Positions 1-64,000 of a stretch of DNA of 64,000 nucleotides are shown in pieces (position 1 is the stretch's first letter; each line of letters opens with the position of its first letter). The position numbers and the translations under genes are program-made. The DNA comes from Bordetella sp. FB-8 (lineage in GTDB: Bacteria; Pseudomonadota; Gammaproteobacteria; Burkholderiales; Burkholderiaceae_B), in the NCBI RefSeq assembly GCF_000382185.1, contig NZ_KB907784.1:248001-312000 (forward strand). Reading direction: 5' to 3'. The notes beneath the pieces are model-generated. The model saw only the letters and a program-made list of their open reading frames with translations. It was not told the origin of the DNA and searched no databases.

Positions 1-1494
<1,494 letters not shown>

Positions 1495-1506
1495 GTCAGT
1501 CTCCGC

Positions 1507-3225
1507 TCACAGATCTTCGGAACCGAGCAGCATCTCGGTCAGGCCTCGGCCGGCCTTCACCATGGGCCACACGTTTTCGGTGCGGTCGGTGATGAAGTCC
1601 AGGAATACCAGCCGGTTCTTGTGCTTGCCGAACGCCTCGCGCAGCGCCGGCTCGACGTCGGCGGGCTTTTCGATACGCAGGCCCACGTGGCCGTAGGCCT
1701 CGGCGACCTTGACGAAATCGGGCAGCGAATCCATGTACGACTCGGAGTAGCGCGAACCGTAATCGATCTCCTGCCACTGCCGCACCATACCCAGGAAACG
1801 GTTGTTCAGGCACACGATCTTGGGCGTGAAATGGTACTGCTGGCAGGTGGAGAGCTCCTGGATGTTCATCTGGATGGAACCCTCGCCGGTGATGACGGCG
1901 ATCTCCGCGCCCGGATTGGCCATCTGCACGCCCATGGCGTAGGGCAGGCCCACACCCATGGTGCCCAGGCCGCCGGAATTGATCCAGCGGCGCGGCTCGC
2001 CGAACTTGTAGTACTGCGCGGCCCACATCTGGTGCTGGCCCACGTCGGAGGTGACGAAGGCGTTGCCTGCGGTGACTTCCCAGAGTTTTTCCACCACGAA
2101 CTGCGGCTTGATGAGCTCGTTCGAAGGGGTGTACTTGAGGCATTCCTTGCCGCGCCAGGTGTTGACCTGGTCCCACCAGGCCCTGGTCGAAGGCGGCTTG
2201 GTCTCGGCCGAAGCGGTTTCGTACAGCGCGCACAGGTCATGGATCACGTCCTTGACGTTGCCGACGATGGGCACGTCCACCCTCACCCGCTTGGAGATCG
2301 ACGAGGGGTCGATATCGATGTGGATGATCTTGCGCGCGTTCTGCGCGAAGTGCTTGGGATTGCCGATGACGCGGTCGTCAAAGCGCGCGCCGATGGCCAG
2401 CAGCACATCGCAGTGCTGCATGGCCATATTGGCTTCGTAGGTGCCGTGCATGCCAGGCATGCCCACGAAGCGCGGGTCGGCGCCGGACGTGGCCCCCAGG
2501 GCCATCAGGGTATTGGTGACCGGCGCGTCGAGCAGGTCGGTCAGCCTGCGCAGCTCGGACGAAGCGTTGGACAGCACCACCCCGCCGCCGGCATAGATCA
2601 TGGGCCGCTCGGCGGTGAGCAGCATCTGCACGGCCTTCTTGATCTGGCCCTGATGCCCCTTGTTGACGGGCGCGTACGAACGCATGCTGATCTCGCCCTT
2701 GGGGGGGGCGTACTTGCAGGTGTTAAACGAGATGTCCTTGGGGATGTCGACCAGCACGGGGCCGGGGCGGCCGGTGCGCGCGATGTAGAAAGCGCGCCGC
2801 ATGGTCTCGGCCAGGTCCTTGACGTCGCGCACCAGAAAGTTGTGCTTGACGCAGGGCCGCGTGATGCCCACGGTGTCGCACTCCTGGAAGGCATCTTCGC
2901 CGATGGCCGCGGTCGGCACCTGCCCGCTGATGATCACCATGGGGATGGAGTCCATATAGGCGGTGGCGATGCCGGTGACGGCATTGGTCAGCCCGGGGCC
3001 GCTGGTGACGATGCACACGCCGACCTTGTTGGACGAACGCGAATACGCATCGGCGGCATGCACGGCGGCCTGCTCGTGCCTGACCAGGATGTGCTTGAAG
3101 TTTTCTTGCTTGTAGATTGCGTCGTAGATGTAGAGCACTGCGCCGCCGGGGTAGCCGAATACGTGTTCAACGCCTTCTTCGGCCAGGCAGCGCACGACGA
3201 TGTCGGCGCCATTGAGTTCTTGCAT
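1507..3225 (-). CDS. ilvI: Acetolactate synthase large (catalytic) subunit
   Basis: Thiamine-diphosphate enzyme that condenses pyruvate with pyruvate or 2-oxobutyrate, the first committed step to branched-chain amino acids. The 572 residues start MQELNGADIVVRCL. The catalytic glutamate is in VRHEQAA (about residue 51). The ThDP/Mg motif reads GEGS, with LNNRFLGMVRQW about 25 residues later. Many betaproteobacterial enzymes have GEG where the textbook motif is GDG, so this is not read as damage. First gene of ilvIHC on the minus strand, behind a 390-bp leader. Whether to call it ilvI or ilvB is a naming choice; adjacency to ilvH favours ilvI. Confidence 0.96.
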   Translation of the reverse strand: MQELNGADIVVRCLAEEGVEHVFGYPGGAVLYIYDAIYKQENFKHILVRHEQAAVHAADAYSRSSNKVGVCIVTSGPGLTNAVTGIATAYMDSIPMVIISGQVPTAAIGEDAFQECDTVGITRPCVKHNFLVRDVKDLAETMRRAFYIARTGRPGPVLVDIPKDISFNTCKYAPPKGEISMRSYAPVNKGHQGQIKKAVQMLLTAERPMIYAGGGVVLSNASSELRRLTDLLDAPVTNTLMALGATSGADPRFVGMPGMHGTYEANMAMQHCDVLLAIGARFDDRVIGNPKHFAQNARKIIHIDIDPSSISKRVRVDVPIVGNVKDVIHDLCALYETASAETKPPSTRAWWDQVNTWRGKECLKYTPSNELIKPQFVVEKLWEVTAGNAFVTSDVGQHQMWAAQYYKFGEPRRWINSGGLGTMGVGLPYAMGVQMANPGAEIAVITGEGSIQMNIQELSTCQQYHFTPKIVCLNNRFLGMVRQWQEIDYGSRYSESYMDSLPDFVKVAEAYGHVGLRIEKPADVEPALREAFGKHKNRLVFLDFITDRTENVWPMVKAGRGLTEMLLGSEDL

Positions 3226-3615
3226 GATTGTGTGTTCCTTTCCTTTACCGGCCCCGGTTTCCTGGCGGTCGAGCCCGTGCAGCGGATAGCTGGGCGCAAC
3301 TGGGCGTGGACGGAATCAGGCAACACGACCCGCGCTTTGCGGTTCACGGAACCGCGCCACCCGGACGCCTTGCCGACCCTGCCCGCGCCCGTCAGGATCG
3401 CAGGTAGCAAACAGGTCGAAATGGAAGCCTCGGCCTAACTCCCCCGGTAAGGGGCGTGCGCTTTGTTGGCGTGACCGATGGCAGGCAGTACTGGAAGGAT
3501 AAGGCCGGCAGGTGGCCGGCTGGCGCCTTCTGCGCGCCCCAGGAACTGGTGAGCCCCGGGACGCACGAGCTGGCTAATGTACAGGGTTGCCGCCGTCCTG
3601 GCAAACCGGCGGGGC
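3226..3615. other. 390-bp intergenic leader upstream of ilvI; no gene seen
   Basis: Separates the ilvI start from the yaaA stop, both on the minus strand. It should contain the ilv promoter and possibly an attenuator. No leader peptide with a run of Ile/Val/Leu codons was recognised. A short GC-rich inverted repeat (GCCGGC...GCCGGC) near 3505-3520 could end yaaA transcription, but no convincing T-run follows. Open frames across it look like compositional artefacts. Confidence 0.4.
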
Positions 3616-4386
3616 CTACTGCCTGCGGCGGAACACCAGCTTGTCGGCGCTGGAGGCCGCCGCGTCGTAGGCGTAGCCCTCGGCGTCGAACCCCTGCAGT
3701 CCCTCGGGCCTGGCGATCTTGTGCTCGATGGCGTAACGCGCCATCAGGCCGCGGGCGCGCTTGGCGTGAAAGCTGATGATCTTCCAGGCGCCGTTCTTCC
3801 AGTCCTGGAAGACGCATTGCACCACCCGCGCCTTGAGCGCCTTGAGATCGACCGCCTTGAAATACTCCTCCGAGGCCAGGTTGACCACCACCGGCGCCTT
3901 GGCACCGGCCTGGCGCTCGTTGAGATAGTCGGCGATGGCCGACCCCCAGTATTCGTACAGGTTGCCGCCCTTGCCGGTAGCCAGCCGCGTGCCCATCTCC
4001 AGCCTGTAGGGCTGCATCAGGTCCAGCGGACGCAGCGCACCGTACAGGCCGCTCAGGATCACCAGGTGCTCCTGCGCCCAGTCCAGTTGCCTGGCCGACA
4101 GCGAGGCGGCCTGCAGGCCCTCGTAGACGTCGCCGTTGAAAGCCAGGACCGCCTGGCGTGCGTTGTCCTGCGTGAACTTGGGCTTCCAGGCCGCATAGCG
4201 TGCCACGTTCAGTTCGGACAGGGCCGGGCTCAGACGCATCAAATCGGCAATGTCCTGCGCCGATTGGGTCTTGAGCACCTTGATGAGGGCGGCAGCCTGA
4301 CTGACGAACAGCGGCTGGGTGTGCGCCTGCACTTGCACAGGCGTGTCGTAGTCGAGCTTCTTGGCGGGAGATAGCAGCAAAAGCAT
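3616..4386 (-). CDS. yaaA: Peroxide stress protein YaaA (UPF0246/DUF328)
   Basis: YaaA-family proteins lower intracellular free iron during hydrogen peroxide stress in E. coli; the family also shows DNA-binding activity. This 256-residue protein opens MLLLLSPAKKLDYDTPV, the family's signature N-terminus, and retains SFHAKRARGLMARY and NLASEEYFKAV motifs. A longer in-frame start exists at 4512, but 4386 is chosen because AAAAGGAGCG sits just upstream and the signature starts there. It lies 16 bp downstream of bdhA on the same strand and is probably co-transcribed. Confidence 0.93.
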   Translation of the reverse strand: MLLLLSPAKKLDYDTPVQVQAHTQPLFVSQAAALIKVLKTQSAQDIADLMRLSPALSELNVARYAAWKPKFTQDNARQAVLAFNGDVYEGLQAASLSARQLDWAQEHLVILSGLYGALRPLDLMQPYRLEMGTRLATGKGGNLYEYWGSAIADYLNERQAGAKAPVVVNLASEEYFKAVDLKALKARVVQCVFQDWKNGAWKIISFHAKRARGLMARYAIEHKIARPEGLQGFDAEGYAYDAAASSADKLVFRRRQ

Positions 4387-4402
4387 GGATACGCTCCTTT
4401 TC

Positions 4403-5188
4403 TCAGCGCGCGGTCCAGCCGCCGTCGACCGGAATCGACATACCGGTGACCTGCGCCGCGGCGTCGGACGCCAGAAAGACCGCCGTGCCGCCCAACTGCT
4501 CGGGCGTGACAAATTGCAGGGACGGCTGCTTTTCGCTCAGCAGCTCGCGCGCGGCGGCATCGGTCGAGATGCCGTCCTTCTCCGCCAGGGCTTGGATCTG
4601 CTTTTCCACCAATTGCGTACGCACCCAGCCCGGGCAGATGGCATTGGCCGTGACGCCCGTGCCGGCCGTCTCCAGCGCGGTGACCTTGGTCAGGCCCACC
4701 ACGCCGTGCTTGGCGGCCACGTAGGCCGACTTGTTGACCGAGCCCACCAGGCCGTGCACCGACGCGATGTTGATGATGCGCCCCCAGCCCTGCTGCTTCA
4801 TGAAAGGCAGCGCCGACGCCGTGCCATGAAAGACGGCCGAAAGATTCAAGGCAATGATGGCGTCCCACTTCTCGACGGGAAAGTCCTCGATCTGCGCCGT
4901 GTACTGGATGCCGGCATTGTTGACCAGGATGTCGATGCGCCCGAGCTTGTCCGCCGCGTCATCCACCATCTTGCGCACGGCTTGGCCGTGCGACAGATCG
5001 GCGCCGTCGTACAGCACTTTCACGCCGTATTTCGCGGCCAGGCCGGCGCGCAGCGCCTCGATCTGTCCGGCATCGCCAAAGCCGTTGAGCACGATGTCCG
5101 CGCCGTTCTGCGCAAAGGCCGTGGCGATGCCAAGGCCGATGCCGCTGGTCGAGCCGGTGACGAGGGCGACTTTTCCTTTCAACAACAT
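4403..5188 (-). CDS. bdhA: D-3-hydroxybutyrate dehydrogenase (SDR family)
   Basis: NAD-dependent oxidation of D-3-hydroxybutyrate to acetoacetate, part of polyhydroxybutyrate/ketone-body metabolism in the cytoplasm. The 261 residues carry the Rossmann motif TGSTSGIG (11-18), NNAG near 90, and the catalytic set N115, S143, Y156 and K160. The C-terminus GMSIPVDGGWTAR is typical of the enzyme. An upstream in-frame start at 5269 is rejected: the ATG at 5188 follows a good AGAGGAG site and matches family length. It heads a two-gene unit with yaaA. Substrate is inferred from overall resemblance to BdhA rather than a unique residue. Confidence 0.9.
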   Translation of the reverse strand: MLLKGKVALVTGSTSGIGLGIATAFAQNGADIVLNGFGDAGQIEALRAGLAAKYGVKVLYDGADLSHGQAVRKMVDDAADKLGRIDILVNNAGIQYTAQIEDFPVEKWDAIIALNLSAVFHGTASALPFMKQQGWGRIINIASVHGLVGSVNKSAYVAAKHGVVGLTKVTALETAGTGVTANAICPGWVRTQLVEKQIQALAEKDGISTDAAARELLSEKQPSLQFVTPEQLGGTAVFLASDAAAQVTGMSIPVDGGWTAR

Positions 5189-5386
5189 GGGGGAGAACTC
5201 CTCTGGTTTTTGATTTTCGACGACCGCCTCGCTTGGCGCGACGGCCGTACCCGCTGCGGTAAGACCCACAGTTTAGTGGGAGCCTGGTAGCGCCTATCGC
5301 GGTGGACTTGCTTTCATATCGGGCTGCTCTACACTGAATTTTCATTTCATTTCAATTTGCATCAGATTTTCATTTGTAAAGCCGTA

Positions 5387-7210
5387 ATGCAAGGCAGCGA
5401 AAACACCCGGCATTCCCGCCCGTCGCCCCGCGCGCAAATCGGGCAGCGGCTGCACGCCGGGGTTGCCGCCGCATGCGCGCTCTTCCTGGCGCTGGCCGTG
5501 AGCCTGCTCTGGTCCCAGAACGGCGCCTATCAGGACACCCGGCGCGCGCAGTCCGCCTTCGAAACGCTGCGATCCGCTCTGGTGGACATGGAAAAACTCT
5601 CTTTCGAGCGTGGCCCTTCCAACGCGGCCATGGGCGAAGAGGTTCCGCTTTCCGCTGATGTCGTGAGCGCCCTGCGGCAGGCCCGGCACAATACCGACGC
5701 GGCTTTCACGCACCTGGCCAAACAGCTGGCCGGCGAACGCTGCCCGCGCTGTGCCATCGACATGGCCGAACTCGATCACGCGCGGTCCGATCTGGCGCGG
5801 GCGCGCGCCAATATTGACCGCATCGTCCAGATACCGCGCTCGCAACGCAGCGCCCGGATGCTCGACGATGCCATCAATCGCATGGTGGCCATCGTTCCCC
5901 AGCTCATTCCCATCGTCAACGACAGCAACCTGGCGGTGGTCAAGGGCGACAGCAATGCGCTGGACTCGCTGCAAATGGCCTTCCTGGCGGCCATGCTGCG
6001 AGAGCAGGCCGGCCTGCTGGGTTCGCGCTTCACCGGAGCGCTGGGTACACGCCGCACGCTCAGCGACGCCGAGCAGTTCACCATCGAACGCTCGGAAGGC
6101 CGCATAGAACAGCTTTACTGGCTGCTGCAGTCGTACCTGACGGACCACCCCGAAATCGCCGTGAATACTTTCCGGCGGGTCCAGCAGCAGTATTTCAGCC
6201 AGGGGCTGGCCTACGTGGCCGACGTGCGCCGACGCGCCAGCATCGACGGCAACGACACGCCCACCACCCGGGAGTTCGCCTTAAAGTACGTACCCATGAT
6301 GCATTCCATCATCGAGTTCCGCGATGCCATGCTCGATTCCACCGCCGACGAGTTGCACCAGCGCAGTGCCGACCTGAGGCTGCGGCTGCTGCTTACCGCG
6401 ATCATCGGCCTGGCTTCGACCGGCCTGCTTGTGCTGATGCTGGTGCTGTTTCGCCGCTATGTGATCCGCCCTTTCAACGAAGCCACACAGGCGGCCACGG
6501 CCATCGCCCAAGGCGATCTGGGCGGCCGCGTCCCCAAATGCCGGTACCCCGCCGAGATCCGGAAATTCTTCGAAGCGATCGACATCCTGCGCGAAAGCAA
6601 CCGCGCCAGGGTGCAGCTCGAGCGGGAGCATCAGCGCCTGATTTCCGAGCTGACAACCATGGCCGAAACGGATTCCCTCACCGGCTTGCTCAATCGCCGC
6701 GCTTTCGAGAGCCGGGTGCGAACGCTGAACTCCACCGTGCCGGACCCTGCACCGCCCTCCTGGGTGTCGATGATCCTGTTCGATATTGACTATTTCAAGC
6801 GCATCAACGATACCTATGGCCACGATGGCGGCGACCTGGCATTGATCAAGTTCGCCGATCTGTGCCGCGGCGCCTGGCAACAGACCTCGGCTGGCGTAGC
6901 GCGCCTGGGCGGCGAAGAATTCGCCGTGCTGATCGAGACGAAAGACCCTGCATACGCGGTCGACTCGGCCACACGCTTTCGCAAAAAACTCGCGTCGACC
7001 GTCATGCATGCAGCGGACGGTAGCGCTTTCAGCATAACGGCCAGCTTTGGCATCGCCTTTATGAAACGCGGGCATCAGCCCGACCTGCTGGCCGCGCTGA
7101 TGCGCCGGGCCGACGCCTTGCTCTACCAGGCCAAGGCGGCCGGCCGCGACTGCATCGCAGTACAGTCGATGGGCGACGAGCAGCCTCTCGCGGAAATATT
7201 GCGAGACTGA
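5387..7210 (+). CDS. Membrane diguanylate cyclase (GGDEF) with HAMP
   Basis: Predicted to make cyclic di-GMP from two GTP. An N-terminal membrane helix (about residues 15-40) precedes a roughly 300-residue, mostly helical periplasmic region containing a CPRC pair, a second membrane helix, a HAMP segment starting YVIRPFNEATQAA, a short coiled linker and the GGDEF domain. The active-site loop is GGEEF at about 508-512 of 607, with LFDIDYFKRINDTYGHDGGD upstream. The RxxD product-inhibition site five residues before the loop is absent (QTSA there). An in-frame TTG at 5357 lies upstream; ATG 5387 is preferred, although neither has a clear ribosome site. No partner gene adjoins it, so the signal is unknown. 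Confidence 0.9.
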   Translation: MQGSENTRHSRPSPRAQIGQRLHAGVAAACALFLALAVSLLWSQNGAYQDTRRAQSAFETLRSALVDMEKLSFERGPSNAAMGEEVPLSADVVSALRQARHNTDAAFTHLAKQLAGERCPRCAIDMAELDHARSDLARARANIDRIVQIPRSQRSARMLDDAINRMVAIVPQLIPIVNDSNLAVVKGDSNALDSLQMAFLAAMLREQAGLLGSRFTGALGTRRTLSDAEQFTIERSEGRIEQLYWLLQSYLTDHPEIAVNTFRRVQQQYFSQGLAYVADVRRRASIDGNDTPTTREFALKYVPMMHSIIEFRDAMLDSTADELHQRSADLRLRLLLTAIIGLASTGLLVLMLVLFRRYVIRPFNEATQAATAIAQGDLGGRVPKCRYPAEIRKFFEAIDILRESNRARVQLEREHQRLISELTTMAETDSLTGLLNRRAFESRVRTLNSTVPDPAPPSWVSMILFDIDYFKRINDTYGHDGGDLALIKFADLCRGAWQQTSAGVARLGGEEFAVLIETKDPAYAVDSATRFRKKLASTVMHAADGSAFSITASFGIAFMKRGHQPDLLAALMRRADALLYQAKAAGRDCIAVQSMGDEQPLAEILRD

Positions 7211-7345
7211 ATTTTTCGAAAGTGGAATTTTCAGGTAGAATGCCGGGCTTTGCTGCTTTGCCCATGTCTTTTGCACGAAGTGGGCTGGGTAGCGAAAAAA
7301 CCGCGAGCTTATCGGCCACACTGGAGTCTTGCGGAGCAGTACCCC

Positions 7346-7436
<91 letters not shown>

Positions 7437-7468
7437 AATATTTGTCTAGCGATGACCACGCTAGCCTA

Positions 7469-7504
7469 CAAAACCCGCACTGCCTAAGGCGTTGCGGGTT
7501 TTTT
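7469..7504 (+). terminator. Rho-independent terminator after tRNA-Ser
   Basis: AAACCCGCA pairs with TGCGGGTTT around an inner GCCTAAGGC segment and is followed by a run of six T, about 33 bp after the tRNA. It has the right form and place to end the tRNA transcript. Confidence 0.88.
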
Positions 7505-7651
7505 CATGTCCGTCATTGTCTATCGGCAACCATTGCCAGCTACCGTCAGATGACGGTACCTTTTGGGCGGTATCCGTTGATACCGCCATGCCCGCTACGG
7601 GCGTTAATGAGTGTGAGATCGGCTTTTTGGGTCATGATGGCTCCTCGATCA

Positions 7652-7939
7652 TCAGGGATATTGCTGCCGGGCATGCACGACGTTAAGCGCCGTGACCGAC
7701 ACGTCATCTTCTTCCAAAATGACGATGTAATTCTCATGCGTGACCAGTTCATGCGTACCGGCAATCCGACCGGGCCGACGCGGAAATTTTGAGTCTGCGA
7801 GCTGGTCGACCTGACCGTCGATAAGCAGCCACATATCGAGGCCAGCATGCGTGCCGGGGCTTTCCTGCTCGATGTAGGATTCAATGATATCGAGATCCTC
7901 GCGGTAGCTTTGTGTGCGAATGACGCGCTTAATCGTCAT
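7652..7939 (-). CDS. ParE/RelE-family toxin of a type II TA pair
   Basis: A 95-residue small basic-to-neutral protein (MTIKRVIRTQSYREDLDIIE) with the ParE/RelE fold pattern: an N-terminal strand, two helices, the PGRxxGTHELV segment, then a strand YIVILEEDDVSVTALNVVHARQ ending at the C-terminus. ParE members poison gyrase and RelE members cleave mRNA; the residues seen do not settle which applies. Its ATG overlaps the stop of the upstream gene by four bases (ATGA), the arrangement of antitoxin-first TA operons. It lies in the accessory patch after tRNA-Ser. Confidence 0.82.
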   Translation of the reverse strand: MTIKRVIRTQSYREDLDIIESYIEQESPGTHAGLDMWLLIDGQVDQLADSKFPRRPGRIAGTHELVTHENYIVILEEDDVSVTALNVVHARQQYP

Positions 7940-8406
7940 ACGCCAGCACGCGCTGCCTGCTTGGCTTTACGGATCAAGTCCCACTCATCGGCCTCGATGC
8001 ACACATTGCTGCCATCAGCCAAGCCAGCCCGCGACTTGGCCACCTTCTGCTCCAACCAGTCGGTATAGGCCAGAGCACCATGAGCGGCTTTCAGGTGCGC
8101 AGCGCGATCCGGCCGCGCCGGCCGCGCTTGGTCGCGCTCTTCGGGTCGCCATTGCTGGCCATCGATGCGCGCCTCGCGGATACCCAGCTCACGCAGAAGC
8201 AGCAGCGCGTTATTCACGTTGGTAAAGCGCCGCACCTGGGGCGCGCTACGCGCCGCCCTGGCCTTGACCAGCTTGGCTAGGCCGCGCCGTGTCTCGATCT
8301 GGATTTCAAAGGCTGCACCGGCACCGTGGAGCGTCACAGACAGCACCGCGCCGGCTTCTTGCGTAGCACGCAGTTGCTCTAGTGTCAGAAGTTGCATAGC
8401 ATCCAT
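7936..8406 (-). CDS. Probable antitoxin partner of the ParE-like toxin
   Basis: A 156-residue protein (MDAMQLLTLEQLRATQEAG) in two parts. The N-terminal half contains a strand-rich segment (SVTLHGAGAAFEIQIETRRG) with a RFTNVNNALLLLRELGI helix, resembling proteins found beside plasmid and island ParE toxins. The C-terminal half is an Arg/Ala-rich helical region, a plausible toxin-wrapping arm. An internal ATG three codons in (8397) is an equal start candidate. The antitoxin role is inferred from the four-base overlap with the toxin and from the long inverted repeat over the promoter; the family was not identified by search. Confidence 0.65.
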   Translation of the reverse strand: MDAMQLLTLEQLRATQEAGAVLSVTLHGAGAAFEIQIETRRGLAKLVKARAARSAPQVRRFTNVNNALLLLRELGIREARIDGQQWRPEERDQARPARPDRAAHLKAAHGALAYTDWLEQKVAKSRAGLADGSNVCIEADEWDLIRKAKQAARAGV

Positions 8407-8408
8407 CT

Positions 8409-8466
8409 TTTTACAGTTCTATAATCGACAAATTACTATAAATGATCATGACAGACTACTGTAAAA
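8409..8466. promoter_or_regulatory. Inverted repeat, likely operator of the TA operon
   Basis: TTTTACAGT at 8409-8417 is matched exactly by its complement ACTGTAAAA at 8458-8466, 49 bp apart, in an AT-rich stretch directly upstream of the antitoxin start. TA antitoxins commonly bind such paired half-sites to repress their own operon; the role here is inferred. Confidence 0.55.
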
Positions 8467-8485
8467 TAGGAATATGGACTAGGTT

Positions 8486-8755
8486 TTACATAAAGTCTGA
8501 TGAAGCTAATTCGTCGCCGCTCATGATCGCGCTAAGGCCGGGATAGTAAACGTCGCATCGTTCCCTCAACGGACGATTTTTTTTCGAGCAATCTGTTATC
8601 TGCGCGCCCAGAGCGGTCATCGGGGAGTTCTCGCCAAACGAAGCAACCCGCTTCGACAGGCGATACCGCCCAAGCCGCTCGCAGCGCGAACAGGCCACTT
8701 CGATATGGCTCGCGCGTGTCGCCACCGCCCCGAGAGTAATGCTGCCGTTTGCCAT
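8486..8755 (-). CDS. Small Cys-rich protein of mobile DNA
   Basis: An 89-residue protein with a CxxC pair (C22, C25) in ACSRCERLGRYRLSKRV and two further cysteines at about 56 and 67 (ITDCSKK, RERCDVY), suggesting a zinc-ribbon-like fold. Similar short proteins occur in phage and integrated elements, with no established function. ATG 8755 is chosen over GTG 8791 because the upstream codons overlap the IS3 orfA remnant. It lies between the TA operon and the IS stub, so it is probably cargo of the same degraded element. The segment TALGAQITDCSKKNRP looks conserved-protein-like rather than random. Confidence 0.55.
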   Translation of the reverse strand: MANGSITLGAVATRASHIEVACSRCERLGRYRLSKRVASFGENSPMTALGAQITDCSKKNRPLRERCDVYYPGLSAIMSGDELASSDFM

Positions 8756-8757
8756 CG

Positions 8758-8871
8758 TTAGTCCGTGCGCAATAGTTCGCCCTTGCGGCACAGACCGGCT
8801 ACGGGCACCCCAGATTCGCCTTTCTTCAGGGCCGCGACAATCTGACTTTCGGTAAATCCGCTTTTCTTCAT
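8758..8871 (-). pseudogene. IS3-family transposase orfA, 5' remnant
   Basis: Reads MKKSGFTESQIVAALKKGES, then GVPVAGLCRKG, and stops after 37 codons. This is the canonical start of IS3-family OrfA (MKKSRFTESQIVAILKE...), which is normally about 90-100 residues followed by orfB. The helix-turn-helix and everything beyond are gone. A GGAGTG ribosome site remains at 8873-8878. Upstream sequence (about 8890-8930, CCCC AAAAAATAGACAGC on the minus strand) looks like the element's left end. Confidence 0.75.
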
Positions 8872-8902
8872 GGGCACTCCACTTCTAGGAGGCCCCGAAA
8901 TT

Positions 8903-9116
8903 CTACTGACTGCTGTCTATTTTTTGGGGAAGCTTACGGTTCAAACGCCAAATCATAGGCAAGGTCAGTGAGCGCTTGCGATTCAGCACTTCATAGACGC
9001 GGTTGCGCTTACCAATCATCGGTTCCAGGTCTTTGGGCGTGAGGCCACGCTTGTTCCATGCGGAACTCGATCGCCTCTACCGGGTCAGGCAGGTCAATCC
9101 GGAAGTGCCTATTCGT
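8903..9116 (-). pseudogene. HigA-type antitoxin gene, frameshifted and interrupted
   Basis: Two frames together read like a HigA C-terminal half. One has DPVEAIEFRMEQ (to about 9055). The other has NKRGLTPKDLEPMIGKRNR, then VYEVLNRKRSLTLPMIWRLN. The frame changes near 9055-9060. The match runs out at RKLPQK, exactly where the IS3-like end starts (8930-8920), and a stop comes at 8903. HigA antitoxins bind HigB toxins and DNA; no HigB gene is seen nearby. It reads as a dead TA remnant hit by an insertion sequence. Confidence 0.68.
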
Positions 9117-9305
9117 CCATTGGTCGGCGTGTTGAGGATCGCTCTATTCAGCACGCTTGGGGTTGAGCAAGCGCAGCGCGCAGGCCTCCGCGATGCGCAA
9201 GGCGGATATCGCCCGTTCCACCAGGGGGATGGCGGGCAGCGAACCTGGAGCAGCGCAGCCTGGCCTGACCGGCAGACGCCCTGCTAGACATAGAAGCGGG
9301 CATCA

Positions 9306-10190
9306 CTAGGCGAGGGATCGCACCGAACCGGAAATTCGAATGCTGGCGCCGGCGGCTGGAGGGATCTTCGCGTGCAACCTGCTGGGCGCGCCCATGTCCT
9401 CGCCCTGGATGATGTCGATGGCACCGCCGTGCGGCCAGTGCGCGTCCCGCAGATAGCCAGCCAGTGCCGCCGCGGCCGCGCCGGTGGCCGGGTCTTCGTA
9501 CACACCGCCTGCCGCGAAGGGATTACGGGCGTGAAAGAGATTCGGCGTTTCCGCGTACACCAAGGCTATGGTGGCAAAGCCGTTGGCCAGCATCAGGGTG
9601 CGGCCGGCCGCCAGGTCGTAACGCATCTCGGCCAGACACCGACGGCTTGCCAGCGGCAGGATGAGATGCCGCGCCCCGCCTTCGGCGATCGCGGGCGGCA
9701 GGCGTGGATCGAGATCCTCGTCGCTGTAGCCGAACAACGCCAGGCTTGCCTGCACCAATTGCGCCGGCGCCGGTTCGCTGCGCGTCGGAGGCGACTGGAG
9801 CATGGCAATGCGTTCGTCCGCCTGCACCCGGCCTTCGACGGTGATCCGGGCCTGGTTCAGTTGCAGCGCGAACACCCCCTCACCGTGGTGCAAGGCCAGG
9901 GCCGCGCCCAGGGCGATGGTGGCGTGTCCACAGAACGGCACTTCGATTTCCGGCGCGAAGTACCGCACGCGCCAAGCATCCCCGACGGGCGCGGCAAAGG
10001 CGGTCTCGGAGTAGCCGACCTCGGCCGCGATGGACTGCATGGTGGCGGCATCGGGCAAGACTTCGCAGAGCACGACGCCGGCGGGATTGCCCCCACGCTC
10101 GCCTGCGGAGAACGCCGCCAGCCGTTCGACGGCATAGCCCTTGATCAGGGCCTGTTCGGGAAGTGCGGGATGGGAGGATGGCGTTTTCAT
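9306..10190 (-). CDS. PhzF-family isomerase/epimerase
   Basis: A 294-residue PhzF-like protein with the diaminopimelate-epimerase-type double fold. Motifs are GNPAGVV (34-40), YSETAF with the probable catalytic Glu62, PFCGHATIA and YEDPATGAAAAAL; the QGEDMGAPSRL segment near the C-terminus is the usual end of the family. PhzF itself isomerises a phenazine precursor, but no other phenazine gene is present, so the substrate is unknown. The ATG at 10190 is preferred to a GTG two codons upstream. It stands alone between two IS remnants, so it may be cargo or an original chromosomal gene. Confidence 0.88.
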   Translation of the reverse strand: MKTPSSHPALPEQALIKGYAVERLAAFSAGERGGNPAGVVLCEVLPDAATMQSIAAEVGYSETAFAAPVGDAWRVRYFAPEIEVPFCGHATIALGAALALHHGEGVFALQLNQARITVEGRVQADERIAMLQSPPTRSEPAPAQLVQASLALFGYSDEDLDPRLPPAIAEGGARHLILPLASRRCLAEMRYDLAAGRTLMLANGFATIALVYAETPNLFHARNPFAAGGVYEDPATGAAAAALAGYLRDAHWPHGGAIDIIQGEDMGAPSRLHAKIPPAAGASIRISGSVRSLA

Positions 10191-10429
10191 CGGCACATTA
10201 TCCTACGCAGGCGACAGTTTTCATGCAGAAAGTGGGAGGCCCGCCTTGTGAGCTTCAGTTCGACGTTGGAACTGACCCGTGCAAGTAGCTTTTGACGAGC
10301 TTGCGGCTTTCAAGCAGGTCACGCAGTATCTCGACTTCTCGATAGCGGACCTGGAGAACCGCGGCCCGGCGGGGAGACGCGCAAGCCGCTCAATGCCCGC
10401 GAGTCGTCGTCAAGCCGCCAAACTCTCCA

Positions 10430-10549
10430 GCAGCAGAGGGCAGTGGCGGTTGGTCACGGCGCTGAACCGATTTACCATGCTGTTCGGCGAGCGTGTCCCC
10501 TCGCGGTAAACCCTGAACCCCATTTACACAATAATTCGGTCACGCCCTC
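10430..10549 (+). mobile_element. 3' end of an IS256-like (mutator) element
   Basis: A frame ending at 10509 reads WRLVTALNRFTMLFGERVPSR then stop, resembling the C-terminus of IS256-family transposases (W..ALN.F...F..R.P). It is followed by CCATTTACACAATAATTCGG and TCACGCCCTCCC, which has the look of that family's right terminal inverted repeat. The remaining 1.2 kb of transposase and the left end are missing. The preceding 10191-10430 shows no recognisable gene. Confidence 0.55.
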
Positions 10550-10605
10550 CCGGCTCGCTGCACTGGCCTCGATGCCCTCGCCTTCGACCCCATCCCGGGT
10601 GAAAC

Positions 10606-11310
10606 ATGCTGATTTCCCACTTCTGGAGCGGTGAAACCCTGCGCAGCAGACGCGTCAGTGACATCGTGCTATCGGGCACGGTCGACGTGCCTGCACCTTC
10701 TGTACGCCTGCTTGCCGATTGGGAGAGGCAGACATCGTCGCACCTGATTCTGGAGCCCGGGGATGTCGAACCCATGCCCTTGGCGCGAGCGCGCGCGCGC
10801 TGGCCGGACTACGCGCGCTGCGTGCGGGCGGCCGCCGAGTGGACAAGCACGCGGGGACTACCCGGGGTGCTTGCCGCCAGCGACGTGGCACTCATGGCAT
10901 GCCGAGGCGCGAGATACCACCACGATGGTGCGCAATATGGCGGCGCAGCCTTTTGCAATCTCTTTCTGAGCGAAGATAAGGAGCTGGATTTGCATTTCCC
11001 CGCGACGGACCTTCGCATTCCCCTGAAGCGGGGAACGGTGGTGATCTTCGATACCGGTCAGCCTCATGGCGTCATCCCGCGCCACCGCGGCAATTTCGAT
11101 GCGAACGACTTCGCTCCCGATCAGGATGCCATCCAGATATTTCTGACCTGGGAGCTTTCCATCGAAGGCCCCGATGTGGCGCGGACATTGCAGATTGAGT
11201 TCGATGTCGCGCCGTCGACCGCGATGCAGATCGATGAGGAACAGGTCCGACTGAACGGCGAGTCGACTAGCGTATGCCCACATTCGGGGCGGTGGTGCCT
11301 GATGGGTTAA
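10606..11310 (+). CDS. Orphan protein with a 2OG-Fe(II) oxygenase-like signature
   Basis: A 234-residue protein not assigned to a named family. The central part has HxD (H105, D107, in RYHHDGAQYGG), then a strand-rich stretch NLFLSEDKELDLHFP, a FDTGQPHGVIPR segment with a distal His154 and Arg159. HxD...47 residues...H followed by Arg matches the metal- and 2-oxoglutarate-binding layout of double-stranded beta-helix dioxygenases. It starts at ATG 10606 after a weak GGGTGA site. No partner gene is near; an IS256-like tail lies just upstream. Codons are evolved-looking, so the gene seems intact, but the activity is inferred from spacing only. Confidence 0.6.
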   Translation: MLISHFWSGETLRSRRVSDIVLSGTVDVPAPSVRLLADWERQTSSHLILEPGDVEPMPLARARARWPDYARCVRAAAEWTSTRGLPGVLAASDVALMACRGARYHHDGAQYGGAAFCNLFLSEDKELDLHFPATDLRIPLKRGTVVIFDTGQPHGVIPRHRGNFDANDFAPDQDAIQIFLTWELSIEGPDVARTLQIEFDVAPSTAMQIDEEQVRLNGESTSVCPHSGRWCLMG

Positions 11311-11630
11311 CCGACCCCTGATAGCGCAGGCAGGCTCATGGCCAGATAGAAGATCGAGCGCGACTGGTTTGTCGAACATCGACAAGCCGCACACCTCACG
11401 CCCGAAGCAGCCATAAAAGACCTTTACCACGCGGGCGTTGGCCGCCCGCTTCTGCTCCCACGATGTCTATCGTCCGGCGATCTCTTGCCGCTTGTCCAGC
11501 AATGCCCTTTCCAGCGAGTCCGCTTGCACGCCATAAGGTCCGCAGATCAGGACCTCTGTTGTTGTCACTGGCCATGGCCGGCACCGCCAGAGCGAACAGC
11601 GCCAAGGCTGCCAGCACTATCGCCGGTTTG
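11311..11630. other. 320-bp stretch with at most gene debris
   Basis: No intact gene is seen. On the plus strand near 11345-11430 a short frame (IERDWFVEHRQAAHLTPEA) looks coding but has a stop right after its only ATG. On the minus strand the small secreted-protein remnant described separately occupies 11467-11617. Confidence 0.35.
11467..11617 (-). pseudogene. Possible decayed small secreted protein
   Basis: Directly after the LprI-like gene, a GTG at 11617 opens a signal-peptide-like stretch (LAALALFALAVPAMA). A second frame then gives CGPYGVQADSLERALLDKRQ EIAGR before a stop at 11467. The two look like one short exported protein split by a frameshift near 11545. The homologous family is not recognised and an ATG start is not available in frame, so this is tentative. 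Confidence 0.3.
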
Positions 11631-12608
11631 TCATTTCGCCATCCCGGCGCAGGACAGCGCCTTGGCATAAGACGCAGGAAAGCCTGCAAGATCGGCGCGC
11701 AGGATGACCTTGCCGTTGCGTCTGACCCGCAGCAGGCTTGCGTGCGCCATGGCCGCGATCAGCCGCCGGTCGGCCGAGAACGCATTGGACTGCCCGTCAC
11801 TGCCGGCCTTGATCCGGCCAGGAAAGACCGTGCCATCCACATCGAAATCGACCGTGTCCGTGGGCTTTAATACCGCCTCTCTCATGTCGAACCAGGTGAA
11901 AGACACGGTTGCGGCGGCAGGCGCGACGGCAATCGCGTCCCACCCATCATCGCCGAACGCGGCAGCGCACGGCGGCGGCGGACCATCGGTGCTCCAGGCC
12001 TTGCCGCCCTGCCCCAGGCGTTTCAGCGTATCGATGCGGTAATGTGTGAGGACGGCAATGCAATGATCCAGAGCCCTATCCGAGCTTTTGCGCCCCGGCT
12101 CGCGAGCCCCGCACTGCTCCCGGTCGCGCAAGAACGCCAATTGCCTGGCGCGCAACCGGGCCGGATCCGGGGATTGCGCCAGCCTGCGTAGATACAGGTT
12201 CGTCATCTGGCGGTCGTCCGTTGCCAATTCGTCATTACCGGGTGCGCAGATATCCCGATCGACCGGGGACGATGCCTTGGTGCAATCGAATCCGGGCTGC
12301 GCGGTTCTGGGCATCGGCGGCGGCGGATTGGGAAAAGCGGTGCTCTTGTAGGCCTGGCACCAGACGGGCGCATGGGGATCCCGGGCACACATGTATTGGA
12401 TATGTTGGCCGATGACCTCGCAGGAATTGTCGGCATTGCAGGGCGGATGGGTCGCCGTGGTGATGGCCAGGCACTGCTTGACAAAGAGGGTGGCGCGGGC
12501 GGCGCCGACCTGCGCCTGACACGAAGCCGCCTTGGCCGCGATCGGCCCCAGAACCAGGATCGCCGCCGCCAAGCGGCGAAAGGCCGTTGCACGACGGGTA
12601 ATTCTCAT
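11631..12608 (-). CDS. Secreted LprI-like (DUF1311) protein with extra C-terminal domain
   Basis: A 325-residue exported protein. A signal peptide (RRLAAAILVLGPIAAKAAS) is followed by a cysteine-bearing N-terminal region, then a DUF1311/LprI-type module (DCTKASSPVDRDICAPGNDEL ... LAFLRDREQCG ... CIAVLTHYRIDTLKRL), named after the mycobacterial lysozyme inhibitor. A separate C-terminal part (about 220-325) of beta character ends in a Cys. The ATG at 12608 is preceded by GGGAGGG and chosen over 12641. Such proteins act in the periplasm, some as lysozyme inhibitors, but the activity here is unproven. No functional neighbour is present. Confidence 0.7.
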   Translation of the reverse strand: MRITRRATAFRRLAAAILVLGPIAAKAASCQAQVGAARATLFVKQCLAITTATHPPCNADNSCEVIGQHIQYMCARDPHAPVWCQAYKSTAFPNPPPPMPRTAQPGFDCTKASSPVDRDICAPGNDELATDDRQMTNLYLRRLAQSPDPARLRARQLAFLRDREQCGAREPGRKSSDRALDHCIAVLTHYRIDTLKRLGQGGKAWSTDGPPPPCAAAFGDDGWDAIAVAPAAATVSFTWFDMREAVLKPTDTVDFDVDGTVFPGRIKAGSDGQSNAFSADRRLIAAMAHASLLRVRRNGKVILRADLAGFPASYAKALSCAGMAK

Positions 12609-12964
12609 TTTCCCTCCCGTTTCGATGCCATCGCACCGCACTTAATTGAACCTGCCGCAATAGCTGCCTTGACGCCCAGAAGCCTATTGGGCATGGGATG
12701 GAAAGTTATCGAAAGCCTGCGGCCGATCGTCGAGAAACGCCGCGTGGTCTTTAGTCAGCAGGGCCGCGAGGGAGTACGCTCGAAGGCCGGAGTGACGCAG
12801 CGCGGCAAGACCGAGAAGGCCATCGTACGCGGCGCAGGCCTGGTACAGAAGGGCGAACCTCGGGAAACACGGCTTCAATAATATCGCCGTAGAAGATATT
12901 GGGGGCCTGCCGCTCGACGCCGGTTTGAACTTTCAACGTCTGCGCGAATACGGCTGAGCGCTGC
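12609..12964. other. 356-bp intergenic stretch; no convincing gene
   Basis: Lies between divergent genes (LprI-like and SulP). Two minus-strand frames (through 12684-12950) can be joined by a frameshift into a coding-looking peptide (ALLYQACAAYDGLLGLAA...) but no family was recognised and no start is supported. Confidence 0.3.
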
Positions 12965-14656
12965 ATGGTCAGGCATACTGCCGCCATGGCTTTCAAGCTC
13001 TTCTCCGGAATCCGCCCCCTCACCCGCGCGTGCGCGTTGCGTGACACGCTCGCGGGCGTCACGCTCGCGTCGATGAACATTCCGCAACTGCTGGGCTATG
13101 CGCGCATCGCCGGCATGCCCACGGTTACGGGGCTCTACACCGGATTTCTGCCGTTGATCGCCTTCGCGCTGTTCGGTTCGTCGCGCCACCTGGTCGTCGC
13201 GGCCGATTCCGCTACGGCAACCATACTGGCCGACAAGCTCTCGGGCATGGCCGCGCCAGGCGGGGGCGCATATATGCTGCTGGTCGGCGCCGTGACGCTA
13301 CTGACCGCTGCCCTGCTGCTGATCGCGCGGATTTTCCGGCTCGGGTTTCTCGCGGACTTCCTGTCCCGGACCGTCCTGGCGGGCTTTCTTGCCGGGGTGG
13401 GTGTACAGGTCGGCGTCGCCATGCTGGGCGATATGCTGGGATTGAGCGTGACGTCCTCGCGCACCGTCGGGCAAATCGAGCAGGTCGCCGCGCACCTGGC
13501 CTTGACGCACGGGCAGACGCTGGCGATTTCCGCGCTGGTCGTCGCGGCGATATTGGGCTTTCGCGCATACAAGCCCGCATGGCCGGTTTCCCTGGTCATC
13601 GTGATCGCAGCCATTGCCGCCAGCGACCTGGGCAATTTCGCGGGACACGGAATTGCCGTGATCGGCCCCATCGCCCGCGGACTGCCGACCTTGCATCTGC
13701 CGCGGATCGGCTGGCGCGAGCTGCCGGACCTGCTGACCATCGCGGCCTCGTGCTTCGCGGTCATCATCGCGCAGAGCGCGGCGGCCAGCCGCACCTATGC
13801 CGAGCGCTACGGCGAACGCGTCGACGAGAACGCCAATCTGCTGGGGCTGGCCGCCGCCAATGCGAGCGCCGCGCTCAGCGGTACCTTCGTCGTCAACGGC
13901 AGCCTGACGCAGACCGCGATGGCCGAGCAGGCCGGTGCGCGCAGCCAGTTCGCGCAGATCGTGTTCGCTGTGCTGATCGTGATCGTGCTGCTGTTTCTGA
14001 GCCGCTGGCTGCAATACCTGCCGCACTGCGTGTTGGCCAGCATCGTTTTCACCATTGCCGTCGGAATGGTCAAGCCCGGCACGCTGCACGCCATTCTGCG
14101 CGAGAGTCCCGGCGAATTCGCGCTCGCCTTGATGACGGCCGCGGCGGTGGTGGCGGCCGGGGTCGAGGATGGGCTGCTGCTGGCGATCGCGCTGTCCCTG
14201 TTCCGGCACGTGCGCCACAGCTATCGGCCGCACACCATGGTGCTCACACCGGACGCGGCTGGGCGCTGGCAGCCCGAGCCGACCCGGCCTGGACTCATGA
14301 CGGCGTCCGGGCTCATTGTCTACCGCTTTGGCGCGGACCTGTTCTACGCCAACGATCACCGCTTTAGCGATGAGATCCGCCAACTGGTCGATCAGGCGCC
14401 CGAGCCGGTGCGCTGGATCGTCATCGACGCGGGCGCGATCACCGACATTGATTATTCCGCCGGCCGCTCGATGTGCGAGCTGTGCGCGGACATGTCGGCG
14501 CGCGGGGTGGGCATCGTGATTGCCCGCGTCAGCGCTTATCTGCGGGCCGACATGGATAGGCACCGGATCACGTCCGTCATCGGCCCGCAAAATATCTATA
14601 GCACCTTGCACGAAGCCCTGGACGCGGTGCATCCGCAGACGCCACGGCCTGAGTGA
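12965..14656 (+). CDS. SulP/SLC26-family anion transporter with STAS domain
   Basis: A 563-residue inner-membrane protein. The N-terminal 400 residues form the SulP membrane domain (about 12-14 helices), opening with DTLAGVTLASMNIPQLLGYA, the family's first-helix signature, and containing TGLYTGFLP. Residues about 440-555 form a cytoplasmic STAS domain (IVYRFGADLFYANDHRF ... VIDAGAITDIDYSAGRSMCEL). Substrates of bacterial SulP proteins include sulfate, bicarbonate and dicarboxylates, and cannot be told apart by eye. ATG 12965 is taken; ATG 12986 is also possible and neither has a strong ribosome site. It lies immediately before the ars operon, but a regulatory link is not evident. Confidence 0.88.
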   Translation: MVRHTAAMAFKLFSGIRPLTRACALRDTLAGVTLASMNIPQLLGYARIAGMPTVTGLYTGFLPLIAFALFGSSRHLVVAADSATATILADKLSGMAAPGGGAYMLLVGAVTLLTAALLLIARIFRLGFLADFLSRTVLAGFLAGVGVQVGVAMLGDMLGLSVTSSRTVGQIEQVAAHLALTHGQTLAISALVVAAILGFRAYKPAWPVSLVIVIAAIAASDLGNFAGHGIAVIGPIARGLPTLHLPRIGWRELPDLLTIAASCFAVIIAQSAAASRTYAERYGERVDENANLLGLAAANASAALSGTFVVNGSLTQTAMAEQAGARSQFAQIVFAVLIVIVLLFLSRWLQYLPHCVLASIVFTIAVGMVKPGTLHAILRESPGEFALALMTAAAVVAAGVEDGLLLAIALSLFRHVRHSYRPHTMVLTPDAAGRWQPEPTRPGLMTASGLIVYRFGADLFYANDHRFSDEIRQLVDQAPEPVRWIVIDAGAITDIDYSAGRSMCELCADMSARGVGIVIARVSAYLRADMDRHRITSVIGPQNIYSTLHEALDAVHPQTPRPE

Positions 14657-14718
14657 TCGAAACCGCCATTTGCCGATTCCGTTCGACCGTATTGCTTTGA
14701 TTCCAGTCAGCGACTACT

Positions 14719-14736
14719 ATTCAACAATAATTGAAT
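14719..14736. promoter_or_regulatory. Palindromic operator upstream of arsR
   Basis: ATTCAA-CAATAA-TTGAAT, a perfect 6-bp inverted repeat with 6-bp spacer ending 25 bp before the arsR ATG, followed by two more TTGAAT/TTGAATC copies up to 14753. ArsR-family repressors bind such A/T-rich dyads over their own promoter. Confidence 0.6.
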
Positions 14737-14761
14737 AATTGAATGATTGAATCATAAAGCC

Positions 14762-15091
14762 ATGACCGAAGAACAAGCCGTCTCCTCGCTGGTTGCCTTG
14801 GCCCATACCCAGCGCCTGCGCATTTTCCGAGCCCTGGTCGTCGCCGGCCCGGACGGACTCGTGCCCAGCATCCTGGCCGAGCGCCTGGGCGTAGCACGCA
14901 ATGCCCTGTCCTTTCACCTCAAGGAATTGGCTCATGCGGATCTGGTCACCATCGAGCAGCAAGGCCGCAACTTGATCTATCGCGCCGACTTCCCGCGCAT
15001 GAACGGCCTGTTGGGCTACCTGACCGAGCACTGCTGCCAGGGCGGCATCTGCGAGGTCAATGCCGCTGGAAACGCCTGCCAAACCTGCTGA
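14762..15091 (+). CDS. arsR: ArsR-family arsenite-responsive repressor
   Basis: A 109-residue winged-helix repressor. The DNA-recognition helix lies in LGVARNALSFHLKELAHADL (43-62). The usual alpha-3 CVC metal site is absent. Instead a C-terminal CCQGGIC (C91, C92, C97) is present, matching the As(III)-binding cysteine triad described for the Acidithiobacillus-type ArsR. Two more cysteines end the protein (C106, C109). ATG 14762 is chosen; an in-frame TTG at 14747 lies within the operator region. It is the first gene of a five-gene plus-strand arsenic operon and probably represses it until arsenite binds. Confidence 0.92.
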   Translation: MTEEQAVSSLVALAHTQRLRIFRALVVAGPDGLVPSILAERLGVARNALSFHLKELAHADLVTIEQQGRNLIYRADFPRMNGLLGYLTEHCCQGGICEVNAAGNACQTC

Positions 15092-15105
15092 ATGGGAGCC
15101 CCTTC

Positions 15106-15441
15106 ATGAAACGCTTTCACGTTCACCTGCACGCCGACGACCTAAACCACAACATCGCTTTCGATTCCGGGTTTTTTACCGCGCAGCCCGCCCGCGTCGA
15201 GGCCGATTATGCCAAGGGGATGCTGGATGATCCGCCGGTCAATATCGCCTTTTCCGCGCGCGGACGCGAGCCCGGACTGGATCACCTGGGCATCCCGGTC
15301 GACAACGATGCGGAACTGGCCGTCCTCAAAGCGCAAGCCCAAACGGTCGACATGCCGATCTTCGACGAATCCGGACCTGTCGGCGCGACGGCCTGCTGCG
15401 CGCCCGCCACGGCGGATGGCACCGGAAAATCCTGCTGCTAA
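15106..15441 (+). CDS. ArsI/CadI-like glyoxalase-fold protein, shortened
   Basis: A 111-residue protein opening MKRFHVHLHADDLNHNIAF, the start of ArsI/CadI proteins. ArsI uses Fe(II) to break the C-As bond of trivalent organoarsenicals. Ligand-type His5 and His60 (GLDHLG) are kept, but the sequence jumps from MPIFDE to a Cys-rich tail (ACCAPA...KSCC) like that ending longer homologues. The stretch normally carrying the third metal ligand (Glu in W-E-x-F) and its surroundings is missing; relatives are usually about 140-160 residues. It may be inactive as a lyase, or may bind metal through the tail cysteines. It lies 14 bp after arsR in the ars operon. Confidence 0.75.
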   Translation: MKRFHVHLHADDLNHNIAFDSGFFTAQPARVEADYAKGMLDDPPVNIAFSARGREPGLDHLGIPVDNDAELAVLKAQAQTVDMPIFDESGPVGATACCAPATADGTGKSCC

Positions 15442-15449
15442 GGCTTGGT

Positions 15450-15944
15450 ATGCTGCAAAAAGTCTACAAAACACTGTTCATCTGCACGGACAATTCGGCC
15501 CGCTCCATCCTGGCCGAGGGCTTGCTCAATGGTCTGGGCAAGGGCCGCTTCAAGGCCCATTCGGCAGGCAGCAAACCCAAGGGCGAGGTGCATCCCATGG
15601 CGCGGATTGCCCTGGAGAAGTTGGGCATGCCGGCGAGCGGCTATCGCAGCAAGAGCTGGGACGAGTTCGCCGGGCCCTGCGCGCCGCAGTTCGATTTCAT
15701 CTTCACCGTCTGCGACAACGCAGCCGGCGAAGTCTGCCCTGCCTGGCCTGGCAAACCCCTGTCCGCGCATTGGGGCGTGCCCGACCCGGCCGCCGTGCAA
15801 GGCAGCGACGACGAGAAGATGAAGGCATTCCACGATGCGGCGCATGGATTGAAGCACCGCATCGAGCTTTTCCTGTCGCTCCCGCTGGAACGTCTGGACG
15901 CCCTGTCCTTGCAGCACGCACTGCACGGCATCGGCACGGCGTAA
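15450..15944 (+). CDS. arsC: Arsenate reductase, low-Mr phosphatase (thioredoxin) type
   Basis: Reduces arsenate to arsenite, taking electrons from thioredoxin or glutaredoxin. The 164 residues contain the phosphate-loop CTDNSARS (Cys12 to Arg18; CTGNSARS in most relatives, so Gly to Asp here), SWDEF, a FTVCDNAAGEVCPAWPG segment with the later redox cysteines, and GVPDPAAVQG. It starts at ATG 15450, 8 bp after the arsI-like stop, and precedes acr3 by 9 bp. A second, unrelated arsenate reductase domain occurs two genes on. The Asp in the loop is the only oddity. Confidence 0.93.
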   Translation: MLQKVYKTLFICTDNSARSILAEGLLNGLGKGRFKAHSAGSKPKGEVHPMARIALEKLGMPASGYRSKSWDEFAGPCAPQFDFIFTVCDNAAGEVCPAWPGKPLSAHWGVPDPAAVQGSDDEKMKAFHDAAHGLKHRIELFLSLPLERLDALSLQHALHGIGTA

Positions 15945-15953
15945 GAGGAAACC

Positions 15954-16988
15954 ATGAATATTTTCGAGCGTTACCTGACAGTCTGGGTTTTTCTGTGCAT
16001 CGTCGCAGGCGTCGTGCTGGGCCAGATCTCGCCTGGCGCTTTCCAGGTCATCGGCCACCTGGAGATCGCCCAGGTCAATCTGCCCGTGGGCCTGCTCATC
16101 TGGCTGATGATCATCCCCATGCTGATCAAGGTGGACTTCGGCGCACTGGGGCAGGTGCGCCGTCACTGGCGCGGCATCGGCGTCACGCTGTTCGTGAACT
16201 GGGCCGTCAAGCCCTTTTCGATGGCGTTCCTGGCCTGGCTGTTCATCCGGCAGGTGTTCGCGCCGTGGCTGCCCGCCGCGCAGCTGGACAGCTATGTCGC
16301 GGGGTTGATCCTGCTTGCCGCGGCGCCCTGCACGGCCATGGTGTTCGTCTGGAGCCGGCTTACCGGGGGCGATCCGCTCTTCACGCTGTCGCAAGTGGCA
16401 TTAAACGACACCATCATGGTGTTTGCCTTCGCGCCCATCGTGGGTCTGCTGCTGGGCCTGTCCTCCATTACCGTGCCCTGGGCCACGCTGCTGACCTCGG
16501 TGTTGCTCTACATCGTCATCCCGGTTCTGCTCGCCCAGACCTGGCGCCGGGTGCTGCTACGCCGCGGCCAGGCCGCCTTCGAGGCCGCGCTGGCCCGAAT
16601 CGGCCCGCTATCGATCGCCGCGCTCTTGCTGACGCTGGTTCTGCTCTTTGCTTTCCAGGGGCAAGCCATCATCGGGCAACCCCTGGTGATCGCCATGCTG
16701 GCCGTACCCATTCTCATCCAGGTACTGTTGAACTCGGCGCTGGCGTATTGGCTGAACCGGCGCCTGGGCGAAGCGCACGACATCGCCTGCCCGTCGGCCC
16801 TGATCGGCGCGAGCAATTTCTTCGAACTGGCCGTGGCCGCCGCCATCAGCCTGTTCGGCTTTCAGTCCGGCGCCGCGCTGGCCACCGTGGTGGGCGTGCT
16901 GATCGAGGTGCCGGTGATGCTGCTGGTGGTGCGGGTCGTCAATCGCACGCGCGGCTGGTACGCCTGCAAAACTACGAGACCTGTCTGA
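15954..16988 (+). CDS. acr3: Acr3-type arsenite efflux permease
   Basis: Exports arsenite from the cytoplasm. The 344-residue, ten-helix protein has the family hallmark LLAAAPCTAMVFVWSRL, containing the conserved transport cysteine, followed by DPLFTLSQVALNDTIMV. A second conserved region reads ALIGASNFFELAVAAAISLFG. The length is normal. It sits between the two arsenate reductases, 9 bp after arsC and 10 bp before the fusion gene, as the exit step for their product. Often called arsB in annotations, but the sequence is Acr3, not the unrelated ArsB. Confidence 0.94.
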   Translation: MNIFERYLTVWVFLCIVAGVVLGQISPGAFQVIGHLEIAQVNLPVGLLIWLMIIPMLIKVDFGALGQVRRHWRGIGVTLFVNWAVKPFSMAFLAWLFIRQVFAPWLPAAQLDSYVAGLILLAAAPCTAMVFVWSRLTGGDPLFTLSQVALNDTIMVFAFAPIVGLLLGLSSITVPWATLLTSVLLYIVIPVLLAQTWRRVLLRRGQAAFEAALARIGPLSIAALLLTLVLLFAFQGQAIIGQPLVIAMLAVPILIQVLLNSALAYWLNRRLGEAHDIACPSALIGASNFFELAVAAAISLFGFQSGAALATVVGVLIEVPVMLLVVRVVNRTRGWYACKTTRPV

Positions 16989-16998
16989 GCATCCAACC

Positions 16999-17826
16999 AT
17001 GAATACCCGGATCTATCACAATCCCGGATGCGGCACTTCGCGCAATGTGCTGGCCCTGCTGCGCGCAGCCGGCGCCGAACCTGCCGTGGTCCAGTACCTC
17101 GCCACGCCCCCCGACCGCCACACCCTCGAAACCCTGATCGCCGATGCAGGCCTGACCGTGCGCGAAGCGCTGCGCATCAAGGGTACGCCCTACAAGGAAC
17201 TGGGCCTGGACAACCCGGCGCTCACGGATGCGCAGCTCATCGAGCACATGCTGCGGCACCCCATTCTGATCAACCGCCCCTTTGTCGTCGCCGAGCGCGG
17301 CACGCGATTGTGCCGCCCCTCCGACCTGGTGCTCGATCTGCTGGCGCCCGATCTTGCTGTCGACATGGACAAAGAAGAAGGCTCGCCCTTTCTGCGCGAC
17401 GAACGGATATCCGGCGACGATCCCGGCTTGGCCGCCGCATTGATGAACGCCGGCCTGCCCAGGGACGATCTGGCCGAGGCCCGCCGGACGTTCTACGCCT
17501 ACCGCACGCTTGCCGGGCGCCGGATCGGATACGGCGGCTTCGAGCATCATGGACAAGACGTGCTGCTGCGATCGATCGTGGTGCCGCCCGCCGACAGGAA
17601 CCTGGGCATAGGCCGCAACCTGCTGGCCTTGTTGCAGCGCCGCGCCTACGACCAGGGCGCGCGCCAGGCCTGGCTACTGACGCAGACGGCCGCGCCGTTT
17701 TTCGAACGGGCGGGTTTCAAGGCCGTGGACAGGGACCAGGCGCCGCCGGCCATTCTGGCGACCCGGCAAGCCCGGGACTTGTGCCCGGCCAGCGCCACGC
17801 CGATGACGCGCGCCATTGCATTCTGA
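16999..17826 (+). CDS. Fusion of glutaredoxin-type ArsC with an ArsN2-like acetyltransferase
   Basis: A 275-residue two-domain protein. Residues 1-115 are a glutaredoxin-dependent arsenate reductase: HNPGCGTSRN with Cys11, then Arg59 (RIKGTPYKELGL), Arg93 (ILINRPFVV) and Arg106, matching the E. coli ArsC set C12/R60/R94/R107. A short linker leads to residues about 145-275, a GNAT domain of the ArsN2 kind (RIGYGGFEHHG, DRNLGIGRNLLALLQ as the acyl-CoA loop, APFFERAGFKAVDR). ArsN2-type proteins are found in arsenic operons; ArsN1 acetylates organoarsenicals, but the ArsN2 substrate is not settled. It is the last gene of the operon. Confidence 0.88.
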   Translation: MNTRIYHNPGCGTSRNVLALLRAAGAEPAVVQYLATPPDRHTLETLIADAGLTVREALRIKGTPYKELGLDNPALTDAQLIEHMLRHPILINRPFVVAERGTRLCRPSDLVLDLLAPDLAVDMDKEEGSPFLRDERISGDDPGLAAALMNAGLPRDDLAEARRTFYAYRTLAGRRIGYGGFEHHGQDVLLRSIVVPPADRNLGIGRNLLALLQRRAYDQGARQAWLLTQTAAPFFERAGFKAVDRDQAPPAILATRQARDLCPASATPMTRAIAF

Positions 17827-17882
17827 GCAGGCACGCGGCCGTCCGCAAGGCAGGAAGCAGCCGTTGGATCGATCTGGCCTCG

Positions 17883-18866
17883 CTACACCTTGATGTGCGC
17901 CTGCTTGACCACCGGCGTCCACAGATCGATCTGCTGCTTCACGAAATCGCGGTATTGCTTCGGTGTGCTGCCCACGACTTCGTAGCCATTGGCGACCAGC
18001 GAGTCGTGGACTTTTCTGTCCCGGGTCGCCGCAACGATGGCACGATTGAGCTTGTCGATGATGGGCTGGGGCGTCCTGGCCGGCGCGATCACGCCGAAGA
18101 AACCATAGGCTTCGAACCCCGGATAGCCGCTCGCGGCCATGGTCGGCACGTCGGGCAGCACGGGCAGCGGCTGGGCAGCGGCCACGGCAAGCCCGCGCAC
18201 AGTCCCGGCGAGAATTTGCGGCCCGCTGGGAATGAACAAGTCGACCATCACCTTCACCTGCCCGCCGATCAGATCCTGCAAGGCGGGCTCCGAGCCCTTG
18301 TAGCCAATGTGCTGCGCCTTGACGCCTTCGGCATGGAAAAAGCGCTCACCGAGCAGGTGCGGCATGCTGCCCACGCCGGCGCTCGCGAACTGGATGCCGC
18401 CGGGCTGCTTCTTGCTCCACTCGATCAGGTCCTTGAGACTGTGCACGGGCAGCGACGGGTGGACGATGAATATCACGGGTGTGCGGGCCACGAGCGAAAC
18501 GTATTCGAAATCGCGCATGACGTCATAGGGCTGCTTCACGCCGAGCGCCGTATTCAGGGCCTGCGGCGCGGCGGCAAAGAGCAGGGTCTGGCCGTCCGGC
18601 GCCGCCCTGGCGACCTCTTGCGTGCCGATGATGTTGTAGGCTCCGGGACGGTTGTCGATGATGATCGCCTGGCCCAGTTCACGTGTGAGGCTGGGCTGGA
18701 TCATGCGCGCCACGGTATCCAGCGCGCCGCCCGGCGCGAAAGGCACCACGATGCGCACGGGACCCGAGGGAAAGGCTGCCGCCCGGGCGCGGGCGCCGAC
18801 GGCCAGCAGAGGTAGCGTTGCGCCGGCGCATAGCAGCTGGCGGCGTTGCATCGAAAAGCACTTCAT
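17883..18866 (-). CDS. Bug/TctC-family periplasmic solute receptor
   Basis: A 327-residue exported protein of the tripartite tricarboxylate (Bug) receptor family, expanded in Bordetella and relatives. A signal peptide (RRQLLCAGATLPLLAVGARARA) precedes the fold signature VRIVVPFAPGGALDTVARM and IIIDNRPGAYNIIGTQEVARAAPDG; EFVSL- and GVGSMPHLLGE-type segments follow. ATG 18866 follows AGGAGAC and is chosen over 18896. It is the last of three minus-strand genes with yhdH-like and acyl-CoA dehydrogenase genes, suggesting uptake of an acid that is then activated and oxidised. No TctAB membrane components are nearby, which is common for this family. Ligand unknown. Confidence 0.93.
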   Translation of the reverse strand: MKCFSMQRRQLLCAGATLPLLAVGARARAAAFPSGPVRIVVPFAPGGALDTVARMIQPSLTRELGQAIIIDNRPGAYNIIGTQEVARAAPDGQTLLFAAAPQALNTALGVKQPYDVMRDFEYVSLVARTPVIFIVHPSLPVHSLKDLIEWSKKQPGGIQFASAGVGSMPHLLGERFFHAEGVKAQHIGYKGSEPALQDLIGGQVKVMVDLFIPSGPQILAGTVRGLAVAAAQPLPVLPDVPTMAASGYPGFEAYGFFGVIAPARTPQPIIDKLNRAIVAATRDRKVHDSLVANGYEVVGSTPKQYRDFVKQQIDLWTPVVKQAHIKV

Positions 18867-18920
18867 GTCTGTCTCCTGTTTTATTGCCGCTGCCACATTG
18901 GCAAAAGCGTACTTCCGCGG

Positions 18921-19805
18921 TCATCGCCGCATGTCGACGACCGTTCGGCCGCGCACCCGGCCTTCGAGTGTCAGGTCCAGCCAATACGGCAGGTCTTCCA
19001 GTCCGATCACGTGCGCGATCTCGTTCAAATGGCGGGGGTGCAGGTCGGTCGCTATCCTGCGCCAGACCACGTCCCTCACCGGCATGGGGGAATTGGAGTT
19101 GATGCCCAACAGGCGCACGCCGCGCAGGATGAAGGGCAACACCGTGGCATCCAGCGCGGTGCCTCCCGCGTTGCCGAAAGCCGCGATCACGCCTTCGGGC
19201 AGCATGGTGCGCGTGATCCAGGCCAGCATCTGGCCTCCCACGGAATCCAGCACACCGGCCCAACGGCCTTTCTCCAGCGGCCGGGGCTGCACTTGCGGCG
19301 CCGGCCGACCGACAGTCTCGCTGGCGCCCAGCAGGCGCAGATAGTCCTGCGCATCCGCCTTGCCGCTCATGGCCGTGACCTGGTAACCGCGCCGCGCGAG
19401 CATGTCGATCGCCAGACTGGCCGCGCCGCCGGTCGCGCCGGTGACCAGAACGGGCCCGCGCTGCGGCGTCAATCCATTGAGTTCCATCAGGTGCAGTGAG
19501 TAGGCGGCGGTGTAACCGGCCACGTCGATGCCCAAGCCATGCACCACGACTTTGTCGCCACGGGCAAAGCGCACGTCCGACGACTCGGCCACAACGCCGG
19601 TCAGGTCGATGCCGCCTATGCGGGGCCACGAGCGGATGATTCCGTTCAACCCTCTGGAAGCCAGGGCATCCTTGTAGTTGATGCTGGAGTACGCCACGTC
19701 GATCAGCACATCTCCGGGGCTGAGTTCGTCGGGCGCCATCTCGCACAGCCGACGTATCGGGCGCGGTTCACCGGCCAGCAACCTAAAAGCCTTGAAGCGA
19801 TGCAT
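18921..19805 (-). CDS. YhdH/AcuI-like medium-chain oxidoreductase
   Basis: A 294-residue zinc-free medium-chain dehydrogenase/reductase. Signature pieces are VAYSSINYKDALASRG, PRIGGIDLTGVV and the NADPH loop TGATGGAASLAIDML. AcuI/YhdH enzymes reduce acryloyl-CoA to propionyl-CoA and are about 325 residues, so this one is somewhat short (segments between about 160 and 190). It lies 9 bp after the acyl-CoA dehydrogenase gene on the minus strand, implying a shared CoA-thioester pathway. The exact substrate is an inference from family and neighbours. Confidence 0.85.
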   Translation of the reverse strand: MHRFKAFRLLAGEPRPIRRLCEMAPDELSPGDVLIDVAYSSINYKDALASRGLNGIIRSWPRIGGIDLTGVVAESSDVRFARGDKVVVHGLGIDVAGYTAAYSLHLMELNGLTPQRGPVLVTGATGGAASLAIDMLARRGYQVTAMSGKADAQDYLRLLGASETVGRPAPQVQPRPLEKGRWAGVLDSVGGQMLAWITRTMLPEGVIAAFGNAGGTALDATVLPFILRGVRLLGINSNSPMPVRDVVWRRIATDLHPRHLNEIAHVIGLEDLPYWLDLTLEGRVRGRTVVDMRR

Positions 19806-19814
19806 GGCGGCGCC

Positions 19815-20975
19815 TCAGTTGCGAATGTCGTGGCCCGCACGGCTGTAGGTGCGACGGGCAATGTTGAGTTGATGGATCTGGCTCGTACCCTCGTAGAGCC
19901 GGAAGAGCCGCACATCGCGGTAGAAGCGCTCGATCGGGTTATCCGCGATGAAGCCGTAACCGCCCAGCATCTGCACGCAGCGATCGGCCACACGGCCGCA
20001 CATTTCGGACGCGAAATACTTGCAGATGGAGGCCTCCATCGTGACGTCCATTCCCTGGTCGCGCTTGCGCGCCGTCTCAAGGACGAGGGCGCGCGCGGCA
20101 TGGATCTCGACCTGACAGTCGGCCACCATGGCCTGCACCAGCTGGAACGAACCCACCGGCTGGCCGAACTGGCGCCGATGCGCCGTGTACTGGACGATCT
20201 CGTCCAGCATGCGCAGGGCAGGTCCGATGCACAGCGCGGCCAGGTGGATGCGCTGCTTGTTCAGGACCCGCATCGCGATCTGAAAGCCCTGGCCTTCAGC
20301 CCCGATGCGCTGGCTGGCGGGCACGACGCAGTTATCCAGGTACACCTCGGAGACGGGCGAACCGGCCTGCCCCATCTTGCGGTAAGGCCGGCCCGTGCTC
20401 AGGCCCGGGCCGCGCTCGACGAGAAAGGCGGACACGCCGGCCGCCCCCGACTGCGCAGGATCGGTGCGGGCCAGCACGGTAAACAGCTGCGCGATGGGCG
20501 CATTGGTGATGAAGCACTTGGTGCCGTTGAGCACATAGGTGTCGCCTTCGGCCCTGGCGGTGGTGCGCAGCGCGGCCGCGTCCGACCCGGCCTCGGGTTC
20601 TGTCAGCGCAAAGCAGCCGGTCATCCGCCCGCTGGCCAGCTCAGGAAGATAGCGGCGCTTCTGCTCCTCGCTGCCATCGCTCACCAGGGCCTCGCTGCCT
20701 ATGCCGGTGTTGGTACCGACGCGGGCGCGAAAAGCCACGGAGCACTGCGACAGCTCCATGGCCGCCATCACCAGCTCCTCGGTGGTCATGCCCGCACCGC
20801 CGTAGGCCTGGGGAATGGAATAGCCAAACAGGCCCTGCTCGGCCATCTCCCGCACGAGGTCGGCAGAAACCTCGTCCAGGTCGGACACTTCGGCTTCGCG
20901 CGGGATCAGGCGCTCCCGGCAGAAGCGCCGCAAGCTGGCCAAATAGGCGTCAAAGCCCTGGGGATCGCGAATCAC
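19815..20975 (-). CDS. Acyl-CoA dehydrogenase
   Basis: A 386-residue FAD flavoprotein that introduces a double bond into an acyl-CoA. It has the family landmarks CFALTEPEAGSDAAALRT (FAD/substrate loop), GTKCFITNAPIAQ, and RQFGQPVGSFQLVQAM. The C-terminal YEGTSQIHQLNIARRTYS contains the usual catalytic-base region (YEGTSQI). It is the first gene of a minus-strand set with the YhdH-like and Bug genes, 107 bp from the divergent IclR regulator at 21083, which probably controls it. Chain specificity cannot be read from sequence. Confidence 0.94.
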   Translation of the reverse strand: MIRDPQGFDAYLASLRRFCRERLIPREAEVSDLDEVSADLVREMAEQGLFGYSIPQAYGGAGMTTEELVMAAMELSQCSVAFRARVGTNTGIGSEALVSDGSEEQKRRYLPELASGRMTGCFALTEPEAGSDAAALRTTARAEGDTYVLNGTKCFITNAPIAQLFTVLARTDPAQSGAAGVSAFLVERGPGLSTGRPYRKMGQAGSPVSEVYLDNCVVPASQRIGAEGQGFQIAMRVLNKQRIHLAALCIGPALRMLDEIVQYTAHRRQFGQPVGSFQLVQAMVADCQVEIHAARALVLETARKRDQGMDVTMEASICKYFASEMCGRVADRCVQMLGGYGFIADNPIERFYRDVRLFRLYEGTSQIHQLNIARRTYSRAGHDIRN

Positions 20976-21082
20976 GTGTCTATCTCCGACGGGTTCGAAC
21001 CGGTCGCGAAGCGCGCGAACCGTGAAACCAGTCTAGGAAGACGGACGGATCATCGGAACAGATGTTTTGGTATATTAAATAA

Positions 21083-21880
21083 ATGGCCATGACCACACCC
21101 GTGCGCGCGCACCAGATGTACGCCTCCAGCCTGGCCAACGGGCTGCGACTGCTTTCGAGCTTCAAGCTGGGAGAGCCCGCACTCAGCAACCGCGAACTGG
21201 CCGAACTCACGGGGCTTTCGAAGGCATCGATATCGCGCCTGACCTATACCTTGTGCGAGCTGGGCTTTCTGCGCTATGACGCACAGGAACGGCGCTATCG
21301 CCTGGGCGGCGCCACACTGGCGGTTGGCTTTCCCCTGCTGAGCAGCTTCATCGCCATACGCCATACGGCACGGCCCTTGATGCAGGCGCTGGCCGACGCC
21401 GCGCGCGGGTCGGTGTCGCTGGGCCTGCGCGACCGGACCAATATGGTTTATATCGAGACCTGCCGAGGCCACGAGGCCATCGCATTCCGGCCGGACATCG
21501 GCGGCAGCATGCCCATGTGGTCGACGTCCATAGGCCGGGCCTGGCTGGCCGGCGCGGACCCCGCGCTGCGCAAGCAGACCCTGCAGCGTATACGAACCGG
21601 GCACGCTGGCGCCTGGCGGGAGCACCGCGCATCGGTGCTCGCCGAGATCGAAGCCTTTCCCCGGCGCGGCTTCTGCCTGGGGCTGGGACAATGGCAACGC
21701 GACATCCACGCCGCCGGCGTGCCCATGCAGGTGCCTATCGACGGGGAAACGCTGGTGTTCAACTGCGGCGTGCCGTCCGTGCTTCTTCAGGCCGGCGCCA
21801 TGGAACGGGACATAGGCCCGCGCCTGGTGCAGATGGTGCGCCGGATCGAACGGGACTATCTCGCGGAGCATGGTGCGTGA
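21083..21880 (+). CDS. IclR-family regulator (first of a tandem pair)
   Basis: A 265-residue IclR-type regulator: N-terminal winged helix (LSNRELAELTGLSKASISRLTYTLCELGFL, about 34-65) and a C-terminal effector domain (SVSLGLRDRTNMVYIETCRG, STSIGRAWLA, VFNCGVPS). Transcribed away from the acyl-CoA dehydrogenase operon, the usual position for its target. A TATATTAAATAAATGG stretch precedes the ATG and no strong ribosome site is seen. The next gene is a paralogue that overlaps its stop codon by four bases. Confidence 0.92.
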   Translation: MAMTTPVRAHQMYASSLANGLRLLSSFKLGEPALSNRELAELTGLSKASISRLTYTLCELGFLRYDAQERRYRLGGATLAVGFPLLSSFIAIRHTARPLMQALADAARGSVSLGLRDRTNMVYIETCRGHEAIAFRPDIGGSMPMWSTSIGRAWLAGADPALRKQTLQRIRTGHAGAWREHRASVLAEIEAFPRRGFCLGLGQWQRDIHAAGVPMQVPIDGETLVFNCGVPSVLLQAGAMERDIGPRLVQMVRRIERDYLAEHGA

Positions 21881-22671
21881 GCGGGCGATCCGGTGGGGCA
21901 CAAGACGATCCGGACAAGGAATTCGCCAACACGCTTGCGCGCGGACTGGAGCTGCTGCTGTGCTTTGCGCCCGGCGAAAGCGCGTTGCGCAACAAGGACT
22001 TCGTGCAGCGCACCGGGCTGGACAAGGCGACAGTCTCGCGGCTGGCCTATACGCTCGACCAACTGGGTTACTTGCGCCACGACGCGGCCGATGGCAAATA
22101 CCGGCTGGGCGCCGCAGTGCTGGCGATGGGGTATCCCCTCCTGGCCAATATGAGCCTGCGCCACGTGGTTCGCCCCTGGATCAAGAGCCTGGCTGACGAG
22201 GTGCGTGGCACGGTCAGCATCCTGATCCGCGACCGCACCAGCATGGTCTATATGGAAACCTGCCGCTCGGAACAGGAGACGGCGCCGCTGATGGATATCG
22301 GCGCGTCCCTGCCCATCATTGCCAGCACCAGCGGCCGCGCCTGGCTGGCGCGCACGACGCCCCAGGAACGCGACAAGGTGCTCAATCAGGTGAAGGTGCT
22401 CTATCCCAAGCTGTATGCCGAACACATTGCCAAAGTTCGGCGCACGCTGGGCGATCTCGCGCAGCGCGGCTACCTGAGCGGCCCGGGCCTGGTCCAGCCG
22501 GAACGGGTGGTGGTGGCGGTGCCCATGGCGCGCCCGGTGAACGCTGAGATCATTGTGTTCAACTGCGCCGTAGCGCCGCAGGGCCGGCCGGTGGAGCCGC
22601 TGCGCGCGCATCTGGGCGCGCGGCTGATCACGCTGACGCGCGGCGTGGAAATCGCCATGGGGCTGGCCTGA
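21877..22671 (+). CDS. IclR-family regulator (second of a tandem pair)
   Basis: A 264-residue paralogue of the preceding gene: LRNKDFVQRTGLDKATVSRLAYTLDQLGYL for the DNA-binding part and VSILIRDRTSMVYMETCRSE, STSGRAWLAR and IIVFNCAV in the effector domain. The start is GTG 21877, which overlaps the upstream TGA (GTGA) with GGAG about 9 bp ahead, so translation is probably coupled. A longer open frame from 21517 is an artefact inside the first IclR gene. The stop lies 1 bp from the end of the convergent CoA transferase gene, a possible second target. Confidence 0.9.
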   Translation: MSGRSGGAQDDPDKEFANTLARGLELLLCFAPGESALRNKDFVQRTGLDKATVSRLAYTLDQLGYLRHDAADGKYRLGAAVLAMGYPLLANMSLRHVVRPWIKSLADEVRGTVSILIRDRTSMVYMETCRSEQETAPLMDIGASLPIIASTSGRAWLARTTPQERDKVLNQVKVLYPKLYAEHIAKVRRTLGDLAQRGYLSGPGLVQPERVVVAVPMARPVNAEIIVFNCAVAPQGRPVEPLRAHLGARLITLTRGVEIAMGLA

Positions 22672-22672
22672 C

Positions 22673-23893
22673 TCAGATGATGCCTTCGTCCCTGAGCGCC
22701 TGCATCTGCTTGTCGTCCAGGCCCAGTTTCGAGAACAATGTGTGGTTGTATTCCCCCACCGCCGGCCCGGTGCGGGGCGGCGGCGGCTCGAAACCCGAAA
22801 AGCGCGGCACGATGCATGGCGCGGGCACGCTGCCCAGGTTTTCGTCCGGCAGGCGGATGATGGCCCCGCGCGCCTGAAAATGCGGGTCTCGCAATACGTC
22901 GCCAATGTCGTAGACCTTGCTGAACGGCACAGCATGCTCGGTCAGCGCGGCCGACAGTTCGTCAAAGCTGCGCGCCGCGCACCAGTCGCAGACCAGTTTG
23001 TCGATCTCGTCGATATGCCGCACGCGCTGGGGATTGTTGCAAAAGCGCGCCTCGGACGAAAGATCGGGACGACCCATGGCCAGACAGATGCGGCGAAAGA
23101 TCGCCTCGGACGACCCCACGATCGTGACCCAGATACCGTCGGCCGTCCTGTACATATTGGACGGCGCGGTATAGGTCGCGCGCGAGCCTGCCCGATTGCG
23201 CACCTGGCCCAGCTGCTCGAATTCCACCGGCAGCGTCTCCAGCAGGCGAATCATGGCCTCGGTGGCCGATAGGTCGATCTCGCGGCCGGGCAGTCCCGGG
23301 TTCCCTCTTTTCTCGGCCATGGCCGCGGCGATGGAAAAAGCCCCGAATAGCCCCGCCACCGCATCGCCCAACGGAAAATTCATATGCTGCGGGCTGCCGT
23401 CGCGCTCGCCCGTAAGGTGCGCGAACCCGCTCATTGCCTCGAAAATTCGCGCAAATCCGGGCCGCTCGGCGTAAGGACCTGTCTGCCCGAAGCCAGTGAC
23501 CCGCAACACTGTCAGCTGCGGATTGGCCGCATGCAGCGTTGCCAGGTCCAGCCCCCAGCGGCTCATCGTGCCGGTGCGAAAGTTTTCGACCAGCACGTCG
23601 AAATGCGGCAGCAGCTTCAGGAACAGCTCACGGCCACGGGGCTTGCGCACATCCAGAGAAATACCGCGCTTGCCGCGATTGGTGACTTTCCAATGCAGCG
23701 CGTGTTCTTCCTTGACCGGCGCCAGGCCGCGCAAGGAGTCGCTGCCGTCCGGCAATTCCAGCTTCACCACCTCTGCGCCCAGATCGGCGCACAGCGCCGA
23801 GGAAAAAGGCGCGGCAATGACAGTGGCCATATCGAGAATGCGCACGCCAACCAGCGGGCCGGACGACGCGGGGGAAGAAGAAGTAGCGGGCAT
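22673..23893 (-). CDS. CaiB/BaiF-family (class III) CoA transferase
   Basis: Transfers CoA between carboxylic acids. The 401 residues show GVRILDMATVIAAPFSSALCADLGAEV, KVTNRGKRGISLDVRKPRG with the catalytic aspartate region further on (FGQTGPYAERPGF; AGLFGAFSIAAAM), and a C-terminal VGEYNHTLFSKLGLDD. ATG 23893 (MPATSSS) is taken over a TTG at 23944; neither has a clear ribosome site. It is convergent with the tandem IclR genes, 1 bp apart. With the acyl-CoA dehydrogenase and YhdH-like genes it suggests acid activation followed by oxidation. Substrate is unknown. Confidence 0.92.
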   Translation of the reverse strand: MPATSSSPASSGPLVGVRILDMATVIAAPFSSALCADLGAEVVKLELPDGSDSLRGLAPVKEEHALHWKVTNRGKRGISLDVRKPRGRELFLKLLPHFDVLVENFRTGTMSRWGLDLATLHAANPQLTVLRVTGFGQTGPYAERPGFARIFEAMSGFAHLTGERDGSPQHMNFPLGDAVAGLFGAFSIAAAMAEKRGNPGLPGREIDLSATEAMIRLLETLPVEFEQLGQVRNRAGSRATYTAPSNMYRTADGIWVTIVGSSEAIFRRICLAMGRPDLSSEARFCNNPQRVRHIDEIDKLVCDWCAARSFDELSAALTEHAVPFSKVYDIGDVLRDPHFQARGAIIRLPDENLGSVPAPCIVPRFSGFEPPPPRTGPAVGEYNHTLFSKLGLDDKQMQALRDEGII

Positions 23894-23978
23894 GGCCTGT
23901 GAACATGGGCGAGAGCGATGCAGCGAGCTTCCCTCTTTGAACAATATGCCGCAACCTACGTTTTGCCATGTTAAATAT

Positions 23979-24848
23979 TTAAGCTGCCGCCTGGTGGCTG
24001 CGCGCGACCTCGAGCAGGAAGTCCCTCATCGCGGTCACGCGCTGGTTCTCGCGCAGATCGCGGTGATAGACCAGCCACAGGTCGCGTGCACAGACGAAGT
24101 CCACCCGGACCAGGGCGGGCATCCTGGCTCCGACCGATTCGGGCAGCACCACAAGGCCCAGGCCGGCCTCGCCGGCCGCGATCATCACGGGCATGCTGTT
24201 GGTGAGCAGGACCGCGGGCTTGCCCGCGAATACGCCGGTGGCCCAGCGCGCCATAGGCACATGCGCAAGCGAATCGCCCCAGTTCACATAAGGCAGGCTG
24301 CGCCAGTCGCGCTGCGCCTGAACATCGGCGGCTCCGACATAGGCGGCAAACGCCATGGCTCCCGCATGCTGGGCAATGTATTCCCCCTCTTCCTCGCGCG
24401 CGGGCGGCGACATGCGCAACGCAATGTCCGCATCGCGGCGGGACAGATTCACGGTATTGACCCCGGTGACCAGCTCGACCTGCAGCCCCGGATGGCCCTG
24501 CACGAATTCGGGCAGCCTGGGCACGATCCAGTGGCTGGCGATCGTTTCCGACGTGGCCACGCGCACGCTGCCCGACCAGGCGCCGGACTGGCCGGCGTCC
24601 TGCGAACGGCGCGCGAACCCCAGCATCGCCTGCTCGACGGGCAGCGCCGCCGCCAGCAGGGTCTCCCCGTCGTTGGTCAGCGTATAACCGGTCTGCCGGC
24701 GCAGGAACAGCGCCATGCCCATGGCCTGCTCGAAGGCGTCGATGCGGCGCGACACCGTCGCCGGGCTCACGCCCAGCTCGTGGGCCGCCGGCGTCAGCCC
24801 CGCAGCGCGCGCCACCGCCAGGAAATAGCGCAGGTCATCCCAATTCAT
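23979..24848 (-). CDS. LysR-family regulator
   Basis: A 289-residue LysR-type regulator opening MNWDDLRYFLAVARAAGLT, with the winged helix-turn-helix AAHELGVSPATVSRRIDAFEQ, and a co-inducer domain (GSVRVATSETIASHWIVPRL). It is divergent from the EamA transporter, with an 18-bp palindrome just ahead of its own start, so it likely autoregulates and controls the transporter. The effector is unknown. Confidence 0.93.
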   Translation of the reverse strand: MNWDDLRYFLAVARAAGLTPAAHELGVSPATVSRRIDAFEQAMGMALFLRRQTGYTLTNDGETLLAAALPVEQAMLGFARRSQDAGQSGAWSGSVRVATSETIASHWIVPRLPEFVQGHPGLQVELVTGVNTVNLSRRDADIALRMSPPAREEEGEYIAQHAGAMAFAAYVGAADVQAQRDWRSLPYVNWGDSLAHVPMARWATGVFAGKPAVLLTNSMPVMIAAGEAGLGLVVLPESVGARMPALVRVDFVCARDLWLVYHRDLRENQRVTAMRDFLLEVARSHQAAA

Positions 24849-24862
24849 GTGTCCGGCCTTTA

Positions 24863-24880
24863 TTTTTCATATATGAAAAA
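24863..24880. promoter_or_regulatory. 18-bp perfect palindrome between lysR and eamA genes
   Basis: TTTTTCATATATGAAAAA is its own reverse complement. It lies 15 bp upstream of the LysR start and 80 bp upstream of the EamA start in an AT-rich spacer. Position suggests a LysR binding site, though LysR boxes more often read T-N11-A. Confidence 0.5.
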
Positions 24881-24960
24881 TTGTTTTGGAAATTATTCCA
24901 TATATTTTTCTCAATAGAAAAACAACAATGCGCCATATCCACTCTTTCAGGAAGGCCGCC

Positions 24961-25893
24961 ATGAAAACCCGGACCCTCTACGCGACGCTGATTCTCTCCA
25001 CGCTCTTCTGGGGCGCCAATTTCAACCTGGGCAAGTTCGTCGTGCATGCGACCGACCCGCTGAACGCCGCCGCCTGGCGCTTTCTGCTGGCGGGCCTGAC
25101 CATGGCCGTGTATATGCTGCTGGCCGAGGGCGTGGACTGGCAGGGCCTGCGCCGCAACCTCCTGCCGCTGGCGGCCATGGCGACGGTCGGCATCTTCGGC
25201 TTTAACGTTGCCTTCTTTTTCGGCCTGCAGACGACCTCGTCGGTCAACGGCTCGCTGATCATGACCCTCAACCCCACCATCACCGTCGTTCTCACCGCGC
25301 TGGTCCTGGGCGAAGCCGTGTCGTGGAAGCAGATGCTGGGCCTGGCCTTGAGCTTCTGCGGCGTCGTCACTGTGGTGTCGGGCGGAAACCCGGCCGCCCT
25401 GCTGCGGCATTTCCACTTCGCCATCGGCGATGCCTTGATCCTGGTCGGCAATCTCTGCTGGGCGGCCTACAGCGTGATCGGCAAGAAGTGGATCAGGAAC
25501 CTCTCCGCGATCCAGACGACCACCAGCACCATGCTGATCGGCGCGGCGGCCCTGATCGGCATCACCCTGGCCACCCACGGCGGATCGATGCCGGCGCCGT
25601 CGGCGCAAGGCTTCGGTGCCATCGCCGTCATGGCCCTGTTCGGCACGGTCCTGGCCTACCTGTGGTGGAACAACGGCATACGCACCATCGGACCGGCCCG
25701 CACGTCGGTATTCTTCGACCTGGTGCCCATCTTCACCATGCTCATTGCCATCGCGCTGGGCGAGCAGGTGTCGGCGGCGCAAGGCGTGGGAGCCGTGCTG
25801 GTGATATCGGGCGTGCTGTTCTCGTCCGGCGCGCTCGATGCGTGGCTGAACCGGGCGCGCGCTACCGGGCAGCCCTGCCGGACGGCGGCCTGA
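24961..25893 (+). CDS. EamA/DMT-family transporter
   Basis: A 310-residue membrane protein with two EamA repeats, about ten helices: ILSTLFWGANFNLGKFVV in the first, GDALILVGNLCWAAYSVIGKKW starting the second, and ALFGTVLAYLWWNNGIRTIGPAR near its end. DMT proteins export amino acids, nucleosides or drugs; the substrate is not evident. ATG 24961 is preceded by AGGAAGG and is chosen over an upstream frame from 24886. It is divergent from the LysR gene and convergent with the dctD-like gene 17 bp away. Confidence 0.92.
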   Translation: MKTRTLYATLILSTLFWGANFNLGKFVVHATDPLNAAAWRFLLAGLTMAVYMLLAEGVDWQGLRRNLLPLAAMATVGIFGFNVAFFFGLQTTSSVNGSLIMTLNPTITVVLTALVLGEAVSWKQMLGLALSFCGVVTVVSGGNPAALLRHFHFAIGDALILVGNLCWAAYSVIGKKWIRNLSAIQTTTSTMLIGAAALIGITLATHGGSMPAPSAQGFGAIAVMALFGTVLAYLWWNNGIRTIGPARTSVFFDLVPIFTMLIAIALGEQVSAAQGVGAVLVISGVLFSSGALDAWLNRARATGQPCRTAA

Positions 25894-25910
25894 GCGGCAC
25901 GGCGCCGCCG

Positions 25911-27275
25911 TCAGCCGCGCCCGTCCTGCTCGCCCCGCACGACCAGCCCATGGCGGCGGATCTTTTCATAGAGCGTCGCCTTCGCCATTTTCAATTGCTC
26001 GGCGGCCTGCGCAACCGCGCCGCCAGCGTGCGCGAGCGCATCCGCGATCAGCGCGCGCTCGTACAGTTCCACACGGTCTTTCAGCGCCTGTGGCGGCGGT
26101 GCACCGCCGCCACAGGCGATCGCCGCGAGATCGTCGGGGATTCCAAGCACGTGGCGATCGGCGGCGTTGCGCAGCTCGCGCACATTGCCCGGCCAGTCGC
26201 GCTGGGTCAGGCGCATGCGGTCGCGCTCGGTAAGCAGCGGCGCGGGGCGCTGATAACGCACCGCCGCATCGAGCACGAAATGCTCGAAAAGCGGCACAAT
26301 GTCCTCGCGGCGCTCGACCAGCGGCGGCAGCGAGATGGTCACCACATTGAGCCGGTACAGCAGATCGCGCCGGAAGGTGCCGGCTGCGACGTGTTCGTTC
26401 ATATCGCCCTTGGCTGCCGCCACCACCCGCAAATCGACCCGCACCGGCTGATTGGCCCCCAGGCGCTCGAGCACGCCCTCCTGCAGCACACGCAGCAGCT
26501 TGACCTGCAGCGCAAGCGGCATGCTCTCGATTTCGTCCAGGAATAGCGTGCCGCCCGAGGCATGTTCGAGCTTGCCGATCCGGCGCTTGGCCGCGCCCGT
26601 GAAAGCGCCTTGTTCGTAGCCGAACATCTCCGATTCGAACATGGACTCGGGCATGGCCCCGCAGTTGACCGCGACAAAGGGCTTGTCGCGCCGGGGAGAA
26701 AGCTCGTGCAGGCTGCGCGCGACCAGCTCCTTGCCCGCGCCGGTGTCGCCGCTGATCAGGATCGATGCGTCGATGGGCGCGACGTTGGCGATCAGGCTGC
26801 GCACCTGTTCTATTGCGGGACTGCGGCCAATGATGCGCGAGGCAAGCGAATTGTGTCCGGCCAGTTCTCGGCGCAGCGCGAGGTTTTCGAGTTCGAGCCT
26901 GCGCCTCTCCAGCGCGCGCCGTACGGTCTCGACCAGGCTTTCGGCGGAGAACGGCTTCTCGATGAAATCGTAGGCACCGTCGCGCATCGCCTGCACGGCC
27001 ATCGAAATATCGCCATGCCCGGTGACGAGGATCACAGGCACGCCTGGCGCGCGCTCGTGGCATTGGGCAAGCAGATCGAGCCCGCTCGCGCCAGGCAGGC
27101 GGATATCGCTCACGACGACGCCGGCAAAATCCGGACCAATCTGCACCAGCGCGGCTTCGGCCGAGGCAAAGCCCGCCGTCTCGAAGCCGGCCAGCTGCAG
27201 GCTTTGCATGCCCGCGCGGCGCACCAGTTCGTCGTCCTCGACATAGAGCACTGCGCCGGTCTGTTGAATCACCAT
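25911..27275 (-). CDS. dctD: Sigma-54-dependent response regulator, DctD type
   Basis: A 454-residue NtrC-class regulator. Receiver domain (1-125) with acidic pocket EDD (13-15), Asp57 (VSDIRLPG) and Lys107 (EKPFS). AAA+ domain with Walker A GDTGAGKE (176-183), GAFTGA (223-228), which contacts sigma-54, and [14 protein letters not shown] as Walker B. A Fis-type DNA-binding helix closes the protein ([22 protein letters not shown]). It follows the sensor kinase gene by 28 bp. DctD controls C4-dicarboxylate uptake in relatives; here no dctA or dctPQM is beside it. Confidence 0.93.
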
Positions 27276-27303
27276 AGTCGTCTGTCGTCCTGGCTCGTGG
27301 GGT

Positions 27304-29202
27304 TCAGGCGCCGATGACCGGCGCGTTTGTCGAGGCCGCCTGAGCGCGGCGCAGCATCAGCACGAAGAGCGCGCCGCCTCCGGGTGCATTCTGCGCGGCG
27401 AGCGAACCGCCGCAATCGCGTGCGATCGATGAGGAGATCGCCAGGCCGAGCCCCAGCCCCTGTCCCATTTCCTTGGTGGTGAAGAACGGCTCGAAGATGC
27501 GCGGCATGACGCCGTCTGGGATACCGGGGCCATTGTCGCGCACCCGGATCACAATTGTCGCGAATCGGATCTGGATGTCGATCTCGATGCGCGGATCGGC
27601 CACGCCAGCCACGGCATCCAGCGCATTGCCGATCAAGTTGATCAGCACCTGCTCGATCCTAAGGTCGTCGCACTGCGCCAGCAGCCCAGGATAGTCGCTA
27701 TGCCGGTCGAAGGCGGCTACAACATCGATATTGTCCGTGCTATCGGTGAGGGTGAGCGCCAGGCGCACGCAGGCCAGGCGCTGGCCCAGCAACGCCAGCG
27801 CATTGCGCAGCGCTGGCGCCACCGGAGCACGCAAGCCGCGCGGCCTGGGCCGAGCCACGAACAGCTTGAGCTGGTTGACGATCTTGCCCATGCGCTCGGT
27901 GAGCGCGCCTATCGTCTCCAGATTTTCGTTCGCTGCCGCGTACTGGCCGCGATCCAGGAATACACGGGTGTTGTCCGAGAAGCTGCGCAAGGCGGCGAGC
28001 GGCTGGTTCAGCTCGTGCGTGATACCCGCCGCCATCTGGCCGAGCGCCACGAGCTTGCTGGCCTGCACCAGCTCGTCCTGGGCAGCGCGCAGCTTGGCTT
28101 GGGCGCGCGCGCGTTCGGCCACCTCGCGCCGCAGATTCTCGTTGGCCTGCGAGAGATCGGCCGTGCGTTCCGCGACCCGCTGGTTGAGCATCGCGTAGGC
28201 CTGCTGCAGCATTTCCCGGCTCTTTATCATTTCCTTCTCGCGCTCGCGCCGCTGCCGCCAGTAAAAACCCAGCAGGCACAGCGAGATATAGCCGAATACC
28301 GCCATGACCGTGGCGCTGCGCGCCGCGGCGGTCACGGAATCCATCGGCGAGAGCGTCACGATGTGCCAGTCGGGTACGCCGAGCGCGCGGCGCGTTTCCA
28401 GATAACTCGGCGCGCCGATATGCCCGCCGATACGCACGACATCGACGCTGCCTTTGAGCACGCGCTCGACATGCTCGGACAGCTGCGGCAGGCTCTGGTG
28501 CACGTATTGCCTCGTGCTTTCGATCGACTCGACGACGTCCTTGGACAGCGGATGCACCGTGTGGTATTTCCAGGCCGGGACGGACGAGAGAAAAATCACG
28601 CCGTGATTGTCGGTAACGAGCAGCGGCTCGGTCGACTCAGTGCCCGGAAACCATTCGAGATCCAGTTTGACGATGGCTACGCCGACGATCTTGCCCTTGA
28701 GGCGGACCGGTTGCGATAGAAAATAGCCCGGTTCGTGAGAGATGGTGCCTATGCCGAAGAAACGGCCCACCCGGCCCTTGACCGCGTCCACGACATAAGG
28801 CCGGAAGCGAAACTGCGCACCCACGAAACTATCGGCGTCGTGCCAATTGCTGGCCGCGATGCAATTGCCCTTGGCGTCGGTGATATACGTGGCGGTGGCG
28901 TGCGCGTGGCGGTTGACGTCCTCGAGATAGCGATTGACCTTGTCGATCCGTGCCGGCATCGGATTGGCGAGCACGTTCTGCACGAGCGGATTGACGCCGA
29001 CGATGTAGGGCAAGGACTCGTAGCGCTCCAGCACGCTTTTGAGGGCGGCCGTCGTACGGTCGCCGCGCACCGCGGCATCGCGGCGCAGCGTATCGACGCT
29101 CCTGGCCCAGGCGAGCGTCCAAGTCAGCACGCAGACCGCGACGAGCCCGGCGGCCAAAACATAGAGAATGGGTAGATAGCGCGTCACAAGGCAGCTTTCC
29201 AT
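27304..29202 (-). CDS. dctB: Membrane sensor kinase, DctB type
   Basis: A 632-residue histidine kinase. A first membrane helix (YLPILYVLAAGLVAVCVLTW) leads to a periplasmic double-Cache sensor (YITDAKGNCIAASNWHDADSF; FLSQPVRLKGKIVGVAIVK), a second helix (MAVFGYISLCLLGFYW), a coiled coil and the kinase core. The phosphoacceptor is His396 in GITHELNQPLAAL, and the ATP-binding boxes are LINLIGNALDA, DNGPGIP and MGQGLGLGLAIS. ATG 29202 is chosen over 29295 because the membrane helix follows directly. The sensor resembles DctB (succinate/fumarate sensing); the ligand is inferred from family. Confidence 0.92.
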   Translation of the reverse strand: MESCLVTRYLPILYVLAAGLVAVCVLTWTLAWARSVDTLRRDAAVRGDRTTAALKSVLERYESLPYIVGVNPLVQNVLANPMPARIDKVNRYLEDVNRHAHATATYITDAKGNCIAASNWHDADSFVGAQFRFRPYVVDAVKGRVGRFFGIGTISHEPGYFLSQPVRLKGKIVGVAIVKLDLEWFPGTESTEPLLVTDNHGVIFLSSVPAWKYHTVHPLSKDVVESIESTRQYVHQSLPQLSEHVERVLKGSVDVVRIGGHIGAPSYLETRRALGVPDWHIVTLSPMDSVTAAARSATVMAVFGYISLCLLGFYWRQRREREKEMIKSREMLQQAYAMLNQRVAERTADLSQANENLRREVAERARAQAKLRAAQDELVQASKLVALGQMAAGITHELNQPLAALRSFSDNTRVFLDRGQYAAANENLETIGALTERMGKIVNQLKLFVARPRPRGLRAPVAPALRNALALLGQRLACVRLALTLTDSTDNIDVVAAFDRHSDYPGLLAQCDDLRIEQVLINLIGNALDAVAGVADPRIEIDIQIRFATIVIRVRDNGPGIPDGVMPRIFEPFFTTKEMGQGLGLGLAISSSIARDCGGSLAAQNAPGGGALFVLMLRRAQAASTNAPVIGA

Positions 29203-29672
29203 GCGCCGATCAGGATTGCCCGATTGTGGCACACGCCTGTGCCGCACCTGGGCGCAGGCGGGGCAATGCCCGGCCAACCGGAAGGCAGGCCGCAACCGCT
29301 TCGCGGCGACGCGGCATTTTGCCGACCATGCCTAATTCATTGCAAGAACGATGCCAGCGGACAGAGCTTGCTAATTTGTTGATTCGGAAAGATTTTTCGT
29401 CTTCGGCATGACACGCGTTTCCGGATTTTCAGAAAATGGGGCAGACGCCATCCGGATTCCCGGAAACAGGCTCGGAGTCAGGCAAAAAATAAAGTTCGTC
29501 CAAAAAAAGTCTGTCCACGTAAATTTCAGTCGAAAATCGCCCTTCGCCCTTCGCCCTTCGCCCTTTGCCGTTCCTCTTATTTTTTAGGTGAAGGATGTAG
29601 CGCCCCTCAAGCAACCCGCAAATCGGATTTCATCGGTTCAATCCGATTTTGGCTGTTTTTTGATTGGAAATT
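29203..29672. other. 470-bp intergenic region with tandem repeat and stem-loop
   Basis: No gene is seen. It contains four exact head-to-tail copies of CGCCCTT at 29538-29565 and an inverted repeat AAATCGGATT / AATCCGATTT (29620-29649) that could form a terminator for the hydrolase gene reading leftward or for transcripts from the other side. AT content is higher than in the flanking genes. Confidence 0.5.
29538..29565. repeat. Four tandem copies of a 7-bp unit (CGCCCTT)
   Basis: Units lie at 29538-44, 29545-51, 29552-58 and 29559-65 with no mismatches. Such 7-mers can change copy number by slipped-strand pairing. There is no gene reading through them here, so any effect would be on transcription. 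Confidence 0.8.
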
Positions 29673-31502
29673 CTAAATACACAGCGGCAAAAGCAACCTC
29701 GATGCCTGGCCCGGCCCAATGAGCACTGTCAACTTGGGTGGCCGGCCGTGGGGCACCTGTCCGCAGTGATCCTTATCCGCGCCGGATATAGACAGGCGAA
29801 TGCGGCTGCCAGCCGAAAAGCGCCAGGCAGTGGGCAGCAGCGCCAGGCGGACAAAGGCCGGTTCTCCTGGCGCAAGCGGAACCGCATCCTCCTTGCGGCA
29901 GCTATGGAAAGGCCAAGTGGTAAGGTAGCCCGTCGGGCACGGCGATTCCTTGCGATGCAGCAGTCGCAGCAGCCCCTCGGTTACGTAACGTTCCCGGCCA
30001 TTCGCCTCGATCTCGGTCAGGTAGGCAAACAGCGCGCCATCGCGTTCACTGCTACGCAGCCAGAGCTCCAGCACCGCGTGACCGGCCAATTCCATGGCAT
30101 CGGTCAGCGCTCCGGTGGTGAAACTCAGCATACAGTCCGTACGGCCCTGCCAATCTGGATAATATTCAGTGCTGTTAATCGCCGCGATGCGCTCATAGCG
30201 CGTTCCGTGTCCTGTTCCCAGGGTGAAGTCGACTTGATAATCCACACTGGTCGGCTTGGCGGGGGCGGCGGCGGCCAACGTGGCACTCGGGGCGAGGAAC
30301 AGCACTGTGTCTTGCTTTGCGGGCAGTGCAGGCCACTGCTGCGCACTGCGCCATTGCTCGGCGTGCAAGGCGTAATAGTGGATCGGCGCTTCCTGATCCA
30401 GGCCGGTGGGCAGCTTCAACAGATAGTGGTCAAAGAAGCGCAGCACTTCGTCCAGCCAGACCGGCTCGGCCATTTCCTGCTTGCGCCAGGGCGAGACATC
30501 GATGCGCGCGCCGTGATCCCAAGGGCCGATCATCAGGTGGCGGGGATTGTCCGATAGCGTCAGATAGCGCGAGATTGCGCCGTTCATGTAACCGCCGCCG
30601 TCCAGCCAGCCTGAGACTGACAGCACCGCCACGTCTTGGGGAATGGACTGCGCCAGGCTATAGGGGCTGAACGAGGCGGAACTGAAGGTTTCGTCGTAGG
30701 GAAGCGGATCTTCGCGGAAACGGAATTCCGGCATGAAATCGGTCTGGCGGAAATTGCTCAAATGTTCGCGCACCGCCTGCTCCAGCAGGTTGCCGTCGGG
30801 ATCCTCGTCGACCGGCTGCGGGCCGGCAAAGCCCGGGTTCGCGTAGTAGACAAAACGCGGCAACATGTGGCGCTGGTCGTGGTCCAGGGCCACCATCAGA
30901 TCGTCATAGCTCTGAGTGAGGGCCTTCAGTTGCAAGCCGCCTGGAAAATAGTTGTCGGCATAGGTGTCCCATACGGAGAACAGCGGCGCGATGGCGCGCA
31001 CCGCGGGGTGAGCCGTACTGGCCAGAAAGTCTGACGCCGCGCCCAGGTAGGAGATTCCCGTGGCTCCGACCGTGCCGTCCGACCAGGGCTGCGCCACGAT
31101 CCAGTCGACCACTTCGCGGCTGTCCTCACGCTCCTTGGGCGAACGAAAGCTGTCGCGCGTGCCGAAACTTGCGCCCGTGCCACGCACATCGATCACCACC
31201 ACGGCGTAGCCACGCGGCACCAGGTAGTCACGCAGCTTTGCGGTATTGGGCGCGCATTCGCCGGTAGCCCCTGGCTCCATCTTGAAACGGCGGTAATACG
31301 GCGTGAACAGCGTAATGGCGGGAAATGTCGTGGCGGGCACACCGTCCAAGGGCGATGGCAGGTAAACATCGATAGCGAGGCGACATCCGTCGCGCATCGT
31401 CAAGTAGCGCGACAGGGGAATAGGGACGCTGTAGCGAGCCGGACGTGTCGTTGCATATTGCTGCGGAGTGAGATGCCAGGCAGCAGAAAGATCGGAAATC
31501 AT
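29673..31502 (-). CDS. CocE/NonD-family (peptidase S15) hydrolase
   Basis: A 609-residue alpha/beta hydrolase of the X-Pro dipeptidyl-peptidase/cocaine-esterase family, larger than the catalytic domain alone because of the C-terminal beta-jelly-roll (from about 420). The nucleophile serine is in GATGISYLGAAS, after VVVIDVRGTGASFG. The histidine is in GPWDHGARID, and an acid in SGWLDGGGYM fits the triad. No signal peptide, so cytoplasmic. The ATG at 31502 is used. It is divergent from a LysR gene and grouped with a Bug receptor, so uptake and cleavage of an ester or amide is a reasonable guess; the substrate is unknown. Confidence 0.9.
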   Translation of the reverse strand: MISDLSAAWHLTPQQYATTRPARYSVPIPLSRYLTMRDGCRLAIDVYLPSPLDGVPATTFPAITLFTPYYRRFKMEPGATGECAPNTAKLRDYLVPRGYAVVVIDVRGTGASFGTRDSFRSPKEREDSREVVDWIVAQPWSDGTVGATGISYLGAASDFLASTAHPAVRAIAPLFSVWDTYADNYFPGGLQLKALTQSYDDLMVALDHDQRHMLPRFVYYANPGFAGPQPVDEDPDGNLLEQAVREHLSNFRQTDFMPEFRFREDPLPYDETFSSASFSPYSLAQSIPQDVAVLSVSGWLDGGGYMNGAISRYLTLSDNPRHLMIGPWDHGARIDVSPWRKQEMAEPVWLDEVLRFFDHYLLKLPTGLDQEAPIHYYALHAEQWRSAQQWPALPAKQDTVLFLAPSATLAAAAPAKPTSVDYQVDFTLGTGHGTRYERIAAINSTEYYPDWQGRTDCMLSFTTGALTDAMELAGHAVLELWLRSSERDGALFAYLTEIEANGRERYVTEGLLRLLHRKESPCPTGYLTTWPFHSCRKEDAVPLAPGEPAFVRLALLPTAWRFSAGSRIRLSISGADKDHCGQVPHGRPPKLTVLIGPGQASRLLLPLCI

Positions 31503-31692
31503 CGGAACTCAACAAGAGAAAAGTTGATTAAGAATACAAAACATCGATAAGCCGCGACACCTATACCGATATAGGAATTTCCTATTCAAGAGGGCTGGAT
31601 TTTTGACTCTGGGTAGACTGAAATGAATACAGAGTCAGTCGTCGTTATCTCCGCCATACAAGAGGTGGCGCTTAGTCACAATAGAATCGGGA

Positions 31693-32628
31693 ATGCCTAT
31701 GGACCTGCGCCAGCTGAAATACTTCACCCGTATCGTCGAACTGGAAAGCTTCACGGTAGCGGCCGAGTCGCTGCACATTGCACAACCCTCGCTCAGCCAG
31801 CACGTCGCCAATCTTGAAAGCGAGCTCGACACCCCTTTGCTGATACGTGGCCCCGGCGGTGTGCGCACCACGAAATCCGGTGATCTGCTGTACCACCACG
31901 CAAAAATGGTGCTCCGGCAACTAGACGAGGCCCGCGCCGCCGTCAAGCATGGCCGCAACACGCCTTCAGGACACGTCAGTTTCGGCCTGCCGACCAGTAC
32001 CTCACGCGTGCTGGCCGTACCACTGATCGAGGCGGTAGCTCGCGAGTTCCCGGAAGTCGTGCTGGAGCTGGTCGAAGGCAGTAACGCCGACCTAGCCGAG
32101 TCCGTGGCACGCCAGCGGCTAGACTTGACCATTGCCATGGATGTAACGCAGCAGCCGACCCGCATGCAAGTCGAGCCGCTGCTGGACGAGTACCTGCTGC
32201 TGGTGGGGCCGCCCTCCGGCAGTGGCACCTCTATCACCCTAGCCGAGGTTGCCGCCTTGCCGCTAGTGCTACCCAGCTTTCCGAATTCGATCCGCCTGCT
32301 GGCGGAACGGGCCTTCAGTGACGCAGGCCTGGCGTTCAACCTGATAGCCGAAACGAGCGCTGTCTCGATATTGCTTGCGCTCGTGCGCACCGGGCGTGGC
32401 TGGACCATATTACCGGCATCCGTGCTAAGCATGTCAGTTGCGGAAAAAGGCAATATCGAAGGCATCCCTATCTCGGATCGAAAACTCACGCGACGAGCCT
32501 CAGTGTGCTTATCATCCTCGGCGCAACAAAGCCTGGCCTGCCTGGCGGTCCGAACATTGACCGTCGCTTTAGTACAAGACATGGTCAGCGCGGGCCGGTG
32601 GCAGGGAGTCACGCTAATCAACGGTTGA
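31693..32628 (+). CDS. LysR-family regulator, Nac-like
   Basis: A 311-residue LysR regulator opening MPMDLRQLKYFTRIVELESF, with AAESLHIAQPSLSQHVANLE as the helix-turn-helix and a periplasmic-binding-like effector domain (GHVSFGLPTSTSRVLAVPLI). The phrase RQLKYFTRIVE with QPSLSQ resembles the Nac/Cbl branch. It lies between the divergent hydrolase gene and the convergent Bug receptor gene, 11 bp from the latter's stop, and is a likely regulator of both. Confidence 0.92.
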   Translation: MPMDLRQLKYFTRIVELESFTVAAESLHIAQPSLSQHVANLESELDTPLLIRGPGGVRTTKSGDLLYHHAKMVLRQLDEARAAVKHGRNTPSGHVSFGLPTSTSRVLAVPLIEAVAREFPEVVLELVEGSNADLAESVARQRLDLTIAMDVTQQPTRMQVEPLLDEYLLLVGPPSGSGTSITLAEVAALPLVLPSFPNSIRLLAERAFSDAGLAFNLIAETSAVSILLALVRTGRGWTILPASVLSMSVAEKGNIEGIPISDRKLTRRASVCLSSSAQQSLACLAVRTLTVALVQDMVSAGRWQGVTLING

Positions 32629-32639
32629 ATCCGATCCGG

Positions 32640-33614
32640 TTATTCCGCGTGCAGGCCCAGGCGATGCACAAAGGCCCCCCAGAACTCCGAGTCCTTCTCA
32701 GCGCGTTGGCGCATCTCGTCGGCGGATCCGGTAAAAGGCATGAAATACAAGGCCTTCAGGTGCGCATGGATAGTCGGGTCTTTGAGCGCCGCCTGCGTCG
32801 CCGCGTTCAAGCGGTCCACCACGCCGGTAGGCATACCAGCCGGGCCGACAATTGCGAACCAACCAGGCATGGACGGTGCGTCAAGTCCCGTTTCCTTGAG
32901 CGTAGGCACATTAGGCAATTCGGCAACACGGTGATCGGACAAAACGGCCAGTGGCACGACGCCGCCGGAGGTCACCTGGGGCAGCGCGGAGCCCAACACA
33001 CTGGTCATGAGATCGACCTGGCCGCCCAGCACAGCGTTCAGGGCCGGGCCCGAACCTTTGAATGGAATGTGCGTGAGCTTGATGCCGGCGGCATCAGCCA
33101 CCATTTCAGTGGCGAGGTGCGTAGAGTTACCCGTTCCGGCGCTGGAGAAAGTCAAAGCACCAGGTTTGGCCTTGGCAGCGGCAATCAACTTATGAATGGA
33201 AGTAATGCCGCTTGCCTTGCTTGCCACAAGAATAAAAGGCGTGTCTATCACAGGCGATACATAGGTGAAATCTTTTTTCGGGTCATAGGGCAAGTTCAAA
33301 TATAGGTAAGGGTTGAAACTCATCTGTGAGACGCCAGCCATCATCAGCGTATAACCATCGGGCGCGGATTTGGCCACAAATGACGCGGCAATGACGCCAT
33401 TCGCGCCAGGCCGGTTTTCGACCACCACAGGTTGACCCAGCACCGATCCCATCTTCTCGCTGATCAAGCGCGCTACCAGATCACCGCCGGAACCGGCCGA
33501 CTGCGGCACGATCAGATGTATTGGATATTTCGGGAAGCCCTCCTGCGCTAATGCCGGCGCAGTCAACGAGATGGCGGCAGCACAAACGGCCAAAATGAAA
33601 ATTCGCGCAAACAT
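32640..33614 (-). CDS. Bug/TctC-family periplasmic solute receptor
   Basis: A 324-residue exported receptor: signal peptide MFARIFILAVCAAAISLTAP ending ALA, then IHLIVPQSAGSGGDLVAR and VVVENRPGANGVIAASFVAK, the family's two-part ligand-site signature, and PNVPTLKETGLDAPSMPGWF near the C-terminus. ATG 33614 is chosen since the signal peptide begins there and GAGGGGAA precedes it; the 27 codons upstream are not supported. No TctAB membrane genes are near. Ligand unknown, possibly related to the neighbouring hydrolase's substrate. Confidence 0.93.
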   Translation of the reverse strand: MFARIFILAVCAAAISLTAPALAQEGFPKYPIHLIVPQSAGSGGDLVARLISEKMGSVLGQPVVVENRPGANGVIAASFVAKSAPDGYTLMMAGVSQMSFNPYLYLNLPYDPKKDFTYVSPVIDTPFILVASKASGITSIHKLIAAAKAKPGALTFSSAGTGNSTHLATEMVADAAGIKLTHIPFKGSGPALNAVLGGQVDLMTSVLGSALPQVTSGGVVPLAVLSDHRVAELPNVPTLKETGLDAPSMPGWFAIVGPAGMPTGVVDRLNAATQAALKDPTIHAHLKALYFMPFTGSADEMRQRAEKDSEFWGAFVHRLGLHAE

Positions 33615-34522
33615 GCGTTCCCCTCTAGTGGATACTGTTATTGCCTGACGACAATCAGGTCCAGTCATCTTAGGGAACGGTCTTGTCCGCGACAAATATG
33701 ACGTATCTATTCCTGTATAGGAAAAAACGCTAGCCCTTCTACAACAGAGTCAACCATGCTCTGATCTATCCCCATCCGCCCTCACCTGTGCCGCGACCTA
33801 GATCGACACCTTCCATTTGTAAACCTCGTCATGACGCAGCACGATCAGGGCATGTATTCTCATTTCGAAATTGGAGCTGCGCTAGAAGACCGCAAAACCC
33901 TGGAGGGAGCACCGGACGCGGCAGTGAAGCGAGCGTGACAAGGCCAAGTTGGCCGACGTGGATTTGGTCGAACTTTCCGTCAATGCCCGGACCCAGGCCG
34001 CGGAACCTACTACCGTGAACCTAGGCTCGCTCGACCTGATCCACCCCGAGCTTTATCGCGGCGACCGCGGCGCCGCGCAGCGGCCCATGCCGGCACATCT
34101 GCTGCTGGGCTGAGAATCCGGCCTCCCCTGCGCCCCTATCAGCTGAAGAACCGGCGGGCCAAGGACGACCAGATCGTCAGGACCGAATCCAAGACTATCG
34201 CCTTCGCCAATTCTGTACCGGGGCGCCGAACCCGCCGCTACGGCGACTTTCTCGATCTGGCCGCGCCCAATACCAGCGGGCACCGTGCGCGGAGCCTGCA
34301 CGTCCAGGAAAAAAGGCGTTGGCCAGCAAGATCATGATCACGGCCCACGCCTCGAGCTCGAGCTTGCGCAGCAGCGTGCTGGCTGATCCGCGAGGGCACC
34401 GGCCCGGTCGGCATGCAAGCAGGGAGCGTGACCTGATCATTTCGATAGACGCGATCGTTGCCGCCGGGCTGTGCGGGCAGGCACGGATTTATCTGGACCG
34501 ACGCTCAAAGCGGCCCAGGCGG
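33615..34522. other. 908-bp gene-poor stretch
   Basis: No intact gene is supported. A plus-strand frame about 33940-34113 (ADVDLVELSVNARTQAAEP ... LDLIHPELYRGDRG, stop at 34111) and another around 34140-34310 (YQLKNRRAKDDQIVRTESK) look partly coding but have no starts and no recognised family. This resembles a decayed region between the Bug receptor and fnr. Confidence 0.4.
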
Positions 34523-35308
34523 TCACACCTGCGCCAGTTTTTCCGCATCCAGGATCTGGATCTGCCTGCCCTGGGTCTGGACGAACCCTTCGCGTTGGAA
34601 TCGGGAGAACATGCGGCTGACCGTCTCGAGTTTGATGCCGAGAAATCCGCCGATTTCATCGCGGCTCATCTTGAGGTTGAACTTCGCGCCGGAATAGCCG
34701 CGCAGGCGAAAACGCGCTGCCAGATCAAGCAGAAAAGAGGCGAGCCGCTGTTCGGCCGTCATCTTGCCCAGCAGCATCATGAGCCCCGATTCGCGCACGA
34801 TCTCGGCGCTCATCAGGTGATAGAGATGGCGCTGCATGCGGCGGCTTTCGCCGCAGACCGTTTCCAGCTGGCCGAACGGAATGACGCATACCGTGCTGTC
34901 CTCCAGCGCGACCGCCTCGCAACTTTGATATCCGCAGGAAATTCCGTCCAGACCGAGTGGATCGCCCGGGATGTGGAACCCGGTGACCTGCTCGTACCCG
35001 TCGCGATGCATGATGCTGGTCTTGAACGACCCAGTGCGCACGGCATACAGGGACTGGAATTCGTCGTGCGCGCGAAAGAGCGCTTCGCCGCGCCGCACCG
35101 GCCGTGTGGTGCAGACCAGGGCATCGATACGCTCCAGTTCGGCCGGCGTAAGATCGGCCGGCAGGCACACCCCCCGCAGCGAACAGCTGGAGCAGCGCGC
35201 CTGCGCGAGCTTGGGCGCATCCTCGCAGGCGACCGCTTGCATCATGTGGACGCGCTGTGCGGCGGCGGACCGCGCGGTCGACACAGGGGAAGAATCTAAG
35301 GTGTTCAT
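34523..35308 (-). CDS. fnr: FNR-type oxygen-responsive regulator
   Basis: A 261-residue Crp/Fnr protein that activates or represses anaerobic genes when it holds a [4Fe-4S] cluster. Cluster cysteines C39, C42 and C48 (CSSCSLRGVC) and C141 (STVCVIPFGQLE) match E. coli FNR C20, C23, C29 and C122. A cNMP-like beta-roll follows, then a dimer helix, and an FNR-type recognition helix, SRDEIGGFLGIKLETVSRMFSR, containing the E-xx-SR that reads TTGAT. The ATG 35308 is used. Divergent from the HPF-like gene, which has an FNR box. Confidence 0.93.
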   Translation of the reverse strand: MNTLDSSPVSTARSAAAQRVHMMQAVACEDAPKLAQARCSSCSLRGVCLPADLTPAELERIDALVCTTRPVRRGEALFRAHDEFQSLYAVRTGSFKTSIMHRDGYEQVTGFHIPGDPLGLDGISCGYQSCEAVALEDSTVCVIPFGQLETVCGESRRMQRHLYHLMSAEIVRESGLMMLLGKMTAEQRLASFLLDLAARFRLRGYSGAKFNLKMSRDEIGGFLGIKLETVSRMFSRFQREGFVQTQGRQIQILDAEKLAQV

Positions 35309-35483
35309 GGCGCCAGTCCCGTGAGAAATTCACGGTGCCAGTATTGCCCGCGCCCGGTCGGAATTAAATCAGCCTAGATGGAAACTGGCGTAGGGAACAG
35401 GGAAGCCGTGTAGGAATCGGCCTACGCGGGCGCGTTTCAAACAGCGCGCGCGGGCAAATACCGGGGCCTGACCTACACGATGC

Positions 35484-35497
35484 TTGATGTGGGTCAA
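35484..35497. promoter_or_regulatory. FNR box upstream of the HPF-like gene
   Basis: TTGATGTGGGTCAA fits TTGAT-N4-ATCAA with one mismatch. Its centre is about 75 bp before the HPF-like start and about 180 bp upstream of fnr, a suitable place for activation at -41 of a promoter reading right. Confidence 0.65.
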
Positions 35498-35565
35498 TCG
35501 ACCCCGGTTCAAGCAAGGCATTCTTGTTCCCTGGCAAAGATGAAGTAGCAGCGGAGACGGCAGCA

Positions 35566-35913
35566 ATGGGACTCGGGATGCAGATCGTGTATGTCGGCCT
35601 TCCCGGCTTGGCCGCGATCGAGGCGCAGGCAGGCGTGCAATTGCTGCGTCTGGGCCGCTTCAATGCCATGCTGTCCGAATGCCGGTTGGTGGTGCAATTG
35701 CTGCCCACGTCGGGACAGGCACCCGGGTATGGCGCGCGGCTCGAACTGTTTTGCGCCCGGCACGAGTTTGACAGCGTGCATCGATGCGAAGGCGCCGACC
35801 TGGGTGTGGCTCTGATCGCGGTGTTCGAGGCGGCCGAGCGGGATCTGGCGGCACGGATGGGCCGGGCCGTCTACCGTGACGCCAGGCCGCGGCACGCCAC
35901 GGAAAAACAATGA
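35566..35913 (+). CDS. Ribosome hibernation/HPF-like (RaiA family) protein
   Basis: A 115-residue protein resembling the short HPF/YfiA family that sits in the ribosome's decoding site in resting cells: an initial MQIVYVG strand, a helix RLGRFNAMLSECRLVVQLLP, a second strand pair with ARLELFCARHEFDSVHRCEG, and a helix DLGVALIAVFEAAERDLAARM. The relationship is by pattern and weak in detail. ATG 35566 follows GGAG by 9 bp and replaces the longer TTG-started frame. The FNR box upstream suggests induction under low oxygen. Confidence 0.6.
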   Translation: MGLGMQIVYVGLPGLAAIEAQAGVQLLRLGRFNAMLSECRLVVQLLPTSGQAPGYGARLELFCARHEFDSVHRCEGADLGVALIAVFEAAERDLAARMGRAVYRDARPRHATEKQ

Positions 35914-35914
35914 A

Positions 35915-36562
35915 TCAGAGTTCCTCGTCGTCGCCGACCAGGCCGTGCCGCATGGCGTAACGCACCAGGGCGGCCTCGTGCGGCATCTGCATTTTTTCGA
36001 GTATGCGGCTCTTGTAGGTGCTCACGGTCTTGACGCTCACGCACAAGGCCTGCGCAATCTCGGAAAGGGTCTTTCCGCCGGCAAGGCGGCGAAAAACATC
36101 GAACTCCCGGTCTGAAAGCCGCTGGTGGGGCAGCGCGTCCGCGGGTTCGTTCAGGCTCTGCGCGAAACGCTCGGCCATCGTCGTGCTGACATAGACGCCG
36201 CCGGAGGCCACCTTGGTCACGGCAGTGACGAGTTCCGTGCCGGCACTTTCCTTGGTGAGATAACCCGAAGCCCCCGCCTTGAATGCGCGCACCGCGTATT
36301 GCTGCTCCGCATGCATGGTCAGCACCAGCACGCGCAGTGCCGGCTGCTCCTGCTTGATCTGGGGGATCAGTTCGAGACCGTTGCGGCCCGGCATCGAAAG
36401 ATCGAGCACGAGCACCTGCGCGGGCGTGGAGCGCACGAGCGTGATCGTGGTCATGCCGTCCCAGGCCTCGCCGCCTATTTCGAAACCGCCCGCGCGTTCG
36501 AGCACATGGCGCAGACCGTCGCGCACCACGGTATGGTCATCGGCAAGCAGGACACGGATCAT
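35915..36562 (-). CDS. NarL/FixJ-family response regulator
   Basis: A 215-residue two-domain regulator: receiver with DDH (acidic pocket near residue 8), phosphoacceptor Asp in LVLDLSMPG, and Lys in YLTKES; LuxR-type DNA-binding domain LSDREFDVFRRLAGGKTLSE IAQALCVSVKTVSTYKSRILEKM. Its ATG overlaps the kinase stop (ATGA). The longer frame starting at 36991 is an artefact within the kinase gene. It is convergent with the HPF-like gene, leaving 1 bp between them. Targets are unknown; the linked cpaB or low-oxygen genes are candidates. Confidence 0.93.
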   Translation of the reverse strand: MIRVLLADDHTVVRDGLRHVLERAGGFEIGGEAWDGMTTITLVRSTPAQVLVLDLSMPGRNGLELIPQIKQEQPALRVLVLTMHAEQQYAVRAFKAGASGYLTKESAGTELVTAVTKVASGGVYVSTTMAERFAQSLNEPADALPHQRLSDREFDVFRRLAGGKTLSEIAQALCVSVKTVSTYKSRILEKMQMPHEAALVRYAMRHGLVGDDEEL

Positions 36563-37704
36563 GAGGATGCCTCCTGGGGCCGCAGACCGGACAGCGGCAG
36601 CGCGACGGTCAGCGTAAAGCCCTTGCCCGGCGCGGTTTCGATTGCGACCGTGCCGCCCAGCATGTGTGCGCGCTCGCGTATGCCGATCAGGCCGAAGGAT
36701 TTGTCCCGCGCCGGCGGCACGCCCGCCAGACCCTCGGCGCCGGGCGACGATTGCGCGGTTTCGGATGCGCCCAGGCCGTCGTCCGCCACACGCAGCAGGC
36801 AGTTCTTTTCGTCCACGGCCAGCGTCAGTACGACATGCGTAGCCTGCGCATGGCGCGCCACGTTCGTCAACGCCTCCTGCACGATGCGGAAAAGCGCCGT
36901 GGCCGCCTCGCCCGAAAATTCGGCGCCCCCGGTTTGGACACAATGATCGACGCAAATGCCGTAGCGCTGCGTGAAGTCGTTCGCCAGCCATTCGATGGCG
37001 GGCAGCAGGCCCAGGTCGTCGAGCATCACCGGACGCAGATCTGCTGCGATGCGGCGCACGGAAGCCACGGTCATGTCGATCAGCGAGCGCATGGAGGCCA
37101 CGCGATCGGCGACATCGGGCGAGCGCACGCCGCCCGACTCGTCCAGCGCCTGATCCAACGAAAACAGATCGATCTTCAGCGCCGTGAGCAACTGGCCGAG
37201 GTCGTCGTGCAGCTCGCGCGCGATCCGGGTCTTTTCGACTTCGCGCACGTTTTGCAGGTTCGCCGAAAGCTCCCGCAGCTCCTCGCGCGACTGCCTGAGC
37301 AGATGCTCGGCCCGCAGCCGCTCGGTGATGTCGCGCAGCATGACGGTGTAGAGCTTGCCGTCGCCATCATGGGTCTGCGAGATCGAGGCCTCGATGGGAA
37401 ATTCTTCGCCGTTCTGGCGCAGACCGTACAACACACGCAGCTGGCGCCCCATCTGGCGCTCGGTCACGCCGGTCGCCCCGAACTGATCGATGTAGCGCGC
37501 ATGGGCCGAGCGAAAGCGCTCGGGTATAAAGCGGCCGAGCGGTGAACCTATAGCCTGTGCCGCAGGGACGCCGAACACGGTCTCGGCAGCGGGATTGAAC
37601 ATGAGCACCGTCTGCGCTTCGTCGACGGTGATGATGGCTTCCATCGCCGAGCGGATGATGCCCGTCATCCTTGCTTCGCTCAGGCGTTCCCCACTGGGCC
37701 TCAA
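36559..37704 (-). CDS. Cytoplasmic PAS-sensor histidine kinase (HisKA_3)
   Basis: A 381-residue soluble kinase: a PAS domain (about 12-115, IITVDEAQTVLMFNPAAETVF), a coiled coil, HisKA_3 dimerisation domain with the phosphoacceptor histidine in TRIARELHDDLGQLLTALK, and an ATPase domain (VQEALTNVARHAQATH; DDGLG; SFGLIGIRERAHMLGG). The start is TTG 37704 because a perfect AGGAGG lies 8 bp upstream; ATG 37668 is the alternative. It begins 13 bp after the cpaB stop and is coupled to its response regulator by a four-base overlap, so cpaB, kinase and regulator look like one operon. No transmembrane segment, so the cue is cytoplasmic. Confidence 0.9.
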   Translation of the reverse strand: MRPSGERLSEARMTGIIRSAMEAIITVDEAQTVLMFNPAAETVFGVPAAQAIGSPLGRFIPERFRSAHARYIDQFGATGVTERQMGRQLRVLYGLRQNGEEFPIEASISQTHDGDGKLYTVMLRDITERLRAEHLLRQSREELRELSANLQNVREVEKTRIARELHDDLGQLLTALKIDLFSLDQALDESGGVRSPDVADRVASMRSLIDMTVASVRRIAADLRPVMLDDLGLLPAIEWLANDFTQRYGICVDHCVQTGGAEFSGEAATALFRIVQEALTNVARHAQATHVVLTLAVDEKNCLLRVADDGLGASETAQSSPGAEGLAGVPPARDKSFGLIGIRERAHMLGGTVAIETAPGKGFTLTVALPLSGLRPQEASS

Positions 37705-37717
37705 AGGCTGGTCCTCC

Positions 37718-38938
37718 TCATCGCGCCGCAGGCGTGTCGTAGCTCTGGATCAGCGGCGCGCGCAGCAAGGGAACACCCTGCACGCCCTGCGCGGCGGACG
37801 GACGCGCGAACGCGGGAGGCTGTTGCCTGGGCGCGGGCACCGGCGCGGCGGCCGGCGCCGATGCCGATGCCGGGACAGGGGTCGACCTCGCCTTTGCGGC
37901 GGCCTGCCGGGACCTGACCGGCTCGCGGCGGTGGGCGCGCTCCCGGTCGTGATCGCGGCGGCGGGATTCGCGTTCCGTGCGCTTGGCCGCGGCGGGCTTG
38001 GCTGCCGCGGAATGCGACTCGACCACGGACTGGGCTTGCTTGGCCACGACCTGCGCCTGATTGGCCACCACCTGGGCCTGCCTGGCCACGGCCTGGGCCT
38101 GCTCGGCCACCGAGCGGGTCTGCTCGCCCGCCGGCTGGATTTGCTTGGCCGCGGCTTGGGGTGCGGAAACATGCCGGGCCGGCCGCACCGCGGCGGGCTG
38201 GGGCTGGGGCTGGGGCGCCGCAGCCTGGGGTTGCTGCGGCGTTGCAGGCACCGGTGCGGCGGTGGCAGGCGCGGGCGTCTCATCCTGCGCCCGGCTGACC
38301 GCCAAGGCGATGCGGCCCACCCCTTCGGACTGCAGCAAGGCATCGACCTTGTCGGCCGGCATGGCCAGCACAGCGCTTTGCGCCAGGCCCGCATCCGGGC
38401 CGTCCAGGGACTGGCCGGCATAGGCCAGCACCCGCACCCTGTCCTGCAACAGGCTGGCCGTGGCGGGAACGCCGTCCGCGCCCGGCTGCACCACGTACAG
38501 ATCGACCATGTCGCCCGGCTGGACCGCCGGCGAGGAGCCGTTGGCAATCATGCTCAGGGCCATCGTCACTGCGCGCGTACCCGGCCTGAGATAAGTGGAC
38601 AAACCCTGGGCCAGTTGTCCGTCGGTGATCGGCTGGCCGGCGGCGATGTCCTGGCGCACGCGGCGGCCCAGCAGACCTTCGAAGTTGTCGCGCGAATCGG
38701 CCGGACGCACGGGCCATTGCTCGATTGTCAGCGCGTCGGGGACGATGCGGCTGCCCGCGGCAATCGGTTTGGCGGCCACGACGACGGGCACCAGCGGACG
38801 CTGTGGTGCCTTTTTCTCGGCGGCAAGCAGTTCGGCCACGGTTGGAGGCTTGTTGCTCGACATGTAATCGAGGTAGCCCACACAGCCTATGAGCAGGACG
38901 AGCAGCCCTAGAATGATGTACAGAATGACGCGGCTCAT
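37718..38938 (-). CDS. cpaB: CpaB/RcpC-like Flp pilus assembly protein, orphan
   Basis: A 406-residue protein. A membrane helix (VILYIILGLLVLLIGCVGYL) precedes a SAF domain (about 50-115: VPVVVAAKPIAAGSRIVPDAL; EGLLGRRVRQDIAAGQPI) and the RcpC-type domain (AVTMALSMIANGSSPAVQPGD MVDLYVV). These match the CpaB periplasmic component of Tad/Flp pili. The second half is low-complexity: Pro/Gln/Ala, then heptads VAEQAQ-AVARQAQ-VVANQAQ-VVAKQAQ (274-306), then an Arg-rich patch (320-345). No other tad gene is in this window. It leads an operon with the two-component genes. Confidence 0.85.
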   Translation of the reverse strand: MSRVILYIILGLLVLLIGCVGYLDYMSSNKPPTVAELLAAEKKAPQRPLVPVVVAAKPIAAGSRIVPDALTIEQWPVRPADSRDNFEGLLGRRVRQDIAAGQPITDGQLAQGLSTYLRPGTRAVTMALSMIANGSSPAVQPGDMVDLYVVQPGADGVPATASLLQDRVRVLAYAGQSLDGPDAGLAQSAVLAMPADKVDALLQSEGVGRIALAVSRAQDETPAPATAAPVPATPQQPQAAAPQPQPQPAAVRPARHVSAPQAAAKQIQPAGEQTRSVAEQAQAVARQAQVVANQAQVVAKQAQSVVESHSAAAKPAAAKRTERESRRRDHDRERAHRREPVRSRQAAAKARSTPVPASASAPAAAPVPAPRQQPPAFARPSAAQGVQGVPLLRAPLIQSYDTPAAR

Positions 38939-39062
38939 GCCGACTCGCTTATAAGAAGGTTACAAATCATAACCTCAACTCGGGACTTTGTTCCACGCCT
39001 GCGCCGTTCATTGATTTAGGACTTTCCGGGGGCGGGAAAATATACTTGCGCCATTCGACGGA

Positions 39063-41297
39063 ATGGCCATGCACCTGAACATCCCCTATCTGCGGCGCTT
39101 TCTTTACGGCCACTACTTTTTCGGCGGCATCCGGCAAGCCGTGGGCATGCTGCTGCCGGTTGTCCTGGGTGCCTTTTCCGGCCATTTTGCGCTGGGGCTG
39201 GTCGCCACCCTGGGCGCGCTGTGCCTGGCCATCATCGACCAGCCCGGCGGCCCGCAGCGCCACCTGCCCGGCGAGATGCTGGCCGGGGCGGTCATCTGCA
39301 CCGCCTCGGTCGCCCTGACCGGGCTGGTTTCGACGTACCCCGTGCTGCTGTGGCTGGCCGTGATCGCGCAGTGCTTCTTCCTGTCCATGTTCACGGTGTT
39401 CGGCCGGCGCGGCAGCCTGCTGGCCTTCGGCGGGCTGCTGCTGATGACGCTCACCATGCATACGCCGCTGCCGCCCGCGCTGGTGCTCACCAATACCCTG
39501 GCCACACTGGCCGGCGCGCTGTTCTACTTGTGCTTCAGCATGCTCACAAGCCGCATGATGATGCTGTATGCCGAACGCCAAACGCTCGCGGCGGCGCTTT
39601 TCGCCACCGCCGACTATGTCGCCGTACGCTCGCGTTTCTACGATGAGACGACCGATCTGGACGAAGTCTACCGGCTGCTGATACGCAGCCAGTCGGCCAT
39701 GTCCGAAAAGCATCAGTCCGCGCGCGACAACGTGCTGCGCGCCCTGCCCAAGGGCAAGGGCCACCGCAACGCCGACAAGATCATGATATGGAACATCTTC
39801 GTCGACATGCTGCAGCTGCGGGATACGCTGCTGGCCACGTACACCGACTATGCACTGCTGCGCCGCGCCCTGGCCGGCCAGGACGCGCTGATTTTCATGC
39901 GTGATGCCCTGCGGAAGATGTCGATCGAACTCGACCGCATCGCGCTGGACGTGTCGCGCAACCACGCCACGCAATACCGCAGCAGCACCAAGGCCGAGCT
40001 GCTCGCCATCGAGTACGAGATCGAGAAACTGCGTCAGCGCAAGGACGGTCCGCCCGAACCCGAGGCGATCAGCCTGATGGTGCTGGTGCTGCGCCGCCTG
40101 CGCAACGCGGCGCGCATCCTGGACCGCATCGCGGCCCACACTTTGAAGGCGCCCGACGCGCAACCCACCGACGCGCTGCGCATCGACAAGACGCTGACCA
40201 AGTTCATGACGCGTCAGCGCCCCAATCTGCGCATGATCACCAGCAACCTCAGGCTGGACTCGCCCCACTGCCGCTACGCCGTACGCATCAGCCTGGCCGC
40301 CGCGCTGGGCATGACCCTGACCGCCGGCTGGGTACCGTACCGGCATTTCGCCGCCCACAGCTACTGGGTCGTGCTCACCATCATCATCATCATGAAGCCG
40401 GGCTTCGCGTTGACGCGCCAACGCAATTTTTCCCGGCTGACCGGCACGCTGATTGGCTGCCTGCTGGCCCCGGTGGTGCTGCTGATCACGGCCAAGACGC
40501 CCGAGATCTTCGCCGTCATGCTGATCGCCTGTGCGCTGAGCAACAGCCTGGCGCAGCTGAACTACATGGCCAGTTCGCTCTTTACAACGCTGTATGTCGT
40601 GCTGGCCTATCATTTCCTTTCGCCGGAAACCGTGTCGCTGGAGGTGATCAGCCAGCGCGCCCTGGATACCCTGCTGGGCAGCGCCCTGTCGCTGGTGTGC
40701 AGCTACGTGCTGCCCTGGTGGGAATCGCGCTCGATGCAGCCGCTGGCGCTGGAGACCGTCCGCGCCAATCGCGACTACCTGCGCGCGGGCCTGCGCTACG
40801 TGCACGCCGCGCAGGCGGACTATGCCGGCCCGGCCGACGGCGAAAGCAGGAAGACGCTGACGGCTGCGGTATCGGATGCCGACCTGGCCTGGCGCCTCGC
40901 GCGCACAAAGGTGCACAATGCCTTCAGCAATTTCACCGAGGCCTTCTATCGCATGATGCAGGAGCCGCGTTCACATCAGGTACACGTGCCGGAGCTGAAT
41001 CACCTGCTGATCCAGAATCACGTGCTGGCCCTGCAGACCACGGCAGTCATTCCGCTGCTGGCCGGCCGTGCCGAAACGCCGCCGGCCCTGGAGCAGTCGC
41101 TGCAATACATGGTGCGCCAGCTCGAGAGCGGCGTTCCCGCCCCCGCCGAACCGCCCCCGTCCTATGAGGCCGAAGGCGACCTGCTAAGCCTGGCCTATCC
41201 GGTCAAGCAGATGCTGCGCGCCAGCGACACGATACGCCACGAACTGGCCGCCCTGCAGGACATGCCGCCCGACCTGGCGGCGCAGGCGGCGGGTTGA
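39063..41297 (+). CDS. FUSC/YccS-family inner-membrane protein
   Basis: A 744-residue protein of the FUSC/AaeB-like family, linked to efflux of aromatic acids or fusaric acid. Two membrane blocks (about 20-160 and 410-550, each of five to six helices) are each followed by a large soluble domain. The FUSC signature ISLAAALGMTLTAGWV ... HSYWVVLTIIIIMKPGFALTR (about 410-455) with RLTGTLIG is clear. It is divergent from cpaB. No membrane-fusion partner (aaeA-like) is adjacent, so it may act alone. Substrate unknown. ATG 39063 is used; 39069 is equally possible. Confidence 0.88.
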   Translation: MAMHLNIPYLRRFLYGHYFFGGIRQAVGMLLPVVLGAFSGHFALGLVATLGALCLAIIDQPGGPQRHLPGEMLAGAVICTASVALTGLVSTYPVLLWLAVIAQCFFLSMFTVFGRRGSLLAFGGLLLMTLTMHTPLPPALVLTNTLATLAGALFYLCFSMLTSRMMMLYAERQTLAAALFATADYVAVRSRFYDETTDLDEVYRLLIRSQSAMSEKHQSARDNVLRALPKGKGHRNADKIMIWNIFVDMLQLRDTLLATYTDYALLRRALAGQDALIFMRDALRKMSIELDRIALDVSRNHATQYRSSTKAELLAIEYEIEKLRQRKDGPPEPEAISLMVLVLRRLRNAARILDRIAAHTLKAPDAQPTDALRIDKTLTKFMTRQRPNLRMITSNLRLDSPHCRYAVRISLAAALGMTLTAGWVPYRHFAAHSYWVVLTIIIIMKPGFALTRQRNFSRLTGTLIGCLLAPVVLLITAKTPEIFAVMLIACALSNSLAQLNYMASSLFTTLYVVLAYHFLSPETVSLEVISQRALDTLLGSALSLVCSYVLPWWESRSMQPLALETVRANRDYLRAGLRYVHAAQADYAGPADGESRKTLTAAVSDADLAWRLARTKVHNAFSNFTEAFYRMMQEPRSHQVHVPELNHLLIQNHVLALQTTAVIPLLAGRAETPPALEQSLQYMVRQLESGVPAPAEPPPSYEAEGDLLSLAYPVKQMLRASDTIRHELAALQDMPPDLAAQAAG

Positions 41298-41317
41298 TCC
41301 GAATATAGGCTGCGCTT

Positions 41318-41698
41318 ATGAAAATCTTACGTTTTTCGTCTTTTCACTCAGGCATCCGGCTGGCGGCAGGCGCGCTGCTGGCGTTGGGCCTGGGCGGTTG
41401 CGCCCACTATGAGTGGTACAAGCCCGACGCCACGCAGGACGACTACAACCAGGCCATCTATGCCTGCAATATGGCTGCGGCCCATGCCTACCCGCCCATG
41501 CTCGCGGTGCAGCAAGTGGCGCCCGGCTACTTCGCGCCGGGCTTCGTGCGCTGCGGCCCCTACGGATGCTGGAGCGAGCCGGGCTACTTCATGCCGCCCG
41601 CCATGGGCACGGTCGATGTCAATCAGGACAATCGCGACCAGGCCACCAACCAGTGCATGCGGGCACACGGCTGGCAACTGGTCAAAGTCAAGCAGTGA
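41318..41698 (+). CDS. Small lipoprotein of unknown function
   Basis: A 126-residue protein with a lipoprotein signal: AGALLALGLGGC, with acylated Cys28. The mature part (AHYEWYKPDATQDDYNQAIYAC ... GYFAPGFVRCGPYGCWSEPG YFMP) is Tyr-, Pro- and Cys-rich and ends QATNQCMRAHGWQLVKVKQ, recalling small outer-membrane lipoproteins of unknown role. Lies 20 bp downstream of the FUSC gene, same strand, possibly co-transcribed, and is convergent with the nitroreductase. Confidence 0.8.
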   Translation: MKILRFSSFHSGIRLAAGALLALGLGGCAHYEWYKPDATQDDYNQAIYACNMAAAHAYPPMLAVQQVAPGYFAPGFVRCGPYGCWSEPGYFMPPAMGTVDVNQDNRDQATNQCMRAHGWQLVKVKQ

Positions 41699-41704
41699 GC
41701 CGGA

Positions 41705-42304
41705 TCACTTGAAGGAGAACACGCCCTCGGCGGAAATTTCCGCCAGGGAACGGCGGCCGCTGGGCATTTCGCGGGCCTGAAGGGCCTCGGGCAGCGTGGA
41801 CTTGTCGCCCTGTCGGCCGATCGCCACGCCGGCTTCGATATGGTAGCCCGGCGGCACCTGCAACTGCGCCCGGATCTTTTCGTGCTCGATGCCGGCCATG
41901 CCGTGCGCCTGCCAGCCCAGCAAAGAAGCCTGCAGCGCCATATAGCCCCAGGCCGCGCCCGCGTCGAAACTGTGCGAACGATTCGTCGATTCGGTGTCCT
42001 TGCCGGGTGCGATCTCCGCCATCTTCGACAGGACGATGATCAAGGCCGAAGCCGAGTTGGCCCAGCTCTGGTTGAACGGGTTGAGCATGCCCAGCAGGCT
42101 CTCCCAGTGCGCCGTGCCCTTGCGCGCGTAGATGAAGCGCCAGGGCTGGAAGTTGTAGCCCGAGGGCGCCCAGCGGGCCGCCTCCATGATAGTGGCCAGC
42201 GTCTGGGCGGAGATCTCCTCGCCGGTGAACGCGCGGGGCGACCAGCGGTTGAGAAAGATGTCCGAGATGGCGTGATCGGCGGTGCGGGAATTGGCTGCGG
42301 TCAT
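41705..42304 (-). CDS. Nitroreductase-family FMN oxidoreductase
   Basis: A 199-residue nitroreductase: RWSPRAFTGEEIS (FMN phosphate-binding Arg region), EAARWAPSGYNFQPWRFIYARKG, and a C-terminal AGVAIGRQGDKSTLPEALQAREMPS. Reduces nitro or quinone substrates with NAD(P)H; the natural substrate is not known. The ATG 42304, after AGGATTC, is chosen; the 49 upstream codons in the frame show no protein-like content. No functional partner adjoins. Confidence 0.9.
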   Translation of the reverse strand: MTAANSRTADHAISDIFLNRWSPRAFTGEEISAQTLATIMEAARWAPSGYNFQPWRFIYARKGTAHWESLLGMLNPFNQSWANSASALIIVLSKMAEIAPGKDTESTNRSHSFDAGAAWGYMALQASLLGWQAHGMAGIEHEKIRAQLQVPPGYHIEAGVAIGRQGDKSTLPEALQAREMPSGRRSLAEISAEGVFSFK

Positions 42305-42541
42305 GTCTGAATCCTGTAAGGTTATTTGCAAAAATCTCTGCAAAAAGCGAAGCCAAGTGTATCGCGCATGCCCACGTGTGCGGCGGATTGCGCGGATGGA
42401 CCCAAGGCTTGAGGCGCAAGCGGGCTTGAACAAATTGTCGCCATTGCACACCAGGCAATACGCTCATGGCCGCGAGCCGGGATCACAATTTCGGCCAGAA
42501 AATTCTCAACTTTTGCTGCCCCGGCAGCAGGCAGGTAAAAC

Positions 42542-42817
42542 ATGAAGAAGTATGTCCTGGCAATCTCGGGCACCGCAGCGGCGCTGGCCTGCAGTTCGGC
42601 CATGGCCTGGGTAAACGTGGGAATCAACTTCGGCTTTCCGGCCATCGTCGCACCCGAGCCCGTCTATGTGGCGCCCGCGCCGGTCTACGCGCCCGCGCCG
42701 GTCTATGCCGCGCCGCGCGTGGCCTATCCCTATTACTACCCAACGTATTACTACGGTCCGCACTACCGCGGCCGCTATCACCACGACGACGACGACCACG
42801 GCCGTTGGCATCATTGA
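42542..42817 (+). CDS. Small exported Pro/Tyr/His-rich protein
   Basis: A 91-residue protein: signal peptide MKKYVLAISGTAAALACSSA MAW, then PVYVAPAPVYAPAPVYAAP repeats, YYYPTYYYG, and a tail RGRYHHDDDDHGRWHH. Similar small exported proteins with PVY repeats and His/Asp tails occur in betaproteobacteria without assigned function; metal binding is possible. GCAGGT precedes the ATG. A strong terminator follows, consistent with its own transcription unit. Confidence 0.8.
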   Translation: MKKYVLAISGTAAALACSSAMAWVNVGINFGFPAIVAPEPVYVAPAPVYAPAPVYAAPRVAYPYYYPTYYYGPHYRGRYHHDDDDHGRWHH

Positions 42818-42855
42818 TCCGGCCGCTTGCGGCCGGATATACCTCGCCTCAAAGA

Positions 42856-42894
42856 AACAAGGCACGCCTGCCTCTCAGGTGTGCCTTGTTTTTT
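42856..42894 (+). terminator. Rho-independent terminator
   Basis: AACAAGGCACGCCTG (42856-42870) pairs with CAGGTGTGCCTTGTT (42876-42890), with one G-T pair, around CCTCT and ends in six T. It closes the small exported-protein gene. Confidence 0.9.
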
Positions 42895-42918
42895 ACCGGC
42901 CGTGTGCGGAATTTGCGG

Positions 42919-43077
42919 TCAGACCTGCTGCAGCCGTCCTTGCAGCACGCGCAAGCGCGGAATTGACTGAGTTGCCAACTTGCCGTCGGCGGACGGATTT
43001 GCCTTGAGTTGATCGAGCCAGCGGCGCGGGACGTTGTTGGACGCCTGCCACCAGCCGTTGTGCGGACGTGTGGACAC
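42919..43077 (-). CDS. 52-residue conserved-looking small protein
   Basis: MSTRPHNGWWQASNNVPRRW then LDQLKANPSADGKLATQSI, ending RVLQGRLQQV. The GTG start at 43077 follows AAGGAG by 6 bp; a frame beginning ATG 43079 is poorer in spacing. Low Pro and no membrane segment. It stands alone between a convergent terminator and serS. Amino-acid make-up looks like a real protein (Trp-Trp, clear helix) but no family is recognised, so translation needs proof. Confidence 0.5.
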   Translation of the reverse strand: MSTRPHNGWWQASNNVPRRWLDQLKANPSADGKLATQSIPRLRVLQGRLQQV

Positions 43078-43291
43078 ATCGGACTCCTTGTCAAAACATA
43101 TAACCCATAGGTGCGCCCGGATCAGCCACGCGGCGGCTCGTCGAACCGCCGGGCACCTGCCGGGCAACAAGCCCATGGTATGCCTGCAAGGATAATCGGG
43201 CCAGACGACAGAAACATGACGAAAGAGAAACCGAATCAGGCCCGAATTCCGGTTTTTCAAGGCCGGAGGCGCCAAGCGCGGCGCCAGCCCG

Positions 43292-44674
<1,383 letters not shown>

Positions 44675-44840
44675 CTAGATGAGGGGTCTTTTGCGTGCGG
44701 CAATTGAGTTCTTGAGGCGCCGAGGCTGTCCTGCGCGATTCCGATGCTCGCCGCTGGTAGCGGCTGCGCTTCGGATCGCTACGGGTCCTGGCCTCGCACT
44801 TGAGTTCAATTAACGGCCATTGAACGAGTGCGATCGCTGC

Positions 44841-46190
44841 TCATGACTTTTTCTTGTACTGGCGGTCCAGATCTTTCAAAAATTCGAGCTTCTGCTGGAT
44901 TTTAGCCTCCAGGCCGCGGTCGGTCGGGCGATAGAAGGTCGTCTCCAGGCCCTCGGGAAAGTAGTGTTCTCCGGCGGCATAGCCGTGCGGTTCGTCGTGG
45001 GCGTAGCGATAGGCGTGGCCGTAACCGAGCTCTTTCATGAGCTTGGTGGGCGCATTGCGCAGGTGCAGCGGCACGGGCGCGCTGCCGTGCTCGGCGGCAA
45101 ATTTCTTGGCGGCGTTGTAGGCGTTGTAGCCCGCGTTGGATTTGGCGGCGCAGGCCAGGTAGATAACGGCCTGGCCCAGGGCGAGTTCTCCTTCGGGAGA
45201 ACCCAGGCGTTCATAGGTGGCCGCGGCGTCGTTGACGACCTGCATGGCGCGCGGATCGGCCAGGCCTATGTCTTCCCAGGCCATGCGGACGATGCGGCGG
45301 GCAAGGTAGCGCGCGTCGGCGCCCCCGTCGATCATGCGGCAGAACCAGTACAGGGCGGCGTCCGGATCGGAGCCGCGCACGGATTTATGCAGCGCGCTGA
45401 TCTGGTCGTAGAAGGCCTCGCCGCCCTTGTCGAAGCGGCGCAGGTTTTGCGACAGCGCGTTTTCCAGCCAGGCGGCATCGACGACTTCTCGGCCGGCGGT
45501 CAACGCCGATTCGGCCACCACCTCGACGGCGCTGATCAGGCGGCGCGCATCGCCGTCGGCCCAGGCGGCCAGTTGCTCGCGCGCATCGTCCGTGAACTGC
45601 ACCTGCGGCGGCTGGCCCGGCCCGCCGCGGCCTTCGTTCATGGCGGCCGCCGCGCGGGCTAAGAGCTGTGTGAGTTCTTCGGCCGAGAGCGCGTGCAGGA
45701 CGTAGACGCGAGCGCGCGAGAGCAATGCGGAGTTGACCTCGAACGAAGGGTTCTCGGTGGTGGCGCCGATGAAAGTGAAGAGACCGCTTTCGACATAGGG
45801 CAGGAAGGCGTCCTGCTGGGCCTTGTTGAAACGGTGCACCTCGTCGACGAAAAGAATGGTGCGGCGGCCCTGCCCTTGGGCGATCTGCGCCGTCGTGACC
45901 GCGTCGCGTATGTCCTTGACCCCACCGAGCACGGCCGAGATGGCGATGAATTGCGCATCGAAACCATCGGCCATGAGCCGCGCCAGCGTGGTCTTGCCCA
46001 CGCCCGGCGGCCCCCAGAAAATCATGGAGTGCGGCCGACCCGAGGCGAAGGCCACGCGCAGGGGCTTGTCCGGTCCGAGCAGGTGCGACTGCCCCACCAC
46101 GTCGGCCAGGGTGTGCGGACGCAGCCGCTCGGCCAGGGGCACGTAGGGGCGGTGCGCAGGGTCGTCGGCGAAGAGATCGGGACTGCTCAT
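44841..46190 (-). CDS. rarA: Replication-associated recombination protein A
   Basis: A 449-residue AAA+ clamp-loader-like ATPase acting at stalled replication forks (also called MgsA). Walker A GPPGVGKT (60-67), Walker B region [17 protein letters not shown], sensor [22 protein letters not shown], and the C-terminal tetramerisation domain with EHYFPEGL. In E. coli and many others it sits as ftsK-lolA-rarA-serS; here serS is downstream as expected, but lolA is 9.8 kb away with an opposite-strand block between. Confidence 0.96.
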
Positions 46191-46290
46191 GGATGGATTA
46201 GAGCATGGCGCCGCCGGCCCATTCCCCCCATCGCACGATGCCCAGAATGATGGGTTCCTAGGGAAAATACCAGTTCGTTTTGTAAATTTA

Positions 46291-46300
46291 TTTCATGAAA
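46291..46300. promoter_or_regulatory. AT-rich promoter palindrome ahead of the D-amino-acid operon
   Basis: TTTCATGAAA is a perfect 10-bp palindrome about 40 bp before the deaminase ATG, in a 70-bp AT-rich island; a further TTTCA occurs at 46331. A likely place for the promoter and for the operon's RpiR regulator, whose site is not known. Confidence 0.35.
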
Positions 46301-46337
46301 ATATAAAAAAACAGTTTTTCTTGTAAAAAATTTCAAA

Positions 46338-47624
46338 ATGACTCTGGCTAACTCCCTCATTTCCTCCCCTCAGCTCGACCCGGCCGGCAAGGGCCTGGGC
46401 ATGTTTCCCGCCGGGTTGGCCAGCGCCGACGCAGCCGGCCTGGGCTGGAACCTGCTGGCCCAAGACGTGAGCCTGCCCGTGGCGGTGCTCTATGAAAGCC
46501 GGGTGCGGCACAACCTGCAATGGATGCGACAGTTCCTGACCGCCTATCGCGTCAAGCTGGCGCCCCACGGCAAGACCACCATGAGTCCGCGGCTCTTTCA
46601 CATGCAGCTGGAACACGGCGCCTGGGGCATCACCCTGGCCACGGCGCCGCAGACCAAGGCGGCGTACCTGCACGGGGTGCGGCGCGTGCTCATGGCCAAC
46701 CAACTGGTGGGCAAGGCCAATATGGCCATCGTCGCCCAATTGCTGCGCGACCCGGATTTCAGCTTCTGCTGCCTGGTGGACTCCGTGGCCAGCGCACGTC
46801 AGCTGGGCGCGTTCTTCGCCGCGCAGGGCCTGGTGCTGCCGGTGCTGATCGAACTGGGCCCGCAGGGCGGACGCACCGGCGTGCGCGACGATGCAGCCCT
46901 GCTGGCGGTGCTGGACGAACTGGCAAACTGGCCGCAATCGCTGGCCCTGGCCGGCGTGGAAATCTACGAAGGCGTGCTCAAGGAAGAGGACGAGATCCGC
47001 GCCTTCCTGCGCCGCGCCGTCGCCACGCTACGCGAATTGGCCGGCGCCGCCCGCCTGCGCTCGGATGCGCCGGCCATTCTGACCGGCGCGGGCTCGGCCT
47101 GGTTCGACGTGGTGGCCGAGGAATTCGCCGGCGTGGACATCGGACAGCCGCTGGACGTGGTGCTGCGTCCTGGCTGCTATCTTTCGCATGACGTGGGCGC
47201 CTATCGCAGCGCGGCCGAGCGCATCGCCCGGAACAATCCGGTAGCGCGCGAGATGGCCTCATCGCTGCAGCCTGCCCTGCAGGTATGGGCTTATGTGCAA
47301 TCGATTCCCGAACCCGGCCGCGCCATCATCGCCCTGGGCAAGCGCGACGCCGCCTTCGACGCCGGCATGCCGGTGCCCGACATGCGATACCGCCCCGGCG
47401 GCGAAGCCTGCGGCAAGCCCGGCAAGGCAGCCCCGCATTGGCAGATCACGGCCATGATGGACCAGCATGCCTTTATGCAGATCGCCCCGGGCGACGACAT
47501 CGAGGTGGGCGACATGCTGTCCTTCGACGTCTGCCATCCCTGCCTGACCTTCGACAAATGGCGTCAGGTGCTACTGATCGACGACCGCTACGACGTAACC
47601 GGCGTGGCCGAGACTTACTTCTAG
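46338..47624 (+). CDS. D-amino acid deaminase (D-serine dehydratase-like, fold III PLP)
   Basis: A 428-residue alanine-racemase-type PLP enzyme of the eukaryotic-like D-serine dehydratase/amino acid deaminase group. The PLP lysine is Lys79 in KLAPHGKTT; residues at GPQGGRTGVR and the C-terminal zinc-site pair His400/Cys402 in DVCHPCLTF are kept. Removes ammonia from D-serine or similar amino acids via an enamine/imine to a 2-oxo acid. D-threonine aldolases are close relatives but lack the neighbours found here. First gene of the opposite-strand block between rarA and lolA. No ribosome site precedes ATG 46338, so initiation may be leaderless or from another start (next Met 22). Confidence 0.83.
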   Translation: MTLANSLISSPQLDPAGKGLGMFPAGLASADAAGLGWNLLAQDVSLPVAVLYESRVRHNLQWMRQFLTAYRVKLAPHGKTTMSPRLFHMQLEHGAWGITLATAPQTKAAYLHGVRRVLMANQLVGKANMAIVAQLLRDPDFSFCCLVDSVASARQLGAFFAAQGLVLPVLIELGPQGGRTGVRDDAALLAVLDELANWPQSLALAGVEIYEGVLKEEDEIRAFLRRAVATLRELAGAARLRSDAPAILTGAGSAWFDVVAEEFAGVDIGQPLDVVLRPGCYLSHDVGAYRSAAERIARNNPVAREMASSLQPALQVWAYVQSIPEPGRAIIALGKRDAAFDAGMPVPDMRYRPGGEACGKPGKAAPHWQITAMMDQHAFMQIAPGDDIEVGDMLSFDVCHPCLTFDKWRQVLLIDDRYDVTGVAETYF

Positions 47625-47692
47625 ACCCTGCTTTACCTTCCGCCTTGCGCCCCGGCACCGGGACGCTTGCACTCTCTTCTGGAGCTTGACTC

Positions 47693-49243
47693 ATGAACTT
47701 CTCGATGACGCGCCGCCGCAGCCTGATCGCCATGGCCATGGGCGGCACTCTGGGTGCAGTCGGCCTGCCGGAGACCGTTTTCGGCGCCGCGCCGGTCAAG
47801 GGCGGCATCATTTCGGTAGCCACCATCGGCGAGCCACCCACGCTGGACCCGATGATGAGCACGGCCGACTTGGTGGGCATCCTGACTCAGCACATCTTCG
47901 AAACGCTCTATACCTTCGACGCCAAGTGGAACGTCACGCCGCTGCTGGCCGAGTCGCTGCCGCAGTTCAGCGCGGACGGCAAGACCTGCGACATCGCGCT
48001 GCGCAAGGGCGTCACTTTCCATGACGGCTCGGCCATGAGTTCGGCCGACGTCGTGGCCTCGCTCACGCGCTGGACCCGCGTGGCTTCGCGCGGCAAGCAG
48101 GCGGCCGAAGTCATCACCGGCATCCAGGCCACGGGCCCCGACGGCATCCGACTCACGCTGAGCAAGCCCTACGCGCCGCTGACCGCGCTGCTGTCCATGA
48201 ACAACAGCGCCGCCGTGATCATGCCGGCCGGCAAGCTCGCGGCCACGCTGACCGATTACATCGGCACGGGTCCCTACCAGCTCAAAGCCCGCGTGCCCGA
48301 CCAGTACATCCAGCTCGTGCGTTTTGCAGCCTACAAATCACGCGCGGGCGAGCCCGACGGCTATGGCGGCGCGCGCAAGCAATACCTGGACGAAATCCGC
48401 TTCGTGCCGATGAGCAATGCCAATACCCGTCTGGAAAGCGCCATTGCCGGCCAGCACGACTACGTCGACTCGCTGCCGGTGGAGTCCCTGGCGCAGCTCA
48501 AGGCAGGCAAGTCTCTGCCGGTGATACTCAAGCCCTTCGGCTGGCCGCGTCTGGTGATGAACACCAAGAAGGGCCTCATGGCCGACCAGAAGGTGCGCCA
48601 GGCCGCGCAACTTTCGCTGAGCGAAGAGGACATGCTGTACGCCGCCTTCGGCGACAAGAACTTCTACGCCCTGGACGCCGATCTCTACCCCAAGGGCTTT
48701 CCCTGGAGCACCGACCTGGGCGGCGCGGTCTACAACAAGGGCGACGCACCCGGCGCCAAGAAGCTGCTGGATGCGGCCAACCCCAAGGACCGAACCATAC
48801 GCCTGCTCACCAGCCAGCAGTACGAGTTCCACTACAAGATGGCGCTGGTGGCCAACGAGTACTTCAAGGCCGCCGGCTTCAAGGTGGACATGCAGGTGGT
48901 GGATTGGGCCACGCTGGTGCAGCGCCGCGCCAATCCCGATCTGTGGGACATCTTCATCACCCACAGCCCCTTCCTGCCCGAACCCGCGCTAATCGACTTC
49001 CCCTCCAAGGACTCGCCGGGCTGGTGGGACACGCCGCGCCGCGACAAGGCGCTGGACGCCTTCAACGAGGCACGCACGCAGGACGAGCGTCTGACGCTGT
49101 GGGCCGAGGTGCAGAAGGCCGTGTTCGAGGAAGTGCCCTTCATCAAGGTGGGCGACTTCAACGCGCTGTCGGCCCAGTCGCCCAAGCTGCATGGGCTGAC
49201 GCCCGCGCCGTGGCCGTACTTCTGGAACACCTGGAAGGCCTGA
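47693..49243 (+). CDS. Peptide/nickel-type ABC transporter substrate-binding protein
   Basis: A 516-residue family 5 extracellular binding protein, about 55 kDa. The signal MTRRRSLIAMAMGGTLGAVG ending VFGA has a twin-Arg start, so Tat export is possible. Ligand-domain hallmarks are GGIISVATIGEPPTLDPMM, HIFETLYTFDAKWNVTPLLA and DVVASLTRW. Binds oligopeptides or similar N-acylated compounds in the periplasm for the two permeases next to it. Its position between the deaminase and D-aminoacylase genes points to D-peptides or N-acyl-D-amino acids; this ligand is inferred. Confidence 0.92.
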   Translation: MNFSMTRRRSLIAMAMGGTLGAVGLPETVFGAAPVKGGIISVATIGEPPTLDPMMSTADLVGILTQHIFETLYTFDAKWNVTPLLAESLPQFSADGKTCDIALRKGVTFHDGSAMSSADVVASLTRWTRVASRGKQAAEVITGIQATGPDGIRLTLSKPYAPLTALLSMNNSAAVIMPAGKLAATLTDYIGTGPYQLKARVPDQYIQLVRFAAYKSRAGEPDGYGGARKQYLDEIRFVPMSNANTRLESAIAGQHDYVDSLPVESLAQLKAGKSLPVILKPFGWPRLVMNTKKGLMADQKVRQAAQLSLSEEDMLYAAFGDKNFYALDADLYPKGFPWSTDLGGAVYNKGDAPGAKKLLDAANPKDRTIRLLTSQQYEFHYKMALVANEYFKAAGFKVDMQVVDWATLVQRRANPDLWDIFITHSPFLPEPALIDFPSKDSPGWWDTPRRDKALDAFNEARTQDERLTLWAEVQKAVFEEVPFIKVGDFNALSAQSPKLHGLTPAPWPYFWNTWKA

Positions 49244-49247
49244 CGCC

Positions 49248-50189
49248 GTGCTGCGTTATATCTTGAATCGCCTGGTCGGCCTGGTCGTGGTGATGTTCAT
49301 CGTGGCGACCATCGTCTTCGTCATCCTGCGCATTACGCCCGGCGATCCCGCGGCGGTGATGCTGGGTCCCCAGGCCACCCAGCAGGATATTGCCGCGCTG
49401 CGCGACCAGCTCGGCCTGAACCAGTCAGTACTGACGCAGTACGTCACCTGGCTGGGCCACCTCGCGCGAGGCGACCTGGGGCAGTCCATCTTCCTGAACA
49501 AGCCTGTGCTAACGGTACTGGCCGAACGCGCCGAGCCCACCTTCTGGCTGACGCTGATGTCGCTGGTGATCGCCACCGCCATTGCACTGCCGGTGGGCAT
49601 ATTTTCGGCGGTCAGGCGCGGCACGGTGCTGGACCAATCGGTGCAGGCATTCTCGATGTTCACCTCGAGCGTGCCGAGCTTCTGGCTGGGCCTGCTGCTG
49701 ATGGAGTTCTTCTCGGTCAAGCTGGGCTGGCTGCCGGTGGCAGGCTACGGCGGACCCGGCGCCAGCATTGGCAACAGGCTGTCGCACCTGATCCTGCCGG
49801 CCGTGGTGCTGGGCCTGGTGAACTCGGCGCTGATCACGCGCTTCATCCGCGCCAGCATGCTCGATGTGCTGCGCGACGATTATGTGCGCACCGCGCGCGC
49901 CAAAGGCCTGAGCGAAAGCCGGGTGATCCTGCGGCATGCGGTGCGCAATGCCCTCATTCCCATCCTTACGGTATTGGGCCTGACGGCAGCCCTGCTGGTC
50001 AGCGGCGCGGTGGTCACCGAAACCGTGTTCGGCCTGCCCGGCGTGGGCAGCCTGGTGGTGTCGGCGGTGCTGCGGCGCGACTACCCGGTGATCCAGGGTG
50101 CGCTGCTCGTGATCGCCGCCATCTACGTGCTGATCAATCTGCTCATCGACCTGCTCTACCTGCTGGTCGACCCTCGCGTGCGGTACTGA
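49248..50189 (+). CDS. ABC transporter permease, DppB type
   Basis: A 313-residue inner-membrane permease with six helices (MLRYILNRLVGLVVVMFIVA; VASLGHLARGDLG-like DLGQSIF), the EAA-loop VLRDDYVRTARAKGLSESRVI and C-terminal LIDLLYLLVDPRVRY, typical of DppB. The start is GTG 49248, 4 bp after the binding-protein stop; TGACGCC leaves little room for a ribosome site, so coupled translation is likely. Pairs with the DppC-type protein 1 bp downstream. Confidence 0.93.
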   Translation: MLRYILNRLVGLVVVMFIVATIVFVILRITPGDPAAVMLGPQATQQDIAALRDQLGLNQSVLTQYVTWLGHLARGDLGQSIFLNKPVLTVLAERAEPTFWLTLMSLVIATAIALPVGIFSAVRRGTVLDQSVQAFSMFTSSVPSFWLGLLLMEFFSVKLGWLPVAGYGGPGASIGNRLSHLILPAVVLGLVNSALITRFIRASMLDVLRDDYVRTARAKGLSESRVILRHAVRNALIPILTVLGLTAALLVSGAVVTETVFGLPGVGSLVVSAVLRRDYPVIQGALLVIAAIYVLINLLIDLLYLLVDPRVRY

Positions 50190-50190
50190 A

Positions 50191-51063
50191 ATGGCCATTT
50201 CGACAACTGCTTACGCCGACGGCTCCGACCGCTGGCAGGTGCTGCGCCTGCTGGTGGCGCGCAAGACCGTGCTGATCAGCCTGATCGTGCTGATCATGCT
50301 GGTCGGTGCCGCCGTGTTCGCCCCCTGGATCACGCCCTTCGACCCCTACAAGCTGTCGATCATGAACCGGCTCAAGGCGCCCAGCAGCCTGCATTGGTTC
50401 GGCACAGACGACTTCGGCCGCGATGTGTTCAGCCGGGTGATTTACGGCGGCCGCCTGTCGCTGACGGTGGGCTTCATGGTGGTGCTGCTCTCGAGCGTGC
50501 TGGGTATCGCGCTGGGCCTGACCGCGGGCTTTTTCCGCGGCGCCGACAAAATCGTTTCGCGCCTGATCGACGCCATGATGGCCTTTCCCGATATCCTGCT
50601 GGCGATCTCGCTGGTAGCGGCCCTGGGCCCGTCGCTGAGCAATGTGATCATCGCGCTGGGCATCGTCTACGCGCCGCGGCTGGCGCGCGTCGTGCGCGCT
50701 TCGACCCTGGTGATACGCGAGCTGCCCTTCGTCGAAGCGGCGCGGGCGCTGGGTGTGCCGACCCGGCGCATCGTCACGGTGCACGTACTGCGCAACCTGA
50801 TGTCGCCCCTGCTGGTGCAAGGCACCTTCACCTTCGCCTACGCCATCCTGGCCGAAGCCGGGTTGTCCTTCCTGGGCGTGGGCGTATCGCCCGACATTCC
50901 CACCTGGGGCACCATGATCAACGGCGGCCAGCAGTACATGGGCACCGCCGACTGGATCATGGTGTTCCCCGGCGTCGCCATCGTATTGGCGGTGATGTCG
51001 CTGCAGTTGGTGGGCGACGGCCTGCGCGATGTGCTCGATCCCCGCCTGCGCAAGGAGCTGTAA
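50191..51063 (+). CDS. ABC transporter permease, DppC type
   Basis: A 290-residue permease: N-terminal helix ISLIVLIMLVGAAVFAPWI, HWFGTDDFGRDVFSRVIYGGR (the DppC signature), EAA-loop PFVEAARALGVPTRRIV, and terminal LQLVGDGLRDVLDPRLRKEL. Forms the membrane pore with the DppB partner; starts 1 bp after its stop. The ATPase genes follow. Confidence 0.94.
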   Translation: MAISTTAYADGSDRWQVLRLLVARKTVLISLIVLIMLVGAAVFAPWITPFDPYKLSIMNRLKAPSSLHWFGTDDFGRDVFSRVIYGGRLSLTVGFMVVLLSSVLGIALGLTAGFFRGADKIVSRLIDAMMAFPDILLAISLVAALGPSLSNVIIALGIVYAPRLARVVRASTLVIRELPFVEAARALGVPTRRIVTVHVLRNLMSPLLVQGTFTFAYAILAEAGLSFLGVGVSPDIPTWGTMINGGQQYMGTADWIMVFPGVAIVLAVMSLQLVGDGLRDVLDPRLRKEL

Positions 51064-51066
51064 ATC

Positions 51067-53069
<2,003 letters not shown>

Positions 53070-53136
53070 GCGCGCCGAGCCGCAACAAACGTTTATCCCC
53101 CTCGAAGGGACGGCGCGCAGCGTCACGGAGGCACCG

Positions 53137-54030
53137 GTGAACCGCTCCACCGATTGCGCGCTGCCCACGCCTGGCGACATCGTCTACCAGATCCGCAGTC
53201 AGCGCGACACGCTCAGCGCCACCGAGCGCAAGGTAGCCGATGCCATCCTGGACGACATCGCCAGCGCCGCAGGCGCCACGGTCGACCAACTGGCGCGCAA
53301 GGCAGGTGTGAGCATCGCCGCGATCTCGCGCTTCGCGCGTGCCGTGGGCTGCGATGACACCCGCGATCTCAAATTCAAGCTCGCCCGGGCCAGCGCGGTG
53401 GGCGAGCGCTTCCTGGCCGGCGACGTACCGGAAGAAAGCACTTTCTATGCGCGCTTGTATGGCGACATCGAAACCACGCTGCGTGCCCACCTGCCATTGT
53501 TTTCCGAGGCGATATTCGAACAGGCCGCCGGCATCGTGCGCGATGCCCGGATGGTCTATATCTTCGGCATGGGCGGCGCCTCGGCAGCGCTGTCCCAGGA
53601 AATGCAGTCGCGCCTGGTGCGCCTGGGCTACGGCGTGGCGGCCTATAGCGACGCCGTGCTGCTGCGCATGGTCGCGGCGACCCTGGACGCGCGCGACGCC
53701 GTGGTGATTCTCTCGGCCTCGGGTCTGACGCCGGAGATCCTGGACGCCGCCCGCATCGTGCAGCAATATGGCGCCCGCATCGTGGCCCTGACCGATCCGG
53801 CGGCGCCGCTGGCCAAGCTGGCCGACGTGTCCATTCCCATCCATACGGCCGAGACCGATTTCATCTATAAACCCTCGGCGTCGCGCTACGCCATGCTGCT
53901 GGCCATCGACATCCTGGCCACCGAGCTGGCGCTGATCCATCAAGACGACACCAAAGAGAAGCTGCGCCGCATCAAGCTGGCGCTGGACGAATACCGCGGC
54001 GGCCCCAATCGGCTGCCGTTGGGAGATTGA
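53137..54030 (+). CDS. RpiR-family transcriptional regulator
   Basis: A 297-residue regulator with an N-terminal helix-turn-helix (DTLSATERKVADAILDDIAS, LARKAGVSIAAISRFARAVG) and a SIS sugar-isomerase-like domain (VYIFGMGGASAALSQEMQSRL; AVVILSASGLTPEILDAARIV). RpiR proteins usually sense phosphosugars or cell-wall amino sugars. The GTG 53137 is chosen because GGAGG lies 6 bp ahead; in-frame Met upstream lie in the DppF gene. It sits inside the operon, 5 bp before the D-aminoacylase gene, so it is probably its regulator. Confidence 0.88.
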   Translation: MNRSTDCALPTPGDIVYQIRSQRDTLSATERKVADAILDDIASAAGATVDQLARKAGVSIAAISRFARAVGCDDTRDLKFKLARASAVGERFLAGDVPEESTFYARLYGDIETTLRAHLPLFSEAIFEQAAGIVRDARMVYIFGMGGASAALSQEMQSRLVRLGYGVAAYSDAVLLRMVAATLDARDAVVILSASGLTPEILDAARIVQQYGARIVALTDPAAPLAKLADVSIPIHTAETDFIYKPSASRYAMLLAIDILATELALIHQDDTKEKLRRIKLALDEYRGGPNRLPLGD

Positions 54031-54035
54031 CCCCG

Positions 54036-55502
54036 ATGTACGACACCCTGATACACGGCGCGCTGGTCTACGACGGCACCGGCACACCGCCCCGTACAAC
54101 CGATGTGGCCCTGGCCGACGGCTGCATCGCCGCCATCGGCCAGCTGGCCGGCGCCCCGGCGCGCGCGACCATGGCAGGGTCGGGTCTGGCCCTGGCGCCC
54201 GGCTTCATCGATGCTCACACCCACGACGACACCCATGTCATCCGCACGCCCGCCATGCTGCCCAAGCTGTCGCAGGGCGTGACCACGGTGGTGGTGGGCA
54301 ACTGCGGCATCAGCGCGGCGCCCGTGATCCTGCGCGGCGAGCCGCCCGATCCCATGAATCTGCTGGGCGATCGCCGTGATTTCACCTACCCAAGCTTCGC
54401 GGACTACACGCGCGCCGTCGACGCCGCGCAACCCAGCGTCAACGTGGCCGCGCTGGTGGGCCATACGGCCCTGCGCAACAACCATATGGACCGCCTGGAC
54501 CGGCCCGCGACCGAGGCCGAGATCGCCGCCATGCGCGCGCAATTGCGCCAGGCGCTCGAGCATGGCGCCATCGGCCTGAGCACCGGCCTGGCCTATGCAT
54601 CGGCCTTCGAATCGGACGCCGCCGAAGTGCAGGCCCTGGCCGAAGAGCTCGATGCCCACGGCGCGCTCTACACCACGCACCTGCGCACCGAGTTCGACGC
54701 CATCCTCCAGGCCATGCAGGAGGCCTACGACGTGGGCGCCCATGCGCGCGTGCCCGTGATCATCTCGCACCTCAAATGCGCTGGCGCCGGCAACTGGGGC
54801 CGCAGTCGCGAGGTGCTTGCCAGCCTGGACGCCGCCGGGCGTTATCTGCCCGTGGGCTGCGACTGCTACCCCTACGCGGCCAGTTCATCGACGCTGGATC
54901 TGAAACAGGTGACGAGCGATTTCGACATCGACATCACCTGGTCCACCCCGCATCCGGAAATGGCCGGCCGCAAGCTGGCCGAGATCGCGGCCGGCTGGAG
55001 CCAACCCCTGCTGGAGGCCGCGCGCCGCCTGCAGCCGGCCGGTGCGGTCTACCACGGCATGGCCGAGACGGACGTGCAGCGCATCCTGGCGCACGAGCGC
55101 ACGATGATAGGCTCCGACGGTCTGCCCAACGACCCGCTGCCGCATCCGCGGCTCTGGGGCGCCTTCCCGCGCGTGCTGGGCCACTACAGCCGCGACCTCA
55201 AGCTGTTCGCGCTGGAGACGGCCGTGCACAAGATGACGGGCCTGACGGCCGCGCGCTTCGGCCTGAACGACCGTGGACTGGTCAGGGAAGGTTTCCAGGC
55301 GGATCTGGTGCTTTTCGATCCGGCCACCGTCATCGACCGCGCTACGTTCTCCCAACCGGAACAGCCGGCTACGGGCATCGAGGGCGTATGGGTCAATGGC
55401 GTGCTGTCCTACCATGCGGGCCAGGCCACCGGGCAGCGCGCCGGCCGCTGGCTGCCACGCGGCAAGAACCTGCATGCCTCGTTCAATACCTACCGGGCCT
55501 GA
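54036..55502 (+). CDS. D-aminoacylase (N-acyl-D-amino acid deacylase)
   Basis: A 488-residue metal-dependent amidohydrolase. N-terminal beta-barrel (MYDTLIHGALVYDGTGTPPR), metal-site HTHDD (His61, His63), Cys90 in VVVGNCGISAAP, HLRTEFDA and ISHLKCAG metal histidines, SDGLPND acid, and C-terminal barrel strands. D-aminoacylases of Alcaligenes/Achromobacter have this length and Cys. It cleaves N-acyl-D-amino acids to free D-amino acids. ATG 54036 after GGGAG is used. Directly before ridA and after the regulator. Confidence 0.92.
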   Translation: MYDTLIHGALVYDGTGTPPRTTDVALADGCIAAIGQLAGAPARATMAGSGLALAPGFIDAHTHDDTHVIRTPAMLPKLSQGVTTVVVGNCGISAAPVILRGEPPDPMNLLGDRRDFTYPSFADYTRAVDAAQPSVNVAALVGHTALRNNHMDRLDRPATEAEIAAMRAQLRQALEHGAIGLSTGLAYASAFESDAAEVQALAEELDAHGALYTTHLRTEFDAILQAMQEAYDVGAHARVPVIISHLKCAGAGNWGRSREVLASLDAAGRYLPVGCDCYPYAASSSTLDLKQVTSDFDIDITWSTPHPEMAGRKLAEIAAGWSQPLLEAARRLQPAGAVYHGMAETDVQRILAHERTMIGSDGLPNDPLPHPRLWGAFPRVLGHYSRDLKLFALETAVHKMTGLTAARFGLNDRGLVREGFQADLVLFDPATVIDRATFSQPEQPATGIEGVWVNGVLSYHAGQATGQRAGRWLPRGKNLHASFNTYRA

Positions 55503-55534
55503 GCATCGGGCCCGTCCACCTTGAGGAAAACAAC

Positions 55535-55948
55535 ATGAGCAACACTCCCGGCGCCGACGCCCACGGCATCATCCGCTACGGCGCATGCGGCGGCGTGGGC
55601 CAAGGCGGCGCCCACATGCCTTTCTCGCGCGCAGTGCAGGCCGACGGCTGGCTCTACGTATCGGGCCAGGTGCCGATGGAGAACGGCGTCGTGGTCGAAG
55701 GCAATGTGATTACGCAGTCGCATGCGGCCATCCGCAACCTGCTGGCCGTCCTGGCGGAAGCCGGCTACGGCGCAGAGCATGTGATCCGCTGCGGCGTATG
55801 GCTCGAGGATCCGCGCGATTTCGCCGCGTTCAACAAGGTGTTCGTGGAATACTTCGGCGCCCACCCTCCGGCGCGCGCCTGCGTGGAATCGCGGCTGATG
55901 ATCGACGCGAAGGTCGAGATCGAGTGCGTGGCCTACAAGAAGCCCTGA
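55535..55948 (+). CDS. ridA: RidA-family imine deaminase
   Basis: A 137-residue RidA (YjgF/YER057c) protein. Landmarks are VSGQVPMENG, GVWLEDPRDFAAFNKVFVEYFG, and PPARACVESRLMIDAKVEIE, where the Arg is the catalytic residue of imine-hydrolysing members. RidA hydrolyses 2-aminoacrylate and related imines, which PLP serine/threonine dehydratases release. GAGGAAAACAAC precedes the ATG. Last gene of the block; lolA follows convergently. Confidence 0.9.
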   Translation: MSNTPGADAHGIIRYGACGGVGQGGAHMPFSRAVQADGWLYVSGQVPMENGVVVEGNVITQSHAAIRNLLAVLAEAGYGAEHVIRCGVWLEDPRDFAAFNKVFVEYFGAHPPARACVESRLMIDAKVEIECVAYKKP

Positions 55949-55967
55949 CGCAGGGCGCGGCAAAAGC

Positions 55968-56596
55968 CTACATCCGCACCACGTCGGTCCCCTTGGGGGC
56001 CGTGAACTGGAATTGCCCCGCGGGCACGGCCGCATTAGCCTGCATGTCGGAAAGATCCACGCGCGTGGTCTGCCCGAAGGCATCGAGCAGCATGATGCGC
56101 ACCGGCAGATTGTCGTGCATGCCGATGTCCACCTGCGCGAAGCCCGCGTCGGCGGCGTTGTGCGGCTTGGCGCGCAGCCATTGCAGGCCATCCTTGTCGG
56201 GCAGCGAGGTCACCGTGAACGCCTGTTCAAGATCGCCCGAGCCAAAGAGAATGGCGGCCGGCGAAGCGCCGATGGCCTTGCCGACCTCGCGCACAGTCAC
56301 CTGGGCCAGGTCGGGGTCGTACTGGTAGACCTGCTTGCCGTCGGACACGATGAGCTGCGCGTAGGGCTTGCGCACTTCCCAGCGGAACTTGCCCGGCCGC
56401 TGGAAAGCGAAGATGCCCTGCTGCGCAGGCGCCGCCTTGCCTGCCTGCGGGCCGGTCGTGGCCTGGCTGAACGAGCCTGTGGCCGATTGCACCGTGGCCA
56501 CGAAGGCCTTGAGCTGCTCCTGCGCCGTCGCGCCCCAGGCCAGCGCGGGACCGCAAGCCAGCAAGAAAAAAAACAACGCCCGCACTAATGATCGCA

Positions 56597-56597
<1 letters not shown>
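55968..56597 (-). CDS. lolA: Outer-membrane lipoprotein carrier protein LolA
   Basis: A 209-residue periplasmic carrier moving lipoproteins from the inner to outer membrane. Signal peptide [20 protein letters not shown]; mature part [53 protein letters not shown], and a C-terminal barrel edge [14 protein letters not shown]. The ATG 56597 follows GGAGG by 7 bp and overlaps the ftsK stop (TGATG). In most gammaproteobacteria and relatives rarA comes next; here the D-amino-acid block intervenes. Confidence 0.93.
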
Positions 56598-59981
<3,384 letters not shown>

Positions 59982-60157
59982 GTATCCCCATGCCGCGCCT
60001 GCGGCTTGCTGCCCGCCTCGCGGCCGGAATGCCGCTCGGATTAACCCGGCACAGCACAGCCTGCAGGGAACGTGCTGTGTCCAGACTCCTCCCCCAAGGG
60101 GGCTGTTTTGCCTTGGGGCGGCGCGGCGGCAATACGGCTTTTCTTGCGAAGTAAAAC
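59982..60157. repeat. Intergenic pair of stem-loops between trxB and smr genes
   Basis: Two adjacent inverted repeats: CACAGCAC (60050-57) / GTGCTGTG (60072-79) and CCCCAAGG (60092-99) / CCTTGGGG (60111-118). Layout is typical of an intergenic interspersed repeat or a termination region. No T-run directly follows, so termination is uncertain. Confidence 0.5.
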
Positions 60158-60823
60158 ATGCGAGGACACAAAGGCGGCCTGGCCGGCCTGAAGCAATTGC
60201 ACCAGCAGGCCCAAGATGCCCGCAAAGAGGTTGAGCGCGCCGAGCGCGTGGCCGCGCGGGACCGCGCACGGCTTGACCAGGCCGCCCCGGAGCAGGAGGT
60301 CGACGCCTTTCGCAAGGCCATGCAGAGCGCCAGGCCGATCAAGCCGCGCAACCAGATTGAACACCGCCTCGCCGCGCTGCCGGACAGCCCCGCCGCGGCA
60401 GCGCGCCGCATGCACGCCACCGGCGAGAAGCCAGGCCGCGCCGACGCCGGCATTTCCGACGGCGGCGTGGCCCATCTGCTTTCCGAGAACGGCACCGCCT
60501 ACGTGCGCGCCGACGCGGCGCCCGACACCGCGCGCAAGCTCAAACAGGGCCACTGGCGCGCGGGCGCCGAACTCGATCTGCACGGCCTGCGCGTGGAGCA
60601 GGCGCGCCATGCCGTGATCTCGTTTCTGGACGAGTGCCTGGGCCAGGGCGTGCGCTGCGTGCGCATCGTGCATGGCAAGGGTTATGGATCGGAAGGCATG
60701 ACCCCGGTGCTCAAGGACAAGGCCAGGGCCTGGCTGGCGCAAAAGACCGAGGTGCTGGCTTTCTCCGAAGCCACGCCGCGCGAGGGCGGATCGGGCGCGC
60801 TGTTGGTGCTGATGCAGAGCTGA
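60158..60823 (+). CDS. Smr-domain (MutS2 C-terminal-type) protein
   Basis: A 221-residue protein. An N-terminal Ala/Arg coiled-coil region (about 5-60) leads to a C-terminal Smr domain (about 135-220): ELDLHGLRVEQARHAVISFL, VRIVHGKGYGSEG, and GGSGALLVLMQS. Smr domains act as nicking endonucleases on DNA or RNA. The HGKG loop and LDLHG signature are intact. Length matches stand-alone YdaL/Smr proteins in betaproteobacteria. Role unproven. Confidence 0.88.
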   Translation: MRGHKGGLAGLKQLHQQAQDARKEVERAERVAARDRARLDQAAPEQEVDAFRKAMQSARPIKPRNQIEHRLAALPDSPAAAARRMHATGEKPGRADAGISDGGVAHLLSENGTAYVRADAAPDTARKLKQGHWRAGAELDLHGLRVEQARHAVISFLDECLGQGVRCVRIVHGKGYGSEGMTPVLKDKARAWLAQKTEVLAFSEATPREGGSGALLVLMQS

Positions 60824-60866
60824 CCGGACGGTGGGCCGACGGCCTGATCCGACGGCAACGCGCCGA

Positions 60867-62782
60867 TTACTGCGCCGGCTCGCGCAGATAATCCACCAGC
60901 GCTTCGGTCGCAGCGTCCGGCCTAGGCGTCAGCAGCGAAACCACGACAATCGTCAGGAACGCAGCCGGGGCGCCGAACAAGCCCGCGCAGATCGACTGTA
61001 TCCCCCACCACAAATGCACCGGTTGCGTGCGCGGCACGTTGAACACCCACTCGCGTAGCGAGGGTTCTGCGTGCGCCATGTAGGCAAAGGTCACGGCCAG
61101 GCCCACCGCCATGCCCAGCGTCGCCCCCCATTTGTTGGCCCGCTTCCAGAACACGCCCATCACCAGCGCGGGAAAGAATGACGATGCCGCGAAGGAAAAA
61201 GCGGCCGACACCATAATGAGGATGTCGGCGGGTTTGCGCGCCGCAACCCAGGCCGCGGCGAACGCCACCAACAGCAGCAGCACCTTGGAGACGATCACGC
61301 GCCGGTCGGCCCGCGTGCGAGGCGCGACCACCCGGTACCACGTATCGTGCGACAGTGAATTGGACAGCGTCAACAGCAGGCCGTCCGCGGTCGACAGCGC
61401 GGCGGCCAGGGCGCCAGCGGCCACCAGCCCGGACATCATATAGGGCAGTCCGCCAATCTCGGGCATAGCCAGCACGACGGCATCCGCACCGATGCCGATC
61501 TCGCCCGATTGCACGATGCCGTCGCGATTAATGTCCGACATGCTTACCAGGTTGGGATCGACCGCGCCCCAGGCGTGAACCCAGGCCGGCAGGCTGGCGT
61601 AGGAACTGCCCACCAGTTGGGTATAGACCTCGTACTTGACAAGCAGCGCCAGCGCCGGCGCCGTGAAATACACCAGCAGGATGAAAAGCAGGGCCCAGAG
61701 CACGGACTTGCGCGCCTCGCCCACCGAGGCTGTGGTGTAGGACCGAGTGAGAATGTGCGGCATTCCCGCCGTGCCCAGCATCAAGCACAGCACCAGGGCC
61801 AGGAAATTCACGCGCAGATTGCGATTCTCGGTTGCGCTGCCCGCGGCAAAGGGCTGCGCGTATGGCACCGACGGCGATCCGCGCGCTTCGTACGCTTGCC
61901 GCGCCTTCGACCAGGCCACGCGGGCCGCCTGGGGATCCGGCGGAAAGTCGGCCAGCTCGCGCTCCAGCGTGCGCACCTCGACCATGGGTGCATCGGCGGC
62001 GACGCGTTCGGCCAGCCGGGCGCGCAGGCGCTCCTTCTCCTGCGCCCAGGACTGGGGCAGCGCGTCCAGGCGCCGCGCCATTTCCCAGGCCTGCCCGCGC
62101 CAGAGGCGCCGCACGGCCTGCTCGGCCGGATCGTCGCGCAACTGCAGTTCCTTGGCGGAAATTTGGCGCAGCACCGATCCAGCCGACAACTGCGCAATGG
62201 GCGAACCGGTGTCCTTGACCGACAGCCACACGACCGGAGCCAGATAAGCGATCACCAGAATGATGTACTGCCCCACCTGCGTCCAGGTCACCGCGCGCAG
62301 GCCACGCCGGCCAGCCGCGGCACGTTGCCGCCATAGCGAGCGCCCAGGAAATCGGGAATGGTGTATTGGCCGAACTTGCGCAGGTAGGGCGCCAGCAGCA
62401 ACGCCACCAGCACATAGCCGCCCGTCCAGCCCAGCACGTAGGCCAGGCCGCCGTAACCAGTGAGATAGAGCGTGCCCGCCACGCCGATGAAGGAGGCCAC
62501 CGACATCCAGTCGGCCGCTGTGGCCATGCCATTGTAGAAAGCCGGCACACGCCGGCCCGCCACGTAGTATTCGATCGGATCGCAAGTGCGGCATAGGATG
62601 CCGATGCCGGCATACAGGCTGACCGTAACGAACAGGAAGACATAGCCTATCCAGGCGCGCGCCAGGCCGGCCCTCTCGGCAAGCGCCAGCAGCAGCACCA
62701 GCAGACAGAAGCCTGCCGTGTACAGCGTGTAGGCGCGGCCCAGCCGCTGGCTGAACAGGCCGGGGTTTCGGACGGGCAGCAT
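60867..62782 (-). pseudogene. Sodium:solute symporter (VC_2705-like), broken by out-of-frame deletion
   Basis: Large subunit of the DUF4212-associated SSS transporters. The N-terminus reads well in one frame from ATG 62782 (PGLFSQRLGRAYTLYTAG ... DFLGARYGGNVPRLAGVA) and then hits TGA at 62288-62290. The rest, from GLRAVTWTQVGQYIILVIAYL (about 62290) to ALVDYLREPAQ at 60867, is intact in another frame. Relatives have about 45-50 residues between GARYGGN and GMRAVTWTQ (a helix with SFTYVVAQIYGVG); here only a few remain. So a deletion removed a membrane helix and shifted the frame. A long frame starting 62840 is partly antisense-type artefact. Confidence 0.82.
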
Positions 62783-63081
62783 CAGCTTTTCCTCGCCGAC
62801 CGATCGGCACGCCCCATGAGCCGGACATAGGCCGCGACAATGATCAGGTACACCAGCGGCGCGCCGTAGGCGGCCAGCCAGAACGGGAACGGCCAGCCGA
62901 TGAAATCGAAGGCAAGCCATCCCGTGAACAGGGCCGGCGCAAGAGTCAGAAGCAGCCAGACCGCCAGCAGAACCCCGACGCGCCGCAGATTGCGGCGCCA
63001 ATAGACGCGGGCGGCGCCCGCCGGATAGGGGCCGCCCGGATCAGGCGACTGCGCGCTGTCGTGATCTTGCATGGCGTTCAT
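62782..63081 (-). CDS. DUF4212 small subunit of sodium:solute symporter
   Basis: A 99-residue membrane protein (two helices: VLLAVWLLLTLAPALFTGWL and FWLAAYGAPLVYLIIVAAYV, with WPFPFWLA) that normally pairs with the SSS large subunit. ATG 63081 or 63072 (MQDHD). Its stop shares bases with the start of the large subunit (TGATG). Its partner is a pseudogene, so it may no longer have a job. The pair is often linked to acetate or short-chain acid uptake, but the ligand is not shown. Confidence 0.85.
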   Translation of the reverse strand: MNAMQDHDSAQSPDPGGPYPAGAARVYWRRNLRRVGVLLAVWLLLTLAPALFTGWLAFDFIGWPFPFWLAAYGAPLVYLIIVAAYVRLMGRADRSARKS

Positions 63082-63117
63082 GCGCCCCGCGGCGCTTTCT
63101 GTATGCGAAACCCGGAT

Positions 63118-63151
63118 GCGAAAACGGCCGACACGTTATCGTGCCGGCCGT
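63118..63151 (-). terminator. Stem-loop with T-run in the DUF4212 leader
   Basis: Read on the minus strand, ACGGCCGGCACG / CGTGTCGGCCGT (12-bp stem, one mismatch, 4-nt loop) is followed by TTTTC. It ends 37 bp before the DUF4212 start. It could be an intrinsic terminator or attenuator; the plus strand also has T-rich sequence after it. Confidence 0.6.
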
Positions 63152-63543
63152 CGCGCTTTTCTTGCTTTTTTTAAAATTGCTTTATTTTTATTGTGAATTT
63201 ACTTAACCGGTACTTGCCGGCGTGCCCTGTGGGCTGTTTGTGTCTCCTCACCTGCTACGGAAGCAATTCTGCACCGGTCATGAGCTTAAGACACTAGGGG
63301 AATGCCCTAGTTTGATGCATTCTTGCGTCCGATCTAAGCCAATTTACCTGAAGAACGCACCATTTTAGGGCAAAAATCGACTTTCCTGAAAGCCGGGCAT
63401 TTGCGGTTTTTACACGCTTTTTATACCGATCCACGCAAGCTTTACCCCGTTTTTATCCCCATCTGCCTAATCTGCGCACACTTCCGGCCGCTCATGCTGC
63501 GTCGGACCTGCACAAAGGGGCTGCATGCCCCAGGGGAGAAAAC
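63152..63543. other. Intergenic region between DUF4212 and kdp operons
   Basis: 392 bp with no gene. It holds the palindrome at 63293-63311 and should contain both divergent promoters. T/A-rich runs near 63160-63200. Confidence 0.5.
63293..63311. promoter_or_regulatory. Perfect 7-bp inverted repeat, candidate regulator site
   Basis: ACTAGGG-GAATG-CCCTAGT, centred about 220 bp upstream of the DUF4212 start and 240 bp upstream of the kdp genes. LuxR/NarL-type response regulators bind sites of this kind upstream of acetate/symporter operons in relatives; owner here is unknown. Confidence 0.4.
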
Positions 63544-63642
63544 ATGGACCTGCTGTATTTCGCCATTTTCGGCGCGCTGGCCGGCTCGATCTGGGGCCTG
63601 ACCGTCTTCTGCTCGGCCCTCTCGCAAGGAGAGCGGCCATGA
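63544..63642 (+). CDS. 32-residue membrane protein ahead of kdpF
   Basis: MDLLYFAIFGALAGSIWGLT VFCSALSQGERP: a single membrane helix. ATG 63544 follows GGGGAG; the stop overlaps the kdpF start by four bases (ATGA). Small ORFs of this size and coupling occur before kdpF in some betaproteobacteria and pseudomonads. Probably a kdp accessory, but unproven. Confidence 0.65.
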   Translation: MDLLYFAIFGALAGSIWGLTVFCSALSQGERP

Positions 63643-63728
63643 GTCTTATCTACTGGATCAGCGGCAGTCTGGCCGCACTGCTGATGGTTTACCTACTCAT
63701 CGCATTGTTCAAGCCGGAGAAATTCTGA
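63639..63728 (+). CDS. kdpF: KdpF, small subunit of potassium-transporting ATPase
   Basis: A 29-residue membrane peptide, MSLIYWISGSLAALLMVYLL IALFKPEKF, with the LLxALFxPE tail of KdpF. It stabilises the KdpABC complex. Its stop overlaps the kdpA start (TGATG). Confidence 0.92.
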   Translation: MSLIYWISGSLAALLMVYLLIALFKPEKF

Positions 63729-64000
63729 TGGATAACCGCTACATCGCACTGCTGGCGGTGTTCCTCGTGATATTGCTGGCTATCTCGCCTTTCCTGGGCC
63801 GATATATCCGCGAGTCCATGGGGAACGGCCGATACCGCCTGACCGCCTGGGGCCGGCCTGTCGAACGCGTGATCTACCGCATCGCGGGCGTGGACCCTCA
63901 AACCGAAATGAGCTGGCAGCGCTATGCCCTGGCCACGCTAATCTTCAGCGTGCTCGGCTTCATCGCGGTCTATGCCCTGCAGCGCCTGCAGGCACTGCTG
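63728..64000 (+). CDS. kdpA: KdpA, potassium-binding subunit, cut by window edge
   Basis: First 91 codons of the K+-translocating subunit of KdpFABC, an ATP-driven high-affinity potassium importer. Starts MDNRYIALLAVFLVILLAIS PFLGRYI; then ERVIYRIAGVDPQTEMSWQRY ALATLIFSVLGF, all typical of KdpA (about 560-600 residues in full). The selectivity-filter loops lie outside the window. Confidence 0.95.
   Translation, partial: MDNRYIALLAVFLVILLAISPFLGRYIRESMGNGRYRLTAWGRPVERVIYRIAGVDPQTEMSWQRYALATLIFSVLGFIAVYALQRLQALL

Follow-up and report, generated by a model that had tools for sequence, protein, structure and literature searches.

What a block of nine genes lodged between lolA and rarA is for, and when it came to lie there, are the questions raised by this locus. 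In an ORF scan of the window (the whole 64-kb stretch of DNA analysed here), positions 46338–55948 are filled by nine plus-strand ORFs, preceded by serS and rarA and followed by lolA and ftsK, all four on the minus strand (Table 1). A sequence-only reading had described nine plus-strand genes splitting the lolA–rarA junction, and this layout is borne out by the ORFs, the Pfam matches and the flanking genes; its gene families (deaminase, Dpp-type importer, RpiR regulator, deacylase and RidA) were recovered with Pfam, and one logic of import, deacylation and deamination for the whole block is supported. We consider it probable (about 0.8) that the nine genes form an operon of ong type for 2-acetamido-2-deoxy-D-gluconate (GlcNAc1A), repressed by an RpiR protein, in which a Dpp-type ABC importer replaces the sodium symporter and which entered the lolA–rarA junction once, in an ancestor of Achromobacter and Bordetella.

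Table 1 Features of the block and its borders, by position in the 64-kb window
Feature	Position	Strand	Basis or comment
Operator candidate TGTAAATTTATTTCA	46281..46295	+	42 bp spacing before deaminase start codon
Second operator-like site TGTAAAAAATTTCA	46322..46335	+	Pattern match; like sites by eye in relatives
ongC-like PLP deaminase	46338..47624	+	PF14031 + PF01168; predicted glucosaminate to KDG + NH3
Solute-binding protein, family 5	47693..49243	+	PF00496; predicted GlcNAc1A capture
ABC permease, DppB type	49248..50189	+	PF00528 + PF19300
ABC permease, DppC type	50191..51063	+	PF00528 + PF12911
ABC ATPase, DppD type	51067..52086	+	PF00005 + PF08352
ABC ATPase, DppF type	52083..53069	+	PF00005 + PF08352
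ongR-like RpiR repressor	53131..54030	+	PF01418 + PF01380; start codon uncertain, open frame from 52948 upstream
ongB-like GlcNAc1A deacetylase	54036..55502	+	PDB matches and PpOngB cavity residues
ongD-like RidA protein	55535..55948	+	PF01042 (scanned on 55550–55948); RidA family in PDB
rarA, flank	44841..46190	-	Conserved gene order in relatives
lolA, flank	55968..56600	-	NF000661 267 bits, cut-off 255

Gene content and likeness to the ong cluster

In order, the nine ORFs carry the Pfam names D-ser_dehydrat/Ala_racemase_N, SBP_bac_5, BPD_transp_1 (two ORFs), ABC_tran with oligo_HPY (two ORFs), HTH_6 with SIS, Amidohydro_3 and Ribonuc_L-PSP. Among the flanking genes, lolA was identified by HMM, and serS, rarA and ftsK by conserved order in relatives; rarA homologues in the genus are 81–99% identical, with the order kept. 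The E. coli dsd and Dpp systems share with the block D-serine dehydratase chemistry and the architecture of a Dpp-type importer, respectively. Unlike dsd, however, the block deaminase has a fold domain of Ala_racemase_N type, and the binding protein falls far below the cut-off of the DppA model (32 against 1005 bits). The deaminase matches the D-serine deaminase 3gwq (E 1.8e-165), with PHGKT and HPC motifs in both, and is a putative ongC-like enzyme by family, neighbours and synteny. The closest PDB match of the binding protein is 8vdx, followed by AgaA (6hlx), and the closest NCBIfam model for the RpiR protein is HexR (157 bits, under the cut-off of 296). Relatives of the ABC importer in rhizobia adjoin ureide genes and an M81 peptidase, and the importer is therefore not diagnostic of the substrate.

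The core of the block is shared with the ongCRBD operon of Pseudoalteromonas prydzensis ACAM 620, which, according to PMC9537276, serves the utilization of GlcNAc1A, the N-acetyl-glucosaminic acid that arises by oxidative cleavage of chitin. Deacetylation by OngB and deamination by OngC were demonstrated there for the Pseudoalteromonas enzymes, and in the legend of Fig. 6a the complete pathway is already credited to Achromobacter piechaudii ATCC 43553 (PMC9537276). Both clusters have the order deaminase–RpiR–deacetylase–RidA, an OngB-type deacetylase and an inner-membrane importer. By contrast, five ABC genes lie between C and R in the window where the ong cluster has the SSS sodium symporter OngIT (PMC9537276), of which Pfam detects no counterpart in the block; kdgK, the GH20 enzyme OngA and the TonB receptor of the ong cluster are likewise absent from the 9.6-kb block (the latter two by Pfam), and a fixed seat between lolA and rarA is, as far as the available part of that paper goes, a further difference of the window block from the ong cluster. 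Among literature matches listed (title and start of abstract) for ong or GlcNAc1A with Bordetella, Achromobacter or ABC transporters, the block is not described outside the two ong papers. The pathway would be a known one (ong), with the ABC-importer variant as its new element.

The C-R-B-D order on one strand is kept in 19 of 20 ABC-free homologous clusters, and in L105 the importer slot holds a GntP permease. A KDG-kinase-like match occurs in 15 of 45 loci (L098–L142), with PfkB confirmed for L109 and L101. A neighbour scan of four loci found a GH20 gene near L114 and L117 and a TonB receptor near L114; neither was among the neighbour ORFs scanned for L101 and L116.

The block would work as follows. 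GlcNAc1A would be imported by the binding protein and ABC transporter and stripped of acetate by OngB, and the resulting glucosaminate would be deaminated by OngC to 2-keto-3-deoxygluconate (KDG), with RidA perhaps helping by clearing an imine or at another step. A KDG kinase and a KDPG aldolase, whose genes lie at other sites in the genome, would then yield pyruvate and glyceraldehyde-3-phosphate. The window's genome has edd–eda (both above model cut-offs) and a KDG-kinase-like gene scoring 186 bits, below the model cut-off of 400. Among 13 genomes at least 90% complete, kdgK and eda are both present in 5/5 with the full block and in 3/8 without it (kdgK and eda occur without the block in G068, G176 and G197); with a chance of 56/1287 = 0.04, calculated by hand and ignoring kinship, this co-occurrence is suggestive only. 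LPMOs (PF03067), a further point of difference from the ong cluster (PMC9537276, available in part), were found in none of 15 genomes of the window's genus, two of which are only 73% and 77% complete, and the substrate would therefore need to be released by other organisms.

The RpiR protein would repress at the TGTAAATT..TTTCA site until released by a pathway compound. The pattern TGWAA-N3..7-TTWCA occurs within 220 bp before the deaminase match in all 35 block loci of the test set. The exact TGTAAATTNNTTTCA occurs once each in 5 of 15 genus genomes, always at this position, and not at all in the reversed control; this exact pattern was derived from these very sites, and therefore only its absence elsewhere is independent evidence. 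Several relatives have, by eye, similar second sites before the deaminase gene.

The deacetylase and the substrate

The substrate question turns on the deacetylase, which matches 9g5m best in the PDB (646 bits; a literature search for the identity of this entry found no match), followed by PpOngB (9kb1, 574 bits) and the D-aminoacylase 1m7j (474 bits). According to PMC12017989, available in part, S292 and Q298 are the two residues that separate PpOngB from D-aminoacylases: both groups of D-aminoacylases (AfDam and BbDam) are said to keep Thr292, and the site of Gln298 is Leu in the AfDam group and Arg in the BbDam group. The window enzyme has Ser and Gln at these sites and neither D-aminoacylase mark. 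It is 56.7% identical to PpOngB over aligned columns and falls on a different branch in the tree. All 15 listed active-site and cavity residues of PpOngB (PMC12017989) are present in the residue alignment, among them E226, S290, S292 and Q298, which hold the gluco chain. The Alcaligenes faecalis D-aminoacylase (1m7j; 50.5% identity) shares fold family and catalytic residues, but has F, M, G, T and M at PpOngB positions 193, 256, 290, 292 and 348, where the window enzyme has A, A, S, S and G. S292 and Q298 are kept in 71 of 72 fetched deacetylase copies, the sole exception belonging to a cassette in a MAG (L047). As judged from these residues, the cavity of the window enzyme is that of OngB, which deacetylates GlcNAc1A, and not that of a D-aminoacylase.

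The sequence-only reading had the block import N-acyl-D-amino acids, N-acyl-D-Ser and N-acyl-D-Thr first, with a D-aminoacylase deacylating them, a D-serine/threonine dehydratase deaminating the product and RidA clearing aminoacrylate. The family names of the genes fit such a route, published PpOngC deaminates D-Ser and D-Thr as well (PMC9537276), and one genome (G036) retains the deaminase alone, next to a decayed regulator fragment, as would suit a D-amino acid role for that enzyme. However, the deacetylase lacks the conserved Thr292, PpOngB with identical cavity residues has little or no activity on N-acetyl-D-Ser (PMC9537276, available in part), and some homologous clusters carry sugar-acid genes. 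An OngB-type cavity together with an operon core matching ongCRBD (PMC9537276) therefore makes N-acyl-D-amino acids the weaker reading; as the main reading they were dropped on the residue test, and we regard them as very unlikely. The names 'D-aminoacylase' and 'D-amino acid deaminase' would here mask a sugar-acid pathway, and the ong cluster was likewise so annotated before testing (PMC9537276).

Age and descent of the insertion

Contiguity of ftsK, lolA, rarA and serS had been noted for E. coli and many other proteobacteria, and a split between lolA and rarA is not the family norm: among the matches listed, 88 genomes from other genera carry the pair on one contig, and in 88 of 88 the two lie at most 250 bp apart on one strand. 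The proposed comparison of this junction among relatives gives a divided answer: all ten g4 genomes sampled, two of them probably Achromobacter, and several Bordetella have the block at this junction, and other lineages lack it or carry it elsewhere. Insertion as a unit accordingly stands at the level of the clade, but not as an event peculiar to this genome. Among the 35 complete blocks retrieved, 30 are bordered at the two ends by rarA and lolA, each no more than 2.5 kb away. In four more only rarA is seen: the available sequence stops short of lolA in two of these, and extra inserts precede it in at least one (G171). The remaining block is located elsewhere.

That the junction is merely a tolerant spot at which unrelated operons land repeatedly, the many occurrences of the block then being several independent gains, would suit its occupants in other genomes: acyl-CoA ligase, PrpD, TctC, LysR and acyl-CoA dehydrogenase genes (Pfam) in L170, homologues of these inserts in L171 and L173, other acyl-CoA genes in L172 and a DgoK-type cassette in L047. 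The position of the block elsewhere in two g10 genomes would suit it too. Against this, gene order and orientation are identical in 34 junction copies, distances of six block proteins are congruent with those of SerS over 35 loci (Mantel r 0.88–0.95; 0 of 999 permutations), and in a tree of FtsK and LolA all occupied junctions fall on one side and the empty outgroups on the other. Independent gains thus appear unlikely, and we infer that the insertion is old and the block largely vertically inherited: a single entry of the cassette into lolA–rarA, before Achromobacter and Bordetella diverged, would have been followed by loss, relocation or replacement in several lines. A recent genome-specific insertion was dropped on the evidence of the junction copies in relatives, the closed junctions of other genera and the same tree. 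If this is correct, the Achromobacter/Bordetella lineage has long used an oxidized chitin sugar, a trait passed on mostly by vertical descent, lost in several lines and served by a binding-protein ABC importer; in the window's genus, where no LPMO was found, it would amount to scavenging.

A mobile or integrative island was considered and dropped: the junction has no tRNA (the sole tRNA found in the 64-kb window is at 7346–7436), and the GC content of the block (0.672) is not clearly different from that of the flanks (0.643 and 0.668). A plasmid search returned 528 records with partial matches, none covering the block at 80%. Two annotated plasmid neighbourhoods (ABC matches) differ in function, and a third (deacylase match) is without annotation.

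A DgoK/DgoA cassette at the same junction in a sister genome

In the MAG G202, by tree the sister of the window's genome, the lolA–rarA junction holds a parallel cassette (L047) with DgoK and DgoA. Such cassettes comprise RidA, an importer (ABC or MFS), a deaminase of the ongC-like family, RpiR and a third deacetylase group, whose signature F193 A256 G290 T292 L298 Q348 is found in 8/8 members; DgoK and DgoA adjoin four of the eight. Their presence suggests a pathway for the galacto-epimer. It is possible, if somewhat short of an even chance, that this is an undescribed cassette for N-acetyl-D-galactosaminate that in G202 replaced the gluco-type ong cassette at lolA–rarA; with the seat being the same, sister genomes would therefore have exchanged epimer-specific pathways at one slot.

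The binding protein of the parallel cassette is 47–49% identical to that of the window, and so homologous an importer also bears on whether the block has the same chemistry with another main substrate, be it a different 2-acylamido-2-deoxy-aldonate or a short oxidized chito-oligosaccharide that the ABC importer brings in for cleavage within the cell. Dpp-type importers often carry dimers, and here one stands in place of a monomer symporter. None of the nine ORFs is a glycosidase by Pfam, however, and the gluco-chain residues are all kept, which leaves another main substrate improbable beside GlcNAc1A.

Neither 'galactosaminate' nor 'galactosaminic acid' occurs among the literature matches listed in one search, and no paper from a broader one deals with bacterial catabolism, as judged by title and start of abstract. 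In one narrower literature search, also confined to partial records, '2-acetamido-2-deoxy' was the only amino-sugar-acid term met, in one paper. An exchange of the block for a DgoK/DgoA cassette at this site would make a new pathway directly testable.

Deacetylase identity and the proposed pathway

The nine plus-strand genes between rarA and lolA, both of which lie on the minus strand, include an amidohydrolase annotated 'D-aminoacylase' (table). Among PDB entries, this protein matches 9g5m (646 bits) ahead of PpOngB, the Pseudoalteromonas deacetylase (9kb1, 574 bits), and the Alcaligenes faecalis D-aminoacylase AfDam (1m7j, 474 bits). According to PMC12017989, PpOngB deacetylates 2-acetamido-2-deoxy-D-gluconate (GlcNAc1A), a sugar acid from oxidative chitin cleavage, and is separated from D-aminoacylases above all by Ser292 and Gln298. 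In the alignment, the window's deacetylase agrees with PpOngB at all 15 listed positions, several of which are also common to D-aminoacylases; A193, A256, S290, S292, Q298 and G348 are shared with PpOngB and differ from 1m7j, the loop of which aligns ambiguously around position 298. S292 and Q298 are kept in 71 of 72 fetched deacetylase copies, a count that includes the window's own genome and some genomes fetched twice.

Gene clusters at the lolA–rarA junction
Cluster	Position	Strand	Genes
Block in the window	46338–55948	+	5'->3': PLP deaminase, binding protein, two permeases, two ATPases, RpiR regulator, amidohydrolase ('D-aminoacylase'), RidA
Cassette of G202, L047 (G202:C206)	8013–15029		DgoA-like aldolase, DgoK, RidA, MFS transporter, same-family deaminase, RpiR, deacetylase

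The published operon ongCRBD encodes deaminase, RpiR repressor, deacetylase and RidA (PMC9537276). Of 80 loci fetched by deaminase, 35 have the whole ABC-type block and 20 contain the four core genes but none of these ABC genes; the other 25 are incomplete or truncated. In 19 of the 20 ABC-free clusters the order is ongC-R-B-D on a single strand. A GntP permease occupies the slot of the ABC genes in L105, and a KDG (2-keto-3-deoxygluconate)-kinase-like match was found in 15 of 45 loci (L098–L142). Pfam scans of the neighbours of four loci revealed a GH20 enzyme in L114 and L117, a TonB receptor in L114 and a PfkB kinase in L101, with no GH20, TonB receptor or PfkB-like gene among the neighbours scanned at L116; the published cluster likewise has a GH20 enzyme and a TonB receptor, as in L114, the former also as in L117.

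By analogy with the Pseudoalteromonas enzymes, for which deacetylation and deamination to KDG have been demonstrated (PMC9537276), the importer would bring in GlcNAc1A; removal of its acetyl group would yield glucosaminate, which the deaminase would convert to KDG. The KDG kinase and KDPG aldolase step would be encoded outside the block in the same genome. The importer itself is not specific evidence for GlcNAc1A. Its binding protein does not closely match the model of DppA, the dipeptide-binding protein (32 bits, cut-off 1005), and among solved structures its best matches are 8vdx, then AgaA. In the window's genome, eda adjoins edd, both above model cut-offs. The kinase has KDG kinase as its best model at a score under the cut-off, which counts against the GlcNAc1A reading, as does the absence of LPMO matches in the 15 genomes of the genus. 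The five genomes that are at least 90% complete and have the full block all contain both eda and a KDG-kinase-like gene; of eight equally complete genomes without the full block, five have neither and three both. The metagenome-assembled genome (MAG) G203, with its block across two contigs, has eda and gave no KDG-kinase match at the E-value used. The substrates proposed in the sequence-only reading, N-acyl-D-amino acids and D-amino acids, are possible, above all for the deaminase. Separately, a 45% identical deaminase at L180 (G015) adjoins an ABC importer and a probable N-carbamoyl-D-amino acid hydrolase, both named by eye; this locus is perhaps a true D-amino acid system.

A candidate operator

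The site TGTAAATTTATTTCA ends 42 bp upstream of the deaminase start codon and is a candidate operator. All 35 block loci in the test set carry its looser form, as do 48 of the 83 deaminase loci overall, versus 0.4 expected in mononucleotide-shuffled upstream DNA, the loci being related to one another. Five of the genus's 15 genomes contain the exact pattern TGTAAATTNNTTTCA, one copy each and only at the deaminase upstream site, with 0 occurrences in the reversed control; because it was read off these very sites, the informative part is its absence elsewhere. G203 carries a one-base variant.

The lolA–rarA junction across relatives

Searches with lolA and rarA covered 200 genomes of the family, 124 of which were among the matches listed for both genes, 122 with both on one contig. 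Among these matches, the gap exceeds 1.6 kb in 31 of 34 genomes of genera g1, g4, g6 and g16, spanning 10.8–11.4 kb with a deaminase present in all ten of g4; in other genera the genes lie on one strand at most 250 bp apart (88/88). In the window's genus (n = 15), six genomes have the full block (including G203), three an empty junction and four a rearranged one without deaminase, while G036 keeps the deaminase alone and G202 holds another cassette. The G036 locus (L052) is a decayed block, and this genome gave no kdgK or eda match. In two g10 genomes the block sits elsewhere, lolA and a divergent rarA being ~1.4 kb apart, and neither gene was matched in the 19.5 kb fetched around the relocated block.

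On the FtsK+LolA tree (FastTree, with unequal sequence lengths and some weak nodes), all of these genomes separate from the empty outgroups, and the block proteins track SerS distances (r 0.88–0.95; 0/999 permutations). Insertion as a unit had been proposed from gene order; the junction survey, the tree and the SerS congruence together indicate one old insertion, then vertical descent and repeated loss.

In G123 and G171, acyl-CoA ligase, PrpD, TctC, LysR and acyl-CoA dehydrogenase genes separate lolA from the block; in G183 they are present and the block is not. At the level of loci, this second group of inserts (L170, L171 and L173) is on the lolA side of the junction, in L173 without the ong block. 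Different acyl-CoA genes occupy the junction in G047. The rarA adjoining block or lolA is only 65–68% identical to the window's in G077, G100 and G120 (g6), in L097 and L103, and in L241 and L242 (g10), versus 81–83% in G005 and G047 (g6), so replacement by a distant copy is likely. In L052, a weak RpiR regulator fragment (37% over 75 aa, E 6e-7) lies between lolA and the open deaminase frame.

A second type of cassette

G202, an incomplete MAG, is the sister of the window's genome on the FtsK+LolA tree (support 0.955), and its cassette and both flanks share a single 15.5-kb contig of even GC (0.677, 0.665, 0.693). The DgoA-like aldolase matches NF006600 (278 bits, cut-off 207) and DgoK matches PF05035 (311 bits). 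The substrates of DgoK and DgoA are 2-keto-3-deoxygalactonate and its phosphate; the former is the expected product of galactosaminate. Relatives of the G202 deaminase at E 1e-90 or better occur in 17 of 268 genomes, itself counted, from 11 genera. Of 12 such regions fetched, five have the deaminase only and seven the deaminase-RpiR-deacetylase set with homologous ABC genes; one of the seven regions (L214) stops shortly past the deacetylase. DgoK and DgoA accompany three of the seven, or 4 of 8 with G202 counted. The deacetylase cavity is identical in 8/8, unlike both OngB and AfDam. In other genera, L212, L213, L214, L215, L217, L219 and L221 combine the second-type cassette with an ABC importer of Dpp type that is a homologue of the one in the window; in all of these but L221, an inverted TGTAAW..WTTACA-type site adjoins the RidA gene.
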